64,000 nucleotides of DNA from Melioribacteraceae bacterium (GTDB taxonomy: Bacteria > Bacteroidota > Ignavibacteria > Ignavibacteriales > Melioribacteraceae): contig WYBN01000012.1 in the NCBI GenBank assembly GCA_011525875.1, positions 248,001 to 312,000 on the forward strand. Reading direction: 5' to 3'. The notes beneath the pieces were generated by a model that was not told where the DNA came from, searched no databases, and saw only the letters and a list, made by a program, of their open reading frames with translations. Shown here one piece after another: positions 1-64,000 of the stretch (position 1 is its first letter; each line of letters opens with the position of its first letter). A program made the position numbers and the translations under genes.

Positions 1-1057
1 GTGTTGTGAAACCACTTCTGTTGGTGCCTTCTAATTCTCCTTCTGCCAAAATATCATTTCTTGAGTATTGGACATTCTCGAATAATGTTTCAAATTCAGC
101 TTTAGAAGGGATATGCCAGTCATCCGGACAAATGCCCTGGGCTTTGCTTGTATTGTTGTAAAGCATCGCTTCATTCCACTGATATAGACCGCCGTATTTT
201 CCACAATGCTCCTCGTTATTATCATAACAATATTTTTCAATTATCCCATTATCAGACGGCTCCTCGCTTCCTGGAATAAGATTGCCGAGGTTAAGATTTT
301 CTCTTAACCAGCATTGATCGCTTATCTGGACTGTAGCGTAAGTTTTCCCTTGATATTCTACCGAAAGAAAGTTCTCACATGATCTGCTGACAATTAAATA
401 ACCGAGATTAATGTTATCGCCGTCATAAACCGGAAGATTAGTAAAAGTTCTTTTCCCAATTATTCTGCTTGCAGCGGTAATGCTGTCAATCTGTGATTCT
501 AAAAGTTTATTGATGTTTTCGTGCAAACCCATACTTCTATTATTATAAAAATTATTTTCGTCCGTTATATGACTGCTTCCGTATATAAGCATCAACTTCT
601 TGACGACAGTATATTGATTATCAATCGTAATTTGAGCTAAATAAATTCCATTGGGCAGGCCGTTCAATTCAATTTCTATAGAACTTGATCCGGCAGCGAG
701 ATATGTTTCTGTTTTATTTTTAACCGACTGCCCTAAAATATTATAGACAGTTACTTTAACGCTTGACGACTTGGGTAAAGTAATTCCTAAACGAGTGCGG
801 GGATTAAATGGATTTGGGAAACTGTTTGAAACAAAATACCCGTCAGGCAAAATTTTATCTTCAACTGAAGAAACAAGAAAAGAAAATGAGCCGTCTTCTA
901 AAGATTGTGTTTGATAAGAAGATGGGTATATGTAAAGAGTCAGATCTACTTCCGGTAAAGATCTGCCGAATTCATCGATCAATATACCTGTAATTGTTTG
1001 GGCGGCTATAGATATATTAAATAAAATGAAAAGCGATATGAATATTTTTCTCCGCAA
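1..1057 (-). CDS. Secreted FISUMP-domain protein with internal T9SS-type domain (3' end outside window)
   Basis: An open frame of 352 codons runs off the left edge. There is no ATG; the best start is TTG at 1057-1055, preceded by AAGGGGG at about 6 bases, and it opens directly into a signal peptide ending near AAQ (residues 18-20). Residues about 20-65 resemble a carboxypeptidase-like/CnaB Ig domain (QTITGILIDEFGRSLPEV). Residues about 69-165 carry a sorting-tail-like domain (SFPNPFNPRTRLGITLP, then YNILGQ, then LPNGIYLAQI). From about residue 240 the FISUMP (Fibrobacter succinogenes paralogous, TIGR02145) signature begins: TYATVQISDQCWLRENL, YCYDNNEEHC, GGLYQWNEAM, GICPDDWHIPSKAEF. The domain order is odd, because sorting tails normally end the protein. 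The function of FISUMP domains is unknown; extracellular adhesion or binding is a guess. The same N-terminal architecture occurs in the dipeptidase at 53167-54816. Confidence 0.8.
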   Translation of the reverse strand, partial: MRRKIFISLFILFNISIAAQTITGILIDEFGRSLPEVDLTLYIYPSSYQTQSLEDGSFSFLVSSVEDKILPDGYFVSNSFPNPFNPRTRLGITLPKSSSVKVTVYNILGQSVKNKTETYLAAGSSSIEIELNGLPNGIYLAQITIDNQYTVVKKLMLIYGSSHITDENNFYNNRSMGLHENINKLLESQIDSITAASRIIGKRTFTNLPVYDGDNINLGYLIVSRSCENFLSVEYQGKTYATVQISDQCWLRENLNLGNLIPGSEEPSDNGIIEKYCYDNNEEHCGKYGGLYQWNEAMLYNNTSKAQGICPDDWHIPSKAEFETLFENVQYSRNDILAEGELEGTNRSGFTT

Positions 1058-1196
1058 TTCATTCCCCCTTAATTTAAAAATTAACTTAGCGGAAAATAAT
1101 AAAAATCCTCTTTATCATTATTGCACAAAAAAAATCATCCAAATTATATACTCAAATACAGTTGAGCTCTACTTCAAATATCAGCACATCAGCAGA

Positions 1197-2279
1197 TCAA
1201 ACAACATTGAATCCAACACTGTTGATTATTTTCTTTGCTGCTTCGGCTTCAGTCTTGTTGGTGAAAGAAAGCCTGAATGTTCCGCCTGAGCCTTCTCGAA
1301 TTTTAAGCAGTTCGATATCTTTAATATTAATGCCATTGTTAAACAAGGCGGTTGTAATTTTGCTGAGTACGCCGGGTTCGTCTTTCACGAAGACGAAAAT
1401 GTCAAAAAGAGGGGAGAGGAAGCCTTTAGTGTTCTTCGGGATTTCATCACGTTTGATTCGAGCTTCTTCGAATCTTAAATATAAATTGTCAATCGATTTC
1501 TTTTCAATGGATTTTTTCATTTGACTGAGTTCATCCTGAAATTTTTCGATCGCAGCTAAAATCTCATTCCGGTTTTCGGTGAGAACAGGTTTCCAGATAT
1601 TGAAATCACTTGCGGCTATGCGCGTCATATCTCTAAAGCCGCCAGCCGCAAGATCGAGAAAATTGTAATCGTCTGTTTTCAATGAAGCTGTATTTACGAG
1701 AGCGACCGAGATTAACTGCGGGAGGTGGCTTACGCTTGCTGCAATAACATCATGCTGTTTTGCTGGAATGTGAAGTATGTTGGCTCCCAGCAAGGTTATT
1801 ATTCCGCGAAAATTATAATAAATGGGATTTTGAGAAATGTCTTCGGTTACAATATATATTGAATTTTCGAAAAGCAACGGATCGGAATTAATATATCCGC
1901 TTTTTTCTTTACCCGTCATTGGATGTCCGCCGATATAAGTGCCGTCCGATTTTGTATCATCCCATATATCCTTAAATATCTGCTTAACACTGCAGACGTC
2001 GGTCAATATCTGTCCGGGTTTTAATTTTGGCGCAATCAATCTAAAAACATCGATTGAGTAATCAACCGGAAGGCAGATAAAAATTATATCATCCGTTATT
2101 GTTGTCTGGATAGAAGATATTTTTTTGTCGATTATATTATCATTAATTGCAAGTTCGAGCGTTTCCGGATTATCGAATGCTGAAATCTGGATCTCAGGTC
2201 TTGTCTGCTTTAATGATTTAGCGATTGATCCGCCGATTAAACCAAGCCCTAATATTGATATGCTAACTTCTTTATTCAT
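1197..2279 (-). CDS. tyrA: Prephenate dehydrogenase with C-terminal ACT domain
   Basis: NAD(P)-dependent oxidative decarboxylation of prephenate to 4-hydroxyphenylpyruvate, the tyrosine branch of aromatic amino-acid synthesis, in the cytoplasm. The 360-residue protein starts with a Rossmann motif (GLGLIGGS, residues 11-18). It then has the family motif GGHPMTGKEKSG around residue 117 and ASVSHLPQ with the conserved His around residue 184. An ACT domain (FVFVKDEPGVLSKITTAL onward, about 288-360) probably gives tyrosine feedback control. It is the last gene of a minus-strand run mutS, DUF1684, aroF, tyrA and lies 48 bases behind aroF. Pairing with DAHP synthase supports the pathway call. No strong ribosome binding site is visible next to the ATG; an AAGGA lies about 17 bases upstream. 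Confidence 0.93.
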   Translation of the reverse strand: MNKEVSISILGLGLIGGSIAKSLKQTRPEIQISAFDNPETLELAINDNIIDKKISSIQTTITDDIIFICLPVDYSIDVFRLIAPKLKPGQILTDVCSVKQIFKDIWDDTKSDGTYIGGHPMTGKEKSGYINSDPLLFENSIYIVTEDISQNPIYYNFRGIITLLGANILHIPAKQHDVIAASVSHLPQLISVALVNTASLKTDDYNFLDLAAGGFRDMTRIAASDFNIWKPVLTENRNEILAAIEKFQDELSQMKKSIEKKSIDNLYLRFEEARIKRDEIPKNTKGFLSPLFDIFVFVKDEPGVLSKITTALFNNGINIKDIELLKIREGSGGTFRLSFTNKTEAEAAKKIINSVGFNVV

Positions 2280-2327
2280 CGTTAATTCTTAATTCCTTTT
2301 AATGAGTACCAAATCACAAATCAAAAA

Positions 2328-3341
2328 TTAAATATCTTTACGAATAGCTCTTGCAATGACTCTCAACTCTTCAACGAGTTCCAGATATTGTTCGGGAAGA
2401 AGAGCTTGAGGTCCGTCGCTTAAAGCATGTTCGGGGTCGTAATGAATTTCAATCATCAGCCCGTCAGCACCGGCAGCGACGGCAGCGCGTGCCATCGGGG
2501 GGACTTGATCATTAATACCCGTCGCATGCGATGGATCAGCAATTACGGGAAGGTGACTTTTCTTATGAACAACTGGAATAGCCGATAGATCAAATGTATT
2601 GCGTGTGTACGTTTCAAATGTTCTGATACCTCTTTCACAAAGAATTACGTTCGGGTTTCCGCTGGCAAGAATGTATTCTGCCGACATCAGCCATTCTTCA
2701 ATGGTGGCAGATAATCCGCGTTTCAACATAACAGGTTTCTTAGTCTGACCAAGTTCTTTGAGTAAAGCGAAATTCTGCATGTTCCTTGCGCCGAGCTGAA
2801 AGATGTCTGTGTATTTTTCAATAACTTCTATCTGACTTATCTGCATCACTTCCGTAATTGCCAGAAGATTAAATTTATCAGCTGCTGCTCTAAGGAGTTT
2901 CAAACCAACTTCTCCCATCCCTTGAAATGAATAAGGCGATGTTCTCGGCTTGAAAGCGCCGCCGCGTAATATTCGGGCGCCGGACTTTGCAACTGTTTCA
3001 GCCAACCGGAATATTTGCTCTTCACTTTCAATAGAGCAAGGTCCCGACATCAAAACAAGTTTACTGCCGCCGATTTCTACATCTTTAATTTTAATAATTG
3101 TATTCTCTTCCTTGAAATCGCGGCTTGCAAGTTTGAAGGGAGCTGTTATTCTATAAACGTCAGCTACTCCTTCAAGAATTCTAATCTTCCTCGTATCAAA
3201 ATCGGGTTGTACGCCTATAGCGCCGAGAATTGTTTTCTGTACGCCTTTTGACTCGTGTACTTGAAAACCGAAATCGATCAGATGGTTTTTTATATTATCG
3301 ATATTTTCTTGTGTTGCATTATTTTTTAATATTATTACCAC
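2328..3341 (-). CDS. aroF: 3-deoxy-7-phosphoheptulonate synthase (type I-beta, with N-terminal ACT-like domain)
   Basis: Condenses phosphoenolpyruvate and erythrose 4-phosphate to DAHP, the first step of the shikimate pathway. The 337 residues show an N-terminal ferredoxin/ACT-like regulatory domain (about 1-70) as in Thermotoga-type enzymes, then the barrel. Barrel motifs are GPCSIES (100-106), RGGAFKPRTSPYSFQG (126-141), KPVMLKRG, ILCERGIRTFE, PVIADPSHATG and, near the end, MIEIHYDPEHALSDGPQAL, which carry the PEP-binding and metal-binding residues of the family. It starts 12 bases after the DUF1684 gene and is followed by tyrA, so the two committed steps to tyrosine are probably co-transcribed. 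The gene could equally be named aroG or aroA(f); the reaction is secure. Confidence 0.95.
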   Translation of the reverse strand: MVIILKNNATQENIDNIKNHLIDFGFQVHESKGVQKTILGAIGVQPDFDTRKIRILEGVADVYRITAPFKLASRDFKEENTIIKIKDVEIGGSKLVLMSGPCSIESEEQIFRLAETVAKSGARILRGGAFKPRTSPYSFQGMGEVGLKLLRAAADKFNLLAITEVMQISQIEVIEKYTDIFQLGARNMQNFALLKELGQTKKPVMLKRGLSATIEEWLMSAEYILASGNPNVILCERGIRTFETYTRNTFDLSAIPVVHKKSHLPVIADPSHATGINDQVPPMARAAVAAGADGLMIEIHYDPEHALSDGPQALLPEQYLELVEELRVIARAIRKDI

Positions 3342-3353
3342 AACAGCTCCTTA

Positions 3354-4004
3354 TTAATCGTGAAATTTTTTTTCGCCTGCTTTAACCGCCAGGTCTAAAT
3401 AATCTTCCTTTGTTGGTATCGCACATGAATAATTCTTGGTGTAAGCGCAATATGGATTATATGCAAGATTAAAATCAATTTTATAAATATGCTCAGGGTC
3501 GTCCACTTTCTCAAAATTTAAATAACGCCCGACCCCGTAACTCTCATTATTTGTTGTTTTATCTGTGAACCATATACTGTAATAAATATCTCCCGACTTC
3601 GAATTATTCTCATAAATATTTAGCTTGTAGTCAATACCTTCGTTGGGGAATTGCAGGTAACCGTACCTAATAGCAATTCGCGCTTCCCCCTTAGTGCCGA
3701 AGATTGTAACAGTATCTTTAAGATCATTCTCAAAAAGACGGCTGTAAAAAAGGAAATCAGGATCTACATCAAAATATTTCAAAGGATGAAATTCTACAAT
3801 GCCTTTAAAATTGAAAGGGGAGTCGGGATTATCTTTCATGAAGTTGTTTACATCCTCTCTATGTCTGCTGATGTTTGCGATATACTCTAATTCTTCTTCG
3901 GTGTAAGGCTTACTGCATGAAAAAACAAAAAAAACTAAAAGCGTAAAGCTCAGCAAAAATTTAGCTGTATTAAAGAAACTGCAAGTCTGGTGTTTAGAAA
4001 ACAT
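3354..4004 (-). CDS. DUF1684 lipoprotein
   Basis: A 216-residue protein with a hydrophobic N-terminus ending in a lipobox-like FVFSCSKP, so probably a lipoprotein. The remainder matches the DUF1684 pattern: ISRHREDVNNFMKDNPDSPF near the start, FHPLKYFDVDPDFLFYSRL, then GVGRYLNFEKV, DFNLAYNPYCAYTKNYSCAI and the closing VKAGEKKF. The YNPYCAY...YSCAIP stretch with two cysteines is the family hallmark. The biochemical role of DUF1684 proteins is not established. It sits between mutS (2-base gap) and aroF (12-base gap) and is almost certainly in the same transcript, although no functional tie to either neighbour is evident. Confidence 0.85.
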   Translation of the reverse strand: MFSKHQTCSFFNTAKFLLSFTLLVFFVFSCSKPYTEEELEYIANISRHREDVNNFMKDNPDSPFNFKGIVEFHPLKYFDVDPDFLFYSRLFENDLKDTVTIFGTKGEARIAIRYGYLQFPNEGIDYKLNIYENNSKSGDIYYSIWFTDKTTNNESYGVGRYLNFEKVDDPEHIYKIDFNLAYNPYCAYTKNYSCAIPTKEDYLDLAVKAGEKKFHD

Positions 4005-4006
4005 AT

Positions 4007-6613
4007 TTATTCCTTCACCTTCTTTTTAAGTTCGTTCAATCTGTTCAACGCTTCAATCGGCGTCATGCTGTCAACTTGAATGTCGGAAATCTCTTTGCGC
4101 AGTTTTTCATCCTTGAATTCAAAAAGGCTGATTTGCATATTATCAGCGCTATTAATTTTCGCAAGTTTTGCTTTTTTGATTTCATAAGGAGTCAACTCCT
4201 TGCTTTCTAAATTCTGCAGAACCTCTTTTGCTCTATTAGTAACAAATAACGGAAGCCCTGCCATTTGTGCAACTTGAATTCCGTAACTATGATCGGCGCC
4301 GCCGGGTGAAACTTTATGAAGAAAAATTATCTTTTCTCCGTACTCTCTCACTTCAACTTTATAATTTTTTATACGAGGGAAAATTGTAGCCATTTCGTTC
4401 AATTCGTGATAGTGAGTTGCAAATAAAGTTTTCGCGGCAATTTCAGAATTCTCGTGCAGATATTCCGTCAGCGCCCATGCAATTGAAATACCATCGAAAG
4501 TGCTCGTTCCGCGGCCAATCTCATCAAGAAGTATTAAACTGTTTTTTGTTGCATTGTTTAAAATGTTTGCCGCCTCCTGCATTTCGACTAGAAAAGTACT
4601 CTCGCCGGCAGTGATATTATCGCTTGCGCCAACACGAGTATAAATTCTATCGACTATCCCGATTACTGCCTTTTCAGCCGGGACGAATGAGCCGATTTGC
4701 GCCAGCAGTACAATCAACCCTACCTGTCTTAAAAAAACAGATTTGCCAGCCATATTGGGTCCGGTCAAAATTATAATTTGGCTGTCGTCGTTGGATAAAA
4801 TACAATCATTGGCTGTGAATTTTTCACCGGGTGGAAGAATTCTTTCTACTACCGGATGCCGCCCTTTAATAATCTCTATTTTGCTCGTGCTATTCACTTC
4901 AGGTTTAGAGTAATTGTAAATTTCGGCGCATTCGGCAAGTGATAAATAGCAGTCAAGCATTCCTATAAGTCTTGAATTTTCTTGAATCGCTTCCGTTTGT
5001 GCGGCGACCATATTTCTAACTTCATTAAATAATTGATACTCGAGGTTAACTATATTCTCTTCTGCGTTTAGAATTTTATCTTCATACTCCTTTAATTCAG
5101 GAGTTATAAATCTTTCGCTGTTTACGAGAGTCTGTTTGCGTGTATAATTATCCGGGATCTTATCTTTATGCGTATTACTAATTTCAATATAATACCCGAA
5201 GACTTTATTATAGCTAACTTTTAATGAGGAAATATTTGTTCTTTCTCTTTCAATTTTCTGGAGATTGGCAATCCAACCTTTTGCGTTTGATGAAAGTGAA
5301 CGAAGTTCATCAAGCTCTGCGCTATAACCGTCTCTAATAATATTTCCGTCGTTTATTGCAAGAGGCGGGTTATCAGAAATTGCTTGTTCAAGTTTTTCAA
5401 CCACAAAATCCAAATCATTAAGTTTTTCATTCAGAACTTTTAGTATATCAGTCTTTACCTGATCCAGCAGCTGTTTGATTAACGGGATTTTCTTTAAAGA
5501 AGTTTTAATGTTAATCATCTCGCGAGGGTTAGCCCTGCCTGTGCAAACTTTAGATATCAATCTTTCGAGATCGCCAATTTCCTTTAATTCCTCTTTAAGA
5601 TTTTTTCTGAGTATTTTATTCTTAAGAAATTCATCCACACAAACCTGTCGCTGAATTATGGGTTCCACTTTCCTGAGCGGCGAGGAAATCCATTTTTTTA
5701 ATAAACGTCCGCCCATAGCAGTTTCAGTTCTGTCAAGAATAGAAATTAAAGAACCCTCTCGAGATCCTTCATTCATAGTAAACATAATTTCAAGGTTTCG
5801 CTTTGTCGCATAGTCGAGTATCATAAAATCGGAGGAGTTGTAGACAGCAATTTTATTTAAATGCGCAAGTTCGACTTTCTGGGTATCCTTGAGATAATGG
5901 AGAACAGCTCCGGCAGCTATTAAGCCGTCTTTATAATTTTCAATACCGTAACCCTTCAAACTTTTTGTATTGAAATGACCGGTCAGTATGTCTTTGGCAA
6001 ATTCTCCGGTAAATATCCAGTCATCAAGTTTGGTGATTCGGACTGGTATATTTATTTGTGAAATTACAGGTTCTAAAATATTCTTCTGTCTTTTTGATAT
6101 AATTATTTCCGCTGGATTTATGTGTCCGATCTGCTCCACTAAGCTGAGTTCGGATATTTCGTAACAAAAGAATTCTCCCGTGGAAATATCGGAGAATGAT
6201 AACCCTGCCCGGTTGTCATTTAGAAATATTGCAAGGAGATAGTTGTTCTTCTTATGATCAAGTAATTGATCCGAAAAGGATACACCAGGAGTAACTACTT
6301 CAACTACGTCTCTTTTAACAATACCTTTTGCAAATTTCGGATTTTCTATCTGCTCGCAGACCGCAACTCTAAAACCGGATCGCACCAGTTTAGGCAAATA
6401 GGAATCAATAGCATGATGAGGGAAACCGGCAAGCGGTACGTTGCCGGCTTTGCCGTTCGCTCGTTTGGTTAATGTAATTCCCAGCACCTTCGAAGCGATT
6501 TTTGCATCATCCTCGAAAGTTTCAAAAAAGTCGCCTACCCTGAATAACAAGATTGTATCAGGATACTGATCCTTAATCTTATAGAATTGAGTCATTAAAG
6601 GTGTTTCTGTCAT
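4007..6613 (-). CDS. mutS: DNA mismatch repair protein MutS
   Basis: Recognises mismatches and small loops and starts mismatch repair with MutL. The 868-residue protein has full family length. The mismatch-reading Phe-x-Glu motif is present near the N-terminus (RVGDFFETF; F29, F30, E31, with Phe where many homologues have Tyr in the middle). Connector, lever and clamp domains follow. The C-terminal ATPase has Walker A GPNMAGKS, the signature GASDNITAGESTF, Walker B LILLDEIGRGTSTFDG and FATHYHEL. It is the first gene of a minus-strand run; its stop lies 2 bases from the DUF1684 start. No mutL is in the window. The divergent gene upstream begins 287 bases away, leaving room for promoters on both sides. 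Confidence 0.97.
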   Translation of the reverse strand: MTETPLMTQFYKIKDQYPDTILLFRVGDFFETFEDDAKIASKVLGITLTKRANGKAGNVPLAGFPHHAIDSYLPKLVRSGFRVAVCEQIENPKFAKGIVKRDVVEVVTPGVSFSDQLLDHKKNNYLLAIFLNDNRAGLSFSDISTGEFFCYEISELSLVEQIGHINPAEIIISKRQKNILEPVISQINIPVRITKLDDWIFTGEFAKDILTGHFNTKSLKGYGIENYKDGLIAAGAVLHYLKDTQKVELAHLNKIAVYNSSDFMILDYATKRNLEIMFTMNEGSREGSLISILDRTETAMGGRLLKKWISSPLRKVEPIIQRQVCVDEFLKNKILRKNLKEELKEIGDLERLISKVCTGRANPREMINIKTSLKKIPLIKQLLDQVKTDILKVLNEKLNDLDFVVEKLEQAISDNPPLAINDGNIIRDGYSAELDELRSLSSNAKGWIANLQKIERERTNISSLKVSYNKVFGYYIEISNTHKDKIPDNYTRKQTLVNSERFITPELKEYEDKILNAEENIVNLEYQLFNEVRNMVAAQTEAIQENSRLIGMLDCYLSLAECAEIYNYSKPEVNSTSKIEIIKGRHPVVERILPPGEKFTANDCILSNDDSQIIILTGPNMAGKSVFLRQVGLIVLLAQIGSFVPAEKAVIGIVDRIYTRVGASDNITAGESTFLVEMQEAANILNNATKNSLILLDEIGRGTSTFDGISIAWALTEYLHENSEIAAKTLFATHYHELNEMATIFPRIKNYKVEVREYGEKIIFLHKVSPGGADHSYGIQVAQMAGLPLFVTNRAKEVLQNLESKELTPYEIKKAKLAKINSADNMQISLFEFKDEKLRKEISDIQVDSMTPIEALNRLNELKKKVKE

Positions 6614-6900
6614 GCTTCAAATCAAAATTTTGATGTCAAAAATATACTTCTAACTGCTGCTAATATCAATTTCGATTTGGTTTACGCAAAAGAATAAATC
6701 ATCGAATCTTAATTTTATCAGCAGAACGGTATTTAGACTGGCACTAATTATGGGGAAAAATGATTCATCATGCATAGCTGCGCTTCAGCGCCACGCAAAA
6801 TGGTAGACAAAAAAAAATATTCAATAAAAAATGTTATTAGGATAGAATTTTTGATAAATTTAAACATTATTTATAGCAAAACAAACATTAAAGGGATTTG

Positions 6901-7551
6901 ATGCAGAGTTTAATTCAGATTATAATCGGGAGTTTTTTACTGAGCATTGTTCATGCATCGATACCTAACCACTGGCTGCCGATCGTTGCAATTGGCAGAA
7001 GCGAAAAATGGTCGTTCAAAGAAACATTATCTGTAACTGCGCTCACCGGCTTCGCCCATACATCAAGTACAATATTAATTGGGATTCTTGTCGGCTTTAT
7101 CGGATACAGACTTTCAGAATCGTATGAGTTGATTACCGAATATATTGCCCCGTCAATTCTAATCATTCTCGGCATCGTTTATCTATTTTTAGATTATAGA
7201 GAAAACAAAAATAATCAGCATCATGAGCATGAACACATCAACGTTGATGAAATAAGAAAACGCGGTAATAAAAAAGCTATAATTGCATCTTTAAGTTTTG
7301 CAATGTTTTTCTCCCCCTGTCTCGAAATAGAAGCCTATTTTTTTGTGGCGAGCTCTCAAGGATGGGGCGGAATAGCAGTTGTTTCAATTGTATATTTAAC
7401 TGTTACGATTATCGGAATGATGCTCCTCGTAGCGATTGGTTCAAAGAGCATAACTAAATTGAAATTCCATTTTTTCGAGCATCACGAAAAAGCCTTAACC
7501 GGCGGGGTTTTGTTGATACTGGGAATATTAAGTTTATTAATCCGCCATTGA
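6901..7551 (+). CDS. Multi-pass membrane protein with His-rich loop (putative metal exporter, NicO/UreH-like)
   Basis: A 216-residue integral membrane protein with about six hydrophobic segments. I chose ATG at 6901 over the TTG just before it because AAAGGG lies about 5 bases upstream. The first helix contains HASIPNHWLP, and between the third and fourth segments is a hydrophilic loop with HHEHEH (around residues 104-109), followed by basic residues. A later segment has FFSPCLEIEAYFF, with a Cys and two acidic residues inside the membrane. Small exporters of the NicO/UreH/TauE type share this layout, so transport of a divalent metal is the best guess, but I do not recognise the family firmly. 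Its stop codon overlaps the start of the GH13-type gene, suggesting translational coupling. Confidence 0.55.
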   Translation: MQSLIQIIIGSFLLSIVHASIPNHWLPIVAIGRSEKWSFKETLSVTALTGFAHTSSTILIGILVGFIGYRLSESYELITEYIAPSILIILGIVYLFLDYRENKNNQHHEHEHINVDEIRKRGNKKAIIASLSFAMFFSPCLEIEAYFFVASSQGWGGIAVVSIVYLTVTIIGMMLLVAIGSKSITKLKFHFFEHHEKALTGGVLLILGILSLLIRH

Positions 7552-10500
7552 AGAAAGAAAACGAGCATAAAATGTTAATTGCAATTGAAATAAAAACCAA
7601 GCGTTTAGAGCATCTCCATAATTATGGATTTGAATTTCACATAGCTAAAGAGATAAGAAAAAAATACGTGCTGGAGGATAAATTATTTTCTCTTTCCGGA
7701 AATGTTATTTTTGCCGATTTTGCTGCCGTAAGAGTTTTTGTTCAGAAAATTAACAACCACAGAAATGAAGAGAATAAATTAAGATTCGGCGAAGTCAATG
7801 CAGCCGGACTGATTGACGAGATTTATCATTTTATCCTCCGCCAATACGAGGAAACCGAAAACAACGGAGTCTTTGCAGCAGCTTTAAATCATCTTAATAT
7901 TACTATCGGAGAAGAAGAAACAAGAAAAATACTCTTCAACTTTATCGAATTATTTCCGCCGATGGATGTTTTTAAGGGGAGAAGTTCTTCTTTCGATTAT
8001 CTGAATTCATTTACAGAAGACAAATCAAACCGGGAGATAGTACTTGAAGAACTAATGCTGCTATATTTTGCAAATTACAATCCTGCCAACATACGACTTA
8101 AGGAATTATTTGACGAAAATTACTTTAGCGATAAAAGCCTTTACGATAATGCAATCGAAGAACTAGGTAAATTTTTCAAAACGCAAAAATCTTTTGGACC
8201 GGATAACCAGGATATATTTAATCTCCTTTTTTCTCCGATACAAGCATCTCCCGGAAATCTTTGGGATCAACTTGAATACATGCAAAATAGATGGGAGATA
8301 ATCTTAAAGGATAAATTCAGCAGTAAAATACTCCGCAGCAAGGACTTGATGAAAGAAGACACAAGATTCGATATTTTCTTCACCGGAGGGGGCGCCCCTC
8401 CGACAGTGACTCCTGTTTATAAAGGTAAAGTTTTTGGTGCGGAACATTTAATTCTTGGGAAGTCGATGTATAAATACGCGGATGATGCCGAAAAAGATTA
8501 TGACGAACCCGAAAATTTTACCCCTGATATCCATTGGATGCCGAATGTAGTAATGATTGCAAAGAATTCCTATGTATGGCTCGATCAGCTTTCTAATAAA
8601 TTCGGTAGAGAAATTAGAACTCTTGATCAGGTGCCGGATGAAGAATTAGACCGGCTTGCAAAATGGAATTTTAATGCGCTTTGGCTGATAGGTATTTGGG
8701 AAAGAAGTTCAGCCTCGAAAAAAATTAAACACATAATGGGAAATATTGATGCTGTTGCTTCAGCATATTCCTTGTATGATTATCAGATTGCGCATGATCT
8801 TGGCGGCGAGTCTGCTTATATAAATTTGAACGAGAGGTGCAAAGAGCGCGGGATTCGTCTTGCAAGTGATATGGTTCCTAATCACACGGGGATTTATTCA
8901 GATTGGATTATCAACCATCCCGATTATTTCATTCAAGCAAATCAGCCGCCTTTCCCGAATTATACTTTTAACGGGGAAGATTTATCGCCCGACAGAAATA
9001 TTGAAATAAAAATTGAAGATGGATATTGGCGGCGCAGCGATGCGGCTGTTGTCTTCCGCAGAATTGATAAACGGTATAACGATACAAGGTATATTTATCA
9101 CGGTAACGACGGAACAAATATGCCATGGAACGATACGGCGCAGCTTGATATGTTAAAAAAGGAAGTTCGCGATGCCGTAGTACAAAAAATATTTGAGGTT
9201 GCACGCCGGTTCTCAATTATTCGATTTGATGCGGCGATGACTTTAACAAAAAGACATTTTTCGAGACTTTGGTATCCCCAGCCAGGTAAAGGCGGCGATA
9301 TACCTTCGCGTACCGACTATTCACTTACGCGCGAGCAATTTGATAATTTATTCCCTGAAGAATTTTGGCGTGAAGTTGTTGATAGGATGAATAAAGAAAT
9401 GCCGGAAACACTTCTTTTGGCTGAAGCATTTTGGCTGATGGAAGGCTACTTTGTACGCTCTCTTGGCATGCACCGCGTTTATAACAGCGCATTTATGCAT
9501 ATGATGATGAAAGAAGAGAATGATAAGTACCGTGACCTAATCACAAATACTCTTGAGTTTGAACCCGAAATATTGAAAAGATATGTAAATTTTATGAGTA
9601 ATCCTGATGAAGAAACTGCAATTCGCCAATTTGGAACTGATGATAAATATTTTGGAGTATTGACTTTAATGGTCACGCTGCCCGGGCTGCCTATGTTTGC
9701 GCATGGACAGATTGAAGGCTTTACAGAAAAATATGGAATGGAATATCAACGCGCTTATTATAACGAACAACCTAAAGAATGGCTTGTTACCCGGCATGAA
9801 AGAGAAATATTTCCTCTAATGCGGAAAAGATATTTATTTGCCGAAGTTGAAAATTTTTGGTTTTATGATTGTCTTGATAATTCCGGTAATATTAACGAAA
9901 ATGTGTTTGCTTTTACTAACTCATTAAATAACGAAAAAGCTTTAGTGCTCTATAATAACTGTTACGAAAAATCATTTTGTAAAATATTTTATTCGACTCC
10001 AAAACTAAAAGCTGAAGGAGAGACAAAAAATCCTGTTAAAACTTCGCTTACAGAGGCACTCGGGATTAAAAACGATTCAAAATATTTTTACAAAGCATTC
10101 AATCAAATCGATCACCTCGAATACTTATTCCGCGGCAGTCAATTTTTTAACGGATTTTATTTCGAAATGAAAGGGTTTGAGCATTTTGTGTATTTAGGTT
10201 TCAAAGAGGTTTATGATGTTACCGGCGATTATGAAGAATTGTTCAATAATCTCAGCGGAAAAGGAGTTCAGAGTATTGAACATGAAAAGCGGGAGTTAAA
10301 ATTAAAGCCAATCCATAACGCATTTGTCGATCTATTCAACGAGCATACGATTAAATTATTAGTCGAAGAAATTATTAATAATGATAACGAAAAGAAAATT
10401 GAATCGGGTCAGAAAAATGCGGTTAACAGGTACAAAACATTGCTGCACGAAATTAATAATCAATTTCCTATCGAGAATGAAAAAGAATTTTCGGAAACAC

Positions 10501-11243
10501 TCTCTGAAAATATCAAAAAAGCAATTTCTCTTAATTTATTCTTAGCAGAAAGTATTGATATGGACAATAATTCAAGCGCTGAGAAATTAATGAAGTCGGT
10601 AGTAATCTCCGCAGGGAATAATTACCGTGAGGATATTATTGTTCTTTTATTATACTTCGTCCTAAATAATCTGCAGTCTGCCCTCAAAAAAAATAATATT
10701 GATGCGGAAAATCTTTTGCTTTTTACTCCTATTAAAAAATCAATTATTAAACTTGGCAGAGGAGAAGAGGGGATTAATAGAGAATATGCATTAATTAATA
10801 CTCTCTTAGAATTTGAAAAGCAGTATCATTTGAATAAGGCTAGGGCAAGAAAAAATACTAAAATTGGAAATAGCGGAGAACAACCAAAGCAAAATGCTTA
10901 TTTGACTAATCTTACCGAGTCTATAATTAACCTACTTGAAGACGAATATTGCAAGTCTTTTATCCTTGTGAATTATTATGAAGATATTGCATATTACAGT
11001 AAAGAAAGGTTTGAAGAGCTGGTAGATTGGCTGTTCACTTTAGTATTGATTGATTCTGCAACTATTAAGATTTCATCCGTTAGCGGGGAGTCAGAAACGG
11101 AAAAAATGAATGTTTCCGATATCAGATTATTATTCAATTATTTGCTTGAGTTGAAATCCCTTTCAGAAATGTCATCCTATAAATTAGAAAACCTCAAAAC
11201 CAAATTATTAATACTTGCTGATCAAAAAAAAAGCGCGTTTTAA
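7548..11243 (+). CDS. Large GH13-type alpha-amylase-family enzyme with long unassigned flanks
   Basis: A 1231-residue protein. The central part (about 330-830) is a GH13 (beta/alpha)8 barrel. Region I is DMVPNHTG at 441, the nucleophile Asp561 lies in IIRFDAAM, the acid/base Glu626 in LLLAEAFW, and the third Asp687 in FMSNPDEETA, followed by LPGLPMFAHGQ. All three acidic residues are present, but the usual NHD of region IV reads NPD. About 300 residues before and 400 after the barrel match no domain I recognise; the C-terminal part is rich in Lys and Glu and probably helical. There is no signal peptide, so it is probably cytosolic, acting on alpha-glucans such as glycogen or maltodextrins. 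TTG at 7548 overlaps the preceding stop; ATG at 7572 is an alternative start. Confidence 0.85.
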   Translation: MKKENEHKMLIAIEIKTKRLEHLHNYGFEFHIAKEIRKKYVLEDKLFSLSGNVIFADFAAVRVFVQKINNHRNEENKLRFGEVNAAGLIDEIYHFILRQYEETENNGVFAAALNHLNITIGEEETRKILFNFIELFPPMDVFKGRSSSFDYLNSFTEDKSNREIVLEELMLLYFANYNPANIRLKELFDENYFSDKSLYDNAIEELGKFFKTQKSFGPDNQDIFNLLFSPIQASPGNLWDQLEYMQNRWEIILKDKFSSKILRSKDLMKEDTRFDIFFTGGGAPPTVTPVYKGKVFGAEHLILGKSMYKYADDAEKDYDEPENFTPDIHWMPNVVMIAKNSYVWLDQLSNKFGREIRTLDQVPDEELDRLAKWNFNALWLIGIWERSSASKKIKHIMGNIDAVASAYSLYDYQIAHDLGGESAYINLNERCKERGIRLASDMVPNHTGIYSDWIINHPDYFIQANQPPFPNYTFNGEDLSPDRNIEIKIEDGYWRRSDAAVVFRRIDKRYNDTRYIYHGNDGTNMPWNDTAQLDMLKKEVRDAVVQKIFEVARRFSIIRFDAAMTLTKRHFSRLWYPQPGKGGDIPSRTDYSLTREQFDNLFPEEFWREVVDRMNKEMPETLLLAEAFWLMEGYFVRSLGMHRVYNSAFMHMMMKEENDKYRDLITNTLEFEPEILKRYVNFMSNPDEETAIRQFGTDDKYFGVLTLMVTLPGLPMFAHGQIEGFTEKYGMEYQRAYYNEQPKEWLVTRHEREIFPLMRKRYLFAEVENFWFYDCLDNSGNINENVFAFTNSLNNEKALVLYNNCYEKSFCKIFYSTPKLKAEGETKNPVKTSLTEALGIKNDSKYFYKAFNQIDHLEYLFRGSQFFNGFYFEMKGFEHFVYLGFKEVYDVTGDYEELFNNLSGKGVQSIEHEKRELKLKPIHNAFVDLFNEHTIKLLVEEIINNDNEKKIESGQKNAVNRYKTLLHEINNQFPIENEKEFSETLSENIKKAISLNLFLAESIDMDNNSSAEKLMKSVVISAGNNYREDIIVLLLYFVLNNLQSALKKNNIDAENLLLFTPIKKSIIKLGRGEEGINREYALINTLLEFEKQYHLNKARARKNTKIGNSGEQPKQNAYLTNLTESIINLLEDEYCKSFILVNYYEDIAYYSKERFEELVDWLFTLVLIDSATIKISSVSGESETEKMNVSDIRLLFNYLLELKSLSEMSSYKLENLKTKLLILADQKKSAF

Positions 11244-11527
11244 AAATATTTACTAAGATTAGAAAGTATATGCGGATGATTGAAAATCTGGAAAGTTTAT
11301 CCGCGCTTCCCATTTATATAAATTTCTCATAGGTTTGGACCTAATAGAATACACAGTATAAATCGATGTTAAGTCTAATTAGATTTCAAAGAAAATCAGC
11401 GCACCAATCTGCATAAATCATAAATAAAAGAATATAAAAATCCTTTTCACTTTTGAAATAATTTCGTTTCTTTTTAACTTGAGAATGCAAAGAATTTAAT
11501 TTAATTATCAAAAAAAGGAGACTAACT

Positions 11528-12673
11528 TTGGTTATAGCCGTACCGAGAGAAGTTCTCCCCGGCGAAAACAGAGTCTCGATCACACCTGATGTGACTTCAA
11601 AACTCATTAAGAAAGGATTCTCAGTCAATGTTCAAAAGGATGCCGGGATTAATGCCGGATTCACAAACGGACAGTATGAATCTGCCGGGGCGAAAATCGT
11701 TGAAAAAGCAGAAGAATTGTACGCTTCTGCCGATATTATCCTAAAAGTACAAAGACCGGTCGAACAGCCGGAAACAGGGAAAAACGAACTCGATTTATTT
11801 AAGGAAGGTCAGCTTCTGATAACATTCATGTATTCGCTTCATTATTTCGAACTTGCTAAAAAGTGCGCGGAGAAGAAAATCAATGTTATTTCAATGGATG
11901 TTATTCCCCGCACCACTTTAGCTCAAAAAATGGATGCGCTCAGCTCGCAGGCAAATATTGCAGGATACAAAGCTGTGATATTAAGCGCAAATTATCTTAG
12001 GAAGATTTTTCCTTTAATGATGACCGCAGCCGGGACGATTCAGCCTGCAAGAATAGTAATTATGGGAGCAGGAGTTGCCGGACTTCAAGCATTGGGAACA
12101 GCTAGAAGACTCGGCGCCATTGTTGAAGTGTCTGATATCCGCCCTTCGGTTAAGGAAGAAGTAGAGAGCCTTGGCGGACGATTTATCGAAGTGGAAACGG
12201 ATGAAAATATGCAGGATGCTGGAGGATATGCTAAAGAAGCATCTGAAGAATTTCTAAAGAAACAGAAGGAATTGATATTCAAGCATGTAACAAATGCCGA
12301 TATAGTAATCACTACCGCACTCGTTCCTGGCAGAAAAGCGCCGGTTCTTGTAACAGAAGAGATGATTAAAAATATGCGCCCAGGCTCGGTTGTACTCGAT
12401 ATGGCAACTGAATTCGGGGGCAACTGCGAATTAAGTGAAAAAGGAAAAATAATTAGTAAGCATGACGTAACAATTATCGGCGAACAAAATCTTCCAAGCC
12501 TTATCGCAACCAACGCAAGCGAAGTCTATGCTAAGAATCTGCTTGCACTCTTGGAACACATTAGCAAGGATGGCGTTGTAAAGCTGAACTTTGAAGATGA
12601 AATCGTAAAGGGTTCTGTTATAACTTATAACGGAGAACTTATTCACGAGAGAACAAAGCAGATGATGGGATGA
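11528..12673 (+). CDS. pntAA: NAD(P) transhydrogenase subunit alpha part 1 (NAD(H)-binding)
   Basis: The soluble domain I of proton-translocating transhydrogenase, which moves hydride between NADH and NADP at the inner membrane. The start is TTG at 11528, with AAAAAAGGAG about 7 bases before it. The 381 residues cover an alanine-dehydrogenase/PNT N-terminal domain (starting VPREVLPGENRVSITPDV) and the NAD-binding domain with IVIMGAGVAGLQALGTARRL near residue 177. PNT-family motifs RPSVKEEVESLGG and TTALVPGRKAPVL follow. It is shorter than E. coli PntA because the membrane part is a separate gene, as in Rhodospirillum-type three-subunit enzymes. The next two genes supply the other subunits. 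Confidence 0.95.
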   Translation: MVIAVPREVLPGENRVSITPDVTSKLIKKGFSVNVQKDAGINAGFTNGQYESAGAKIVEKAEELYASADIILKVQRPVEQPETGKNELDLFKEGQLLITFMYSLHYFELAKKCAEKKINVISMDVIPRTTLAQKMDALSSQANIAGYKAVILSANYLRKIFPLMMTAAGTIQPARIVIMGAGVAGLQALGTARRLGAIVEVSDIRPSVKEEVESLGGRFIEVETDENMQDAGGYAKEASEEFLKKQKELIFKHVTNADIVITTALVPGRKAPVLVTEEMIKNMRPGSVVLDMATEFGGNCELSEKGKIISKHDVTIIGEQNLPSLIATNASEVYAKNLLALLEHISKDGVVKLNFEDEIVKGSVITYNGELIHERTKQMMG

Positions 12674-12728
12674 AATTCATTTTATAATTAAGAATATATT
12701 TTAAGAAAAAAAATCTGGAGAAATGATA

Positions 12729-13013
12729 ATGGATATTTTAAACCTGCTGATGCAGATATATGTTTTTGTGTTGGCAATATTCGTCGGGTTTGAATTGATT
12801 ACTAAGGTTCCGCCAACGCTGCATACTCCGCTTATGTCCGGATCAAATGCGATCTCGGGGATTACAATAGTCGGTGCGTTGATCAGCGCAGGGCTGGAGG
12901 AATTTTCAATCAGCACAATACTCGGGCTGGCTGCTTTGATATTCGCCACAATTAATGTTGTAGGAGGGTATTTGGTTACCGACAGAATGCTAAAAATGTT
13001 TAAGAAGAAATAA
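12729..13013 (+). CDS. pntAB: NAD(P) transhydrogenase subunit alpha part 2 (membrane)
   Basis: A small membrane subunit of 94 residues with three predicted helices, completing domain II of the transhydrogenase together with the next gene. Conserved pieces are VFVLAIFVGFELITKVPPTL, LMSGSNAISGITIVGAL and NVVGGYLVTDRMLKMF. Two ATG codons are in frame. I prefer 12729 because the ribosome binding site GGAG (12717-12720) is 8 bases from it but only 2 bases from the ATG at 12723. The gene stands 55 bases after pntAA and 9 before pntB. Confidence 0.93.
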   Translation: MDILNLLMQIYVFVLAIFVGFELITKVPPTLHTPLMSGSNAISGITIVGALISAGLEEFSISTILGLAALIFATINVVGGYLVTDRMLKMFKKK

Positions 13014-13022
13014 GAGGCTGCC

Positions 13023-14414
13023 ATGGAAATATTATCGTATTTAATTTATCTAACAGCCTCAATACTTTTCATCTTTGGGATCAAGAAACTTGCCTCTCCA
13101 AAGACAGCCCGACAGGGAAATTTCCTTTCTTCATTAGGGATGTTTCTTGCGATTGTTATAACTTTATTTGATAAACACGTGCTTACGTATGAATACATTA
13201 TTATTGGAATTATAGCCGGCGCTGCAATCGGTTCATTAATGGCTCTGAAAGTTCCAATGACAGGCATGCCGCAAATGGTCGGCTTGTTAAACGGTTTCGG
13301 AGGTGGAGCTTCGGCTCTTGTGGCAATGTCCGAATATTATAAAGAACTCGGAACGCCGCTGCTTACAGAAAATCTTTCTGTAATAATTGCAATTTGTTTA
13401 AGCCTTATTATCGGAGGCATTACATTTACCGGATCGTTGATTGCATTTGGTAAACTTCAGGAGATAGTTACCGGTAAAGTCGTGAAATATCCTCTTCAAA
13501 ACCCAATTAATATTTTGTTATTTGTTGTTGCTGTTGCCGCAAGCGTCTACCTTGTACTTGACCCGTCATTGACAAATGTAATGATAGGCATTTTGGTTAT
13601 TTCTTTAATCCTCGGCGTACTTCTTGTCCTGCCAATTGGCGGCGCAGACATGCCTGTAGCTATATCTTTATTAAATTCCTATTCTGGAATTGCGGCATCT
13701 ATGACCGGATTTGTTCTCAGTAACAATATGCTGATAATTGCCGGAGCTTTAGTCGGTGCGTCTGGAATTATTCTTACAATTATAATGTGCAAAGGGATGA
13801 ACCGTTCATTAATGAACGTTGTGCTTGGTGGTTGGGAATCAGCCGGTTCAACTGGTCCAGCGGCAGGTAGCCAAGAAGCTAAACCGGTAAAATCGATTGA
13901 TTCGGAAGAAGCTGCGATGATGTTCGATTCTGCTCAAAGCGTTGTAATTGTGCCAGGATATGGTATGGCTGTGGCACAGGCTCAGCACGCAGTCCGTGAT
14001 TTAGCAAACGCTCTCGAGAAAAAGGGGATTAAAGTACGCTTTGCGATCCATCCAGTTGCAGGCAGAATGCCCGGTCACATGAATGTACTTCTAGCAGAGG
14101 CTCAGGTTTCTTACGATAAACTTTATGCGCTCGAAGATATCAACGATGACTTCCCGAATGTGGATATTGCATTTATCGTCGGAGCAAACGACGTTGTTAA
14201 TCCTGCTGCAAGAAATAATCCACAGAGCCCGATCTACGGCATGCCGATCTTGAATGTAGATTATGCGAAGACAGTGATTGTTAATAAACGTTCTCTGAAT
14301 GTTGGCTATGCCGGAATTGATAATGAGCTGTTTTATGGCGATAACACATTAATGTATTTCGGTGACGCTAAAGATGCAATTAATAAACTTTCGAACGAAT
14401 TAAAAGCTTTATAG
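13023..14414 (+). CDS. pntB: NAD(P) transhydrogenase subunit beta
   Basis: The 463-residue beta subunit has about nine membrane helices that complete the proton channel. Its C-terminal NADP(H)-binding domain III begins near residue 290. Clear motifs are VPMTGMPQMVGLLNGFGGGA and PIGGADMPVAISLLNSYSG in the membrane part. Domain III has VIVPGYGMAVAQAQ, FAIHPVAGRMPGHMNVLLAE, FIVGANDVVNPAA and GYAGIDNELFYGDNT. It ends the operon, followed by a strong terminator at 14436. Driven by proton-motive force, the enzyme would supply NADPH. Confidence 0.96.
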   Translation: MEILSYLIYLTASILFIFGIKKLASPKTARQGNFLSSLGMFLAIVITLFDKHVLTYEYIIIGIIAGAAIGSLMALKVPMTGMPQMVGLLNGFGGGASALVAMSEYYKELGTPLLTENLSVIIAICLSLIIGGITFTGSLIAFGKLQEIVTGKVVKYPLQNPINILLFVVAVAASVYLVLDPSLTNVMIGILVISLILGVLLVLPIGGADMPVAISLLNSYSGIAASMTGFVLSNNMLIIAGALVGASGIILTIIMCKGMNRSLMNVVLGGWESAGSTGPAAGSQEAKPVKSIDSEEAAMMFDSAQSVVIVPGYGMAVAQAQHAVRDLANALEKKGIKVRFAIHPVAGRMPGHMNVLLAEAQVSYDKLYALEDINDDFPNVDIAFIVGANDVVNPAARNNPQSPIYGMPILNVDYAKTVIVNKRSLNVGYAGIDNELFYGDNTLMYFGDAKDAINKLSNELKAL

Positions 14415-14435
14415 CACATATAATTTATCAAAAAC

Positions 14436-14466
14436 AACCCGCTCTATAATGGGCGGGTTTTTTTTT
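14436..14466 (+). terminator. Rho-independent terminator of the pnt operon
   Basis: Stem AACCCGC (14436-14442) pairs with GCGGGTT (14453-14459) across a 10-base loop, and a run of T follows to 14466. It lies 22 bases after the pntB stop and separates the pnt genes from the secreted-protein run that starts at 14642. Confidence 0.9.
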
Positions 14467-14641
14467 GTTTTTCAAAAAAGAATATTATAAAAAACCCTAT
14501 AAATATTGCATGAATTTAAGTTTTAATAAAAAAGATTAAATTGTCTATTTGTGTTGTCCTTCAAATAAATTATTACGAAATTTGAATCCATCAAATTGGT
14601 ACGCTTTCCATCTAAAAATTTTATTTTGAAGAGGGGTTTCT

Positions 14642-16093
14642 ATGAAACATTTTTTACTATCAATCATATCATTAACTCTGATGTTATTTTCTACAATCAA
14701 AATTTCAGCACAAAATCCATGGCAGTACGTTGGCGAAATCAAATTCCCGGATCCAGACAGCACGGTGTTTCCTCTTCTCGGAACCTTGGATGATGAAATG
14801 AGGCTTTGGGTCATTTCATCCAAAGCTCAGGCTCCGAGAGCAAGAAATGCAGTTTATTACGCTGATTTTGGCGATACTGTATTTACAAAATTTATTGATT
14901 TTGACGAGAACGGAGACTCCGATACACTTGCCGGTAATATAGGCGCATTGCGAGGCATTGCTTCACTTGATAAGGATTTATTTTTAAGTTTCACAATACC
15001 TTATCCAAAATACAGTCCAAACACGGTCTCAGGAATGTATGTGTATTCCAACATGGATACAAACCAAGTTTTCAAAATCGGTTATCAGATTGGAATCAGC
15101 GGTACAGGCGGTTATGGCTCTTTCAATCATGGTATTGATATTACGCCCGATTCAATTATTTTTGCGGGCATTTCATTTGGAACAACCTTTAGGGTTTTTA
15201 ATTTCAGTAATAGTATGAAATATTCAGTAGTATCACCATACGGATTTTGGATCCCGGGAAATCCAAGCAATCCCGGAGAGAATAATTTTAGCAATCAAAC
15301 TGAACCGGGCGGGCTTGAATCTCAAGGAAAAGATTTACCGCGCGATGTAGCATTAGTTCCAGGCATGGATTACACAAATTCGGATAGTTATTTCTTTACT
15401 TCAAGAAACTCGCTTGCCATTGATCAGCTGACTGGCGGGATTGCAATTTGGCAGGGTGGAACAACTTTAAGCGCCCTTCAATATTCTCCGGCGAGAGTTG
15501 AAGATTTCGACGGTTACCTCGCTTTAATTGATTTGTGGCCTTGCGGCATCGACGTTGATGTAAACGGTATTCTCTGGGTTGCTGGCATTGACTCAACAAG
15601 AAGGTGGGTAAAGGGATTTGAACTCGACGGTATAAATGCGGAAGCGGTATATGACCTTCCGAGCTCCAATTCAATGGATTTTGCAGATCCTTCAGGAGCG
15701 CCGATGGGAGGTCCATCAGACGTTGTGCTTTCTTCCGATGCAGGGTATGCTTTTGTTATTGATGCTTATGCAAAACGCGCTTGGGTGTTCGATAATTTAA
15801 CCGTTGGTGTTAATGAAGAAAAACTGCTGCGCGATTTTGATCTTGAGCAGAATTATCCTAATCCGTTCAATCCAAGCACGAGAATAAAATTTACTCTTGC
15901 AAAAGATTCAAATGTGAAGCTGGTTGTAACAGATATTTTGGGCAGAGAAGTTGCAGCACTCGTTAATGAAAGATTGGGAGCCGGACAGCACACACATATT
16001 TTTAACGCCAGTAAGTTATCAAGCGGTGTTTACTTATACACATTAAGCGCCGGCGGCGTTCGGTTAAGCAGAAAAATGCTTTTGGTTAAATAG
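14642..16093 (+). CDS. Secreted beta-propeller-like protein with T9SS C-terminal sorting domain
   Basis: A 483-residue exported protein: ATG with GAGGGG upstream, a signal peptide ending near SAQ (residue 23), and a C-terminal type IX sorting domain (NYPNPFNPSTRIKFTL, then DILGREV, then LSSGVYLYTL, ending SRKMLLVK). The middle has repeated short strands with motifs such as LRGIASLDKDLFLSF, HGIDITPDSIIFAG, CGIDVDVNGILWVAGI and SDVVLSSDAGYAFVID. These resemble NHL/WD-type propeller blades, and no catalytic motif is seen. It probably sits at the cell surface or is released. It starts the ten-gene run ending at 30052, 30 bases ahead of the TonB-dependent receptor, so it may help bind the substrate. 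The exact function is unknown. Confidence 0.8.
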   Translation: MKHFLLSIISLTLMLFSTIKISAQNPWQYVGEIKFPDPDSTVFPLLGTLDDEMRLWVISSKAQAPRARNAVYYADFGDTVFTKFIDFDENGDSDTLAGNIGALRGIASLDKDLFLSFTIPYPKYSPNTVSGMYVYSNMDTNQVFKIGYQIGISGTGGYGSFNHGIDITPDSIIFAGISFGTTFRVFNFSNSMKYSVVSPYGFWIPGNPSNPGENNFSNQTEPGGLESQGKDLPRDVALVPGMDYTNSDSYFFTSRNSLAIDQLTGGIAIWQGGTTLSALQYSPARVEDFDGYLALIDLWPCGIDVDVNGILWVAGIDSTRRWVKGFELDGINAEAVYDLPSSNSMDFADPSGAPMGGPSDVVLSSDAGYAFVIDAYAKRAWVFDNLTVGVNEEKLLRDFDLEQNYPNPFNPSTRIKFTLAKDSNVKLVVTDILGREVAALVNERLGAGQHTHIFNASKLSSGVYLYTLSAGGVRLSRKMLLVK

Positions 16094-16123
16094 TTTTATT
16101 ATAATTCGATAGAGAATTTTTTT

Positions 16124-19120
16124 ATGCGGAATTATATTCTTGCTGCGCATAATATAGTATTTATACTTTGTTATTTTATGATTATTACTGTCAACTCTTT
16201 TGCCCAAAACGGTAAAATTGTAGGAAAGGTAAATGATGCGGCAACTAATGAAAGTTTAATCGGCGTAAACGTTTTTGTGCAAGGTACAAATTTCGGCGCA
16301 GCGACTGATATCGAAGGAGAATATATTATTTTAAATGTCCCGCCCGGCACTTATAATATCGTTGCGAGTATGGTGGGTTATTCAAAAGTTACAAAGACAA
16401 ATGTTGTTATTTACATCGACAGAACTACAGAATTGAACTTTTCATTAACCGATGAATCCGTTCAGATGGGCGAGGTTGTGATTGTTGCGGAAAAACCTGC
16501 CGTTGTTAAAGACCGGACTTCGACAGCTACAAATATTGAAAGTCAGCAGATTACAGCCGCTCCAATTGAAGGGCTCAGAGGCGCGATGGATTTATCGGCA
16601 GGATTTCAGAAAAGCGAGACGGGAAATTATTCGGTTCGCGGTTCTGGTTCTTACGAAGTCAGTTTTCAAGTGAACGGCGTTGAGCAGATTAATTCTAACA
16701 CATCTGCCCCGGGAACTTTCGGCACGGACAAAGCAAACAATTCTTGGAAGTATGATGTTAATCCCTTAGGTGTTCAACAGGTTCAATTGATTACCGGCGG
16801 ATTTTCTGCCGAGTATGGAAATGCTCAAGCCGGGGTTGTTAAGGTTGTGCTTAAGGAAGGCGCGCCGCGCTTCACGGGTGAGTTTAGGATGGAATATAGA
16901 CCTTCTGGACAGTATCATTACGGAGATTACATTTATTCAACCAACAACTACGAATGGAAGAAATGGGGCGACCTCAACAGTTGGATGGCGAATAAAGAAA
17001 GTATTATCCGTGAGCTGAAACTCGATGTGCGCTATGCCGGAATTAAAACTTCTGATCCTTCAAAATATGATTCCTTAGTAAATCATGAGATTGCTTGGGC
17101 TCATTCAATGTGGGTGAAGAATCATAAACCAGGGGATGATAATGTTTTGGGAGTTTATGACTATCGGCAGTATTCGTACCAGCGATATTTATTCGGGTTT
17201 GGCGGACCTCTGGGTGCTGACCCTAATCTACTCAAGTTTTATATTTCAGGGGAATACAAAAGTAATCCGACTAGACTGCCAACTCCAGAAAAAGTTCAGG
17301 TACTTCAGAATTACATATTGAATTTGACGTATCAACCTGTAACAAACCATAAAATAAAATATATGGGAAGTTATCAAAGCTATATCGGTGGGATCTGGTC
17401 GGGCTCTGAAGATATTAGATGGTCGGGTCTGGCATTCACGCCGCCTGGTGTTTCCACTAAATATATTGTTACAATAGATCCGGTTCGAGAAGAACAGACA
17501 ATTGCCCAAACAATCAATTGGGTTTATACATACAGTAATACTTCTTTCTTCGATTTTACTATTTCACATCAGAAGGAGAGATATGAACTTCCATATAGAT
17601 ATTTAGCCGGTTACGGTTTGGAGGTTGATAGAGCTGACAGTTCAAATGATATGAGTGGAACTGTGCTCAGGGAGGGAAGCTGGTGGGAAAAAGATTACTT
17701 CCGTGCTCCTTTCAGTTTCAGTACAAATTATTATCAAGACAATCGGTCAGAAAATATTGCACTTAAACTCGATTATACCAATCAGATTATTCCAACAAAT
17801 TTATTAAAAGCCGGCTTTAGATTTACATACTGGGATTTATTAAACAACGGTGTCAATTCTAGTTTTCAGGCTAACAGCTATGTAGCAAGAAACGGATTTG
17901 CTGATTATTATACTGCCTATCCTATTAACATTGCTTTTTATGTGCAGGATAAAATGGAATATGAGGGAATGATTGCTAATATTGGTCTAAGAGCAGAAGC
18001 CTATAACTTCCAAACTTCCGTTCCTATTGATTTGTTTAACGTATTGTACCCCGGCACAGATGGACCAGGAAGATTAGGTTCAACTGAAACTCAAAATTCT
18101 AAATGGAAATATATTTTTTTGCCGCGCTTAGGAATTTCATTCCCCATCGGAGAAAGCACTGCTTTCAGATTTCAATACGGACATTTTGCCTCAATGCCGA
18201 TATTCAGTCAGGCTTTGTCCCGAAAGACTTGGGTTGGGTGGCAGGGAATTGGCAACCCAAATCTTGATCCGAAAAAAACTATTAATTATGAATTCGGCTT
18301 ACAGCAGCAGATAGACGATAATCACAGACTTGACGTGGTGCTATATTATAATGATAGAACAACTCAAATCGGGCAGCAGAATATAGCCTCGTTTACTGGA
18401 AGTCGAAATCAATTTGCTGGTTTTTCAAGCGATAATTCTCCGCTCTACTATTATTGGTCCTTTGCTAATAATTCATTTGGGTCTACCGTAGGGTTCGAAG
18501 CAACTTTCGAAACGATAAGTATTCGGAACTGGTCTTACCGGTTAAGTTACAGTCTTTCTCAGACAACAGCTGGAAATTTTGGACCTTCAATTATTTATCC
18601 AGATGATACTCGGGGATACTCGACAAGGGATTATACCGGTGAGTTTATAGCATCCTGGGATAGGACTCATAATTTCCGCGCATTAATTCAATACTTCACC
18701 GAAAATGACGGCGGGTTTGAGCTGTTAGGATTTAAACCGTTTGAGAATTCCGTATTCAGTTTGAGTTATATTGCGCAATCCGGTGTCCCATTTACTTATA
18801 TAACCGATTTTGATCTAAAAGATATCCGTTATAACAGAAGATATCCTATTGAAACTAGAGTCGACGCAAATTTTTCGAAGGATATTTATTTTGGCGATAT
18901 TAAACTTCTTGTTGGTATCAGAGTTATGAATTTATTCGATAATAAATGGCTGACACCTATGTCAACAAACGACGATATAGGTCTCTGGGTTGAGGACGGT
19001 ATTACCATTGATAAACCGGGAAATGATCCCCTTCGGTTGAGTCATGTTGTCGCACCTTATCGAACATACAGTAATATACCGAGACAAATATTTTTTACAT
19101 TAGGTGTTGGTATTCAGTAA
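16124..19120 (+). CDS. TonB-dependent outer-membrane receptor with carboxypeptidase-like N-terminal domain
   Basis: A 998-residue receptor for energised uptake across the outer membrane. After a signal peptide (ending NSFAQ) comes a carboxypeptidase-like regulatory domain (GKIVGKVNDAATNESLIGVN through PPGTYNIVASMVGYSK). A plug domain follows with NYSVRGSGSYEVSFQVNGV and ITGGFSAEYGNAQAGVV, then a 22-strand-type barrel ending in RQIFFTLGVGI. This is the layout of SusC/Oar-like receptors, but no SusD lipoprotein gene is adjacent; the next gene is a large secreted protein. The substrate cannot be read from the sequence. The neighbouring GHL10 hydrolases and NagX-like gene suggest an amino-sugar glycan. 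Confidence 0.92.
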   Translation: MRNYILAAHNIVFILCYFMIITVNSFAQNGKIVGKVNDAATNESLIGVNVFVQGTNFGAATDIEGEYIILNVPPGTYNIVASMVGYSKVTKTNVVIYIDRTTELNFSLTDESVQMGEVVIVAEKPAVVKDRTSTATNIESQQITAAPIEGLRGAMDLSAGFQKSETGNYSVRGSGSYEVSFQVNGVEQINSNTSAPGTFGTDKANNSWKYDVNPLGVQQVQLITGGFSAEYGNAQAGVVKVVLKEGAPRFTGEFRMEYRPSGQYHYGDYIYSTNNYEWKKWGDLNSWMANKESIIRELKLDVRYAGIKTSDPSKYDSLVNHEIAWAHSMWVKNHKPGDDNVLGVYDYRQYSYQRYLFGFGGPLGADPNLLKFYISGEYKSNPTRLPTPEKVQVLQNYILNLTYQPVTNHKIKYMGSYQSYIGGIWSGSEDIRWSGLAFTPPGVSTKYIVTIDPVREEQTIAQTINWVYTYSNTSFFDFTISHQKERYELPYRYLAGYGLEVDRADSSNDMSGTVLREGSWWEKDYFRAPFSFSTNYYQDNRSENIALKLDYTNQIIPTNLLKAGFRFTYWDLLNNGVNSSFQANSYVARNGFADYYTAYPINIAFYVQDKMEYEGMIANIGLRAEAYNFQTSVPIDLFNVLYPGTDGPGRLGSTETQNSKWKYIFLPRLGISFPIGESTAFRFQYGHFASMPIFSQALSRKTWVGWQGIGNPNLDPKKTINYEFGLQQQIDDNHRLDVVLYYNDRTTQIGQQNIASFTGSRNQFAGFSSDNSPLYYYWSFANNSFGSTVGFEATFETISIRNWSYRLSYSLSQTTAGNFGPSIIYPDDTRGYSTRDYTGEFIASWDRTHNFRALIQYFTENDGGFELLGFKPFENSVFSLSYIAQSGVPFTYITDFDLKDIRYNRRYPIETRVDANFSKDIYFGDIKLLVGIRVMNLFDNKWLTPMSTNDDIGLWVEDGITIDKPGNDPLRLSHVVAPYRTYSNIPRQIFFTLGVGIQ

Positions 19121-19134
19121 TCACAAAAATAATT

Positions 19135-21120
19135 ATGATATTAAAGAAAACTTTTATACTTATAATAACTTTCTCAATTCTTTCTGCCGGTTTGTTATTT
19201 GCCCAGATAGAATCTTCTTCCATAATACTGAACCGCGGTAAGCTGTGGCAGACAATTAGTTTTGGAAAGGTTGGTCCCTCTTTCAGTAACTGGAGCACAC
19301 GCGGAATCGGTTTGGACTGGCCTGGATTTGACCCAAGCTTAATAAGCGAAAACATTGGAGGTTCTGCCTCACATTTAGTGAGCGGTGGAATTTATATTGG
19401 CACAAAATGGCGTCCAGACTCGATCCTTTCAGTCGAAGACTGGTCGCTTTATGCAGGTTCAATTGCTGAAGGCGCGGCAGCAAAGTATAGAATAGTTAGC
19501 CACAAACATCTCTATCCCGACGGCGCAAATCACTGGCTTCAAACCAACCCGGATGCAGGGGAAGAAGTGGTAGAATCTATATGGGAATACAACATTAATT
19601 ATGAAGATGAATTTCAAATCAAACGAATGATCCCAATCCGTGTAAAGCGCACTACTCATCAATGGAGCGGTTCTAAACTCGACGAAAATTACATTATTCA
19701 TGAATATGTTATCAAAAATATCTCTCAAGAAATTAAATCTGCTGCTCTGCCGGATAGATTTGTTGCAGATTCGCTGTATGATTTTTATGTTTTGATTAAT
19801 TACGGGATTCACTGTAATTCCCGCTCTTGGGGAGTATTATTTCCATCTCTTTCGCCTGGTGCAAGAAATACGTGGTTCAATTATAATTCTTCGCGAAAGA
19901 TTATATTTGGGAGAGCAGCTGATTTTCCTGAAACACCGGCGACAAATGAAGACCTTGGTTTAGCTCTGTCAATGGGAAGAAATATTAATGGCGTGCCAAG
20001 CGGAGAGTACTTAGCGCCAGCATATGCTGGCTTCAAATTGCTTTATTCTTCGATGGATAAGAACGGAAAGGAAACTAATGTAACACAACAGGGATGGTCA
20101 GCGGCGTCAAACTCAATCGATCTCAGCGGTCCATTTACAAACATTGGATCGCTCGAAGCACAGTACTCTGTTATGGAAGATATCAGGCTTGCGGCAAATT
20201 TTGTCGAGAGTTGGACTGATACATTGTTCATGAGAAAATCCAGAATGTGGTCGATGATGAAAATAGGTCCATATGATATTACGCCCGGCGATTCAATAGT
20301 ATTTGCAATGGCGGAAATTGTTGACGGTGTGGATTACGAGAAAGCGATAAATCCAAAATCTTTTTCTGCTTCCACAATAAATATAGAAAGCCGAAATATT
20401 TTTAATTCTACCGCAGATAGAGCGCAATCTACATATAACAATGGATTGAGGCACTCTAACCCTCCAGCCGCACCAAAGTTCAGCGTAGATTATAATAGAG
20501 AAAACGAGGATGTAGCTGTAATTTTAAATTGGGGAACCGATGCTGAAAACATCATCGACCCGGATAAAGGAATTGTTGATTTAACAGGGTATATTATTTA
20601 CAGATCTGAATATTTACCTATCGGCCCTTGGACGGCAATTGATACTGTGCTTGCAGGGGATATAAATTTCCTCGAAAATTTTACTTATAAATATTCTGAC
20701 GAAAACGTTGACATAGGCAAAGGTTATTATTATTCATTAACTTCTTTTGACGATGACGGACTTGAAACCTCTATCTTCGCCAATAGACTTCAAACGCCCT
20801 TTATAGCAACTCTTGCGCCAAAATCAAGCCTTGATGAAATTCTCGTAGTGCCAAATCCCTTTGTTATTGGGAAGGGTTTTTCACAGCCGGGTGAACAAGA
20901 CAATATTCAATTTGTAAATATCCCCAATCCATGCACAATAAGAATTTTTACCGTGAGGGGTGATCTTGTAAAAACAATTAAGGTTGACCAGGGTGCTGGA
21001 GCAATTGTTTCGTGGGATCAGGTTACAGATTTTGGACAGTTCGTTGAAAGCGGTATATACATTTTCCATGTGGAAGCACTCGGCAAACAAAAAATAGGCA
21101 AGTTTGCAATTGTCAGATAA
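19135..21120 (+). CDS. Large secreted protein with FnIII-like and FlgD/sorting-like C-terminal domain
   Basis: A 661-residue protein with a signal peptide (ending LLFAQ). Residues about 25-440 are of unknown fold, rich in aromatic residues and Gly. A FnIII-like section follows at about 440-550 (ILNWGTDAENI, LTGYIIYRSEYLPIGPWTAI). The C-terminal domain has ILVVPNPFVIGKGF, then NPCTIRIFTVRGDLVKTI, then VESGIYIFHVEA, ending QKIGKFAIVR. This looks like a diverged FlgD/sorting-tail Ig domain, with the core NPFNPST replaced by NPFVIGK. It follows the TonB-dependent receptor by 14 bases, where SusD-type partners usually stand, but shows no lipobox and no SusD/RagB helical repeats. A surface partner of the receptor is an inference; I do not recognise the large N-terminal domain. 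Confidence 0.7.
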   Translation: MILKKTFILIITFSILSAGLLFAQIESSSIILNRGKLWQTISFGKVGPSFSNWSTRGIGLDWPGFDPSLISENIGGSASHLVSGGIYIGTKWRPDSILSVEDWSLYAGSIAEGAAAKYRIVSHKHLYPDGANHWLQTNPDAGEEVVESIWEYNINYEDEFQIKRMIPIRVKRTTHQWSGSKLDENYIIHEYVIKNISQEIKSAALPDRFVADSLYDFYVLINYGIHCNSRSWGVLFPSLSPGARNTWFNYNSSRKIIFGRAADFPETPATNEDLGLALSMGRNINGVPSGEYLAPAYAGFKLLYSSMDKNGKETNVTQQGWSAASNSIDLSGPFTNIGSLEAQYSVMEDIRLAANFVESWTDTLFMRKSRMWSMMKIGPYDITPGDSIVFAMAEIVDGVDYEKAINPKSFSASTINIESRNIFNSTADRAQSTYNNGLRHSNPPAAPKFSVDYNRENEDVAVILNWGTDAENIIDPDKGIVDLTGYIIYRSEYLPIGPWTAIDTVLAGDINFLENFTYKYSDENVDIGKGYYYSLTSFDDDGLETSIFANRLQTPFIATLAPKSSLDEILVVPNPFVIGKGFSQPGEQDNIQFVNIPNPCTIRIFTVRGDLVKTIKVDQGAGAIVSWDQVTDFGQFVESGIYIFHVEALGKQKIGKFAIVR

Positions 21121-21146
21121 TTTACTTTAACGTTTTAATTATTGAT

Positions 21147-22088
21147 ATGAAAAATAAAATTTTATTGATCTGTATATTATTCGCTTTCTCCATGTCATTT
21201 GCACAGGATTTTAAAAAAACCGCAACTGCCGGCTTTGTATTTCTTGAAATACCAACTAATGCAAGAACTCAATCTCTCGGCGAAGCCTCAATTGCACTGT
21301 CAGATCAGAACTCATCGGGTATTTTTGTTAATCCAGCATCACTCGGATATACAAAATTAACTCATTCTTTTTCGGCTTCCTATGCCCCTTGGTTAGCTGA
21401 AATAAACAACTATTCGGCAAGTTATTCACTTAAATCGGATTATGGTGTTTTCGGAGTAGGTTTAATTTTATTCGACTATGGCACGATGCCGAGAACTGTG
21501 ATTGCGAGCGGACAAAAAGTTTATGAGGTTATTGGTTCTTTCAAAGCCAGCTCATTAGCGTTAGGGGTGACTTATTCCAAAATGCTTACGGATAAGTTTT
21601 CTTTCGGCACAACTATCAAATATGTTAATGAAAAAATCGATATATACTCGGCTAATAATATTTTATTCGATGGAGGAGTGTTATATTATACCGGTTTAGG
21701 TTCATTACGTTTAGCGGCAACCATTCAGAATTTTGGTGTGGATGCAAAATTCCTAAACGATGAATTCAAAATGCCTGCAACCCTACGATTAGGTCTCGCT
21801 TCGGAAGTCTACGGTGGTTTTGATGATCATTACAGAATTACTTTAACTGCCGAAGCCACACACGCTTCCGATGCTGATGAGCGAATTAATTTCGGCTGCG
21901 AGCTTTCATGGAAAAATATTGTGACCTTACGCGCCGGGTATAAGTTCTTTTATGATGAAGAAGCCTTTAGTGCGGGCATAGGATTGAATCCAGGGTTGGA
22001 CATGCCTGTAATCATTGATTTTGCCTATGCTGACTTTGGAAGACTCGGCAGTATTACCAGGATTACTTTGCAGTTGGGATTAAACTAA
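21147..22088 (+). CDS. PorV/PorQ-family outer-membrane protein
   Basis: A 313-residue outer-membrane barrel with signal peptide (ending SFAQ). It has the typical family start: AGFVFLEIPTNARTQSLGEA, followed by ALSDQNSSGIFVNPASLGY and a run of amphipathic strands ending in ITLQLGLN. PorV carries T9SS cargo to the attachment complex, and PorQ-like paralogues act in surface display. In this lineage many paralogues sit beside receptor genes, so this one may serve local cargo (three sorting-tail proteins are in the same run) rather than being the general shuttle. It stands 26 bases after the preceding gene. Confidence 0.82.
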   Translation: MKNKILLICILFAFSMSFAQDFKKTATAGFVFLEIPTNARTQSLGEASIALSDQNSSGIFVNPASLGYTKLTHSFSASYAPWLAEINNYSASYSLKSDYGVFGVGLILFDYGTMPRTVIASGQKVYEVIGSFKASSLALGVTYSKMLTDKFSFGTTIKYVNEKIDIYSANNILFDGGVLYYTGLGSLRLAATIQNFGVDAKFLNDEFKMPATLRLGLASEVYGGFDDHYRITLTAEATHASDADERINFGCELSWKNIVTLRAGYKFFYDEEAFSAGIGLNPGLDMPVIIDFAYADFGRLGSITRITLQLGLN

Positions 22089-22115
22089 CTTCTTTAATAA
22101 CAGCAAAGAATAAAT

Positions 22116-22838
22116 ATGCTAGTAAAAATATCTATAGCAGCGGTTATAATTTCGATATCAGCCTTGTTAAATGCTCAAGTAAGATCTGTCGAGATATTTT
22201 CGGATTATTCTATATCAGGTGCAAAAAAACTTAATGTGAATAAAGCTGATGCTATTGGCGGCGGTGTAAAAATTAAGTTCTACATCTTTGATGACATCAG
22301 CTTAAACATAAGCGGAGGCTATAAACTGTATTCGGTTAATCAAGAAGATCAATTAAACACTTACGGCTGGCGTTTTTGGACTGACAGATATTATAACAAG
22401 ATTGTATCCGACCTCCGGGCTGATCCGAATTTATCCGTTGATATCGGAAGCATACAGAAAATGGATTTGATTCCAGTGATCTTTTCTTTTGATTATAATA
22501 TCCGTATAACAGAAGATTTTGGATTATATCCGGAAATCGGGGGGGGTGTATATTTTTATACAAGAAGAATGTATGCGGTAGAAAACTGGAGTAAATATTT
22601 TCCCCACGAGGATTATACGTTTAAATATAGCTTTAGAAATTTTGCCCCGGCTAAAAAAGGGAATCCTTTCTTCTATTCTACAGCTGTGAATTTATATTAT
22701 AATGTATGGAAATTTGTTGATATTTCGGTGGGAGCTTATTATTCGGGCGTTTTGAAAACGAAAAACAAATTCGGTTTTAATAATTTTATATTTGAAAATG
22801 AAACTACAGTAAAACTCGGAATTATTTTAAAGTACTGA
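22116..22838 (+). CDS. Small outer-membrane beta-barrel protein
   Basis: A 240-residue protein with a signal peptide (ending LLNAQ), alternating amphipathic strands and many aromatic residues. It closes with FENETTVKLGIILKY, the aromatic C-terminal residue typical of outer-membrane barrels. Pieces such as DISLNISGGYKLY and GLYPEIGGGVYFYTRR fit an OmpA-like or general barrel of about eight to ten strands. No enzymatic motif is seen. It lies 2 bases before another barrel gene of the same size, with which it may act as a pair in the uptake locus. Function unknown. Confidence 0.7.
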   Translation: MLVKISIAAVIISISALLNAQVRSVEIFSDYSISGAKKLNVNKADAIGGGVKIKFYIFDDISLNISGGYKLYSVNQEDQLNTYGWRFWTDRYYNKIVSDLRADPNLSVDIGSIQKMDLIPVIFSFDYNIRITEDFGLYPEIGGGVYFYTRRMYAVENWSKYFPHEDYTFKYSFRNFAPAKKGNPFFYSTAVNLYYNVWKFVDISVGAYYSGVLKTKNKFGFNNFIFENETTVKLGIILKY

Positions 22839-22840
22839 AC

Positions 22841-23551
22841 ATGAAGAAGAAATTATTTATTGCAGCAGTATGCGTTGTTTTTGCATTCAACTTGAATGCG
22901 CAGAATTCGGATTATATTTTGGGTTCTGATGCAAGTTACTATCTGCCGCTCGGTACGCTTGCAGAAAGATTTAACGGAACCCTTGGCGTTTCATTTTTTT
23001 TCGGAAAATCGGTATCAGAAAGATGGACATGGATTGGCCGGGCTGAATACTTTAAATTGTCTAAAGAAAATCGAGATAAACTTATTAAGAAAGTTGAAAT
23101 AGAAGTTGACGGCAGCGAAAGGATCTATCTATTCCCGCTCGATAAACTTGAGATGGAATTTGAGGCAGCAGGTATTTCAGCAGAAGCTAAGTACAAATAT
23201 TTTAGTGCTGGACCTTTCGAGAGTAATCTGTTTTTTTCATTCGGTTTTTTTTACTGGGATAATTACAGAAGTTCGTATAATGATACTCTCAAAAATGATA
23301 TAAATAACGACGGGAATTTGGTTGTAGTGGAAGTTATAGATGTTCCTGCATTAAGACTGAATGATTGGAATGGGGCTATTAGTGTTGGGATTGATGCAGG
23401 CGTAGTGTTGTTCGATCCACTACGGCTGTATATAAATGCAAATTATAAATTAATAATAGGGGAGCTTTGGCCTACTCTGAGGCTTGGAATTGAAAATGTA
23501 AGCGGGCTTCAATTTATAAATTTGAGAGCTGGTTTAAGTTTACGGCTTTGA
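22841..23551 (+). CDS. Small outer-membrane beta-barrel protein
   Basis: A 236-residue secreted protein with signal peptide (ending NLNAQ) and strand-rich sequence, for example LGSDASYYLPLGTLAERF, LGVSFFFGKSVSERWTWIG and SNLFFSFGFFYWDNYRSS. It ends INLRAGLSLRL, consistent with a terminal barrel strand. It is coupled to the preceding barrel gene (2-base gap). There is no recognisable family motif. It is followed by a 70-base gap, the longest in this run, before the three GHL10 genes, so an internal promoter there is possible. Confidence 0.68.
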   Translation: MKKKLFIAAVCVVFAFNLNAQNSDYILGSDASYYLPLGTLAERFNGTLGVSFFFGKSVSERWTWIGRAEYFKLSKENRDKLIKKVEIEVDGSERIYLFPLDKLEMEFEAAGISAEAKYKYFSAGPFESNLFFSFGFFYWDNYRSSYNDTLKNDINNDGNLVVVEVIDVPALRLNDWNGAISVGIDAGVVLFDPLRLYINANYKLIIGELWPTLRLGIENVSGLQFINLRAGLSLRL

Positions 23552-23621
23552 GAAGAAACTCTTCTATTGCCGGCATCTGTTAAGAATTCTACTCTCTAAA
23601 CGTACTCAATTCGAATTCAAT

Positions 23622-24749
23622 ATGAAAAAAATAATTCTTTTTACATTCTTACTTTTTATTTCAGCTTCGTGCACCAGCCTCAAAAAACCTGCCGAAGCAG
23701 TTCGCGGATTGTGGCTTACTAATGTTGACAGCGATGTGTTGAACTCTAAGCAAAATATTTCCGATGCCGTCAGACTATGCAGTGAGATTGGAATCAACAC
23801 AATCTTTATTGTTACCTGGAATAAAGCTATGACGACTTATCCAAGTAAGATCATGAAGGAATTAACTGGCGTTGAAATAGATACGCTTTTTACAGGTCGT
23901 GATCCTTTGAAAGAATTAATTGAAGAAGCTCACAAAAAAGATATTAAAGTAATTGCATGGTTCGAATTCGGATTCTCATCTTCCTATAATGAAAACGGCG
24001 GAATTATTTTAAAGAATAAACCCGAATGGGCGGCTGTTGATAACAAGGGAGATTTGGTAAAAAAGAACGGCTTCGAATGGATGAACGGATTTCATCCCGA
24101 GGTTCAGGAATTTATTCTTTCATTAATAATGGAAGTTGTTGAAAACTATAATATAGACGGTATTCAAGGCGATGACAGATTACCTGCAATGCCTGTCGAA
24201 GCAGGGTATGATGAATATACAACTGAATTATACAAGAAAGATCATCACGGCAGCAACCCTCCCGCCTACTTTAAGGACTACGAGTGGGTTCGTTGGAGAG
24301 TGGCTTTGATGAACGAATACATGGAAAGGATTTATAAAACCGTAAAAGCTTTCAATCCTGAAATAATTATTTCTATGGCTCCGAGTATTTATCCGTGGAG
24401 TGTTGAAGAATATCTACAGGATTGGCCTGCTTGGGTTAGTAAAGGCTTGGTTGAAATAATAATTCCGCAAGTATACAGGCATAATATAGATTCCTATAAA
24501 AAAGAGCTAAACAGCATTATAAAAAATCAAATATTGCCTAATGACATTGATAAATTTTATCCTGGAATACTACTTAAAGTCGGCGATTATTATCCTTCGA
24601 TAGAATTTCTCAATCAAATGATTAAAACAAACCGTGAAAATGGTTTTAACGGGGAGGTTTTTTTCTTTTATGAAGGGATAAAAAAATACCCAGAATATTT
24701 CCAGAGTTTGTATCAAGATAAAGTTATATTTCCAAAAATTAAAGAATAG
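23622..24749 (+). CDS. GHL10-family glycan hydrolase, lipoprotein (tandem copy 1)
   Basis: A 375-residue member of the GHL10/PF02638 family, whose studied member DigH (YddW) of E. coli cleaves denuded peptidoglycan glycans. A lipobox (FISASCTS) predicts a lipoprotein. The TIM-barrel motifs are AVRGLWLTNVDSDVL, VIAWFEFGFSSSYNENGG, GFHPEVQEFILSLI, the likely active-site strand IDGIQGDDRLPAMPVEAGYD, IIISMAPSIYPW and VFFFYEGIKKYP. Unlike the next two copies it stops after the catalytic domain, with no carbohydrate-binding or sorting domain. It is the first of three adjacent paralogues, suggesting duplication followed by different placement: lipid-anchored here, exported through T9SS in the others. 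Confidence 0.88.
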   Translation: MKKIILFTFLLFISASCTSLKKPAEAVRGLWLTNVDSDVLNSKQNISDAVRLCSEIGINTIFIVTWNKAMTTYPSKIMKELTGVEIDTLFTGRDPLKELIEEAHKKDIKVIAWFEFGFSSSYNENGGIILKNKPEWAAVDNKGDLVKKNGFEWMNGFHPEVQEFILSLIMEVVENYNIDGIQGDDRLPAMPVEAGYDEYTTELYKKDHHGSNPPAYFKDYEWVRWRVALMNEYMERIYKTVKAFNPEIIISMAPSIYPWSVEEYLQDWPAWVSKGLVEIIIPQVYRHNIDSYKKELNSIIKNQILPNDIDKFYPGILLKVGDYYPSIEFLNQMIKTNRENGFNGEVFFFYEGIKKYPEYFQSLYQDKVIFPKIKE

Positions 24750-24761
24750 GAAGAATAGATC

Positions 24762-26681
24762 TTGCGGTCAATAAAAATTTCTTTAGCTATAGTCATCAGT
24801 CTTTGTTTGTCAACAACTGCTCAGCAAAAAAATGAATTTAGAGGAGTGTGGCTTACAAACGTTGACAGCCGCGTTCTCGCCACCGATGATAATATAGTAG
24901 AAGCAATGAATTTCCTCGCATCAATTGGGATTAATGTTGTTTTTCCTGTGGTTTATAACAAAGGATACACACTCTATCCCAGTGCTGTAATGGATAGCCT
25001 ATTTGGGCAAAAAGTGATACCGGATGTTTCCTTTCAGAATCGTGATTTTTTGGAAAGAACAATTATAGAAGCTCATCGTAACGGAATTGAAGTAATTCCA
25101 TGGTTCGAATTCGGATTTTCGAGCTCCTACAGTTTGAATGGAGGGCATATAATTCAAAAATTTCCACATTGGGCGTTGAAAAACTCACAGGGGAATTTGG
25201 TAGTTAAAAACGGATTCGATTGGCTTTCCGGAATTCATCCGGAAGTTCAGGATTATATATTAGACCTTATTCTTGAGGTAATTGAAAACTACGATGTTGA
25301 CGGCATTCAAGGTGACGACCGGCTTCCGGCAATGCCTGTGGAAGGCGGATATGAAGAATACACTGTAGAACTTTATAAATCTGAACACGACGGCAGCTCG
25401 CCGCCTACTCACTTCTCTAATTCGGCTTGGATGAAGTGGCGGGCGGATAAACTGACTGATTATTTCCTAAAAGTTAAAGATTCAGTAAAAAGCAGAGGAG
25501 ATTATTTGATAATTTCTTCGTCACCCACTCCTTATTATTGGGGTTACAATCAATATCTGCAAGATTCAAAAGCATGGTCTCAACAAAGCATTGCAGAAAA
25601 TCTTATCCCGCAGCTCTATCAGTACAATATAAATGATTTCAATTATGCATTAAATTCAACATGGAATGACGTCGGTCAATATTCACCAAATAATTTTTAT
25701 GCTGGTATCTTAATGAATATAGGGACGGGAGCAAACGAATACGTCATAAGCGAGAATTTATTAACATCAAAATTAAACGCCGTTAGGAATAAGAGCGTTA
25801 AAGGAGAATGCTTTTTTTTCTATGAAGGGCTGAGAAAGAATAATAATCAATTGGGGGAATTTCTTGCCTCAGAATTTTATTCTGAAGCTGCCGCTTTGCC
25901 TTATAGGGATGGAAAAGTATTTAGACCTAAAGCAAAAATTGTCAATGAAGATTCTGTTTCGGTTAATTTGATTGGCGAATGGCAAGAATATTCCATGAAA
26001 GGCTTTGAAGGGAAAATTCTTCGCACTAATGAATCTAATTCATATACATCAATCGAGTATAAATTTGACATTTCTGATGAAGCGTTTTATGACGTTTATA
26101 CATTTCGAACACCCAATACACCGTGGACTAAAGCCGCTAACTATACGATCTACCACAAAGAAGATTCAACAAATGTTATGGTAGATCAAAGTGATTTATC
26201 TCTGAAAGGATGGCACAAGCTTGGCACAGCATTTTTGACTCCTGGTTATAAAACAGTAGTCAAGCTTGATAATAAATGGCTTGAAGACGGAAAGTTTTTA
26301 GTCGCCGATGCTGTTATGCTTATGATAAACCGTAAACTTTCTCCAAATGTAGTCGTTTCCGTGAAAGAAAATAAGACCGGAAGTAAATCGCCCGATAATT
26401 TTTTTTTGAGTCAAAATTATCCCAATCCTTTTAACCCTTCAACCAAGATAAGATTTTCAGTTGCAGACAGATTAAAACAATCATCCTCCGAGATTGGACA
26501 TGCAATTCTGAGAATTTACGACGTTTTAGGCAGAGAGATTGGAACGCTGCTTAACGAACCTCTTAAAACAGGCGAGTACGAAATTATATTTAATGCGTCG
26601 GGATTGCCGAGCGGAGTATATTTCTACAACTTCAAATACGGAAATTTTTCTCAAACAAGAAAAATGTTGTTGATTCGTTAA
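24762..26681 (+). CDS. GHL10-family glycan hydrolase with golvesin-like domain and T9SS tail (tandem copy 2)
   Basis: A 639-residue paralogue of the preceding gene. TTG start at 24762 with AGGAAG upstream, and a signal peptide ending STTAQ. The GHL10 barrel (about 22-375) keeps the motifs EFRGVWLTNVDSRVL, VIPWFEFGFSSSYSLNGG, SGIHPEVQDYI and VDGIQGDDRLPAMPVEGGY. A golvesin C-terminal-like domain follows at about 395-530 (YDVYTFRTPNTPW, VDQSDLSLKGWHKLG, FLVADAVMLMI), a fold often attached to cell-wall enzymes. The T9SS sorting domain is at the end (NYPNPFNPSTKIRFSV, YDVLGREIG, LPSGVYFYNF, TRKMLLIR). It is predicted to work outside the cell on glycan strands. Confidence 0.9.
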   Translation: MRSIKISLAIVISLCLSTTAQQKNEFRGVWLTNVDSRVLATDDNIVEAMNFLASIGINVVFPVVYNKGYTLYPSAVMDSLFGQKVIPDVSFQNRDFLERTIIEAHRNGIEVIPWFEFGFSSSYSLNGGHIIQKFPHWALKNSQGNLVVKNGFDWLSGIHPEVQDYILDLILEVIENYDVDGIQGDDRLPAMPVEGGYEEYTVELYKSEHDGSSPPTHFSNSAWMKWRADKLTDYFLKVKDSVKSRGDYLIISSSPTPYYWGYNQYLQDSKAWSQQSIAENLIPQLYQYNINDFNYALNSTWNDVGQYSPNNFYAGILMNIGTGANEYVISENLLTSKLNAVRNKSVKGECFFFYEGLRKNNNQLGEFLASEFYSEAAALPYRDGKVFRPKAKIVNEDSVSVNLIGEWQEYSMKGFEGKILRTNESNSYTSIEYKFDISDEAFYDVYTFRTPNTPWTKAANYTIYHKEDSTNVMVDQSDLSLKGWHKLGTAFLTPGYKTVVKLDNKWLEDGKFLVADAVMLMINRKLSPNVVVSVKENKTGSKSPDNFFLSQNYPNPFNPSTKIRFSVADRLKQSSSEIGHAILRIYDVLGREIGTLLNEPLKTGEYEIIFNASGLPSGVYFYNFKYGNFSQTRKMLLIR

Positions 26682-26682
26682 A

Positions 26683-28617
26683 ATGAAAAGTGTAATCCTC
26701 ATTGTTATATTTTTTTTAGCTCAGATTAACGCACAGCACTTGGAAGAGTTTAGAGCAGTGAAACTGACAAATGTTGACAGCAACGTTTTATTTACCGATC
26801 AGAATATTGCCGATGCGATGGATTATCTTGCTTCAAAAGGGATTAATGTTGTACTTCCGGTTATTTGGAATGGCGCCTGGACGCTTTATCCTAGTCAGAC
26901 AATGTTGACATTATTTGGCAGGGAAATACATTCTAATTTTACAGGCCGCGATCCTTTACGGCGTGTCATTATTGAAGCACACCGAAACGGTATTGAAGTT
27001 TATCCTTGGTTTGAATACGGTTTTGCAGCTTGGTACAGCGGCGGGACTCCGCCTTTTGGCGGTCACATACTTCAGAAATTTCCCGATTGGGCGGCACGTG
27101 ATAGTGATGGGAACATCGCTTCAGAAAACGGTTTCGATTGGATGTCGCCGATTCATCCGGAAGTGCAAGATTTTATGAACTCCCTTATTCAAGAAGTAAT
27201 TGCAAACTATGATGTTGATGGCGTTGAATTTTCTGATAGAATACCTGCAATGCCTATAAAAGGAGGGTATGAACCCTATACGGTTCAACTCTACAAAGAT
27301 GAAAACAACGGGCAGGAGCCGCCAACCAGTATGGGCAGCTCCTCCTGGAAACGGTGGCGTGCCGACAAACTAAATTTATGGTTCAGCGGCGTTAGAGAAA
27401 TTGTTAAAAGCTACGACGAAAACATCTTTGTTTCTTCCAGTCCAAGTGTTTATCCATGGGCATATGATAATTATCTTCAGGATGCGAAAACTTGGATAGA
27501 GGAGGGGATAGCCGACCATTTTATACCCCAGCTTTATAGATACGATTATAATTCATACTTATATGAACTGAATTCTGCAGTCAACCTTGCAGGTCAAAAT
27601 AAGGATAAACTTTTTGCGGGCATATTAATGAATATCGGAGTCGGTACAAATGAGTATGTAATTGATACTAAGTACCTACTTGACGCCATTGCAGCGAACC
27701 GTGCCAGAGGAGTTATGGGCGAAGCTTATTTTTATTATGAGGGATTCAAAAAAATGAACGGCTTCCTTGCAGATACACTCGCAGCTACAGTATATTCTCA
27801 ACCTGCAATTGTTCCCGATAGAGGAGGTAATCCGCGTAGAATTAAAGCAAAAATTATAAACGAGGATGATAACGATGCCCTTAAAACCGGTAATTGGGAA
27901 TATTACCAGATGAAAGGATTTAACGGAGGCATTCTCAGAACATCTGATAGAAATAGTTATACAAGCATTACTTATGGCTTTATTGTGCCAGTTAAAGCCT
28001 ACTACGATATTTACATCTACTCGACGCCGAACACAACATGGACAAAAAATGCAAAATATTCCCTCAGGGGTGTGGATGTTTTATTTAACGTGAATTATGA
28101 TCAGAGCGATTTAAAATCAAAAGGATGGGTTTATCTGGGGACTGTTGAGGCAGACTCGGGTTATCAAACACTACTTTCTTTAGATAATTCTAATCTTGAA
28201 GAAGGAAAGTATCTTGTCGCCGATGCCGCAATGATCATGATAAATCGAAAGAAGTCGCCCGATGTTATAATTACTTCTGTTCTTGATAAGAAAAAAACTG
28301 ATGGTTTTCCTGCTGATTTCAGCTTATCACAGAATTATCCGAATCCTTTCAATCCTATAACGAAGATTAAATATTCAGTGCCTTCTATCAATAATGAAAA
28401 TAATTCGGATAAAACAAAGAATACTTTAACACAGAAAGTCAGCTTGATAGTTTATGATATTCTTGGAAGAGAAATTGCCGAGCTTGTAAACGAGAATAAA
28501 ATTCCCGGAATATACGAGGTTGAGTTTGACGCTTCGAATTTAACAAGCGGAGTTTATATTTATACTCTGAAGAATGGTAGAACAATTCAATCCCGGAAAA
28601 TGATTTTAATAAAATAA
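26683..28617 (+). CDS. GHL10-family glycan hydrolase with golvesin-like domain and T9SS tail (tandem copy 3)
   Basis: A 644-residue paralogue starting one base after copy 2, with signal peptide (ending QINAQ), GHL10 barrel, golvesin-like domain (YDIYIYSTPNTTW, YDQSDLKSKGWVYLG, YLVADAAMIMI) and T9SS tail (NYPNPFNPITKIKYSV, YDILGREIAEL, LTSGVYIYTL, SRKMILIK). It differs from the other copies in the probable active-site strand: VDGVEFSDRIPAMPIKGGYE instead of VDGIQGDDRLPAMPVE. Its VYPWFEYGFAAWYSGGTPPF stretch is also longer. Changed substrate preference is plausible; loss of activity cannot be ruled out. It is followed 28 bases later by the NagX-like gene. Confidence 0.9.
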   Translation: MKSVILIVIFFLAQINAQHLEEFRAVKLTNVDSNVLFTDQNIADAMDYLASKGINVVLPVIWNGAWTLYPSQTMLTLFGREIHSNFTGRDPLRRVIIEAHRNGIEVYPWFEYGFAAWYSGGTPPFGGHILQKFPDWAARDSDGNIASENGFDWMSPIHPEVQDFMNSLIQEVIANYDVDGVEFSDRIPAMPIKGGYEPYTVQLYKDENNGQEPPTSMGSSSWKRWRADKLNLWFSGVREIVKSYDENIFVSSSPSVYPWAYDNYLQDAKTWIEEGIADHFIPQLYRYDYNSYLYELNSAVNLAGQNKDKLFAGILMNIGVGTNEYVIDTKYLLDAIAANRARGVMGEAYFYYEGFKKMNGFLADTLAATVYSQPAIVPDRGGNPRRIKAKIINEDDNDALKTGNWEYYQMKGFNGGILRTSDRNSYTSITYGFIVPVKAYYDIYIYSTPNTTWTKNAKYSLRGVDVLFNVNYDQSDLKSKGWVYLGTVEADSGYQTLLSLDNSNLEEGKYLVADAAMIMINRKKSPDVIITSVLDKKKTDGFPADFSLSQNYPNPFNPITKIKYSVPSINNENNSDKTKNTLTQKVSLIVYDILGREIAELVNENKIPGIYEVEFDASNLTSGVYIYTLKNGRTIQSRKMILIK

Positions 28618-28645
28618 ATTATAAATTAGACTGGAGATTATAATC

Positions 28646-30052
28646 ATTAAAAGAGCTGATGCACTTGATGCTTTAAGAGGAATTGCGATTCTTCTAATGA
28701 TACTTTCCGGCAGCATTCCTTATGCCGGTATGCTGCCTGGATGGATGTATCATGCACAGCTTCCGCCTCCCGCGCATACATTCCATCCAACAGTTCCTGG
28801 CTTAACCTGGGTTGACCTTGTTTTCCCGTTTTTTTTATTTGCTATGGGTGCAGCATTTCCATTTGCACTTAATAAAAAACTTTTAAGAGGAATATCAACC
28901 ATCAAAATATCTATACAGATTATAATTCGAGGGGTTATTTTAGCAGGTTTTGCCATCTACATTCAGCACTTCAAACCGTATGCGCTAAGTTCAACCCCCG
29001 AAACGATTCACTGGATTATCGGAATTGCGGGTTTTATTTTACTCTTCCCAATTCTTCTAAGACTGCCTTCTTCGATTAATCCAGTTGTAAGATACGCAAT
29101 TAAGATTAGCGGCCTGGCGGCAGCTGCGCTTATTCTCTCGCATATTGAATATCAAAATGGTACTGGGTTCACGTTAGAAAGAAGCGATATAATTATTCTT
29201 GTATTGGCGAATGTTGCCGTCGCTGGTTCTTTGATCTGGCTTTTTACTCAAAATAATATGCTATTGAGAATCGGGATACTTGGATTTCTTGTTGCATTGC
29301 GGCTCACTCATTCAGTTGAAGGTTCTTGGAATCAATGGCTTTGGAATTATTCGCCATTTCCATGGCTGTATAAGCTGTATTACTTGCAGTACTTGTTTAT
29401 AGTTATTCCGGGCACGGTTGTAGGCGATCTTATTTATAAGTGGATGAATACTGAGCAGCATAGTGAGAAAGATTCTCCGGAACTTCATTTCAGAGTAAAA
29501 ATAATTTTCACATTGATGATTAGCTTCATAATTATTAATCTGATTACACTTTATACAAGACAATTAGAAACAGCCGTTTTACTAAACATTTTATATATCG
29601 TTTTAGGTCATATTTTATTTAATGGAGTTTCAGGTGAAACTTTAATCCTGTTAAAAAAAATGTTCAGATGGGGCAGTTATTGGCTTCTGCTCGGTTTATT
29701 CTTTGAAGCGTTTGAAGGCGGAATTAAAAAAGATCAATCGACGTTGAGTTATTATTTTGTTGCAACCGGATTGGCAATATTCTCCTATATCGCACTCTCC
29801 ATTATAACAGATTATTTTCGCAAGAAAAGTTTTTTGAAGACAATAATTCAAAATGGACAAAACCCAATGATCGCATATATTGCCGGTAGTAATTTAATAA
29901 TGCCTGTCCTTACGTTAACCGGTTTGACTGCCGCATTAAATTATTTACTTGTTAATCCATGGCTGGGATTTTTAAAGGGCTGTATCATCACATTGATGGT
30001 CGCTCTCGTTACAAAGTATTTTGCAGTTAAAAAATTATTCTGGCGCACGTAA
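28646..30052 (+). CDS. NagX-like (DUF5009/COG4299) membrane acetyltransferase, apparent ATT start
   Basis: An inner-membrane protein of about 468 residues with around ten helices, related to heparan-alpha-glucosaminide N-acetyltransferase. Family hallmarks are the N-terminal RADALDALRGIAILLMIL, FHPTVPGLTWVDLVFPFFLF (a short insert before WVDLVFPFF), and the late QNGQNPMIAYIAGSNL. The first ATG (28697) would remove the conserved LDALRG. The frame is open upstream to a stop at 28622 and holds only ATT, ATA, ATC and CTG as candidates; ATT at 28646 lies 9 bases after GGAG (28633-28636). Proteobacterial NagX genes stand in N-acetylglucosamine-use loci, which suits the preceding glycan hydrolases. 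It is the last gene of the run. Confidence 0.85.
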   Translation: MKRADALDALRGIAILLMILSGSIPYAGMLPGWMYHAQLPPPAHTFHPTVPGLTWVDLVFPFFLFAMGAAFPFALNKKLLRGISTIKISIQIIIRGVILAGFAIYIQHFKPYALSSTPETIHWIIGIAGFILLFPILLRLPSSINPVVRYAIKISGLAAAALILSHIEYQNGTGFTLERSDIIILVLANVAVAGSLIWLFTQNNMLLRIGILGFLVALRLTHSVEGSWNQWLWNYSPFPWLYKLYYLQYLFIVIPGTVVGDLIYKWMNTEQHSEKDSPELHFRVKIIFTLMISFIIINLITLYTRQLETAVLLNILYIVLGHILFNGVSGETLILLKKMFRWGSYWLLLGLFFEAFEGGIKKDQSTLSYYFVATGLAIFSYIALSIITDYFRKKSFLKTIIQNGQNPMIAYIAGSNLIMPVLTLTGLTAALNYLLVNPWLGFLKGCIITLMVALVTKYFAVKKLFWRT

Positions 30053-30262
30053 ATACATGTTACTTTCTTTTCTTTTAAAGCAACAGTCAAACGCCAGCAT
30101 TATAATCATGCCTTTTGATGAGTTGATAATTAAAGATAATATTTAAAGAAATGATGATTTTGGCTAATCCATATTTCAAGCAAAGAGTTTTACAGTAAGT
30201 CGCCAATCTCGAAGTTATATTTCTGCAATCTCCACAGAAAATTGATTATAGAAATTATATTG

Positions 30263-30793
30263 TCAGTGTTCGGCGATTTCTTTTAATTCCTGCATAGTAA
30301 AAAGCGGCAAGAGATTTAAGCCTGCAGTATGCAGTTTGCTAATTGCCGACTGTTCCCGGAGAATAACACAAAGAACATGCTGAATATTTCCACCGAGATG
30401 GCGGAGTTCATTAACGCTTTTAATAATTTGTCCTCCGGTTGTAACTACATCTTCAATTACTAAAATGTTTTTCCCTTTGAACGGCAAACCTTCGGCAATT
30501 TTTCTCGTCCCGTATTCTTTGGCATTTTTTCTAACAAATATTACAGGTAATTTTGTTTTGTGAGAAAGCATTACCGCTATTGGGATGCCTCCCATTTCGA
30601 GCCCAGCGAGCATTTCAGTATCTGCAGGTATAATACTGAGCAGCTTGTCAGTTATTGCATCAAGAAGATTACTGTCAGATTCAAATAAATATTTATCAAA
30701 GTATTCATGGCTGATTTGACCTGATCTTAAGAGAAATTCCCCGGTTATATGTGAAGCGTAATAAATATTTTTTGCGAGCTCGATTCTTTGCAT
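30263..30793 (-). CDS. pyrE: Orotate phosphoribosyltransferase
   Basis: Converts orotate and PRPP to orotidine 5'-monophosphate in pyrimidine synthesis. The 176-residue protein has the PRPP-binding motif ILVIEDVVTTGGQIIKSV (about residues 109-126), preceded by LAGLEMGGIPIAV and FVRKNAKEYGTRK, as in bacterial PyrE. The length is a little below the usual 190-210. Single-gene transcript facing the NagX-like gene across 210 bases that hold no gene; it is divergent from topA across 216 bases. No clear ribosome binding site is visible near the ATG. Confidence 0.93.
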   Translation of the reverse strand: MQRIELAKNIYYASHITGEFLLRSGQISHEYFDKYLFESDSNLLDAITDKLLSIIPADTEMLAGLEMGGIPIAVMLSHKTKLPVIFVRKNAKEYGTRKIAEGLPFKGKNILVIEDVVTTGGQIIKSVNELRHLGGNIQHVLCVILREQSAISKLHTAGLNLLPLFTMQELKEIAEH

Positions 30794-31009
30794 AGAAGAC
30801 CCAATTTTGTTTTTTATTTACTTCCAAAATAAAAATAATTTTCGAAGCATACTGTTATATTTTTGTAAAATCTCTATTGTTTCGGAATGTAATTCGGGGA
30901 AAAGTGTTTCATTAACACGATTAGAACAAAATAAAATTTTGGTAATTAATCTTTATTTCCATTTATTTGTGCTTCTAATTTTATAGTTAAATTAAGATAT
31001 AAGAGTAAA

Positions 31010-33325
31010 ATGAAAAACTTGGTTATTGTTGAGTCTCCTGCCAAAGCAAAAACAATTGAAGGATTTTTAGGAAAGGATTTTTCTGTTGTTTCGTGTTATG
31101 GTCATATTCGAGATCTCGAAAAAAAGAACAGCGGCATTGATATAAATAATAATTTCAACCCATCGTATAAGGTATCAGAAGAAAAAAAGCAGGTAGTAAA
31201 AGAACTTAAGAAACTTGTTAAAAACGCCGATGTAATATGGCTTGCAACCGACGAGGATAGAGAAGGCGAAGCAATCTCTTGGCATTTGAAAGATGAATTG
31301 AAAATTGAAAACGAAAAATTGAAGCGCATTATATTTAACGAGATAACCAAAAAGGCCATATTAAACGCGATAGAAAACCCGAGAGATATTGACGATAATT
31401 TAGTTTATGCGCAGCAGGCAAGGCGCATACTTGATAGACTGGTTGGTTTTGAATTGTCTCCGATACTTTGGAGAAAAGTTAAGCCTCAGTTATCCGCAGG
31501 AAGAGTGCAGTCAGTTGCCGTCAGATTAATTGTAGAACGCGAAAGGGAAATTGATAAATTTACTCCTGAATCTTACTATAGGTTGACTGGAGATTTTATT
31601 GCAGTTGATAATGACGGAAAAGAATTAGCCGTTAAGGCCGAACTATCTAAAAGGTTTCCCACATTTGATGAAGCCGAACGATTTCTGGAGAAGTGCAAAA
31701 AAGCTTCTTTTTCAGTTCTTGATCTGGAGAAGAAAGCAGCGACGAAATCTCCTTCTCCGCCATTTACTACATCGACCTTACAGCAGGAAGCAAGCCGAAA
31801 GCTCGGATTTTCCGTTGCAAGAACGATGCTTATAGCCCAGAAACTTTATGAGTCCGGTAAGATAACTTATATGAGAACTGATTCTTTGAGCTTGTCGGAT
31901 GACGCGCTGGGAAATTCAAAACAGGCAATTATAAATTCCTACGGAAAAAAATACTCGCATCAGAGGAAATATAAAACAAAATCGGCAACTGCGCAGGAAG
32001 CTCACGAAGCAATACGCCCAACATATTTTGAAAATGCGTCAATTGACGGAAGCCGTGATGAGCAGGTTCTTTATGAATTAATTTGGAAAAGAGCTATTGC
32101 TTCTCAGATGAGTGACGCAGAGATTGAAAGGACGACGGTCAAAATAAAAATCTCAAATACAGACGAATTATTTACTGCTAAAGGGGAAGTGATAAAATTT
32201 GACGGATTCCTCAAAGTCTATCTGGAATCTTCAGATGATGAAAACGGAAACGGAGATGATTCGGGAATACTCCCTCCGTTGAAAACCGGTCAAATTTTAA
32301 ATCCAAAACAAATTTCTGCTGTGGAAAGATTCACTCGCCCTCTCGCCCGATATACCGAGGCAAGTCTTGTGAAAAAATTGGAAGAGCTTGGCATCGGGCG
32401 TCCTTCAACATACGCTCCGACAATAAGTACAATTCAGAAAAGGGGATACATTACCAAAGAAGATCGATCGGGAAGAGAACGCGAGTACAATGTGCTGATT
32501 CTTGACAACTCTAAAAAGATAACCCCGCTAGTTAAGTCTGAGATAACAGGCGCTGATAAATCAAAATTATTCCCCGCAGATATTGCAATGCTTGTAAATG
32601 ACTTTCTTATAGAAAACTTTCCTGAAATATTAGACTATAAGTTTACTGCAAATGTAGAGGAAGAATTAGATGAAATTGCCCAGGGAAAGATAGACTGGCA
32701 TAAAATGCTTCATAATTTTTACGAACCTTTTCATGATAAAGTTGAACATACAATTGAAAACTCCGAAAGGGTTTCTGGCGAAAGAATTTTAGGAATCGAT
32801 CCGGATACGAAAAAGCAAGTCTCGGTTCGGATGGCAAGATTCGGGGCTGTTGCTCAGTTGACCGATGTTAACGATCCCGAAGGGAAACCGCAATATGCAG
32901 GATTAAGAAACGGGCAGAAACTGGAATCAATAACTCTGGAAGAAGCTCTAAACCTATTTAAGCTGCCACGGAATGTTGGTGATTTTGAGGGAAATGAAGT
33001 TTCTGCTGCTATTGGAAGATTTGGTCCATACGTTAAACACGACGGAAAATTTTATTCATTAGGTAAAGATTACGATCCGCATACGGTTTCACTCGAAGAA
33101 GCTGTTATGGTAATTGAGACTAAGCGATTAAAGGATGCAGAGAAATATATTAAGTCATTCGATGAAGATCCGGAAATACAGATACTTAACGGGCGCTGGG
33201 GACCTTATATAAAATATGGGAAACAAAATATTAGAATACCTAAGGACACCGATCCAAAAACTTTAACTCTGGATGAAGTCAAAGAGTTAATTAAAAAATC
33301 ACCCAAGAAGAGAGGAAAAAAGTAA
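31010..33325 (+). CDS. topA: DNA topoisomerase I
   Basis: Relaxes negative supercoils by type IA single-strand passage. The 771 residues begin with the Toprim domain (KNLVIVESPAKAKTIEGFLG, and later TDEDREGEAISWHL). The catalytic Tyr287 is in KITYMRTDSLSLS, and FTRPLARYTEASLVKKLEE, GIGRPSTYAPTISTI and a hinge section follow. The C-terminal part has no CxxC zinc ribbons. It instead carries about three Toprim_Crpt-type repeats with GRFGPYVKHDGKFYSL and GRWGPYIKYGKQNIRIPKD, usual for this phylum. The gene ends one base before the stop of yidD on the other strand. Confidence 0.97.
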   Translation: MKNLVIVESPAKAKTIEGFLGKDFSVVSCYGHIRDLEKKNSGIDINNNFNPSYKVSEEKKQVVKELKKLVKNADVIWLATDEDREGEAISWHLKDELKIENEKLKRIIFNEITKKAILNAIENPRDIDDNLVYAQQARRILDRLVGFELSPILWRKVKPQLSAGRVQSVAVRLIVEREREIDKFTPESYYRLTGDFIAVDNDGKELAVKAELSKRFPTFDEAERFLEKCKKASFSVLDLEKKAATKSPSPPFTTSTLQQEASRKLGFSVARTMLIAQKLYESGKITYMRTDSLSLSDDALGNSKQAIINSYGKKYSHQRKYKTKSATAQEAHEAIRPTYFENASIDGSRDEQVLYELIWKRAIASQMSDAEIERTTVKIKISNTDELFTAKGEVIKFDGFLKVYLESSDDENGNGDDSGILPPLKTGQILNPKQISAVERFTRPLARYTEASLVKKLEELGIGRPSTYAPTISTIQKRGYITKEDRSGREREYNVLILDNSKKITPLVKSEITGADKSKLFPADIAMLVNDFLIENFPEILDYKFTANVEEELDEIAQGKIDWHKMLHNFYEPFHDKVEHTIENSERVSGERILGIDPDTKKQVSVRMARFGAVAQLTDVNDPEGKPQYAGLRNGQKLESITLEEALNLFKLPRNVGDFEGNEVSAAIGRFGPYVKHDGKFYSLGKDYDPHTVSLEEAVMVIETKRLKDAEKYIKSFDEDPEIQILNGRWGPYIKYGKQNIRIPKDTDPKTLTLDEVKELIKKSPKKRGKK

Positions 33326-33571
33326 TCAAGGTACGGGATCGTATCCACTGCCTCCCCATGGATGGCATCTCGATATCCTTTTTAGACCAAGCCAAGCCCC
33401 TTTTAATGCACCATATTTTTTCAGTGCGTCCAAAGTGTAATTCGAGCATGTCGGCTGATATCTGCAGCTTGAAGGTAATATAGGCGAAATTAAAATTTGA
33501 TAAGCTCTTACAAGAATTATCAAAGGTACTGCAAGAATGTTCAATAAAGTCTTCAACTTTTCCTTATTCAA
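33326..33571 (-). CDS. yidD: Membrane protein insertion efficiency factor YidD
   Basis: An 81-residue small protein that supports YidC-dependent insertion. It has the full family core: an amphipathic/hydrophobic N-terminus, then [30 protein letters not shown] and [16 protein letters not shown], with the three conserved cysteines (the first motif is given in part: [10 protein letters not shown]). The start is TTG at 33571 with an AGGAAG about 15 bases upstream, so the N-terminus is uncertain. YidD usually neighbours rnpA and yidC; here it stands behind folE (38 bases) and converges on topA. Confidence 0.9.
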
Positions 33572-33609
33572 TAAATAATAATATGACTTCCTAAAGAAAC
33601 ATATTCAAT

Positions 33610-34290
33610 TTATGAGTTACTTCCAACATGTAACAGAAACTCTTTGCGCAGTTCATTATCCAAAAACTTACCGCTAAACTCCGATGTAACAGTTGTACTG
33701 CTGATATCCTTTATTCCTCTTGAATGTACACAAAAATGCTTTGCGTCAATAGCTACAGCAACATCTTCGGTTCCAAGCGCTTCTTTAAGCTCATTTAGAA
33801 TTTGTCTGTTCATTCTTTCTTGAACCTGCGGTCTGCGGGCGTAATAATCAACTATACGGTTTAACTTCGATAATCCTACAACATGACCGTTAGGGATATA
33901 AGCGATATGCGCTTTGCCAATTATAGGAACAAAATGATGCTCGCATGTAGAAGAGAAACCTATATTCTTCTCTACGACCATTCCCCTGTATTTATATTTG
34001 TTGTCAAATATTTTTGCATGAGGTTTGTTTTCGGGATTTAATCCGCTGAAAATTTCTTTAACATACATTTTAGCAACACGGTAGGGCGTTCCTTTCAGGC
34101 TGTCATCGTTTAAATCAAGACCGAGAGTTATCATTATCTGACGAAATAGGTCCTCAATAATTTCAATTTTAGTATCATCATCAAGATGGAAAGCGTCTTC
34201 ACGCAAAGGGGTTTCGATTGAAGTGCCCACATGCTCTTCGCCAAAATTATCGTATAGTTCAGTTTTATTTATGTCTGTTTTAAAAATCAT
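33610..34290 (-). CDS. folE: GTP cyclohydrolase I
   Basis: Opens GTP to 7,8-dihydroneopterin triphosphate for folate or related pterins. The 226-residue enzyme has the zinc-binding and catalytic motifs STCEHHFVPIIGKAHIAY and KHFCVHSRGIKD, plus KLNRIVDYYARRPQVQERM. Cys in CEHH and the later Cys in FCVHS are the expected zinc ligands. The ATG follows GGAGAAGAATA, and that ribosome binding site lies in an 11-base inverted repeat (see 34289-34348) that may limit access. An upstream sensor kinase gene ends 88 bases away on the same strand. Confidence 0.96.
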   Translation of the reverse strand: MIFKTDINKTELYDNFGEEHVGTSIETPLREDAFHLDDDTKIEIIEDLFRQIMITLGLDLNDDSLKGTPYRVAKMYVKEIFSGLNPENKPHAKIFDNKYKYRGMVVEKNIGFSSTCEHHFVPIIGKAHIAYIPNGHVVGLSKLNRIVDYYARRPQVQERMNRQILNELKEALGTEDVAVAIDAKHFCVHSRGIKDISSTTVTSEFSGKFLDNELRKEFLLHVGSNS

Positions 34291-34348
34291 TATTCTTCTC
34301 CATGTAATTAAGTTTCAGGTTTAATAACAGAATTGAAAGAAGAATAAT
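34289..34348 (-). promoter_or_regulatory. Inverted repeat over the folE ribosome binding site and start codon
   Basis: The mRNA sequence AUUAUUCUUCU (complement of 34338-34348) can pair perfectly with AGAAGAAUAAU (complement of 34289-34299), which contains part of the Shine-Dalgarno sequence and the first two bases of the folE ATG. The loop is 38 bases and two G-U pairs could extend the stem inward. This could hold folE translation in check or be a chance match between purine-rich and pyrimidine-rich stretches. Confidence 0.35.
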
Positions 34349-34378
34349 TCCAGTTTTAAGGAAAAATATGCTTAAATA

Positions 34379-36652
34379 TCAACCGTTAACTTTATTGAAT
34401 GTTACAGTAAAGTTCGAACCTTCGTCTTTTTTTGATTGTACTGTAATGTCTGCGTTGTTAAGCTCAAGATATTTTTTTACGAGCGATAGACCAAGTCCAT
34501 TGCCTTCGAACTTGCGGGAGTATCCTTGATCTTCCTGTGAAAAAGCAGAAAACAAATTCGGCAGGTAGTCTTCAGAAATTCCTAAACCGGTATCAATAAC
34601 TGAAACTGCGATCTTATTTTGGTCATAATCATAAACCTTTATTTTAATTGAACCTTCATAAGTATATTTTACAGCATTTTCTATAAGATTCCTGAAGATT
34701 TGCACCACTGAATATTCATCACAAATAATGACTGCATTTCTTATTTCAGAATCTAATTGAAAAGATAGATTTTTTCTCTTTGCTTCATATAAAAACTCTT
34801 GATAGAGATTTTGAAGAACTTTTTCTACTAAATCAATTTTCATCATGATCGGTTCGTAGGTGCCAAGCTGCAATTCTGACATGTTTAAAATCATATCAAT
34901 GGTTCTAACAATTCTTTTGCCTTGGGTTTTGATTACATCAAAGCCTATTTTAATTTCTCCTAAAATATTGTCTTTTGTATAATCTTCAATCAAGCTTGTC
35001 CAGTTAAGAAGTACATTGACAGGTGTTCTTATTTCGTGAGAAATTTGCGCAAGAAATTCTGTTTTCAATTTATCGGATTTTTCAGCACGGTTTTTCGCTT
35101 CGATTATTTCCTGCTGGAATTTTTTGAAATTGGAAATATCGTTCAGTACACCAAGAATTGCATCGCTGCCTTTATAATTTATGAATGAAGCTCTCACAAG
35201 AAAGTCTATCTGCAGATTCTCGCGCGGCATGACTTTGATCTCAAAATCGGTAATTATCTTTCCTTCAAGTATCTGCCTTTGATTTCGTTTAACAAGTTCA
35301 TGGTATGAAAGCTCTATGAATTCAAAAATACTTTTGCCGGTTATTTGATTTATTGTTAATCCCGTATACAATTCTGAAATATGATTTATATAAACAATTT
35401 TATCTTCAACGATTATCAATACGATCTCGGGGAGATTATTTACAAGGGCTCTGTTGAACTCTTCGCTTTCGGCTAAGGATTTTGTTATTTTCTTAATCGC
35501 CAGATATCTGTTGGTAATTATAATTACAGATATTAGGGTTATTATTGTTATAATAAGTAAATAATTCCGAAAAGTAGTCTGCCGTTCAAGTTCTAATGAA
35601 CGCAGTTGAAGCTCCTTTTTACCTAGTTCATATTTCGTTTCAAGTTCAAGTATCTTAAGAGATTTTTCCTCATTTATCAAAGAATCCTTCGCAGCTGCAT
35701 ATTTCTCTAAATAAAAAAGAGAATTTGCATGGTCTCCTGAATTTTTATAAGCAGAATAGAGACTACTGTAAGAATCTGTAAGAATCGGTTTGAATTTATT
35801 AACTGATGCAATTTTTACAGCTTCATTATAGTTGTTAACTGCCCCGCTGAAATCACCAATTAATTCCCGAATATTACCAATAGTAAGATATTGAATCGCC
35901 AAACCTTGTCTATCGCCGATTTCCTCGCGTATTTTAAGAGATTTCTCTGAATAATCCAGCGCTGTTTTGTACATGCCTTTAATTTTATAAATAATTCCGA
36001 GATTAGAATATGTTAAGGCAAGATCGTTAGGACTATCAATAGTTTTGCAGATTTCTAAAGCTCTTAGCTGATAGCTAAGTGCCTTTTCAATTTCGAGTTT
36101 TTTTCTTAAAATGATGGCGGTATTATTTAGAGAAACAACAATAGACGGTTTATTCCCGAGAAGCTCTTTCTTATGAAGCGATTCAGAATAGTAAAAAAGA
36201 GCTTTATCCAAATCATTTATCCGTTCAAAAACAAGTCCGATATTGTTCAAAGAAGCCGCCACTGCAGCAGTATCATCAAAATTTTCTCGAATCTGAAGAG
36301 ATTCGAAGTGGTTTGTTAAGGCTGAATCATACTCGCCAATGTAGGTAAATATAACCCCTTTAATATTTTTTATCGTGGCATATTTTCTTCTATTGTCAAT
36401 TTTTCCCGAAATTATTAATGCAGAATCTGCAAATGATAATCCGCGCAACGGATTAATCATCCGGTTTTCCCAGCTTAACTCGATTAGTAATTCAAGCTGC
36501 TGATCTTTTGGTAAATTAAGAAGGCTGTCTTCGTATTTTTTTATTAAATCTTCGGTAATGCTCTGGCAATGGTATTGGGGGACTATAAGAAAAAGCAGGT
36601 TAAATAAAAATAAAAATACTGTCACTCTTATATGTTTTTCACTTATCAGCAT
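34379..36652 (-). CDS. TPR-PAS sensor histidine kinase
   Basis: A 757-residue membrane kinase. An N-terminal hydrophobic segment is followed by a periplasmic region of about six or seven TPR repeats (for example DSALTNHFESLQIRENFDD and KALFYYSESLHKKELLG). Next come a short coiled coil and a second membrane helix (YLLIITIITLISVIIITNRY, near 375). The cytoplasmic part has a PAS domain (FNRALVNNLPEIVLIIVED), a HisKA domain with the phospho-accepting His539 in AQISHEIRTPVNVLL, and a HATPase with NLIENAVKYTYEG, DTGLGIS and GNGLGLSLVKKYL. TPR sensor kinases of this kind are common in Bacteroidota. No response regulator is next to it. It is divergent from a second kinase gene across 126 bases and may be read through into folE. 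Confidence 0.92.
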   Translation of the reverse strand: MLISEKHIRVTVFLFLFNLLFLIVPQYHCQSITEDLIKKYEDSLLNLPKDQQLELLIELSWENRMINPLRGLSFADSALIISGKIDNRRKYATIKNIKGVIFTYIGEYDSALTNHFESLQIRENFDDTAAVAASLNNIGLVFERINDLDKALFYYSESLHKKELLGNKPSIVVSLNNTAIILRKKLEIEKALSYQLRALEICKTIDSPNDLALTYSNLGIIYKIKGMYKTALDYSEKSLKIREEIGDRQGLAIQYLTIGNIRELIGDFSGAVNNYNEAVKIASVNKFKPILTDSYSSLYSAYKNSGDHANSLFYLEKYAAAKDSLINEEKSLKILELETKYELGKKELQLRSLELERQTTFRNYLLIITIITLISVIIITNRYLAIKKITKSLAESEEFNRALVNNLPEIVLIIVEDKIVYINHISELYTGLTINQITGKSIFEFIELSYHELVKRNQRQILEGKIITDFEIKVMPRENLQIDFLVRASFINYKGSDAILGVLNDISNFKKFQQEIIEAKNRAEKSDKLKTEFLAQISHEIRTPVNVLLNWTSLIEDYTKDNILGEIKIGFDVIKTQGKRIVRTIDMILNMSELQLGTYEPIMMKIDLVEKVLQNLYQEFLYEAKRKNLSFQLDSEIRNAVIICDEYSVVQIFRNLIENAVKYTYEGSIKIKVYDYDQNKIAVSVIDTGLGISEDYLPNLFSAFSQEDQGYSRKFEGNGLGLSLVKKYLELNNADITVQSKKDEGSNFTVTFNKVNG

Positions 36653-36778
36653 TTATTAACTTTTAATAAGAATTTTCGATAATTTATTTGAATAAGGAGC
36701 CAAAAAAATAAATAATTAGTATATTTATAAAGTACTGTTAAATATACTCAAAATTCAGAAATAATAGCGGGTAGGTTA

Positions 36779-39139
36779 TTGGATAAGATCTTGAATAGTG
36801 CTGACTGGCTGGCAGATAATCTTATATTTGACGCAGTGTTCAACAATATTGGTATTGGCGTTGCTATAGTGGATGTTAACGGACATCTTCTAAAAGTAAA
36901 TAGTGTTTTTGAGAATATGCTTGGGTATTCCGAGAGCGAATTGAAACAGCTCGAAGTTCAGCAATTTACTCATCAAGACGATTATGAAGCAGATTATGCC
37001 CAGTATCAAACACTTCTTAAAGGAGAAACAAAATCTTATTCGATTAAGAAAAGGTATATTCATAAAAGCGGAAAAATAATCTGGGTGAAACTGATTGTTT
37101 CTGTGATCAGAGACGAAAAGAATAAACCTCTTTTTGCTGTTGCACTTGTAGACGACCTCACCGAAAATATCTTGTTCGAAGATAAATTAGAAAAAGAAAA
37201 AGAATTGACAAGAGCGCTCCTCGACAATAGTCCTGATAGCATCTACTTCAAAGATACCCAAAGCAGATTTATTTTAGTCAATAAAGCAACTCTCAAGAAA
37301 TTTGGGTTTACCACTGAGGATGAAATTATTGGGAAAACTGATTTAGAACTTTTTTCCGGCGAACATGCGAAAGAAGCCTTAGAAGACGAAAAGAAAATTA
37401 TAGAAACCGGTAAGTCAATAATATCGAAAGAAGAATTGGAAACTTGGAACGATGGTACGATTACATGGGTTTCGACTTCAAAGATTCCTTATTACGATAA
37501 AGAGAATAAAATAGTTGGCTTATTTGGCATTACGCGCGATATCACTGCTAACAAAAAATATGAAGCTACAATAAAGGAAAATGAAGCCCGTTATAAATTG
37601 CTTAGCGAAGTTACTTTCGAGGGAATTTTAATTCACGATAAGGGGGTAGTGAAAGATGTAAACTCTGCTCTTTGTATCATGCTTGGATATGAATATGATG
37701 AATTGTTAGGACAGAATATAATTGAGATTTGTATAAGAAACGAAGACAGACAAATAGCTTACGACAACATCAAAAATAGAGTTACAAAACCTTATGAAGT
37801 TATCGGTTTAAGAAAAAACGGAGAAGAGTTTGTCGCTGAAATTGAAGCTCGTGAAGCCGAAATAGAAAATAAGGTGCTTAGGATAGTAGCCGTGAGAGAT
37901 ATTACAGAACGAAGAAAAAACGAAAATATTCAATCTGCGCTATACAAAATATCTCAGGCTGTTAACACGATTGACGATATCAACGAACTCTACGGGCATA
38001 TTCATGAAATCATAAAAACATTGATGCCTGCAGATAATTTTTATATTGCATTGCACGATAAGGACAGCGAGTATATTACTTTCCCTTACTTTGTTGATAA
38101 ATATGACCCGCCGCCTCCGCCGCACCGGTTTGAAAGAGGGCTGACTGAATACATCCTTCGCACGGGAAAGGATATGCTCATCAATGCAGAACTTGATTTG
38201 AAACTTCGTGAAGAGGGCGAAACTAACCTTATAGGCGAACCTTGTAAAATATGGCTTGGAGTCGTTCTTCTTAACAAAGGAGAGATCATCGGGGCGATTG
38301 TGGTGCAGGATTATGAAAACGAGGATACTTACGGCGAACCTGAAAAAGAATTATTAACATTCGTTTCAGAACAGATTGCCTTTGCAATTGATAAGAAGCA
38401 GAATGAAGATAAACTTAAAACATATTCAAGAGAGCTTCAGGAATTAATCGCAAGTAAGGATAAATTCTTCTCTATTGTCGCGCATGATCTTAAAAGTCCG
38501 TTTACTGCTTTGCTCGGCTATTCCGAGGTTATTGCAAATGAATACAATGAAATGTCGAAAAATGAACTTAGAGACTTTGCGCAAAATATGAATGATGTTG
38601 CAAAAAAAACATTTACTCTTCTTGAAAATTTACTCGAATGGTCAAGGGTCCAAACCGGAAGAATGAAGTATGACCCTGAAAATTTGGGAGTTTTCCAAAC
38701 TGTTCAGCAGGTGCTTGATCTCTATATCGATAACGCTAAGAAAAAAGGAGTTGTTCTTAGAAATAGAGTGCATCCGGCACATGAGATTAATGCTGATGCA
38801 AACATGATATTTACTATTCTTAGAAACTTAATATCAAACGCTATTAAATTCACAAAGAGCGATGACGAGGTTACTATAAGCAGCCGCGATTTAGGAAAAC
38901 TTATTGAGATTACTGTCAAAGACACCGGAGTTGGAATCAGCAAGGAAGATCAGGAAAAATTATTCCGGATAGATATTCACCATTCTGAAATAGGAACCGA
39001 GCAGGAGAAAGGTACCGGACTCGGGTTAATTTTATGCAAAGAGCTTGTCGAGAAAAACGGCGGCTCAATTAAAATTGAGAGTCAATTAGGAAAGGGAAGC
39101 AGCTTCATATTCACAATTAACAAGTCAAACAGCTTCTGA
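36779..39139 (+). CDS. Soluble PAS-PAS-PAS-GAF sensor histidine kinase
   Basis: A 786-residue kinase without membrane segments. Three PAS domains come first (about 18-135 with GIGVAIVDVNGHLLKVNSVF; 145-260 with DNSPDSIYFKDTQ; 268-380 with EGILIHDKGVVKDVN). A GAF domain follows at about 395-540 (NFYIALHDKDSEYITFPYFV, PPPPPHRFERGLTEYIL). HisKA has His569 in FFSIVAHDLKSPFTALLGY, and the HATPase has NLISNAIKFTKS, DTGVGIS and GTGLGLILCKELV. The TTG start at 36779 has only a weakly spaced GGTAGG, and a second TTG at 36791 is possible. It is a cytosolic sensor, perhaps of small molecules or redox state. No response regulator follows; the next gene is a transporter. Confidence 0.9.
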   Translation: MDKILNSADWLADNLIFDAVFNNIGIGVAIVDVNGHLLKVNSVFENMLGYSESELKQLEVQQFTHQDDYEADYAQYQTLLKGETKSYSIKKRYIHKSGKIIWVKLIVSVIRDEKNKPLFAVALVDDLTENILFEDKLEKEKELTRALLDNSPDSIYFKDTQSRFILVNKATLKKFGFTTEDEIIGKTDLELFSGEHAKEALEDEKKIIETGKSIISKEELETWNDGTITWVSTSKIPYYDKENKIVGLFGITRDITANKKYEATIKENEARYKLLSEVTFEGILIHDKGVVKDVNSALCIMLGYEYDELLGQNIIEICIRNEDRQIAYDNIKNRVTKPYEVIGLRKNGEEFVAEIEAREAEIENKVLRIVAVRDITERRKNENIQSALYKISQAVNTIDDINELYGHIHEIIKTLMPADNFYIALHDKDSEYITFPYFVDKYDPPPPPHRFERGLTEYILRTGKDMLINAELDLKLREEGETNLIGEPCKIWLGVVLLNKGEIIGAIVVQDYENEDTYGEPEKELLTFVSEQIAFAIDKKQNEDKLKTYSRELQELIASKDKFFSIVAHDLKSPFTALLGYSEVIANEYNEMSKNELRDFAQNMNDVAKKTFTLLENLLEWSRVQTGRMKYDPENLGVFQTVQQVLDLYIDNAKKKGVVLRNRVHPAHEINADANMIFTILRNLISNAIKFTKSDDEVTISSRDLGKLIEITVKDTGVGISKEDQEKLFRIDIHHSEIGTEQEKGTGLGLILCKELVEKNGGSIKIESQLGKGSSFIFTINKSNSF

Positions 39140-39219
39140 TGATATTAGTTATAATATTGTATTTTAATCAAAACCAAACCGAAGCAATTCACAGAAACTT
39201 TAATTAATAAGGTGAGATC

Positions 39220-40743
39220 ATGAAAAATAACTCCGATAAAGTGAGCGTAATTCAGAAATTATTAGACTGGGTTGAACGCTCAGGCAATAAACTGCCTCAG
39301 CCAGTAACTCTTTTCCTAATATTAATCGCTATAGTTCTTATCGCTTCATGGATTGCGTCCTTTTTTAATATCACCGCAGTTCATCCTGGAACAAAGCATG
39401 AAATTTCTGTAGTAAACCTTTTAAACGAAGAGGGTATTCAGAGGATATTCACTCAAATGGTAACGGTATTTACTTCATTCCCTCCGCTTGGGTTGGTGCT
39501 CGTTGTCATGCTTGGAATTGGAGTGGCTGAACGATCCGGACTAATCGCAGTATCTTTGAAAGCATTTGTATCCTCCGTTCCTTCAAAGTTAATAACATTT
39601 TCTGTAGTTACTGCAGGTATGCTTTCAAGTCTTGCCGCCGATGCTGGTTATGTAGTTTTAATTCCTTTAGGAGCGGCAATATTTTATGGAATGGGTAGAC
39701 ACCCAATTGCTGGTTTAGCCGCTGCGTTTGCCGGAGTTTCAGGCGGATTCGGAGCAAATTTGTTTTTGACCAGCCTTGATCCTCTTCTTGCTGCATTTAC
39801 CACCCCCGCAGCGCAGATAATCGATCCAAATTACATTGTAGACGCACCGGCAAATTGGTATTTCATGGCAGCTTCCGTACCGCTTGTCGGCATTGCCGGA
39901 ACTTACGTTACCGAAAAAGTTCTTGAACCGAGGCTTGGTAAATATAAACCGGAAGGTGATATCGAAGAAGCAAACAATGAAATAACTGACCTCGAAAGAA
40001 AAGGATTAAAATGGGCAGGGATTTCTGTCCTAATTTCATTAGTCATAATTGGATTTATGTTTATCCCAGAATGGGGAGTTTTAAGAGGCGAGGATGGAAG
40101 TTTTAATCCTTTCTTTACAAGTATTGTTCCTCTAATGCTTTTTTTATTTTTTATTCCCGGTTTGATTTACGGAATCATAACTAAATCGGTTAAATCAGAT
40201 AAACAAGTTGCAAGCATGACAGCAGAATCAATGTCGAGTATGGGCGGGTATATAGTTCTGGCATTTGCTGCGGCTCAGTTCGTCGCATATTTCAACTGGT
40301 CGAATCTCGGACTTATTTTAGCAATTAACGGTGCAGATGGATTAAAATCAATTGGTTTTACTGGCGTACCGCTGCTTGTTGCTTTCATAATTGTTTCCTC
40401 GATAATAAATATTTTGATTGGAAGCGCCTCTGCAAAGTGGGCGATAATGGCTCCCATCTTTGTGCCAATGTTAATGCTAATGGGCTATTCCCCGGAATTG
40501 ACACAGGCTGCTTATAGAGTCGGGGATTCTTATACCAATATTTTAACTCCTCTATTACCGTATTTCCCGCTGGTAATCGTTTTTGCTCAGAAATACGTTA
40601 AGAATATAGGTATTGGTACAATAATTTCTTCAATGCTTCCGTTTGCTATTGTTTTTGCGATTGTAAGGATTATTATGTTTGTTATCTGGGTAGCGCTCGG
40701 AATCCCTGTTGGACCCGACGCTCCTTTGTATTATACGCCATAA
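39220..40743 (+). CDS. AbgT-family transporter
   Basis: A 507-residue inner-membrane protein with about eleven helices. Family features are the N-terminal LDWVERSGNKLPQPVTLFLI, GVAERSGLIAVSLKAF, AGMLSSLAADAGYVVLIPLG, SGGFGANLFLTSLDPLLAAF and the C-terminal SAKWAIMAPIFVPMLMLMGY with RVGDSYTNILTPLLPYFPLV. AbgT proteins import p-aminobenzoyl-glutamate or export sulfonamides by proton coupling. Which of these applies here is open, although a folE gene lies nearby. A clear ribosome binding site AAGGTGAGATC precedes the ATG. Confidence 0.93.
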   Translation: MKNNSDKVSVIQKLLDWVERSGNKLPQPVTLFLILIAIVLIASWIASFFNITAVHPGTKHEISVVNLLNEEGIQRIFTQMVTVFTSFPPLGLVLVVMLGIGVAERSGLIAVSLKAFVSSVPSKLITFSVVTAGMLSSLAADAGYVVLIPLGAAIFYGMGRHPIAGLAAAFAGVSGGFGANLFLTSLDPLLAAFTTPAAQIIDPNYIVDAPANWYFMAASVPLVGIAGTYVTEKVLEPRLGKYKPEGDIEEANNEITDLERKGLKWAGISVLISLVIIGFMFIPEWGVLRGEDGSFNPFFTSIVPLMLFLFFIPGLIYGIITKSVKSDKQVASMTAESMSSMGGYIVLAFAAAQFVAYFNWSNLGLILAINGADGLKSIGFTGVPLLVAFIIVSSIINILIGSASAKWAIMAPIFVPMLMLMGYSPELTQAAYRVGDSYTNILTPLLPYFPLVIVFAQKYVKNIGIGTIISSMLPFAIVFAIVRIIMFVIWVALGIPVGPDAPLYYTP

Positions 40744-40800
40744 ATTATTATAAAAGTTTTTAATTAAATATTAACTAGTACCGGATGGGTAAAGAGCTGG

Positions 40801-41823
40801 TTGACAAATGAAGCGCCTCTTAAGCCCTTTTCTGTGTGTTATCGCGAGGAAAATATTTTGCTTAAACGTTATCCTTTCAACCCGATTGTTACACGTTATG
40901 ATATACCCGAAATAAATTCTAATCTGGTGGATGTGACTTCCGTCTTTAATCCTGGAGCGGTATTATATCATGGAAAAGTTTTGTTGATGCTGAGAGTGCA
41001 AAACCGGGGAAGAGAGACTTTTTTTGTGATGGCAGAAAGTGAAGATGGTTTTAATTTTGTCGTAGATAGCAAAGTTGTAGAATTTAAAGGCATCGGAAAA
41101 TTTAGAGAAAAAATTCATCACTGCTATGACCCGCGAATAACAAAAATTGATAATGAATATTACATCATGTTTGCTATGGATGTTGATGCTGGATGCAGAC
41201 TTGGCTTAGCCTCAACAAAAGATTTTTGCGAATTTGAATTCATGGGCGTTGTTTCGAATGACGATGTGCGTAATGGCGTATTGTTCAGTGAAAAAATTGC
41301 CGGAAAATACATTCGTTTTGAGAGACCTAATAAACACAAATTGAGCAGCGGAGCCGTATCCGGAAATTCGATTTCCATTTCTGAATCGGAAGATTTGATT
41401 AATTGGAATAGGACTTCGGAGATAGCAAGCGGACGAAACTACTACTGGGATGAATTGATAGGTTCAGGACCGCCGCCCGTAAAAACACGGGAAGGCTGGC
41501 TGCACATTTATCATGGAATTGCAAGGCATCTCAACTCAATTTTTATTTACCAGGTTGGTGTGATGCTTCATGATTTAAATGATCCTTCAAAACTTTTGTC
41601 TCGCGGAAGATATAATATTCTCGAGCCGAGGGAGAATTATGAGTTGATAGGTCAGGTGCCAAATGTCTGTTTCCCAACAGGCATAATCGTTGACAGTTAC
41701 GACAATGAGAATTATGCATTAAACTCAAGCAGAGTAAGAATCTACTACGGCGCAGCAGATACTTCAGTATGTGTGGCGGCTGCAACAATAGGCGACTTGC
41801 TCAATGACGCAAAGCAAACTTGA
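40801..41823 (+). CDS. GH130 beta-mannoside phosphorylase-type glycosidase
   Basis: A 340-residue five-bladed propeller enzyme of family GH130, whose members phosphorolyse beta-1,2- or beta-1,4-linked mannosides. The hallmarks are VFNPGAVLYHGKVLLMLRVQ, the catalytic Asp stretch HHCYDPRITKIDNEYYIMF, FERPNKHKLSSGAVSG, IGSGPPPVKTREGWLHIYHG and the late YYGAADTSVCVA. There is no signal peptide, so it acts in the cytosol on imported oligosaccharides. TTG at 40801 is the only good start; the ATG at 40784 is in another frame and runs into TGA. It converges on the M28 peptidase gene. The exact mannoside linkage cannot be told from the sequence. Confidence 0.9.
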   Translation: MTNEAPLKPFSVCYREENILLKRYPFNPIVTRYDIPEINSNLVDVTSVFNPGAVLYHGKVLLMLRVQNRGRETFFVMAESEDGFNFVVDSKVVEFKGIGKFREKIHHCYDPRITKIDNEYYIMFAMDVDAGCRLGLASTKDFCEFEFMGVVSNDDVRNGVLFSEKIAGKYIRFERPNKHKLSSGAVSGNSISISESEDLINWNRTSEIASGRNYYWDELIGSGPPPVKTREGWLHIYHGIARHLNSIFIYQVGVMLHDLNDPSKLLSRGRYNILEPRENYELIGQVPNVCFPTGIIVDSYDNENYALNSSRVRIYYGAADTSVCVAAATIGDLLNDAKQT

Positions 41824-41833
41824 TTAAGTCTAA

Positions 41834-43294
41834 TCATTCAACTGCTAATTTTAATATTGTTAGAAAACCCAGCTTAGTTATTTTTTCAAATAAAAGTGGA
41901 TTAAGTGTGTTTGGCTTATCAGTCATATAATGCAAATGAGTATAGCTGTTTGTCGTAACAAAATAGGCTGTATTTATTCCCGCATCGGCAAACGGCTGCG
42001 CGTCGGCGCCGCCTGAATCCCAGGTTCGGTCAATCATTAACCCGTAATTTTCCGCGTCTATTGATTTAATCAAATTCCAGAGATCTTTTGATTTGCCGCC
42101 TCCGCCTATTTGTATGCTGTCGCCGTGCCCAATGCAATCGAAATTCAGCATTGCATAAATACTATTGAGCGGAACCGGTGGGTTTTCAACGAATTGTTTT
42201 GAACCAAATAACCCAGCCTCCTCGGAGGAAAACAATACAAAAATAATGGAACGCTCAGTTTGAATTTTGTTCAAAGCAAATATTCTTGCAAATTCCAAAA
42301 CTGCCGCTGATCCCGACGCATTATCATTGGCGCCGGGGAAATAGATTTTATCACCCTGCTTCCCCACGTGATCAAGATGAGCACCGACGACAATATATTC
42401 ATCCTTCTTTTTCGTTCCTTCGAACAATCCTGCTATATTAACAGTCTCTTTTTCCTTGGAATAATTCGTTTTAACAATAATTTTTGCGGTGGTATTCAAT
42501 TCAACCGAATAAGGTTTTTTATTTGAGTCAATATTATATTGAAGACGGCTGAGGGTGTAACCGGAATTTATTAGAAAATTATCGGCTGATTCAATGCTTA
42601 TATGAAGCTGCGGAAAATATTCAATCTGCTCTCCTTCGCCTGCCAAAACACTCCCGATAGTTTTTTGAGGATTTTTTGAGTTGGGTGTTGAAACAAATAA
42701 TATTCCTTTCGCCCCATGGTCAAAAGCGGTTTTCGATTTCTCTCTAGGGTATCCGTTTCCCCAATTTATATTTTCTATTTTCCAAGTAGGATTCTGTTTA
42801 AAGACCATCACAATTTTACCTCGCACATCAACTCCAGAATAATCATCGTATCCATTTTCAGGAATTGATAACCCATAACCGCAGAAGACTACATCTGCAA
42901 TCAAATCTCCGGAGCCGGTAAAACCTCTATAGACATAATCTTCACCTAATGAAAAGCTCTTTGTCTTGTTGCTTTCAATATACAACTCAAATACATTAGG
43001 CGAAAGAATTTCATTATATTCAACAAGAAAAGTCTGGTAGTAACTTTCTCCAAAGCCTTTCTTTAATCCAATTCTGTTAAATTCATCTGCAGCAAATTCA
43101 GCTGCTCGGAAAAAACCCGGGCTTCCCGATAATCTTCCTTCCAGTTCTTCCGAGGCTAGATATTCGACCGTACTCATAATATTTTCGATCCGAATTTCAT
43201 CAATTAATTTATTTCTTATTGGTTTTGTATCTGGTTGCTGTGCGATGATTATAAGCGGTATAAATATCAAAATATTCTTATATAATACTTTCAT
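41834..43294 (-). CDS. Secreted M28-family zinc aminopeptidase with PA domain
   Basis: A 486-residue exported peptidase with signal peptide (ending IIIAQ). A PA-like insert lies at about 130-235 (VVFCGYGLSIPENGYDDYSG, DVRGKIVMVFKQNP, HGAKGILFVSTPNS). The M28 catalytic domain carries the zinc ligands in GAHLDHVG (His, Asp), PGANDNASGSAAVLEFAR, FVLFSSEEAGLFGS (Glu-Glu), LNFDCIGHGD and a final His in SYTHLHYMTDKPN. It is the last of six genes on the minus strand (crcB to M28). Probably periplasmic, releasing N-terminal amino acids from peptides. Confidence 0.92.
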   Translation of the reverse strand: MKVLYKNILIFIPLIIIAQQPDTKPIRNKLIDEIRIENIMSTVEYLASEELEGRLSGSPGFFRAAEFAADEFNRIGLKKGFGESYYQTFLVEYNEILSPNVFELYIESNKTKSFSLGEDYVYRGFTGSGDLIADVVFCGYGLSIPENGYDDYSGVDVRGKIVMVFKQNPTWKIENINWGNGYPREKSKTAFDHGAKGILFVSTPNSKNPQKTIGSVLAGEGEQIEYFPQLHISIESADNFLINSGYTLSRLQYNIDSNKKPYSVELNTTAKIIVKTNYSKEKETVNIAGLFEGTKKKDEYIVVGAHLDHVGKQGDKIYFPGANDNASGSAAVLEFARIFALNKIQTERSIIFVLFSSEEAGLFGSKQFVENPPVPLNSIYAMLNFDCIGHGDSIQIGGGGKSKDLWNLIKSIDAENYGLMIDRTWDSGGADAQPFADAGINTAYFVTTNSYTHLHYMTDKPNTLNPLLFEKITKLGFLTILKLAVE

Positions 43295-43324
43295 TTTATT
43301 AGCCCACCATTTTTGTAGCGAAAA

Positions 43325-43729
43325 TTATTTTGTAACAGATTCTGCGTTTTCTGCAAACGCAATAATATGCCCGTCATGGTTAAGGACGTATCCGACCTTG
43401 TGTCCCCAGTTTCTTTCCTTAAAAGGGGATAGTTCGATGCAGCCGAGTTGTTTTGATTTTTCGAAATATTTATCAGCGTTAGTCAATTCAAGATAAACTT
43501 CAGAGATCCCTGATGATTTACTCGAATAGCGTTCTGGTAAATCATTACCGAAAAGATTACTTAGAAGCTCATCGGAAATCAAGCCCAGAATTGCGCCGCT
43601 ATTAATCTCGAACTCAACAATATTAACTTCGTCAACAACAGGTTTTGATGCAAACAATAATTCGTAAAATATTTTGGATTTGTTTAAATCATCAACCTTA
43701 AGTAAGAAATGGATTTTCCCGCTAATCAA
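43325..43729 (-). CDS. VOC-family (glyoxalase-like) protein
   Basis: A 134-residue vicinal-oxygen-chelate fold protein. The N-terminal IHFLLKVDDLNKSKIFYELL with a leading His, the central GAILGLISDEL, the second half EVYLELTNADKYFEKSKQLG and the closing NWGHKVGYVLNHDGHIIAFAE fit the paired beta-alpha-beta-beta-beta units. The metal ligands are not fully clear, so the substrate is unknown; relatives include lactoylglutathione lyases and resistance proteins. It lies 11 bases behind the DUF2141 gene and 30 before the M28 peptidase on the same strand. Confidence 0.82.
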   Translation of the reverse strand: MISGKIHFLLKVDDLNKSKIFYELLFASKPVVDEVNIVEFEINSGAILGLISDELLSNLFGNDLPERYSSKSSGISEVYLELTNADKYFEKSKQLGCIELSPFKERNWGHKVGYVLNHDGHIIAFAENAESVTK

Positions 43730-43740
43730 TACAACCTCCG

Positions 43741-44181
43741 TTATTGTACAGTAATGATAACAACTTGTTCATTTCCCGAGAATAAAAATTTGGCTTTATC
43801 CCAATCGGGAGGACCGAATAAGCCGCTGGCGTCATTTGAGAATCCGTAAGCTTCAAGTGGGAAACCGAGAAAACTAAAATCTAATTTCTCATTGCTGTTC
43901 TCGTCATGAAAAACTTTAAATGCATATTCGCCGAATGGAATCCCCTCAAAAATATATTCGGACTCGAGATTTTCTATAGGCAAGCTGGCTGATTTATAAA
44001 CCCCCGTCTTTTGTTCATATATCTCTCTCGAATTTGCAAGAGCAGTTCTTATAAATCCGTTATTGTTTTCCATCCCTCTGACTATAAGGATCAAATTGCC
44101 GGAACTCTCTGCCGTCTGCGTTGTGTCTTTCGCGTATAACGAACAAGTCAAAATAAAAATTATTATTATCATAAATTTCAT
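43741..44181 (-). CDS. DUF2141 secreted protein
   Basis: A 146-residue exported protein: signal peptide ending SLYA, then a DUF2141 domain (LILIVRGMENNNGFIRTAL, IPFGEYAFKVFHDENSNEKL, GFPLEAYGFSNDA). The sequence AFKVFHDENSNEKLD is the most conserved family piece. DUF2141 domains look like small beta-sandwich proteins of the periplasm or outer membrane and have no established function. It lies 11 bases after the PAP2 gene and 11 before the VOC gene, so co-transcription is likely. Confidence 0.85.
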   Translation of the reverse strand: MKFMIIIIFILTCSLYAKDTTQTAESSGNLILIVRGMENNNGFIRTALANSREIYEQKTGVYKSASLPIENLESEYIFEGIPFGEYAFKVFHDENSNEKLDFSFLGFPLEAYGFSNDASGLFGPPDWDKAKFLFSGNEQVVIITVQ

Positions 44182-44192
44182 ATGTCACCCTG

Positions 44193-45011
44193 TTAAAAAT
44201 TAAATTTAAAAGACAAAACATTATTTGATGAATAAGGGTTCAAAACCTTCTTATCATTAACTTTATGAGAATCATAAACGAATTTTGCCGTAAAAAATCC
44301 TAAACATGCACCAAGAAAAACATCCGAAGTCCAGTGAAAATTTTGATATAGTCTGCTGAATGCCGAAGCAAATGCCGGTATATAATATAATACTTTCAGT
44401 ATTTGATTATCAGTATTTAGAGATAATATGGTTGATAAAGAGAAAGCAAGGCTTGTATGTCCGCTTGGAAGCGACCAATAGTTATCATTAAATTCACTTA
44501 TTGAACGGAATTCGTAGGCATTAGAGGAAGAATTTGGGCGGCCTCTGCCAATCAATATCTTTGAAAACTGTGTTAGAATGCCTGTATATAAAAAAGATTG
44601 AGCAATTTCAAATCCTAATTTTTGATTAAACTTATTGCTTTGAGCCGCCCCTGCCGCAATCACAAATACACCCAAACCGATTGATGTAATAGGTTCTCCC
44701 CAGTAACGCGATAGTGTCATCGGTAAGATATCATTGTAAGATCTATCCTTCAGCATTTCGGAGCGTATGGTCTCGTCAATCTGCATAAGCGCAAGTGTGC
44801 TGCCCAATACCACAGATAATTTTAAGTAATCTTCGCCCTGCCACCTCGAAGGAAATTTTATGAATTGAGTCGATTCTTCGCTGAATTGTTTAAGGTCATA
44901 ATTATTCTGAGGACGAATATGGGCTGAAGAAAAAAATATTAGAATTATAATAAAAGCTTTCACGAAGAATCTACTTATTGTAAGAGTAAGTGATAATTTC
45001 CGCTTTCTCAA
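44193..45011 (-). CDS. PAP2-family membrane phosphatase
   Basis: A 272-residue protein with the three-part PAP2 (type 2 phosphatidic acid phosphatase) signature: KILIGRGRPNSSS, SLPSGHTSLAFSL and SRLYQNFHWTSDVFLGA, giving the Lys, Arg, His, Arg and His needed for catalysis. An N-terminal hydrophobic stretch and several helices place it in the membrane with the active site outside the cytoplasm. Likely substrates are undecaprenyl or lipid phosphates. It begins 41 bases inside the DUF190 gene, an overlap long enough that a later start may be correct, though no better ATG with a ribosome binding site is evident. Confidence 0.9.
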   Translation of the reverse strand: MRKRKLSLTLTISRFFVKAFIIILIFFSSAHIRPQNNYDLKQFSEESTQFIKFPSRWQGEDYLKLSVVLGSTLALMQIDETIRSEMLKDRSYNDILPMTLSRYWGEPITSIGLGVFVIAAGAAQSNKFNQKLGFEIAQSFLYTGILTQFSKILIGRGRPNSSSNAYEFRSISEFNDNYWSLPSGHTSLAFSLSTILSLNTDNQILKVLYYIPAFASAFSRLYQNFHWTSDVFLGACLGFFTAKFVYDSHKVNDKKVLNPYSSNNVLSFKFNF

Positions 45012-45318
45012 GCGTAATTAAACCTCCGCACTTGGCATTCTCAAATATTTCTGTGATTACAGGTATGAAATTTTCAATTTTTTCTACCTGATCAACAATT
45101 TCAATAACAAGCGGAAGATCCTTCGAAAGAGTGAGAATTTTTGTAGTATGAATACGGCTGTTGCCGCCGTATCCCATTATACCACGATAAACGGTCGCGC
45201 CGGCTAATCCGGCTTTCCTTGATTCGACAACAATTTTTTCGTGTACGCTGACTCCTCCTATTTTATCCGATTCTCCAATAAAAATCCTGAGAAGTTTTGC
45301 TTCACCTTCAATTTTCAT
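44971..45318 (-). CDS. DUF190 protein
   Basis: A 115-residue cytosolic protein of the DUF190 family, related in fold to PII signalling proteins. It reads LLRIFIGESDKIGGVSVHEK near the start, then AGLAGATVYRGIMGYGGNSRIHT and LPLVIEIVDQVEKIENFIPV. DUF190 genes are often beside crcB, as here (2-base gap), suggesting a regulatory or accessory role in fluoride handling that has not been shown to my knowledge. Its 3' end overlaps the PAP2 start by 41 bases. Confidence 0.9.
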   Translation of the reverse strand: MKIEGEAKLLRIFIGESDKIGGVSVHEKIVVESRKAGLAGATVYRGIMGYGGNSRIHTTKILTLSKDLPLVIEIVDQVEKIENFIPVITEIFENAKCGGLITLEKAEIITYSYNK

Positions 45319-45320
45319 TT

Positions 45321-45686
45321 TTATCTCACAATTAGATATCCAATAAAAACGCCGAGTACTGTCAGAAATAAATTGCCAAGAATGTTAAATGTCATCAACA
45401 TATATTCTGATTCGAGCAGCAGATTTAAGGTTTCGAAAGAGAATGTTGAAAATGTTGTCAGCCCGCCGCAGAAACCGACTCCAACGAAAAGTTTAGTGTT
45501 TTGCGATACCAAATCTTTCTGATCAAGCGCGAAAATAAGTATGCCTAAAATAATACTTCCTAAAATGTTTACGGCAAGTGTTCCATAAGGAAAATACACC
45601 GGGAAAAATCTATATATATAAGACGAAAGAAAAAATCTTAATCCACCGCCAAGACCGGAGCCAATAATTACAAGAACATAATTCAT
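45321..45686 (-). CDS. crcB: Fluoride channel CrcB/Fluc
   Basis: A 121-residue protein with four membrane helices, dimeric in known relatives, letting fluoride leave the cell. Family motifs are IGSGLGGGLRFFLSSYIYR, PYGTLAVNILGSIILGIL, GFCGGLTTFSTFSFETLNLL and, at the end, NILGNLFLTVLGVFIGYLIV. The TTFSTF motif carries the selectivity-filter Phe residues and the Na+ site. It is the first gene of the six-gene minus-strand run. I looked for a crcB (fluoride) riboswitch in the 142 bases upstream and found no match. Confidence 0.95.
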   Translation of the reverse strand: MNYVLVIIGSGLGGGLRFFLSSYIYRFFPVYFPYGTLAVNILGSIILGILIFALDQKDLVSQNTKLFVGVGFCGGLTTFSTFSFETLNLLLESEYMLMTFNILGNLFLTVLGVFIGYLIVR

Positions 45687-45828
45687 TTAATTAAACTCAA
45701 TTTTTTATGCAAATATAATGTATGGTATAGAAATATACCTCGAAAAATATTTTCAAATTCATGTAACTAAATAAATGTTGATGAGTCTAAAATGATGTTA
45801 ATTAAAAAGTATAAGGAGGGAGGCGAAG

Positions 45829-46737
45829 ATGCAAAAATACAAATCTATTTTAGCTGTAACGTACTTACTTTTATTCATCACCACTGTATCGTACGCAGGG
45901 GAGTTAAAGCTAATCGATGAAAAAACATTTTCTGTTGGAAAAGGTGAAAAGCTCGAGTTAAAAACTGCTTTTGGCGATGTCGAAATAACTTCATGGAATA
46001 AAAATGAGGTATCGGTAAAAATATACGGCAATAAACGCGCGGAGAAAAAGCTTTCATTCAATATTGAAAGAACTGATTATGGCGTCTTGGTTGAGAGCGA
46101 AAAAAATGATGAGATCAGAAACTGGTTTAACTGGTTCAGCGGATACAGTCTTAAATATGAAATAAAGGTCCCGGTTGAATATAATACTTTTGTAAAGACA
46201 GCCGGAGGGGATGTGACTGTTAGCGGAATAAATGGCGGTTCTGAACTTACCTCATCCGGAGGTGACATTACAATAAAAGATACAAAAGATAAATTTGTTA
46301 TAGTCACTTCAGGAGGCGATATCGGAGTTGAGAGTCATTCAGGTCAACTTGAGTTAAGCACTTCGGGAGGTGACGTCAGAGTTACATCTAGTCAGGGAAG
46401 TGTTAAAGCGAAAACCTCGGGAGGAGACATAGTTTTAGAGACAGCAGACGGATCCATAGAAGCAAAAACCTCCGGTGGAGATATCAAGTTAAATTACAAT
46501 GGGCAAAACAAAGGAATTGAGTTGGCAACCAGCGGAGGAGATATAAAATTGCGTCTGCCTTCTGATTTTTCCGCTGGGGCTGAATTAACTACTTTGGGCG
46601 GTGATATTAATATTGATTTTAAAAACTCGAGAACAAACAAAATGTCAAGCTCTAAATTTGTCGGTGAATTGAATAATGGGGGAATTCTATTGCTTTGCAA
46701 AACATCTGGTGGAGATATTATTCTTTCAGAAAAATAA
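45829..46737 (+). CDS. DUF4097 beta-helix repeat protein, secreted
   Basis: A 302-residue exported protein with a strong ribosome binding site (AAGGAGGGAGG) and a signal peptide ending SYA. After about 100 residues of strand-rich sequence come nine units of T-x-GGD-[IV]-x-[IVLF], for example TAGGDVTV, TSGGDITI, TSGGDIGV, TSGGDIVL, TSGGDIKL and finally TSGGDIILSEK at the very end. This is the DUF4097 (adhesin-like) pattern of a regular beta-helix with about 15-28 residues per turn. In other bacteria such proteins sit next to anti-sigma or PspC genes; here none is near. The role is unknown. It is a single-gene transcript between a divergent crcB and a strong terminator. Confidence 0.87.
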   Translation: MQKYKSILAVTYLLLFITTVSYAGELKLIDEKTFSVGKGEKLELKTAFGDVEITSWNKNEVSVKIYGNKRAEKKLSFNIERTDYGVLVESEKNDEIRNWFNWFSGYSLKYEIKVPVEYNTFVKTAGGDVTVSGINGGSELTSSGGDITIKDTKDKFVIVTSGGDIGVESHSGQLELSTSGGDVRVTSSQGSVKAKTSGGDIVLETADGSIEAKTSGGDIKLNYNGQNKGIELATSGGDIKLRLPSDFSAGAELTTLGGDINIDFKNSRTNKMSSSKFVGELNNGGILLLCKTSGGDIILSEK

Positions 46738-46765
46738 TTTTCCTTTAGCAATCCGGTTAGTTAAT

Positions 46766-46799
46766 AACCCCGGGACAGCATTACGTCTCGGGGTTTTTT
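46766..46799 (+). terminator. Rho-independent terminator after the DUF4097 gene
   Basis: An 11-base stem with one G-T pair, AACCCCGGGAC (46766-46776) against GTCTCGGGGTT (46785-46795), an 8-base loop, and six T up to 46799. It lies 28 bases past the stop and isolates this gene from the operon that starts at 46912. Confidence 0.92.
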
Positions 46800-46911
46800 A
46801 TTTTCTACAAACTAATTTTTGAGTATTTCTAATATCTTAAGGATATAACTAGGATTTTGTTATTTTTGGAAGAGTCAAATCGAAATCATAAAACATAAAT
46901 TTGAGGAAAAT

Positions 46912-47175
46912 ATGGATAGTGAAAATCCACCCCTGCAGAAAATGGATTGGATGCTATATTTTAACCGTACAATAAATATCATAATGAAAGAGAATTATGG
47001 AGTCGTTTACGGAAATAAAAAAGAAGAAACCCCGCCGTTTTATGAGATTGTATTTAAAACGGGAAAATTAGTCGATGCATACGAAGAAGGCTTGCTTTTA
47101 GATACGGTAAGAGATAATCATCTAATTAAAGTTTTTGTCCCGTTTTCTTCAATTAAATGCGTTGAGATCTATTAA
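46912..47175 (+). CDS. Conserved small protein, function unknown
   Basis: An 87-residue cytosolic protein that I do not recognise. The ATG has GAGGAAAAT upstream. The sequence is mixed alpha/beta with NRTINIIMKENYGVVYG, FYEIVFKTGKLVDAYEEGLL and LIKVFVPFSSIKCVEIY, ending like a small SH3- or Sm-like barrel; this fold idea is only a guess. It stands 2 bases before the T9SS plug gene and is the first gene of a run that reaches at least LptD. A TATTTTTG at 46861, matching the Bacteroidota -7 consensus TAnnTTTG, could be part of the operon promoter, but no good -33 box accompanies it. Confidence 0.7.
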   Translation: MDSENPPLQKMDWMLYFNRTINIIMKENYGVVYGNKKEETPPFYEIVFKTGKLVDAYEEGLLLDTVRDNHLIKVFVPFSSIKCVEIY

Positions 47176-47177
47176 AA

Positions 47178-48389
47178 ATGAAATTTGTATTAATCGCAAT
47201 TCTAATACCGGCCTTTCTTCTGGCTAATGAATTTGAGATTAAAAGCTTAAGAAGTTATAATGCCCGCAGCGAAGTTTCTTTTCCCGTGATTGCAGAAGGA
47301 GAGCAGTTGACAATTGAGTTTGATGTTAAGGCAGAACAACAACCATTGTGGAAAATAATATTCAGATTTTGTGACAGGGATTGGACTGTTTCTCAGAATA
47401 TATTTTTAATCAACCAGGGATTTAATACCGAAAATAATTTGTGGTTCGATAAGCTTCCTAATACTGCCGGCGGAGCTGACTACCGATACTCCGGGAATTT
47501 TCCAAACAGTAATGTTACTTTCCCATTCTCAGGTAAATGGAAATATTTTATAACTGATTCGTATGATACAACTATAGTTTATTCTACGGGCAGATTCTTT
47601 TTTGTAAAAAACTTGATACCTCTTGAAGTCAGAGTTAAACCTGAGCGGCTTGAAGGAATGACGCTTGAAGAAAGCACATTCGGGCAGGTTCTTTCAATTT
47701 CTACATCTTTTTCGCTGCCGGAAAAATATTTTGAAAGATTCATTTCGCAATTAGAAATAATTGAAAACAAAAAAATATTATTCCCAGTTATTATTCATAA
47801 AACGGATTTTACCGATTATAAGTATTTTGAGAGCGACGGGTTTAATACTTTCAATTTTGTTGCTAAGAATATTCAACCGGGCAACGAATACAGACAAACT
47901 AATTTAATGGACAGGTTTAAGCATAAACCGCCGCTTACCTTTGCGCATTATGACGGAATAGAAGTCTCTCGTATTTTTGATTATGGCGGCAAAGATTTTA
48001 ACGGCGGCTCGAAGCTTCTCGACTATAAAGATATTTATTCGGAATATATGGATGTATTGTTTCAGATAAGACCTCCAATAGATTTTAATGACGAAATATT
48101 TCTCACAGGCGCGTTTAATGATTGGGATATTTCATACGATTATATGATGAAGGAGAATAATGGACTATACAGCATTCAGCTTGAACTTAAACGCGGCATT
48201 TATGATTATCAATATGCGGCTGGTAAAATAGATGAGAATAATAACATAATTGAAATTGATTGGCTGAAATTTGAAGGCAACAGCTGGCGCACCAGCAATG
48301 AATATAATCTATTTCTCTTTTATTCTAATCAAGATAAGGGCGGATTTGATGAAATAATCGGACATAAACGAATAGAGGGTAAAAAATGA
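47178..48389 (+). CDS. Type IX secretion system plug protein (DUF5103)
   Basis: A 403-residue secreted protein with signal peptide (ending LLANEF). It matches DUF5103, the family of the plug protein that closes the periplasmic side of the T9SS SprA translocon. Motifs are IKSLRSYNARSEVSFPVIA near the start, FRFCDRDWTVSQN, FPFSGKWKYFITDSYD, RVKPERLEGMT, DIYSEYMDVLFQIRPP, and FLTGAFNDWDISYDYMM with the following YDYQYAAG. It supports an active T9SS, consistent with the sorting-tail cargo elsewhere in the window. Its stop overlaps the next start by 4 bases (ATGA). Confidence 0.88.
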   Translation: MKFVLIAILIPAFLLANEFEIKSLRSYNARSEVSFPVIAEGEQLTIEFDVKAEQQPLWKIIFRFCDRDWTVSQNIFLINQGFNTENNLWFDKLPNTAGGADYRYSGNFPNSNVTFPFSGKWKYFITDSYDTTIVYSTGRFFFVKNLIPLEVRVKPERLEGMTLEESTFGQVLSISTSFSLPEKYFERFISQLEIIENKKILFPVIIHKTDFTDYKYFESDGFNTFNFVAKNIQPGNEYRQTNLMDRFKHKPPLTFAHYDGIEVSRIFDYGGKDFNGGSKLLDYKDIYSEYMDVLFQIRPPIDFNDEIFLTGAFNDWDISYDYMMKENNGLYSIQLELKRGIYDYQYAAGKIDENNNIIEIDWLKFEGNSWRTSNEYNLFLFYSNQDKGGFDEIIGHKRIEGKK

Positions 48390-49375
48390 ATAAAGTAAAA
48401 GTTGGAGTTATCGGGACAGGGCATCTCGGGAAGTTTCACGTTAAATTATTGAATGAAATCGGTAATTGTGATCTTGTCGGAATTTATGACTCTGACCTTA
48501 AAAAAGCTGAATCCGTATCGAAAGAATATGGAGTAAAAGTTTACGCAGATATTGAAAGCCTGCTCAGAAATATTGATGCGGTTTCTATTGTAACAACGAC
48601 AAGTTCACATTTTGAGATAGTAAAAAATTCGCTCAATTATGGCGTGCATGTGTTTGTAGAAAAACCCATCACCGCTGAAATATGGCAGGCTGAAGAAATC
48701 GTAAAACTTGCCAAAGACAAGGGAAAGAAATTACAGGTCGGGCATATCGAAAGATTTAATCCGGCTCTAATATCACTTGAAAAATATAAGCTCGACCCCA
48801 AATTCATACAAACTGATAGGTTATCTCAATTCAATCCGCGGGGAACAGATGTGGCTGTGATCCATGACCTAATGATTCACGATATTGACATTATTCTGAG
48901 TCTGGTTAAAAGTGAAGTAACAGACGTCAGGGCGAGCGGTGTAGCGGTAGTTTCGGATAATCTCGATATTGCTAATGCAAGATTGGAATTTGAAAACGGC
49001 GCGGTTGCAAACGTAACTGCAAGCAGGATTTCGCAGAAAAAAATGCGCAAGATGAGAATGTTTCAAAGAGACGCTTATATATCCCTAGACTTCACCACCG
49101 GTGTTTCGGAAGTATACAGGCTTGTTTCCCCCGACACAACCAATTTAGAACATTTCATGACATTTGGAATGATGGGTATAGGCGAAAATAAGAAAGCGGT
49201 TATTTATGAACAGCCCGAGCAGAAAGAAATTAATGCGTTGAAATATGAATTACAGTCTTTTGTTGATGTTATTCTTAACAATGAAAGACCGATTGTTTCC
49301 GGTTCTGACGGTCTAAAAGCTCTGAAGGTTGCTGAATTAATAATTAATAAAATAGAGGAATCCAAATCCATATGA
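48386..49375 (+). CDS. Gfo/Idh/MocA-family dehydrogenase
   Basis: A 329-residue NAD(P)-dependent sugar oxidoreductase. A Rossmann motif (KVGVIGTGHLGKFHVKLL) comes first, then HVFVEKPITAEIWQAEE with the catalytic-type EKP, and the C-terminal domain with GHIERFNPALISLE and HDLMIHDIDIILSLV. The GHIERFNPA motif resembles UDP-N-acetylglucosamine 3-dehydrogenases of the GnnA/WlbA kind. With lptD two genes downstream, a step in lipid A or surface-sugar synthesis is a reasonable inference. No matching aminotransferase (GnnB type) is in the window. It overlaps the plug gene before it and the lipoprotein gene after it by 4 bases each. Confidence 0.88.
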   Translation: MNKVKVGVIGTGHLGKFHVKLLNEIGNCDLVGIYDSDLKKAESVSKEYGVKVYADIESLLRNIDAVSIVTTTSSHFEIVKNSLNYGVHVFVEKPITAEIWQAEEIVKLAKDKGKKLQVGHIERFNPALISLEKYKLDPKFIQTDRLSQFNPRGTDVAVIHDLMIHDIDIILSLVKSEVTDVRASGVAVVSDNLDIANARLEFENGAVANVTASRISQKKMRKMRMFQRDAYISLDFTTGVSEVYRLVSPDTTNLEHFMTFGMMGIGENKKAVIYEQPEQKEINALKYELQSFVDVILNNERPIVSGSDGLKALKVAELIINKIEESKSI

Positions 49376-49974
49376 AAAAGCTCTCTTTAATTTTGCTAAT
49401 AGGGATAGTTGTTTTTTCGGCTTGTTCAATTCTGCAGACAATTACTAACGTATCCAGACTTAAATTCAAGCTCGGCGAAGTCAATAATTTTTCTGTTAAC
49501 GGAATAAGCTTAAATGAAAAATCACGAATCTCGGATTTCACACCAAGTGATCTGTTAAAGCTGTCAACAATATTTGCAACGGGAAAGATGCCCGCTTCTT
49601 TCACTTTGAATATTCTCGCTAAAAATCCTAATGACGGAACTGGCGGCTATGCCGCAACAGATATAAATCTAAAAGCATTCGACTGGGATTTGTTTTTGAA
49701 CGATACAAAAACAATTTCAGGCGGAATCGGCGCGCCAGTCATAGTCCCCGGAGTTGGAGAGAGCGCCGTAATACCTCTCAGAGTAGAAATTGATCTGCTT
49801 AAGTTTTTTGGGAGCGGAAGTTTAGACGAAGTAATTAACCTCGCATTAAAGTTAGGCGGAAAAAGGGGCAATACATCTGCTGTGAAGGTTGTTGCTAAAC
49901 CGATACTAGGGACTCCAATCGGGGATATATCTTATCCTGAACCGATAACTATTGTTGATACAGAGTTCAAATAA
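49372..49974 (+). CDS. LEA2/WHy-like lipoprotein
   Basis: A 200-residue lipoprotein (lipobox VVFSACSI). A LEA type-2-like beta-sandwich is suggested by LKFKLGEVNNFSVNGISLN, SFTLNILAKNPND, TDINLKAFDWDLFLND, GVGESAVIPLRVEIDL and the closing VKVVAKPILGTPIGDI. Bacterial relatives are periplasmic or outer-membrane lipoproteins of unclear function. The gene overlaps the dehydrogenase by 4 bases and precedes lptD by 63 bases, so an envelope role is likely. The family call is moderate. Confidence 0.72.
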   Translation: MKKLSLILLIGIVVFSACSILQTITNVSRLKFKLGEVNNFSVNGISLNEKSRISDFTPSDLLKLSTIFATGKMPASFTLNILAKNPNDGTGGYAATDINLKAFDWDLFLNDTKTISGGIGAPVIVPGVGESAVIPLRVEIDLLKFFGSGSLDEVINLALKLGGKRGNTSAVKVVAKPILGTPIGDISYPEPITIVDTEFK

Positions 49975-50037
49975 CATTGCATGAAAAATATGATGTTATT
50001 TTCATATCACGGATAAAGAAAATATTTTTAATGAATT

Positions 50038-52650
50038 ATGCCAAGCCTATCATTAAATAATATCATTGCAGCGCTGACAACGATTATCATCTTTACGAAT
50101 TATAGCGAAGCGCAGATCGCTGATACTTTGATTACAGATTCCCTTGCAGTAATGGATAGTCTTGTTTCAACAGAGGGGAAAAATAAAAGATTCGACGTTG
50201 ATGCGGTTATTTACGCTAACTCCTCAGATTCCTTAACCTTCAGCATAAACGAAAAAAAGATGTTTCTTTTCGGCAAAGGGGAATTAAAATACAAGCAGAC
50301 AGACCTAACGAGCGACAGAATATATATTGATTTTAACGATAACTCTTTGGACGCTTTTGCAAAGATTGATTCAAGTGATTCCGCCAAAACTCAACTGGTT
50401 GATTTCCCTATACTCTCTGAAGACGGCGAGGTTTACGAGGGTTCTTCGCTTCAATATAACTTTAAGACCAAGCGTGGATTTATATCTATGGCTAAAAACA
50501 AAGAGACTGAAAAACGTTATGAAGGAGATAAGGTTAAAAAAGTGGATAACAATACTTACTTTATCGAAGACGGTTTATACACTACATGCGAGAATGATAC
50601 TCCTCATACATATTTTACCGCATCGAAAATGAAAGTGATACAAAAAGATAAAATTATTGCAAGATGGATATTTATGCACGTCGGAGGAGTTCCATTCCCG
50701 ATTCCTCTTCCGTTTGCTGTATTTCCTAATAAAACCGGCAGGAGGTCTGGTATGATAATTCCTTCTTACGGATCCACGGCAGACAGAGGGGAGTATTTTA
50801 GAAATTTTGGTTACTTCCTTGCTTTAAGCGATTACTATGATTTAACTCTGACAGGCGATTACTACACGCAAGGTGGATACGGTTTAAGAGGCAGAGGGCG
50901 TTATAAAAAGAGGTATGAATTCAACGGCAATATCAATGGAGGCATCTCGCGTGTGACCTTAGGTGAGAAAGAAGATCCGACTCACTCCGATAGGTTTAGC
51001 TGGAATTTGAATGTTTATCATCATCATGATATTACTCCCACAATGAAATTTGATGCGAATCTTCAGTTTCTCTCGAGCAAATATCTAGAAGATAACAGTA
51101 GAAGATTAAACGATTTATTGAAACAGGATATAGTATCAAATGCAACGCTTGTAAAAAGATGGGAAGAAAGCGGAAACAGTATAACTATCAACTACAACCG
51201 CAACCAAAATTTGCAAACGGGAAGCACAGTCGAAACGTTACCGAGCCTGAATTTCAATATGTCGCAGAAATATCCTTTTAAAAAAGAAGGTTCAACGAGA
51301 AAGAACCAGGAATGGTATGAGTATATCGGGTTTACTTACAATAATCAATTTAAAAATGAATTAAAGAAAACGCGTTTGAATTCGGACGAGGATTTTGTGA
51401 GAGATGACAGGCTTGGGGCGCAGCATAATCTTAATTTGAACGCATCGCCGAGATTAGGTTTTTTTAATATTACGCCTGCTATTTCATACAGCGAAAAATG
51501 GTATGATAAAAAACTGAAACGAGAATATGTTTTTGATTATGAAGACAGCACAGGTGTCCATTATGAAAGAGTAGAAAAGATGAAAAAAGATTTCGGTTTT
51601 GTAAGAACCTTCGATTTTCGTTTATCGGCTTCAACTAAAATATACGGAATGGCTCAGCCGCAGATACTTGGTATAAGCGCTTTCAGGCATACAGTATCCC
51701 CATCAATTTCATATTCATTTCGTCCGGATTTTTCAAAACCGTTTTGGGGTTATTATGAGGAGATATTTAATCCATCCACCGGGCTTACGGAAAGCTATGA
51801 TAAATATGGCAGGGGAATTTTTGGCGGCGCATCATCCGGCGAAAGTCAAAGCATTAACTTATCAATCGGAAATATTTTTGAGATAAAGACAATGAAAGAT
51901 CCAACGGACACTACTTCGGCGGAACAAAAAATCCAGCTGCTGAATCTTGACCTTTCCACGGGTTATAATTTTGCAGCGGACAGCCTTCGCTTACAGGATC
52001 TTAGAATAACCTACAGAACTCAGATAGGTAATTTATTTAGTTTTAATGGGAGTTCGTCTTATTCTTTTTACGATTATTTCGAAGTAGGAGAAGGACAAAC
52101 TCTTTCGTCGAGAGACTACGATAAATTTCTTATCTCCGCCGGGAAAGGATTGCTGAGACTCAAAAACTTTAATATAAATATTTCGGCAACGTTAGCCGGA
52201 AGTAAATCTTCTTCTGACACTAAACGAGTCGGCAAACAAAATGCTGAGGATGATGAAAACATTGAAAATCAGCGTTCTGATTATATTGAGCTGTTTGAAG
52301 AATCAAAACCGGATTTTTCCATTCCTTGGAATCTTAGTCTTAACTATAATTATAACTATAATAAGAATAATGTTTTCAATCCTTTGGAAAGTTCTAATAT
52401 AGGCTTGAATTTAAGTTTAAGCCTCACAGAAGCCTGGCGTGTAACTTTCCGGAGTAATTATGATTTCATCGAAGAGAAATTTAACGCTCCTCAAATAACC
52501 GTTTATCGTGACCTTCACTGCTGGGAGATGAATTTTATTTGGAATCCTATTGGACTTTACCGTGGATTCCGGTTAGAAATTAGAATTAAAGCGCCTGAAC
52601 TTCAAGATATTAAGGTGACTAAAACTAAAGATATATTCTCAGGATTTTAA
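50038..52650 (+). CDS. lptD: LptD-like LPS-assembly outer-membrane protein
   Basis: An 870-residue outer-membrane protein. After a signal peptide (ending YSEAQ) comes an OstA-like jellyroll, about 50-220 (FLFGKGELKYKQTDLTSDRI, YEGSSLQYNFKTKRGFISMA, IARWIFMHVGGVPFPIPLPF). A large barrel follows with PNKTGRRSGMIIPSYGSTAD, GFFNITPAISYSEKWYD, FRHTVSPSISYSFRPDF and a last strand region ending in GFRLEIRIKAPELQD. This matches the Bacteroidota-type LptD that inserts lipopolysaccharide into the outer leaflet. It indicates an LPS-like glycolipid. It is placed after the LEA2-like lipoprotein and one base before the NYN gene. Confidence 0.9.
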   Translation: MPSLSLNNIIAALTTIIIFTNYSEAQIADTLITDSLAVMDSLVSTEGKNKRFDVDAVIYANSSDSLTFSINEKKMFLFGKGELKYKQTDLTSDRIYIDFNDNSLDAFAKIDSSDSAKTQLVDFPILSEDGEVYEGSSLQYNFKTKRGFISMAKNKETEKRYEGDKVKKVDNNTYFIEDGLYTTCENDTPHTYFTASKMKVIQKDKIIARWIFMHVGGVPFPIPLPFAVFPNKTGRRSGMIIPSYGSTADRGEYFRNFGYFLALSDYYDLTLTGDYYTQGGYGLRGRGRYKKRYEFNGNINGGISRVTLGEKEDPTHSDRFSWNLNVYHHHDITPTMKFDANLQFLSSKYLEDNSRRLNDLLKQDIVSNATLVKRWEESGNSITINYNRNQNLQTGSTVETLPSLNFNMSQKYPFKKEGSTRKNQEWYEYIGFTYNNQFKNELKKTRLNSDEDFVRDDRLGAQHNLNLNASPRLGFFNITPAISYSEKWYDKKLKREYVFDYEDSTGVHYERVEKMKKDFGFVRTFDFRLSASTKIYGMAQPQILGISAFRHTVSPSISYSFRPDFSKPFWGYYEEIFNPSTGLTESYDKYGRGIFGGASSGESQSINLSIGNIFEIKTMKDPTDTTSAEQKIQLLNLDLSTGYNFAADSLRLQDLRITYRTQIGNLFSFNGSSSYSFYDYFEVGEGQTLSSRDYDKFLISAGKGLLRLKNFNINISATLAGSKSSSDTKRVGKQNAEDDENIENQRSDYIELFEESKPDFSIPWNLSLNYNYNYNKNNVFNPLESSNIGLNLSLSLTEAWRVTFRSNYDFIEEKFNAPQITVYRDLHCWEMNFIWNPIGLYRGFRLEIRIKAPELQDIKVTKTKDIFSGF

Positions 52651-52651
52651 A

Positions 52652-53104
52652 TTGATTAAACATTACATCATTGATGGAAATAATTTAATCGGAAAGATCA
52701 ATAGATTAGCTGATCTGCAGAAGAAAGACCCATTATTAACTCGCGATAAATTGAATGTAATTTTAACTAATTATTTTGAAGGGAAGAAAGTTTCAGTTTC
52801 ACTTCATTATGACGGTTACGAAAGCTTTGTCAATAAAACAAATAATATAAAAATATTTTTCTCTGGAAGTAGAACAGCTGATGAACTGATAAAGGATGAA
52901 ATTATGCGTTATAAAAACCCGAAATTAATTTGCGTTGTTAGTTCAGATAAGAATATAATTGAATTTTCTCATGTGAATAGCTGTTATGTTAAAACAGGGG
53001 AATCTTTCGCTAAAGAAATATTTCAACGGAATAAAGTTGACATTGAAGAGAAAATAGTTAAATCAATAAGCAGCGAGGAAATCAAAAGGATGTTCGGCGT
53101 ATGA
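52652..53104 (+). CDS. NYN (YacP-like) nuclease-domain protein
   Basis: A 150-residue protein starting with KHYIIDGNNLIGKINRLADL, the typical entry of YacP/NYN PIN-like nuclease domains. SVSLHYDGYESF, the acidic TADELIKDEIMRY and LICVVSSDKNIIEFSH follow, giving the acidic residues expected of a metal-dependent RNase. TTG at 52652 has AGGA about 8 bases upstream. It lies one base after lptD and is probably co-transcribed. Its RNA target is unknown. Moderately short for the family (usual 160-180). Confidence 0.82.
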   Translation: MIKHYIIDGNNLIGKINRLADLQKKDPLLTRDKLNVILTNYFEGKKVSVSLHYDGYESFVNKTNNIKIFFSGSRTADELIKDEIMRYKNPKLICVVSSDKNIIEFSHVNSCYVKTGESFAKEIFQRNKVDIEEKIVKSISSEEIKRMFGV

Positions 53105-53166
53105 CTCTTCGAATGTTGATCGAAATAAAACAAAATTGTATAAAGAATTTACCGGGGATAGGTTTT

Positions 53167-54816
53167 ATGAGGAATAGTCTTTTAACAGCGATTATATTTA
53201 TAAGTTATACTACATCAATAAATGCTCAAACAATATCTGGTTATGTTAAAGATAAACTAACCTCAAAGAATATCAATGATGCGGAAATTGTAATTGAATC
53301 AGAATCAGGGGATTACCGAGACACTGCTTTCACTGATCAGTTCGGGAAATGGGTTTATTCGTTCGCTACCTCTTCAATTAACGAAATACCTCTTGTGCCT
53401 GAAGTGATAGAAGTTGACCAGAATTATCCGAATCCATTTAATCCTTCAACCAAAATAAATTTTTCTCTGAACAAAAGTGCTGATATAACAATTGCGGTTC
53501 ATAACATTTTGGGCAAATTAATCGACAAGAGATCATTTTCGCTTAGCAAGGGTTATTATAGCGTTAACTGGGAAGCCAAAGGCGGTGCTGGCGTGTATTT
53601 CTATACTATTTCTTCAACAGATTTCAACATAACAAAAAAAATGATTCAGCTTGACGGTTCGAATGGCAGGGGTATTATCGGCTTATCGCATTCCGATGCT
53701 TCGAAGTTTTTTCAAAATAGTGAAAATATTAATCTGCTGGAGAAAAGTATCACGGCGAATTACCGGATAATAACTTCAAAGTTCGGATACTTTCCTGATA
53801 CCTTGCTGACAACAATAACTAACGGCCAGGTATTTAATATTAAGATAACCACTATCCATCACAACGCGGTCTTAGTAGATTTACATAATGATATTTTGGA
53901 AAGAATAGCAGATAACCCGGGATACAGCTTAGGGGATTATCATAATTATTATCATACAGATATTCCAAGACTGAAATTGGGAGGCGTTAAAGTTCAATTT
54001 TTTTCGGTTTGGGTTAATCCGAACCAATATTCAAACAATGCTTTGGAAAGAGCCGTTCAAATGGCAGATAGGTTTGATCTTGAAATGTTTGAAAATGCAG
54101 ACGAGATAACTCAAGTTTTTAGTTACGGTGAGATTATGCAAACGATTGATGAAAATAAAATTGCCGCCGTTCTTGCGGTTGAAGGAGGATACTCAATTGA
54201 AAACAGTCTTGAAAAACTTGACTACTTATACAAACGCGGCATGAGGTATATGACTATCACATGGAACAATTCTCTTGATTGGGCAGTTGCAGCATCAGAT
54301 TCGCGCTCAACAACAGTTGGGCTGAATGATTTTGGCAGAGATGTTATCCGTACAATGGACTCGCTGGGAATAATTATTGACGTGAGTCATACAGGCATCA
54401 AAACGATTGAAGATATACTTGAAGTAACAACAAATCCTATTGTTGCAACACATTCTGGAGTGAGGGCTCTAAAGGATCATACAAGAAATTTGTATGATTC
54501 TCAAATTCTTGATATTGCTGAAAGCGGCGGAGTAATTGGCGTTGTATTCTATCCTCCATTTCTCGGCAATGGAACTGTAAATATTAAAACTGTCATAAAC
54601 CATATTAACTATATCGTAAATCTTGTAGGGATAGAACACGTAGGTATCGGTTCCGATTTTGACGGTATAGGCACAAACGTTGTACAAGGGTTGGAAGACG
54701 TAACAAAATTTCCTGACTTGACAATTGAGCTTTTAAACGAAGGTTATTCTGTTGAGGATATCAACAAAATTTTAGGACAGAATGTGTTGAGAGTTTTTAA
54801 ACAAGTCTGTAAATAA
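53167..54816 (+). CDS. M19-family dipeptidase with N-terminal T9SS-type domain
   Basis: A 549-residue secreted dipeptidase. I chose ATG at 53167, not the in-frame ATG at 53101, because GGGGATAGG precedes it and the protein then opens with a signal peptide (ending INAQ). Residues about 19-70 are a carboxypeptidase-like Ig domain. A sorting-tail-like domain follows at about 84-165 (NYPNPFNPSTKINFSL at 86, NILGKLID, AGVYFYTI, KKMIQLDG), then a PEGA-like linker, then renal-dipeptidase-type metallopeptidase with all metal ligands: DLHNDIL (H240, D242), AVEGGYS, IDVSHTG, ATHSGVR and GSDFDGIG. The sorting module is therefore not C-terminal; the protein ends in the enzyme domain. Probable action on D- or L-dipeptides outside the cytoplasm. 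Confidence 0.88.
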   Translation: MRNSLLTAIIFISYTTSINAQTISGYVKDKLTSKNINDAEIVIESESGDYRDTAFTDQFGKWVYSFATSSINEIPLVPEVIEVDQNYPNPFNPSTKINFSLNKSADITIAVHNILGKLIDKRSFSLSKGYYSVNWEAKGGAGVYFYTISSTDFNITKKMIQLDGSNGRGIIGLSHSDASKFFQNSENINLLEKSITANYRIITSKFGYFPDTLLTTITNGQVFNIKITTIHHNAVLVDLHNDILERIADNPGYSLGDYHNYYHTDIPRLKLGGVKVQFFSVWVNPNQYSNNALERAVQMADRFDLEMFENADEITQVFSYGEIMQTIDENKIAAVLAVEGGYSIENSLEKLDYLYKRGMRYMTITWNNSLDWAVAASDSRSTTVGLNDFGRDVIRTMDSLGIIIDVSHTGIKTIEDILEVTTNPIVATHSGVRALKDHTRNLYDSQILDIAESGGVIGVVFYPPFLGNGTVNIKTVINHINYIVNLVGIEHVGIGSDFDGIGTNVVQGLEDVTKFPDLTIELLNEGYSVEDINKILGQNVLRVFKQVCK

Positions 54817-54844
54817 CCGCCGGATAAACAATGCGCCGGCGGTT
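54815..54844. terminator. GC-rich hairpin between convergent genes
   Basis: AACCGCCGG (54815-54823) pairs perfectly with CCGGCGGTT (54836-54844) across 12 bases. It overlaps the dipeptidase stop codon and lies 14 bases from the end of the convergent NagB/PIG-L gene. No long T run follows on either strand, so termination in both directions is inferred mainly from position and stem strength. Confidence 0.55.
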
Positions 54845-54858
54845 GCCAAAATATCCGC

Positions 54859-57246
54859 TTATAAATTCTCTGTGAGTTTTCGTAATTGACGCGAGTGACT
54901 GAAAAACTCTTCGAGATTCATTTCTTTTAAGAATATCATTCCTTTAGCTGATCGGACACGTTTTGATTCATGATTTAAGAAATAATCTTTACCAAGACAT
55001 GTTCTTATCACCTGATATTGTTCCACCTGAATCCGCTGAGCCAAACGAGAAAAAGGACCGTCAAATTCCCAACTCGGAAAACTTGCATCTTTCTGAGATC
55101 CAAAACTATTCATAAATGTATTATCTGTAATTGCAAAAGAACTAAGACTGACAGGAATGTAAACGTTAGCTTCGGCTGGATGAAATCTGTACCAAACATT
55201 TCTGTAACCCCATACCTTAATGTTGTCAATACCGGTCTCTTCATGATATATTCTTAAGGCTTCGGTTACAGCTTGCAGAACTTTGTAATGAGTGTCAGGT
55301 CCGCTTCCTTCAGGATCAAGAGCTACAGAAACTGTAGTAGGTTTGATTTTTTTTATAAGGTTTAATACTGGTATTACATCACGGTTTACCTCGGGACTCT
55401 CAGTAAAAATATCTCCCTGATAAAAACCCAATCGAAGGTGAGAAATATCTTCGACCGTAAAACCATAATATCCCCATAATACTTCAACTTCCCACTCCCG
55501 CATCATTCCTTTAAGTTTCTGTACATAAGTAATATCTTTTTTACCGGGGTACTGTGTCTTAAAGTAATTAATTAATTCATAAACCCGGTCTTTTAGATAT
55601 GCAGGATTATCTTCCTCATAAATTTCAACAATGTTTCTAAGAAGTCTACGTGAAATTGCTTCCTGTCTAAGTGTTTTGCTGTGAGCAGCAATTCCGTCAA
55701 GGTATAAATTTACGTCTCTATTTTTACCTTCGACAAAATTCGGGTCAAAATACCTCTGTTTAAATCTTTTATTGAATGTGCCTGAGGATAAAAATTTACA
55801 CAAATCGTTTAACAGACTAAGCATAAACGAATTAGTTACGGCAGTAAATCCGCTGGTTAAATAGGTGAAGTGATGTTTGTTTTTTGGGTTGCGAACGAGA
55901 TGGTTAATCAAGGGCAAATATGCGAGCATAATATCATCATGGTGAGGGGCTGTGTGTAAAAAAGTTTCGCCGTCAATATTCCTCATCCCATATTCAAAGC
56001 GTTTTAAAATATTCTGTTTAATTTCGTTTGTAATCTCCGAAGGTTTTTTACCGCTCTTTTTTATTATTAGACTTGTCAATTTATGCGGAGCAAAATTTTC
56101 TTTTGGAAGTTCCTCGAGAGATTTTTCTTTTTCAACGACGAGGTTAATAAAAGCTCTTTCTTTTGACAGCTGAGTCAAAGGGTTTTCATTATTAACATCA
56201 ACGAATCTTCGTTCAAGAAGACGGAGAGCGGCACCGTTCGTTAAATAGAATCGGGCATTTTTTAGTTTTTGTAATGAAGTAGCGGGATATTTTAATGATC
56301 GCTCTTTCTGAATAGAATCTCTAACAATATTTGCTTTGGCTTCGCCAGCAGCAATGATTATAGCAGTTGCATCGGGATTATAAGTAATTGAATCAAGTCC
56401 GATAGTAATTACGAGCCTGTTCTTTGCAATTTCAACCCCGCCTAAATCGGTAGATGCGGCAGCTTGCGTTTCATAATTAGTTTGAATTAATCTTGTTGTC
56501 GAAAAGTGATCGCTTCCCTGAACATTAAACCCAATATGACCGTCGGGGCCGATACCTCCTAAGAAGAAACCTATGCCGCCAAGTCTGCGTATTCTTTCTT
56601 CGTAGTTAGAGCAGAATTCGTCAACCATCTCAATCGTAGATTTCTGGAGACGTTCAAGCCTATTACTCGCCCATCTCGTACGAAGCGAGAGGTCAACAAT
56701 TTTCGCGGGGAAAATTTCATCAAGGGGCAAATTTTCTGCGCGGGGAATTTCATTTATGTTCATGAACAAAGCATTTTTAGGATCAAGTCCCCAATTCCTG
56801 AAATAAAATTTCTGTATGTAATAATAAAAGCTGTTATGCTGATTTGTGTCTATCGGGTAAAATTCATCTATCTGAACAAATTTTAAACTTGAAAGAGAAG
56901 GTCTCTTTTTATGATCAATAGAAACTGTTTCCAATAATTGAGTGATATAATCAGAATTCCACTCTTTTATGATTTTAGACACCCACTTAATAAAATGTTC
57001 GGGTGTTTTCCCGGTAGGCAAAGAGATCACACCTTCGGGATTATTCTGTATCCATTCAATGAAGCGAAGAGCTGTTAGTTTCCCAAGTTCAGGAAAACTA
57101 TCAACTTGTATGATCGGAATTTTTTCAGTAGGCTTGTATATAAGTTCTTTGCCTGATTTTCTTAAATAATAATCTTCAACAAGAGAAGTAATTCCGGAAT
57201 TGATTTGTGATTTCGATTTGCCGCGAGTTTTTGTATTTGTTTTCAT
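54859..57246 (-). CDS. nagB: Glucosamine-6-phosphate deaminase/PIG-L deacetylase-like fusion
   Basis: A fusion of about 795 residues. The start at 57246 follows CAGGCTTAATA; a longer frame to 57312 adds a hydrophobic stretch that fits no known start. The first half is a NagB sugar-phosphate isomerase/deaminase (LKFVQIDEFYPIDTNQHNSF, GGIGFFLGGIGPDGHIGFN, the latter with the catalytic Asp/His). The second half, from about residue 430, is PIG-L/LmbE-like: FLHTAPHHDDIMLAYLPLI in place of the usual AHPDD, TYLTSGFTAVTNS, and ALDPEGSGPDTHYKVLQAV with a late His. Such fusions occur in Bacteroidota. It would feed glucosamine 6-phosphate into glycolysis, perhaps after removing an acetyl group. Confidence 0.88.
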   Translation of the reverse strand: MKTNTKTRGKSKSQINSGITSLVEDYYLRKSGKELIYKPTEKIPIIQVDSFPELGKLTALRFIEWIQNNPEGVISLPTGKTPEHFIKWVSKIIKEWNSDYITQLLETVSIDHKKRPSLSSLKFVQIDEFYPIDTNQHNSFYYYIQKFYFRNWGLDPKNALFMNINEIPRAENLPLDEIFPAKIVDLSLRTRWASNRLERLQKSTIEMVDEFCSNYEERIRRLGGIGFFLGGIGPDGHIGFNVQGSDHFSTTRLIQTNYETQAAASTDLGGVEIAKNRLVITIGLDSITYNPDATAIIIAAGEAKANIVRDSIQKERSLKYPATSLQKLKNARFYLTNGAALRLLERRFVDVNNENPLTQLSKERAFINLVVEKEKSLEELPKENFAPHKLTSLIIKKSGKKPSEITNEIKQNILKRFEYGMRNIDGETFLHTAPHHDDIMLAYLPLINHLVRNPKNKHHFTYLTSGFTAVTNSFMLSLLNDLCKFLSSGTFNKRFKQRYFDPNFVEGKNRDVNLYLDGIAAHSKTLRQEAISRRLLRNIVEIYEEDNPAYLKDRVYELINYFKTQYPGKKDITYVQKLKGMMREWEVEVLWGYYGFTVEDISHLRLGFYQGDIFTESPEVNRDVIPVLNLIKKIKPTTVSVALDPEGSGPDTHYKVLQAVTEALRIYHEETGIDNIKVWGYRNVWYRFHPAEANVYIPVSLSSFAITDNTFMNSFGSQKDASFPSWEFDGPFSRLAQRIQVEQYQVIRTCLGKDYFLNHESKRVRSAKGMIFLKEMNLEEFFSHSRQLRKLTENL

Positions 57247-57365
57247 TATTAAGCCTGAAATAAAAATTTGCAGAAATATTTTTTGATGCAAACATATTGA
57301 AAAATATCCCAAATATCATTCTTGTTTTGAAACGTGAGTGTGATTAAGATTCGAGCCCCGAAGTT

Positions 57366-57399
57366 GTAAAACAAAATAGGGGATTAAATTTAATCCCCT
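57366..57399 (-). terminator. Terminator of the SLBB gene
   Basis: A perfect 22-base palindrome at 57378-57399 (half-site AGGGGATTAAA) followed on the minus strand by ATTTTGTTTT. It lies a few bases after the SLBB stop and would separate that gene from the NagB fusion downstream. A binding site for a dimeric regulator is an alternative reading of so perfect a palindrome. Confidence 0.72.
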
Positions 57400-57404
57400 G
57401 ATTC

Positions 57405-57920
57405 TTAATTGCGGACAATATTCAATATCAAAATAGAAAGGGATATTAATGTTGATACCACAGATAAGGTGATAGAGAACCAATCCCGAAAATACAACCT
57501 TGGACTTCCAGGCACCACAAGAATATCATTTGCTTCTAATTTGGGGATGTCCTTTTTGTAACCTTTCAGATCCGGCTGCCACATCAAATCATCGTAATTA
57601 AATTTGATCAATTCTTGCGAGCCGTCAATTTTTGATTTATATAAACGAAGATCATATAGATGAGAATCATCCGTAGGGCCTCCTGCGAATGAGAGTAAAT
57701 CAATAACAGTTGCGTCAGAAGGAATTTTGTACTTGCCGGGATACTTCACAAAGCCCCATACAGAAACAGTCATATTTACAGAGAAAGGATCGGAATAATC
57801 GAAAAAACCGCCTTGAGATTGATATGTTCTTGCTGGAGCGCCGATTTCATAATCGCGCACTTGACTGAAAGAAGTACTCAAAAAAAACATTAAGAAAAAT
57901 GCTGTTAAATATTTTGCCAT
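57405..57920 (-). CDS. SLBB-domain protein with C-terminal membrane helix
   Basis: A 171-residue protein with signal peptide (ending SFSQ) and one SLBB domain at about 48-140 (VNMTVSVWGFVKYPGKYKIP, ATVIDLLSFAGGPTDDSHLY, LEANDILVVPG). It finishes with a helix (FSITLSVVSTLISLSILILN). SLBB domains are ring-forming soluble beta-grasp domains of polysaccharide export proteins such as Wza, but the N-terminal export domain is missing and the anchor is at the other end. It is divergent from a UDP-glucuronate decarboxylase gene, so a role in surface polysaccharide export or assembly is likely. Confidence 0.82.
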   Translation of the reverse strand: MAKYLTAFFLMFFLSTSFSQVRDYEIGAPARTYQSQGGFFDYSDPFSVNMTVSVWGFVKYPGKYKIPSDATVIDLLSFAGGPTDDSHLYDLRLYKSKIDGSQELIKFNYDDLMWQPDLKGYKKDIPKLEANDILVVPGSPRLYFRDWFSITLSVVSTLISLSILILNIVRN

Positions 57921-58034
57921 TTTATACCCCGGAAAAGAGTGGATCGTATTTTATACTTAAAATTAGTTAGGATTTTTTTGTGATCAAAATTATTAAATTT
58001 ATATTTAAAAAGTAATTCTGAACGGATTAGAAAA

Positions 58035-58979
58035 ATGAAAAAAACAGCGGTTGTCACAGGCGGCGCAGGATTTCTTGGTTCTCACCTCTGCGATAAATTA
58101 ATTAACGAGGGGATGCGAATATTTTGCATAGATAATTTGCTCACCGGCTCAATTCAAAATATTTCGCATTTGTTCGGCGAGAAAGACTTCACTTTTTATA
58201 AATACGATGTAACGAATTATATTCATATTCCTGGAAATGTTGATTATATACTTCACTTTGCATCACCCGCTAGCCCAGCAGATTATATGCATTATCCGAT
58301 ACAGACATTAAAAGTTGGCTCACTTGGAACACACAAAGCACTTGGGCTTGCAAAAGAAAAAAAAGCTGTCTTTTTATTAGCATCAACATCCGAGATTTAC
58401 GGTGATCCGATTATTCATCCTCAGCCTGAAACTTATTGGGGGAATGTAAATCCTACTGGACCGAGAGGCGTTTACGATGAGGCTAAACGTTTTGCTGAAG
58501 CCCTTGTTATGGCTTATCACAGATCTCACGGTATTAATACAAAGATTGCAAGAATATTTAATACCTATGGAACAAGAATGAGACTTGATGACGGACGTGC
58601 ACTGCCTACATTTATCGCTCAAGCGCTAAGAAACGATGATGTCACAGTATATGGCGACGGTTCTCAGACAAGAAGCTTTTGTTATGTCGACGATATGATA
58701 GACGGTATTTACAGGTTGCTTCTTTCGGATGAAAATGAACCTATTAATTTTGGAAATCCCGAAGAATTGACAATAAAGCAACTCGCAGAAAAAATTGTCG
58801 CATTTACAAATTCAAAAAGTAAAATTATTTTTAAAGAACTACCTGTTGATGATCCAAAGATTAGGCAGCCTGATATAAAAAAAGCTTCTAAGAAATTGAA
58901 CTGGTTCCCTTATGTTGCACTTGATCTAGGATTAGAAAAGACTATTGGCTATTTTCAAAAGATAACAGATAGTATTTAA
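58035..58979 (+). CDS. UDP-glucuronate decarboxylase (UDP-xylose synthase type)
   Basis: A 314-residue extended SDR enzyme forming UDP-xylose (or UDP-4-keto-pentose) from UDP-glucuronate for cell-surface glycans. It has the NAD motif [50 protein letters not shown], the active-site [11 protein letters not shown] (Tyr-x-x-x-Lys), [20 protein letters not shown] and [16 protein letters not shown]. The ASPASP and YDEAKR motifs separate it from dTDP-glucose dehydratases and UDP-glucose epimerases. It is divergent from the SLBB gene, 114 bases apart. Confidence 0.93.
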
Positions 58980-59242
58980 CGCTTGATTGTTATTATTCAT
59001 TATGGAATTTTTGCCGCTCTTTAAAATATTTTTCAAAATAATTGACTAAGTCATAAAATAATTTTAAGTTTTCACACGGGAGTTTAGTTCCCCTCACCTT
59101 TGGGTTTAGAATTTTAGTTCCTTCTACCAGTATTTTCTCATTATTGCTTACCCTAGGCGAATATTGAAATATGATGATTTCTATTTTTAATAAATAAATT
59201 CATTCTTTCAATAATTTGCTTCTACAAAAGGAGGATTAGAAA

Positions 59243-62218
59243 ATGAGAAAATTATCATTCAATTTTCTCGTTTCGCTGCTGCTTATGTATACCTGGGTAT
59301 ATCCCCAAGAATCATGGAATCTGATCAACCCCCATCCAACTTCAAACAATATTAATGATATTTATTTCTTAGATGATAATTATGGATTTGTGGTTGGCAT
59401 GAACGGATTAATTTTGAAAACAACCGACGGAATGGAATCTTGGGAGAACATAATTAATGTAACAGAAAAAACGCTAACAAGCGTTCATTTTATTAACTAC
59501 AATAAAGGGGCTGTTGTTGGGAATGAAGGAGCAGTATTCATAACTACAGACGGCGGAAATTCGTGGGTTGATAAGAAAGGTTCTTTACCTCAAAACTACC
59601 ATAGTGTAGTAAAATATTCCGATGAAAATACCATTTGGATTGGAAGTGGGAATACTATTTACAAAACTACAAATTCAGGTGATAGCTGGACATCCTACAA
59701 TCAACCATCTCCATTTTTGATTGCAGATATTTATCCAATTGATAATCTTAAATGCTTCTGGTGCGGTTTTGGCGGTATTTATAAAACAGAAAATGGGGGA
59801 GCTAATTGGAGCAGTGTATCAACAAATCTTTATGTTTATCAGTTTAATAAAATCTCATTTGTTGATAGTCAGCATGGCTGGATAATCGGGAGTAATAAAG
59901 CGCTGATTAAAACTACAAATGGCGGAACAACATGGACCGAATACAGCAACATTGAACAATGGGATAGAGAGAGTATGGTTGGTTTTAGAAACGCCAATGT
60001 TGGATTTTATGCAAGTCAAAAAGGATTATATTATACAACAGACGGGGGTTCGAATTGGAATAATATATTTACACCTTTTGATGGGGATTATCAGCATAAT
60101 AAATTTTCATCACTTTCTGTCACTGAGAATATAGTTTATGCAGCAGGATATTACGGAGCGTTATATAAGATCGATAATCTTTTCCAAATTTATAACTGTA
60201 ACAGTAGTATCGATAATTTAGTAGAAGATTTCAAAACTATCTTCTTCAATGACGAGAATCTGGGTTTTGCCGGGTCGACAAGCGGGAAAATATTTAAGAC
60301 AACTGATGGCGGGAGTAATTGGTCGGGAAAGGTGGTAAATTTAGAGCATGAGATAAGTCGTATTCAATTTTGTGACCAAGACGTTGGATATTTAATTTCG
60401 AAAAAGACCTCTTATGACGAATCAAATATTTACAAAACAACAAATTCAGGTGAGAATTGGAATTCAATTTTGGCTGAAAATTCTCTTCAAGACCTGGAAT
60501 TTATTAATTCACAAAATGGAATTGCTATTACATATTCTGGGGGCTCTGATTTTCTGGCAACTACTAATGGAGGCGCTACTTGGAGTAAAAAATCTACTAA
60601 TTCAGATATCAATGATATCTGCATTATTTCTGAGACAGAAATTTGCGCTGTAGGAAGATTAGGAAGGATATATATTTCTTCTAATTTTGGTCAAACATGG
60701 AACTCTGGAAGTTCCCCTATAAATAACGACCTATATAAAGTCGCTTATTATGATGGAGCTTTGTTTGCAGTAGGTAATCATTATGTTATTAAATCAATGG
60801 ATAAGGGAAACAACTGGCAAATAATTTATACAGGCACATCGTCAGATATTTTTAAGGATTTATTCTTTGTAGATAGGAATTATATTTGGATAGTCGGGGG
60901 CAGTAGTGCTAACAATAATGATTTCGAGCTTATCCTAAAAAGTACCGATAGGGGTAACGAGTGGGAAAGAATTATTACTACAAATTCACAAAAGTATGAG
61001 GCATGTTTTTTCCTTGACTTGAATAATGGTTTTTTAGTTGGTGAGAATACAACAATTATGAAGTACACAGATAACAAAAATATTCCTTTGTCTCCAAGTG
61101 GGCTGCAAGCCGACCCTTCTGGGAATAGCATCCTATTGAATTGGACACAATCTTCGAACACTATTGGATATAAAATATTTAGGAGTGATTATTACTCGGG
61201 AAAATATAATTTAGTTTACGAGGGTGATGCAAACTTATTCATGGACACGGATCTTCTTTGGGACTCGGATTATTTTTACAGAGTACAATCATTTAATAGC
61301 ACTGGAAATTCTTCGTTATCTCAAGAGGTTAAATGCAGAACCGAATCAGTTAATCTAACGCCGCCTCAATTACTTTACCCTGAAAACAACGCTTTTAATT
61401 TACCTGCCGAAATTACTTTCGAATGGACAAATTGTGATAATGCAAAGTGTTATAATCTACAATTAACATGGGATAACAGCTTTGCTTATATCCAGTATGA
61501 CTTGGATAATATTACAAATAATGAAATAACGATATCTGATCTTCAAAAAGGATTCGAGTTTTATTGGAGGGTTAGATCAATTAATGATAATTTAAGCAGC
61601 AGTTGGAGCGAAGTGAGAAAGTTTCAAATCATTCCAGAGCTTCCATCCAAAGTCGAATTATACGAACCGCCTAATGGTGCGACAGAACAGCCGCTCACTC
61701 TGTTGCTGGATTGGGTGCCTACTACGGCTGATTACTATCATTTGCAAGTTGCAGATCATTCGTCTTTCACTTCAAACATTGTGGAATTAGATGATATTAA
61801 TTCCTCAAGTAAATGGTTGGAGGGACTCCAAAATAATAAAACTTACTTTTGGAGGGTGAGAGGTAAAAATGCTGCGGGTTATGGCGAATGGTCTGAAACT
61901 TGGCATTTTACTACAGAGACGACAACATCATCAGGAAATTTAAGTCTAATACCTGAAAAATTTATCTTGACTCAAAATTTCCCCAATCCGTTTAATCTCT
62001 CTACATATATTTACTTCGAATTGCCAAAGGACTCATTTGTTGAGGTAAATATTTTCAATTATTTGGGGGTAAAAAAAGAAAATATCATTAAAGATTATTT
62101 GCTGGCAGGAAAATATAAATACCGTTGGGAAGCAACTGGATTATCAAGCGGTGTTTATTTTATTAACTTAAAATGCAACGAATATGAATCAACCGTGAAA
62201 GCCATTCTATTGAAATAA
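59243..62218 (+). CDS. Secreted Ycf48-like propeller protein with FnIII-like domains and T9SS tail
   Basis: A 991-residue exported protein with a very good ribosome binding site (AAAAGGAGG) and a signal peptide ending VYPQ. Residues about 25-620 hold repeated Ycf48/BNR propeller units around KTTDGGSNW, KTTNSGDSW, KTTNGGTTW and TTDGGSNWNNIF. FnIII-like sections follow (about 625-720, APSGLQ-type start LSPSGLQADPSGNSILLNW, then two domains with FEWTNCDNAKCYNLQLTW and LDWVPTTADYYHLQVAD). It ends with a T9SS sorting domain (NFPNPFNLSTYIYFELP, NYLGVKK, LSSGVYFINL, STVKAILLK), slightly diverged with Leu for Pro in the motif. Probably a cell-surface or secreted structural or binding protein; no catalytic motif. 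Single-gene transcript. Confidence 0.9.
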   Translation: MRKLSFNFLVSLLLMYTWVYPQESWNLINPHPTSNNINDIYFLDDNYGFVVGMNGLILKTTDGMESWENIINVTEKTLTSVHFINYNKGAVVGNEGAVFITTDGGNSWVDKKGSLPQNYHSVVKYSDENTIWIGSGNTIYKTTNSGDSWTSYNQPSPFLIADIYPIDNLKCFWCGFGGIYKTENGGANWSSVSTNLYVYQFNKISFVDSQHGWIIGSNKALIKTTNGGTTWTEYSNIEQWDRESMVGFRNANVGFYASQKGLYYTTDGGSNWNNIFTPFDGDYQHNKFSSLSVTENIVYAAGYYGALYKIDNLFQIYNCNSSIDNLVEDFKTIFFNDENLGFAGSTSGKIFKTTDGGSNWSGKVVNLEHEISRIQFCDQDVGYLISKKTSYDESNIYKTTNSGENWNSILAENSLQDLEFINSQNGIAITYSGGSDFLATTNGGATWSKKSTNSDINDICIISETEICAVGRLGRIYISSNFGQTWNSGSSPINNDLYKVAYYDGALFAVGNHYVIKSMDKGNNWQIIYTGTSSDIFKDLFFVDRNYIWIVGGSSANNNDFELILKSTDRGNEWERIITTNSQKYEACFFLDLNNGFLVGENTTIMKYTDNKNIPLSPSGLQADPSGNSILLNWTQSSNTIGYKIFRSDYYSGKYNLVYEGDANLFMDTDLLWDSDYFYRVQSFNSTGNSSLSQEVKCRTESVNLTPPQLLYPENNAFNLPAEITFEWTNCDNAKCYNLQLTWDNSFAYIQYDLDNITNNEITISDLQKGFEFYWRVRSINDNLSSSWSEVRKFQIIPELPSKVELYEPPNGATEQPLTLLLDWVPTTADYYHLQVADHSSFTSNIVELDDINSSSKWLEGLQNNKTYFWRVRGKNAAGYGEWSETWHFTTETTTSSGNLSLIPEKFILTQNFPNPFNLSTYIYFELPKDSFVEVNIFNYLGVKKENIIKDYLLAGKYKYRWEATGLSSGVYFINLKCNEYESTVKAILLK

Positions 62219-63140
62219 GGAAAATCTTCCGGTTAGTTAGCTGAAAAAAAGGCGCTAATCAGTAGATTAAATACTGAAAGTAAACGGAAGGAAAAGTTAG
62301 CTTACAGAAAGTAAAAATGTACAAACAAGAGTTTGTATGATAATTCTTTTGAAAAAACACCTAAGCAATTGTTCATAAACTCATTTAGAAAAGAGTATGA
62401 GTTAAGCCAAGCAGAAAGAAGTGAAATATTAAAGTTAGCGGAGATCTGTTTGTTCCGAAAGTTCCGAAGATATTTGTAAAACAAAAAATTCTGTGTGCAC
62501 CAAAGAGAGCAAAACATTTAAGAGCACTAAAAGAGCAGGAGGAGCAGGGAGCAGAACCAACGCTGGATGTAAGAAGATCTTGATATATTTCGGAAGCCGA
62601 AATGGTTTTAAGATGCAAATAGTAAGAACAAAAAACAACTGCTGCCAACACACGTTTGCCGTAATGAAGGGCGGCGTGCTTCTATTGACAATTTTGTGAA
62701 TAATTGAAGTGCAGTGCTTCGATTGAACTTTAGTGCTGAAAAGTCCGAACGAACGCAAAGCCGAAAACCTTTGCAGCAAGTGTAAAGAAAAAAAAATAGA
62801 CAGCCTCAGATTACTACTGCCAATAAAATTGTATAACTAAAATTATGGACATAATATTTTTACTTAGCGCTATCGATCAAGATATATAATTAATTGAATA
62901 TGCCTCTTCATCAGTATAACAACTGAAAATCATGTATCCAAAGTTAGTATGATGCTGATTTTACAGTTAGACTCGATTCGAATTTATTTTGATGTTTACA
63001 GACCGAAATTGAATACTAAAAGAACTAATTTTTAGTCCTAAGCTTAAAAATATGGTTCAATGAAAAATTGTTTTGTATATAACTAAGCGAATGCTTATAT
63101 TAAAGCGTAACTATCAGAAAGAATTATATAATTTTATAAT
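62219..63140 (+). other. 0.9-kb stretch without a convincing gene
   Basis: All six frames are broken within about 115 codons, and the longer frames are Cys- and Phe-rich minus-strand readings without motifs. Plus-strand fragments such as FRKEYELSQAERSEILKLAE, open for about 50 codons, and CAPKRAKHLRALKEQEEQ in another frame could be remnants of a decayed gene. A minus-strand reading of 62440-62560 resembles dispersed low-complexity intergenic repeats seen in some bacterial genomes. A small perfect hairpin, ATTTCGG-AAG-CCGAAAT, is at 62587-62603. The part from 62800 is plain AT-rich sequence and probably holds the promoter of the TetR gene. Confidence 0.4.
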
Positions 63141-63719
63141 ATGCCTCGAAACAAAAACTATGACGAAAATATAGTATTGAAAAAAGCATTAAATGTTTTC
63201 TGGGAATATGGTTATAAAGCAACTTCTACAAGACTATTGGAAAAGAAGATGGGTATTAACCAGTTTTCAATTTATTCATCCTTTAATAGTAAAAAGGAAT
63301 TGTTTCTTAGAGCAATCAAAAAATATCGTGAGTATGTAGAACAAAATGTTTACAAAGATTTACTAAAACCGGATTCCGGAATAACTGATTTGCAAGCTTT
63401 TCTTTTGAGCGCAACCATGGCTAATACAGCGAAATTTAAGAACAGAGGCTGCATGATAGTAAATACCGCTGCAGAAATTGGAAACAGCGATTCTGAAATT
63501 GCCCGAGAAATTGAGCTTTACTATAATTTTATTCGAGGGATGATGAAGAATATTTTACATAACGCAATCGCAAAAAATGAAGTTTCGGCCGATATTGATG
63601 TGGATAAACTTGCTAATTATTTTTTGGGTGTGATGCAGGGAATCTCGGTGGCCTCTAAAACAATGAATATAAAACAAATAAACGATTTTGTTTCCGTTGC
63701 TCTTTCAATAATTATATAA
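63141..63719 (+). CDS. TetR/AcrR-family transcriptional regulator
   Basis: A 192-residue regulator. The N-terminal helix-turn-helix is clear: ALNVFWEYGYKATSTRLLEK, GINQFSIYSSFNSKKELF and LRAIKKYREYVEQN (about residues 12-62). The C-terminal ligand-binding part has FLLSATMANTAKFKNRGCMI and KLANYFLGVMQGISVASKTM, as in the TetR_C family of regulators with a conserved GCMIVNTAAE. It is the first gene before the partial DUF3179-like gene 34 bases downstream and may control it or the region around it. No operator is recognised. Confidence 0.93.
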   Translation: MPRNKNYDENIVLKKALNVFWEYGYKATSTRLLEKKMGINQFSIYSSFNSKKELFLRAIKKYREYVEQNVYKDLLKPDSGITDLQAFLLSATMANTAKFKNRGCMIVNTAAEIGNSDSEIAREIELYYNFIRGMMKNILHNAIAKNEVSADIDVDKLANYFLGVMQGISVASKTMNIKQINDFVSVALSIII

Positions 63720-63753
63720 TTATTCTTGTTGCCACTAATCTTTAGGAATCATA

Positions 63754-64000
63754 ATGAAACTATGCTTGATATTATTTTTCTTATTTTTATCGTTCATATC
63801 TGCACAATCGAAAAATCCAAATAATATCCCTTTTAATTGGAAAACCGACACAACCAAAACAACAATTGATTTGTCTGAGTTAAAAGTAGTATTGCCCCGC
63901 GGCAGCTTCCAGGTTTTGAATTATCCTGGATTCATCGATAAGAAAAAAGGAGTGGGTCAATATTTTGAAAGAGAACCTGTAATGGTTGTTGAAATTAATG
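63754..64000 (+). CDS. Secreted DUF3179-like protein (3' end outside window)
   Basis: The first 82 codons of a gene that runs off the right edge. ATG at 63754 has AGGA 6 bases upstream (63744-63747), and the protein starts with a signal peptide ending FISAQ. The visible part reads NNIPFNWKTDTTKTTIDLSE, VVLPRGSFQVLNYPGFI and FEREPVMVVEIN. The last piece resembles the start of DUF3179 domains (EPVIALEING type). The domain is cut, so the family call is tentative. It follows the TetR gene by 34 bases and is probably co-transcribed. Confidence 0.65.
   Translation, partial: MKLCLILFFLFLSFISAQSKNPNNIPFNWKTDTTKTTIDLSELKVVLPRGSFQVLNYPGFIDKKKGVGQYFEREPVMVVEIN

Follow-up and report, generated by a model that had tools for sequence, protein, structure and literature searches.

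A conserved SusD-less locus with three GHL10 genes in a Melioribacteraceae bacterium, a candidate operon for TonB-dependent glycan uptake

Introduction

What does a bacterium import through ten closely packed genes that place a TonB-dependent receptor beside three GHL10 proteins? Such a locus lies in a 64,000-nucleotide stretch of DNA (contig WYBN01000012.1, positions 248,001 to 312,000) from a Melioribacteraceae bacterium; the whole stretch was analyzed and is called the window here. The SusCD pair is the textbook polymer-import route of these bacteria. The original prediction, made from the DNA letters alone, described the ten genes as a SusD-less uptake system for peptidoglycan-derived or chitin-like glycans. 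We find that glycan uptake by the locus is likely and that an amino-sugar substrate is possible, while peptidoglycan or chitin as the substrate is unproven. With confidence slightly above even, we read the locus as a T9SS-assisted, TonB-dependent uptake operon for an extracellular glycan, built on a SusD-less module and possibly involving an amino sugar that is acetylated by a DUF5009 protein in the periplasm.

Results and Discussion

The open reading frame list places all ten genes on the + strand between 14642 and 30052, nearly abutting as had been predicted, with intergenic gaps from g1 to g10 of 30, 14, 26, 27, 2, 70, 12, 1, and 79 bases. The last of these gaps becomes ~19 to 28 bases once the g10 start is moved upstream of 28697. 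Scans with Pfam and NCBIfam agreed with the predicted domains of the ten genes, and Pfam additionally revealed a Golvesin_C domain in g8 and g9 that was absent from the original prediction. The pntB gene lies upstream, followed by a terminator-like hairpin that would probably mark the upstream boundary of the locus; inside the locus, no comparable + strand intergenic hairpin with a T run was detected. The frequency of promoter-like sites did not exceed that in shuffled sequence. The features considered here are as follows.

14436 to 14459, + strand: terminator-like hairpin between pntB and g1, 9 bp then seven T, by consensus match only
g1, 14642 to 16093, + strand: secreted beta-propeller with T9SS type A tail (Por_Secre_tail, 36.4 bits; cut-off, 27)
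g2, 16124 to 19120, + strand: TonB-dependent receptor (plug/barrel) with N-terminal CarbopepD_reg
g3, 19135 to 21120, + strand: 661-aa secreted protein with N-terminal beta-sandwich (supersandwich-like), FN3-like domain, and PorZ/T9SS-like C-terminal tail
g4, 21147 to 22088, + strand: PorV/PorQ-family outer-membrane barrel (NF033709, 178.8 bits; cut-off, 90)
g5, 22116 to 22838, + strand: small predicted outer-membrane barrel without a family match
g6, 22841 to 23551, + strand: small predicted outer-membrane barrel without a family match; like g5, zero Pfam or NCBIfam matches
g7, 23622 to 24749, + strand: GHL10 catalytic domain alone (PF02638, E 1.2e-64); possible lipoprotein (..ISASC)
g8, 24762 to 26681, + strand: GHL10, Golvesin_C, and T9SS tail; TTG start
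g9, 26683 to 28617, + strand: GHL10, Golvesin_C, and T9SS tail; FSDRIPAM replaces GDDRLPAM
g10, 28637 to 30052, + strand: DUF5009 (HGSNAT/NagX-like) transmembrane acyltransferase candidate (PF16401, E 1.2e-77)
54859 to 57312, - strand: NagB-like plus PIG-L-like protein, 817 aa (NCBIfam NF002557, below cut-off; no Pfam match at 1e-3)

Gene order was then compared among relatives. Orthologues of g3, defined by at least 45% identity, were present in 36 of the 146 genomes of the order that were searched, counting the host genome itself, a 2.28-Mb MAG that is 81% complete. The neighborhoods of g3 orthologues and 78 named loci were annotated using profiles built from the locus, and adjacency was counted in Ignavibacteriota loci for testable cases only, that is, on contigs that were long enough. 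The order was retained for g2-g3 (41/41), g3-g4 (42/42), g4-g5 (40/40), g5-g6 (34/35), g6-g7 (28/31), and g7-g8 (24/27), and less often for g1-g2 (23/34), g8-g9 (7/20), and g8 or g9 followed by g10 (6/20). In line with the claim of one conserved locus, g2 to g8 stay together and form its core; g1, g9, and g10 are accessory members. The original prediction had named a loss of shared neighbors in relatives as refuting it, and for g2 to g8 no such loss was seen. In other phyla, g5 also directly follows g4 in 14 of 14 loci. Neomarinimicrobiota, Calditrichota, KSB1, and a record labeled Caldisericaceae keep g2-g3-g4-g5, with GHL10 genes nearby in rearranged positions, and Kryptoniota keep g1 to g4 without GHL10 genes or the small barrels. 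Upstream of g1, or of the locus as such, several relatives and one Neomarinimicrobiota locus carry a divergently oriented pair of genes encoding ~720-aa and 491-aa proteins (L041, L042, L080, L085, L088, and L134), a pair that is absent from the window. The larger protein is of the hydantoinase/oxoprolinase type (719 aa; scanned in L041), and the 491-aa (scanned in L035) and 421-aa neighbors matched no family in Pfam or NCBIfam scans.

Genes g2 to g4 recur well beyond this locus. The trio of a TonB receptor, a g3-like tail protein, and a PorV-family barrel is found as three consecutive genes in seven places of the host MAG and in rearranged form in an eighth, and most of the roughly one dozen PorV-family genes of this genome lie beside TonB receptors. 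Two tandem trios are present in L220 (G000:C5:1-20000), the first followed by a 993-aa DigH/Cwp19-type GHL10 protein; L221 contains a tailed CBM20/48 protein, and L224 contains a tailed S51 and an M14 peptidase. More distant g3 relatives, at 24 to 30% identity, show the same receptor/g3-like/PorV order with GH38, DUF4185, a GH94-like protein, and a sugar ABC transporter. Because the trio is repeated in the host genome and in relatives beside differing enzymes, it is a general module, reused with differing surface enzymes. In L222 (G000:C9:194000-212000), the trio precedes a T9SS-tailed N-acetylmuramoyl-L-alanine amidase (Amidase_2), a Golvesin_C protein, and an S13 D-Ala-D-Ala carboxypeptidase; this locus is a candidate for peptidoglycan scavenging, and a better one than the locus in the window.

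The locus resembles SusC/SusD polysaccharide utilization loci in that a TonB receptor gene adjoins genes for a surface protein and surface glycosidases in one operon. In contrast to those loci, it has no SusD. The SusD Pfam families matched none of the ten locus genes, and SusD-like_3, the one such family searched genome-wide, was without a match in the 81%-complete MAG. Together with the domains of g2, this bears out the prediction of a TonB-dependent, SusD-less system. Receptor g2 scored 62.1 bits against the SusC/RagA profile TIGR04056, below the cut-off of 368. Its partner g3 has a supersandwich-like, FN3, and T9SS-tail build, and a PorV-family barrel invariably comes next. On profile scores, that barrel, g4, is assigned to the PorV/PorQ family as neither the PorV nor the PorQ equivalog (82.6 bits with a cut-off of 250 and 124.4 bits with a cut-off of 220, respectively).

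Large g3-like proteins matched no family in Pfam and NCBIfam scans. The structure model of g3 is confident (pLDDT, 91); it opens with a large beta domain at the N terminus, continues with an FN3-like domain, and ends in a PorZ-like tail. Its fold matches are weak and partial (TM ~0.27 of the query) and comprise the beta-supersandwich region of GH94-type phosphorylases and related enzymes, FN3 tandems, and PorZ. The modeled fold would suit a carbohydrate-binding surface protein, and g3 is a candidate surface binding partner of g2, a SusD analogue by position.

To the preferred reading, g10 would add the acetylation step. The g10 frame is open back to 28625 and encodes the KRADALDALRG start found in orthologues, with GGAG at 28633. 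This start has no ATG, GTG, or TTG; ATT/ATC codons follow GGAG at 28637 to 28646, and the coding region thus begins before the ATG at 28697, through a rare start codon or because of a misassembly. The g10 protein resembles the NagX/HGSNAT transmembrane acetyltransferases in a profile match to HGSNAT over the VDLVFP region (E 1.2e-5). This relationship was reached only with the g10 profile; a phmmer search of g10 against the PDB returned nothing. Unlike them, g10 matches PF16401, and no other Pfam family, rather than PF07786. The position beside the HGSNAT match (residue 51), which would correspond to the catalytic His297 of HGSNAT, is His in the window and Asn in nine aligned orthologues. This difference speaks against the preferred reading, although H36, some residues upstream, is invariant in the alignment.

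The distribution of DUF5009 was determined across the 146 genomes. A strong match (>210 bits) was present in 36 of them, namely, in 34 of the 36 with the g3 locus and in 2 of the 110 without it (Fisher P value, 1.9e-28, with genomes taken as independent and kinship ignored). Counted by genus, the values were 23/24 and 2/41 (P value, 3e-14, kinship again ignored). All four exceptions are in genomes that are at most 85% complete. The DUF5009 gene and the locus lie within 14 kb of each other in seven genomes and 1.3 Mb apart in one single-contig genome; the remaining genomes have them on separate contigs, many of which are short. The DUF5009 protein is thus a dedicated functional partner of the locus, and to this extent the predicted NagX-like acetyltransferase stands, while its acetyltransferase function is inferred only. 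Five bacteria require relatives of NagX to use glucosamine, which these proteins were proposed to acetylate across the membrane (PMC9007349), and DUF5009 proteins are intermixed with HGSNAT in published trees (PMC12423673).

In a second reading, the uptake machine is as described above and the glycan contains no amino sugar; DUF5009 would then acetylate a hydroxyl group or transport the sugar, as MurT does with MurNAc in Tannerella. In its favor, NagX is a distant relative of MurT (PMC9007349), a function has not been proven experimentally for any DUF5009 protein (PMC12423673), and DogH, which also belongs to GHL10, was reported to be active on starch (PMC9967864). In addition, the genes flanking the locus in relatives, which include GH94, FAD_oxidored, GxGYxYP, and DUF5018, are not specific to amino sugars. 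DUF5009 may be a transporter or an O-acyltransferase, which would count against the acetylated amino sugar of the preferred reading. However, HGSNAT and NagX, the closest characterized relatives of g10, work on glucosamine, and we consider the second reading rather unlikely.

Turning to the enzymes, g7, g8, and g9 match PF02638 with 219, 195, and 185 bits (cut-off, 27.9; E 1e-64 to 3e-54) and share this family and its TIM barrel with DigH of E. coli and Cwp19 of C. difficile. A tree was built from 57 GHL10 domains, including DigH, Cwp19, and 21 other sampled GHL10 domains of the order. A 100/100 branch separated all locus GHL10s from DigH, Cwp19, and these 21 others, among which is the fourth GHL10 of the host genome. 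The locus proteins possess WFE(F/Y)GF where the DigH/Cwp19 group mostly has HAWFNPYR, and GDDRLPAM or FSDRIPAM where that group mostly has FDDYF. Residues Arg132 and Asp196-Tyr197 have been proposed for the active site of Cwp19 (PMC5765458); the locus GHL10s differ at the equivalents of Arg132 and Tyr197 and have acquired a Glu that is almost invariant (Glu115 of g7). Asp185 of g7 is conserved as well. By sequence, they form a divergent clade of their own, with putative catalytic residues. Within it, g7, g8, and g9 each represent a lineage of their own. Other phyla have g7-type and g9-type copies as well, and the triplication is therefore old.

These results weaken the original version of the function, namely, capture and breakdown of chitin or of glycan strands from peptidoglycan by means of DigH-like enzymes. 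Both DigH (PMC12288456) and Cwp19 (PMC6016235) act on peptidoglycan, the solved structure most closely related to g7 is that of Cwp19, and MurQ is moderately enriched in genomes with the locus (34/36, versus 61/110 without it). However, the separate clade and the altered motifs mean that this activity is not simply transferable, and the inference of peptidoglycan as the substrate is therefore weak. MurQ was not found in the 81%-complete host genome, and the enzymes expected of such a system are located elsewhere, the tailed amidase and S13 carboxypeptidase in L222 and the DigH-type GHL10 in L220. Overall, we regard this version as improbable.

Other candidate clues to the substrate were examined and set aside. 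GH20 is enriched to a similar extent as MurQ (33/36 versus 62/110), yet both are common everywhere. A GH94 gene lies directly upstream of g2 in two loci; it fits the uptake reading, but its approximately equal scores with cellobiose and chitobiose phosphorylases make it uninformative about the substrate. The NagB/PIG-L fusion, which had been predicted to finish the pathway from 25 kb away, does exist but showed no association with the locus (13/36 genomes with it versus 57/110 without it; P value, 0.13) and is widespread in the order independently of it. Not among the clues set aside, and in favor of the uptake reading, an SSF symporter adjoins three loci, and a NagC/Mlc-like ROK regulator is found in one Calditrichota locus.

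We next consider export and the cell surface. The tails of g1, g8, and g9 scored above cut-off in Pfam and NCBIfam, and the T9SS sortase PorU is encoded in the host genome (961 bits), adjoining a PorV-family gene. With a sorting domain in each protein and a sortase in the genome, g1, g8, and g9 qualify as T9SS type A cargo, in agreement with the predicted T9SS export signals of two hydrolases, g8 and g9. The third hydrolase, g7, was predicted to be lipid anchored; it is a possible lipoprotein, but the anchor is not kept, as several orthologues have no cysteine at this position. The g1 model (pLDDT, 81) consists of a beta-propeller and a tail, with PorZ (best) and NHL domains as the closest folds, and the tail match of g3 is weak (TIGR04183, 16.8 bits with a cut-off of 23; PorZ tail match, 27 bits). 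The locus thereby resembles the T9SS components PorV, PorQ, and PorZ in g4, g1, and g3, all three of which, unlike PorV, PorQ, and PorZ proper, fall below equivalog cut-offs. A role outside nutrition, in which the locus builds the envelope or turns over a surface layer or surface glycan of the cell itself, would fit these PorZ-like features, the PorV paralogue g4, and the Kryptoniota loci with g1 to g4 alone. This role is improbable: import is implied by the TonB receptor, the many copies of the trio are accompanied by varied hydrolases, and a close locus in only 36 of 146 genomes argues against a core envelope function.

In the uptake reading that we prefer, g8 and g9 (and g1) would leave the cell through the type IX secretion system and cut the extracellular glycan, with the Golvesin_C domains of g8 and g9 probably gripping the polymer. 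Beside the PorV-family barrel g4, g3 would be retained at the surface and hand oligomers to g2, which would pump them into the periplasm, where g7 may carry on cleavage. Using cytosolic acetyl-CoA, g10 would then transfer acetyl onto the periplasmic sugar, most simply onto an amino sugar that has been released and has its amino group free, and the acetylated sugar would thereby become acceptable to an inner-membrane transporter.

A broader proposal, which we advance tentatively and hold to be possible rather than probable, is that the trio is a stand-alone outer-membrane import machine of Ignavibacteriota, Kryptoniota, Neomarinimicrobiota, Calditrichota, and Rhodothermia, present in many copies per genome with exchangeable enzymes. 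In it, a PorV paralogue would anchor a T9SS-exported binding protein on the receptor, and the machine would match SusCD in function while differing from it in origin. Melioribacter roseus, probably from the same family as the host MAG, has one SusCDE operon (PMC3534657). Searches of open-licence papers with TonB/PorV/SusD-type terms found no description of the trio for these lineages. In FCB phyla that are common in the environment, many members may rely on this three-part module rather than on SusCD, which, if true, would explain feeding where SusD-based surveys find few utilization loci. The locus also offers a single physiological setting in which both the divergent GHL10 clade and the DUF5009 family can be tested.

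Two further regions of the window were noted. T9SS tails are normally C terminal. An open reading frame at 53101 to 54816 (+ strand) encodes an M19 membrane dipeptidase with a T9SS-tail-like domain at residues 109 to 182, N terminal to the peptidase domain, and is possibly the product of fused genes or a frameshift. At 39220 to 41823 (+ strand), an AbgT-type transporter gene adjoins that of a GH130 phosphorylase, 57 bases apart.
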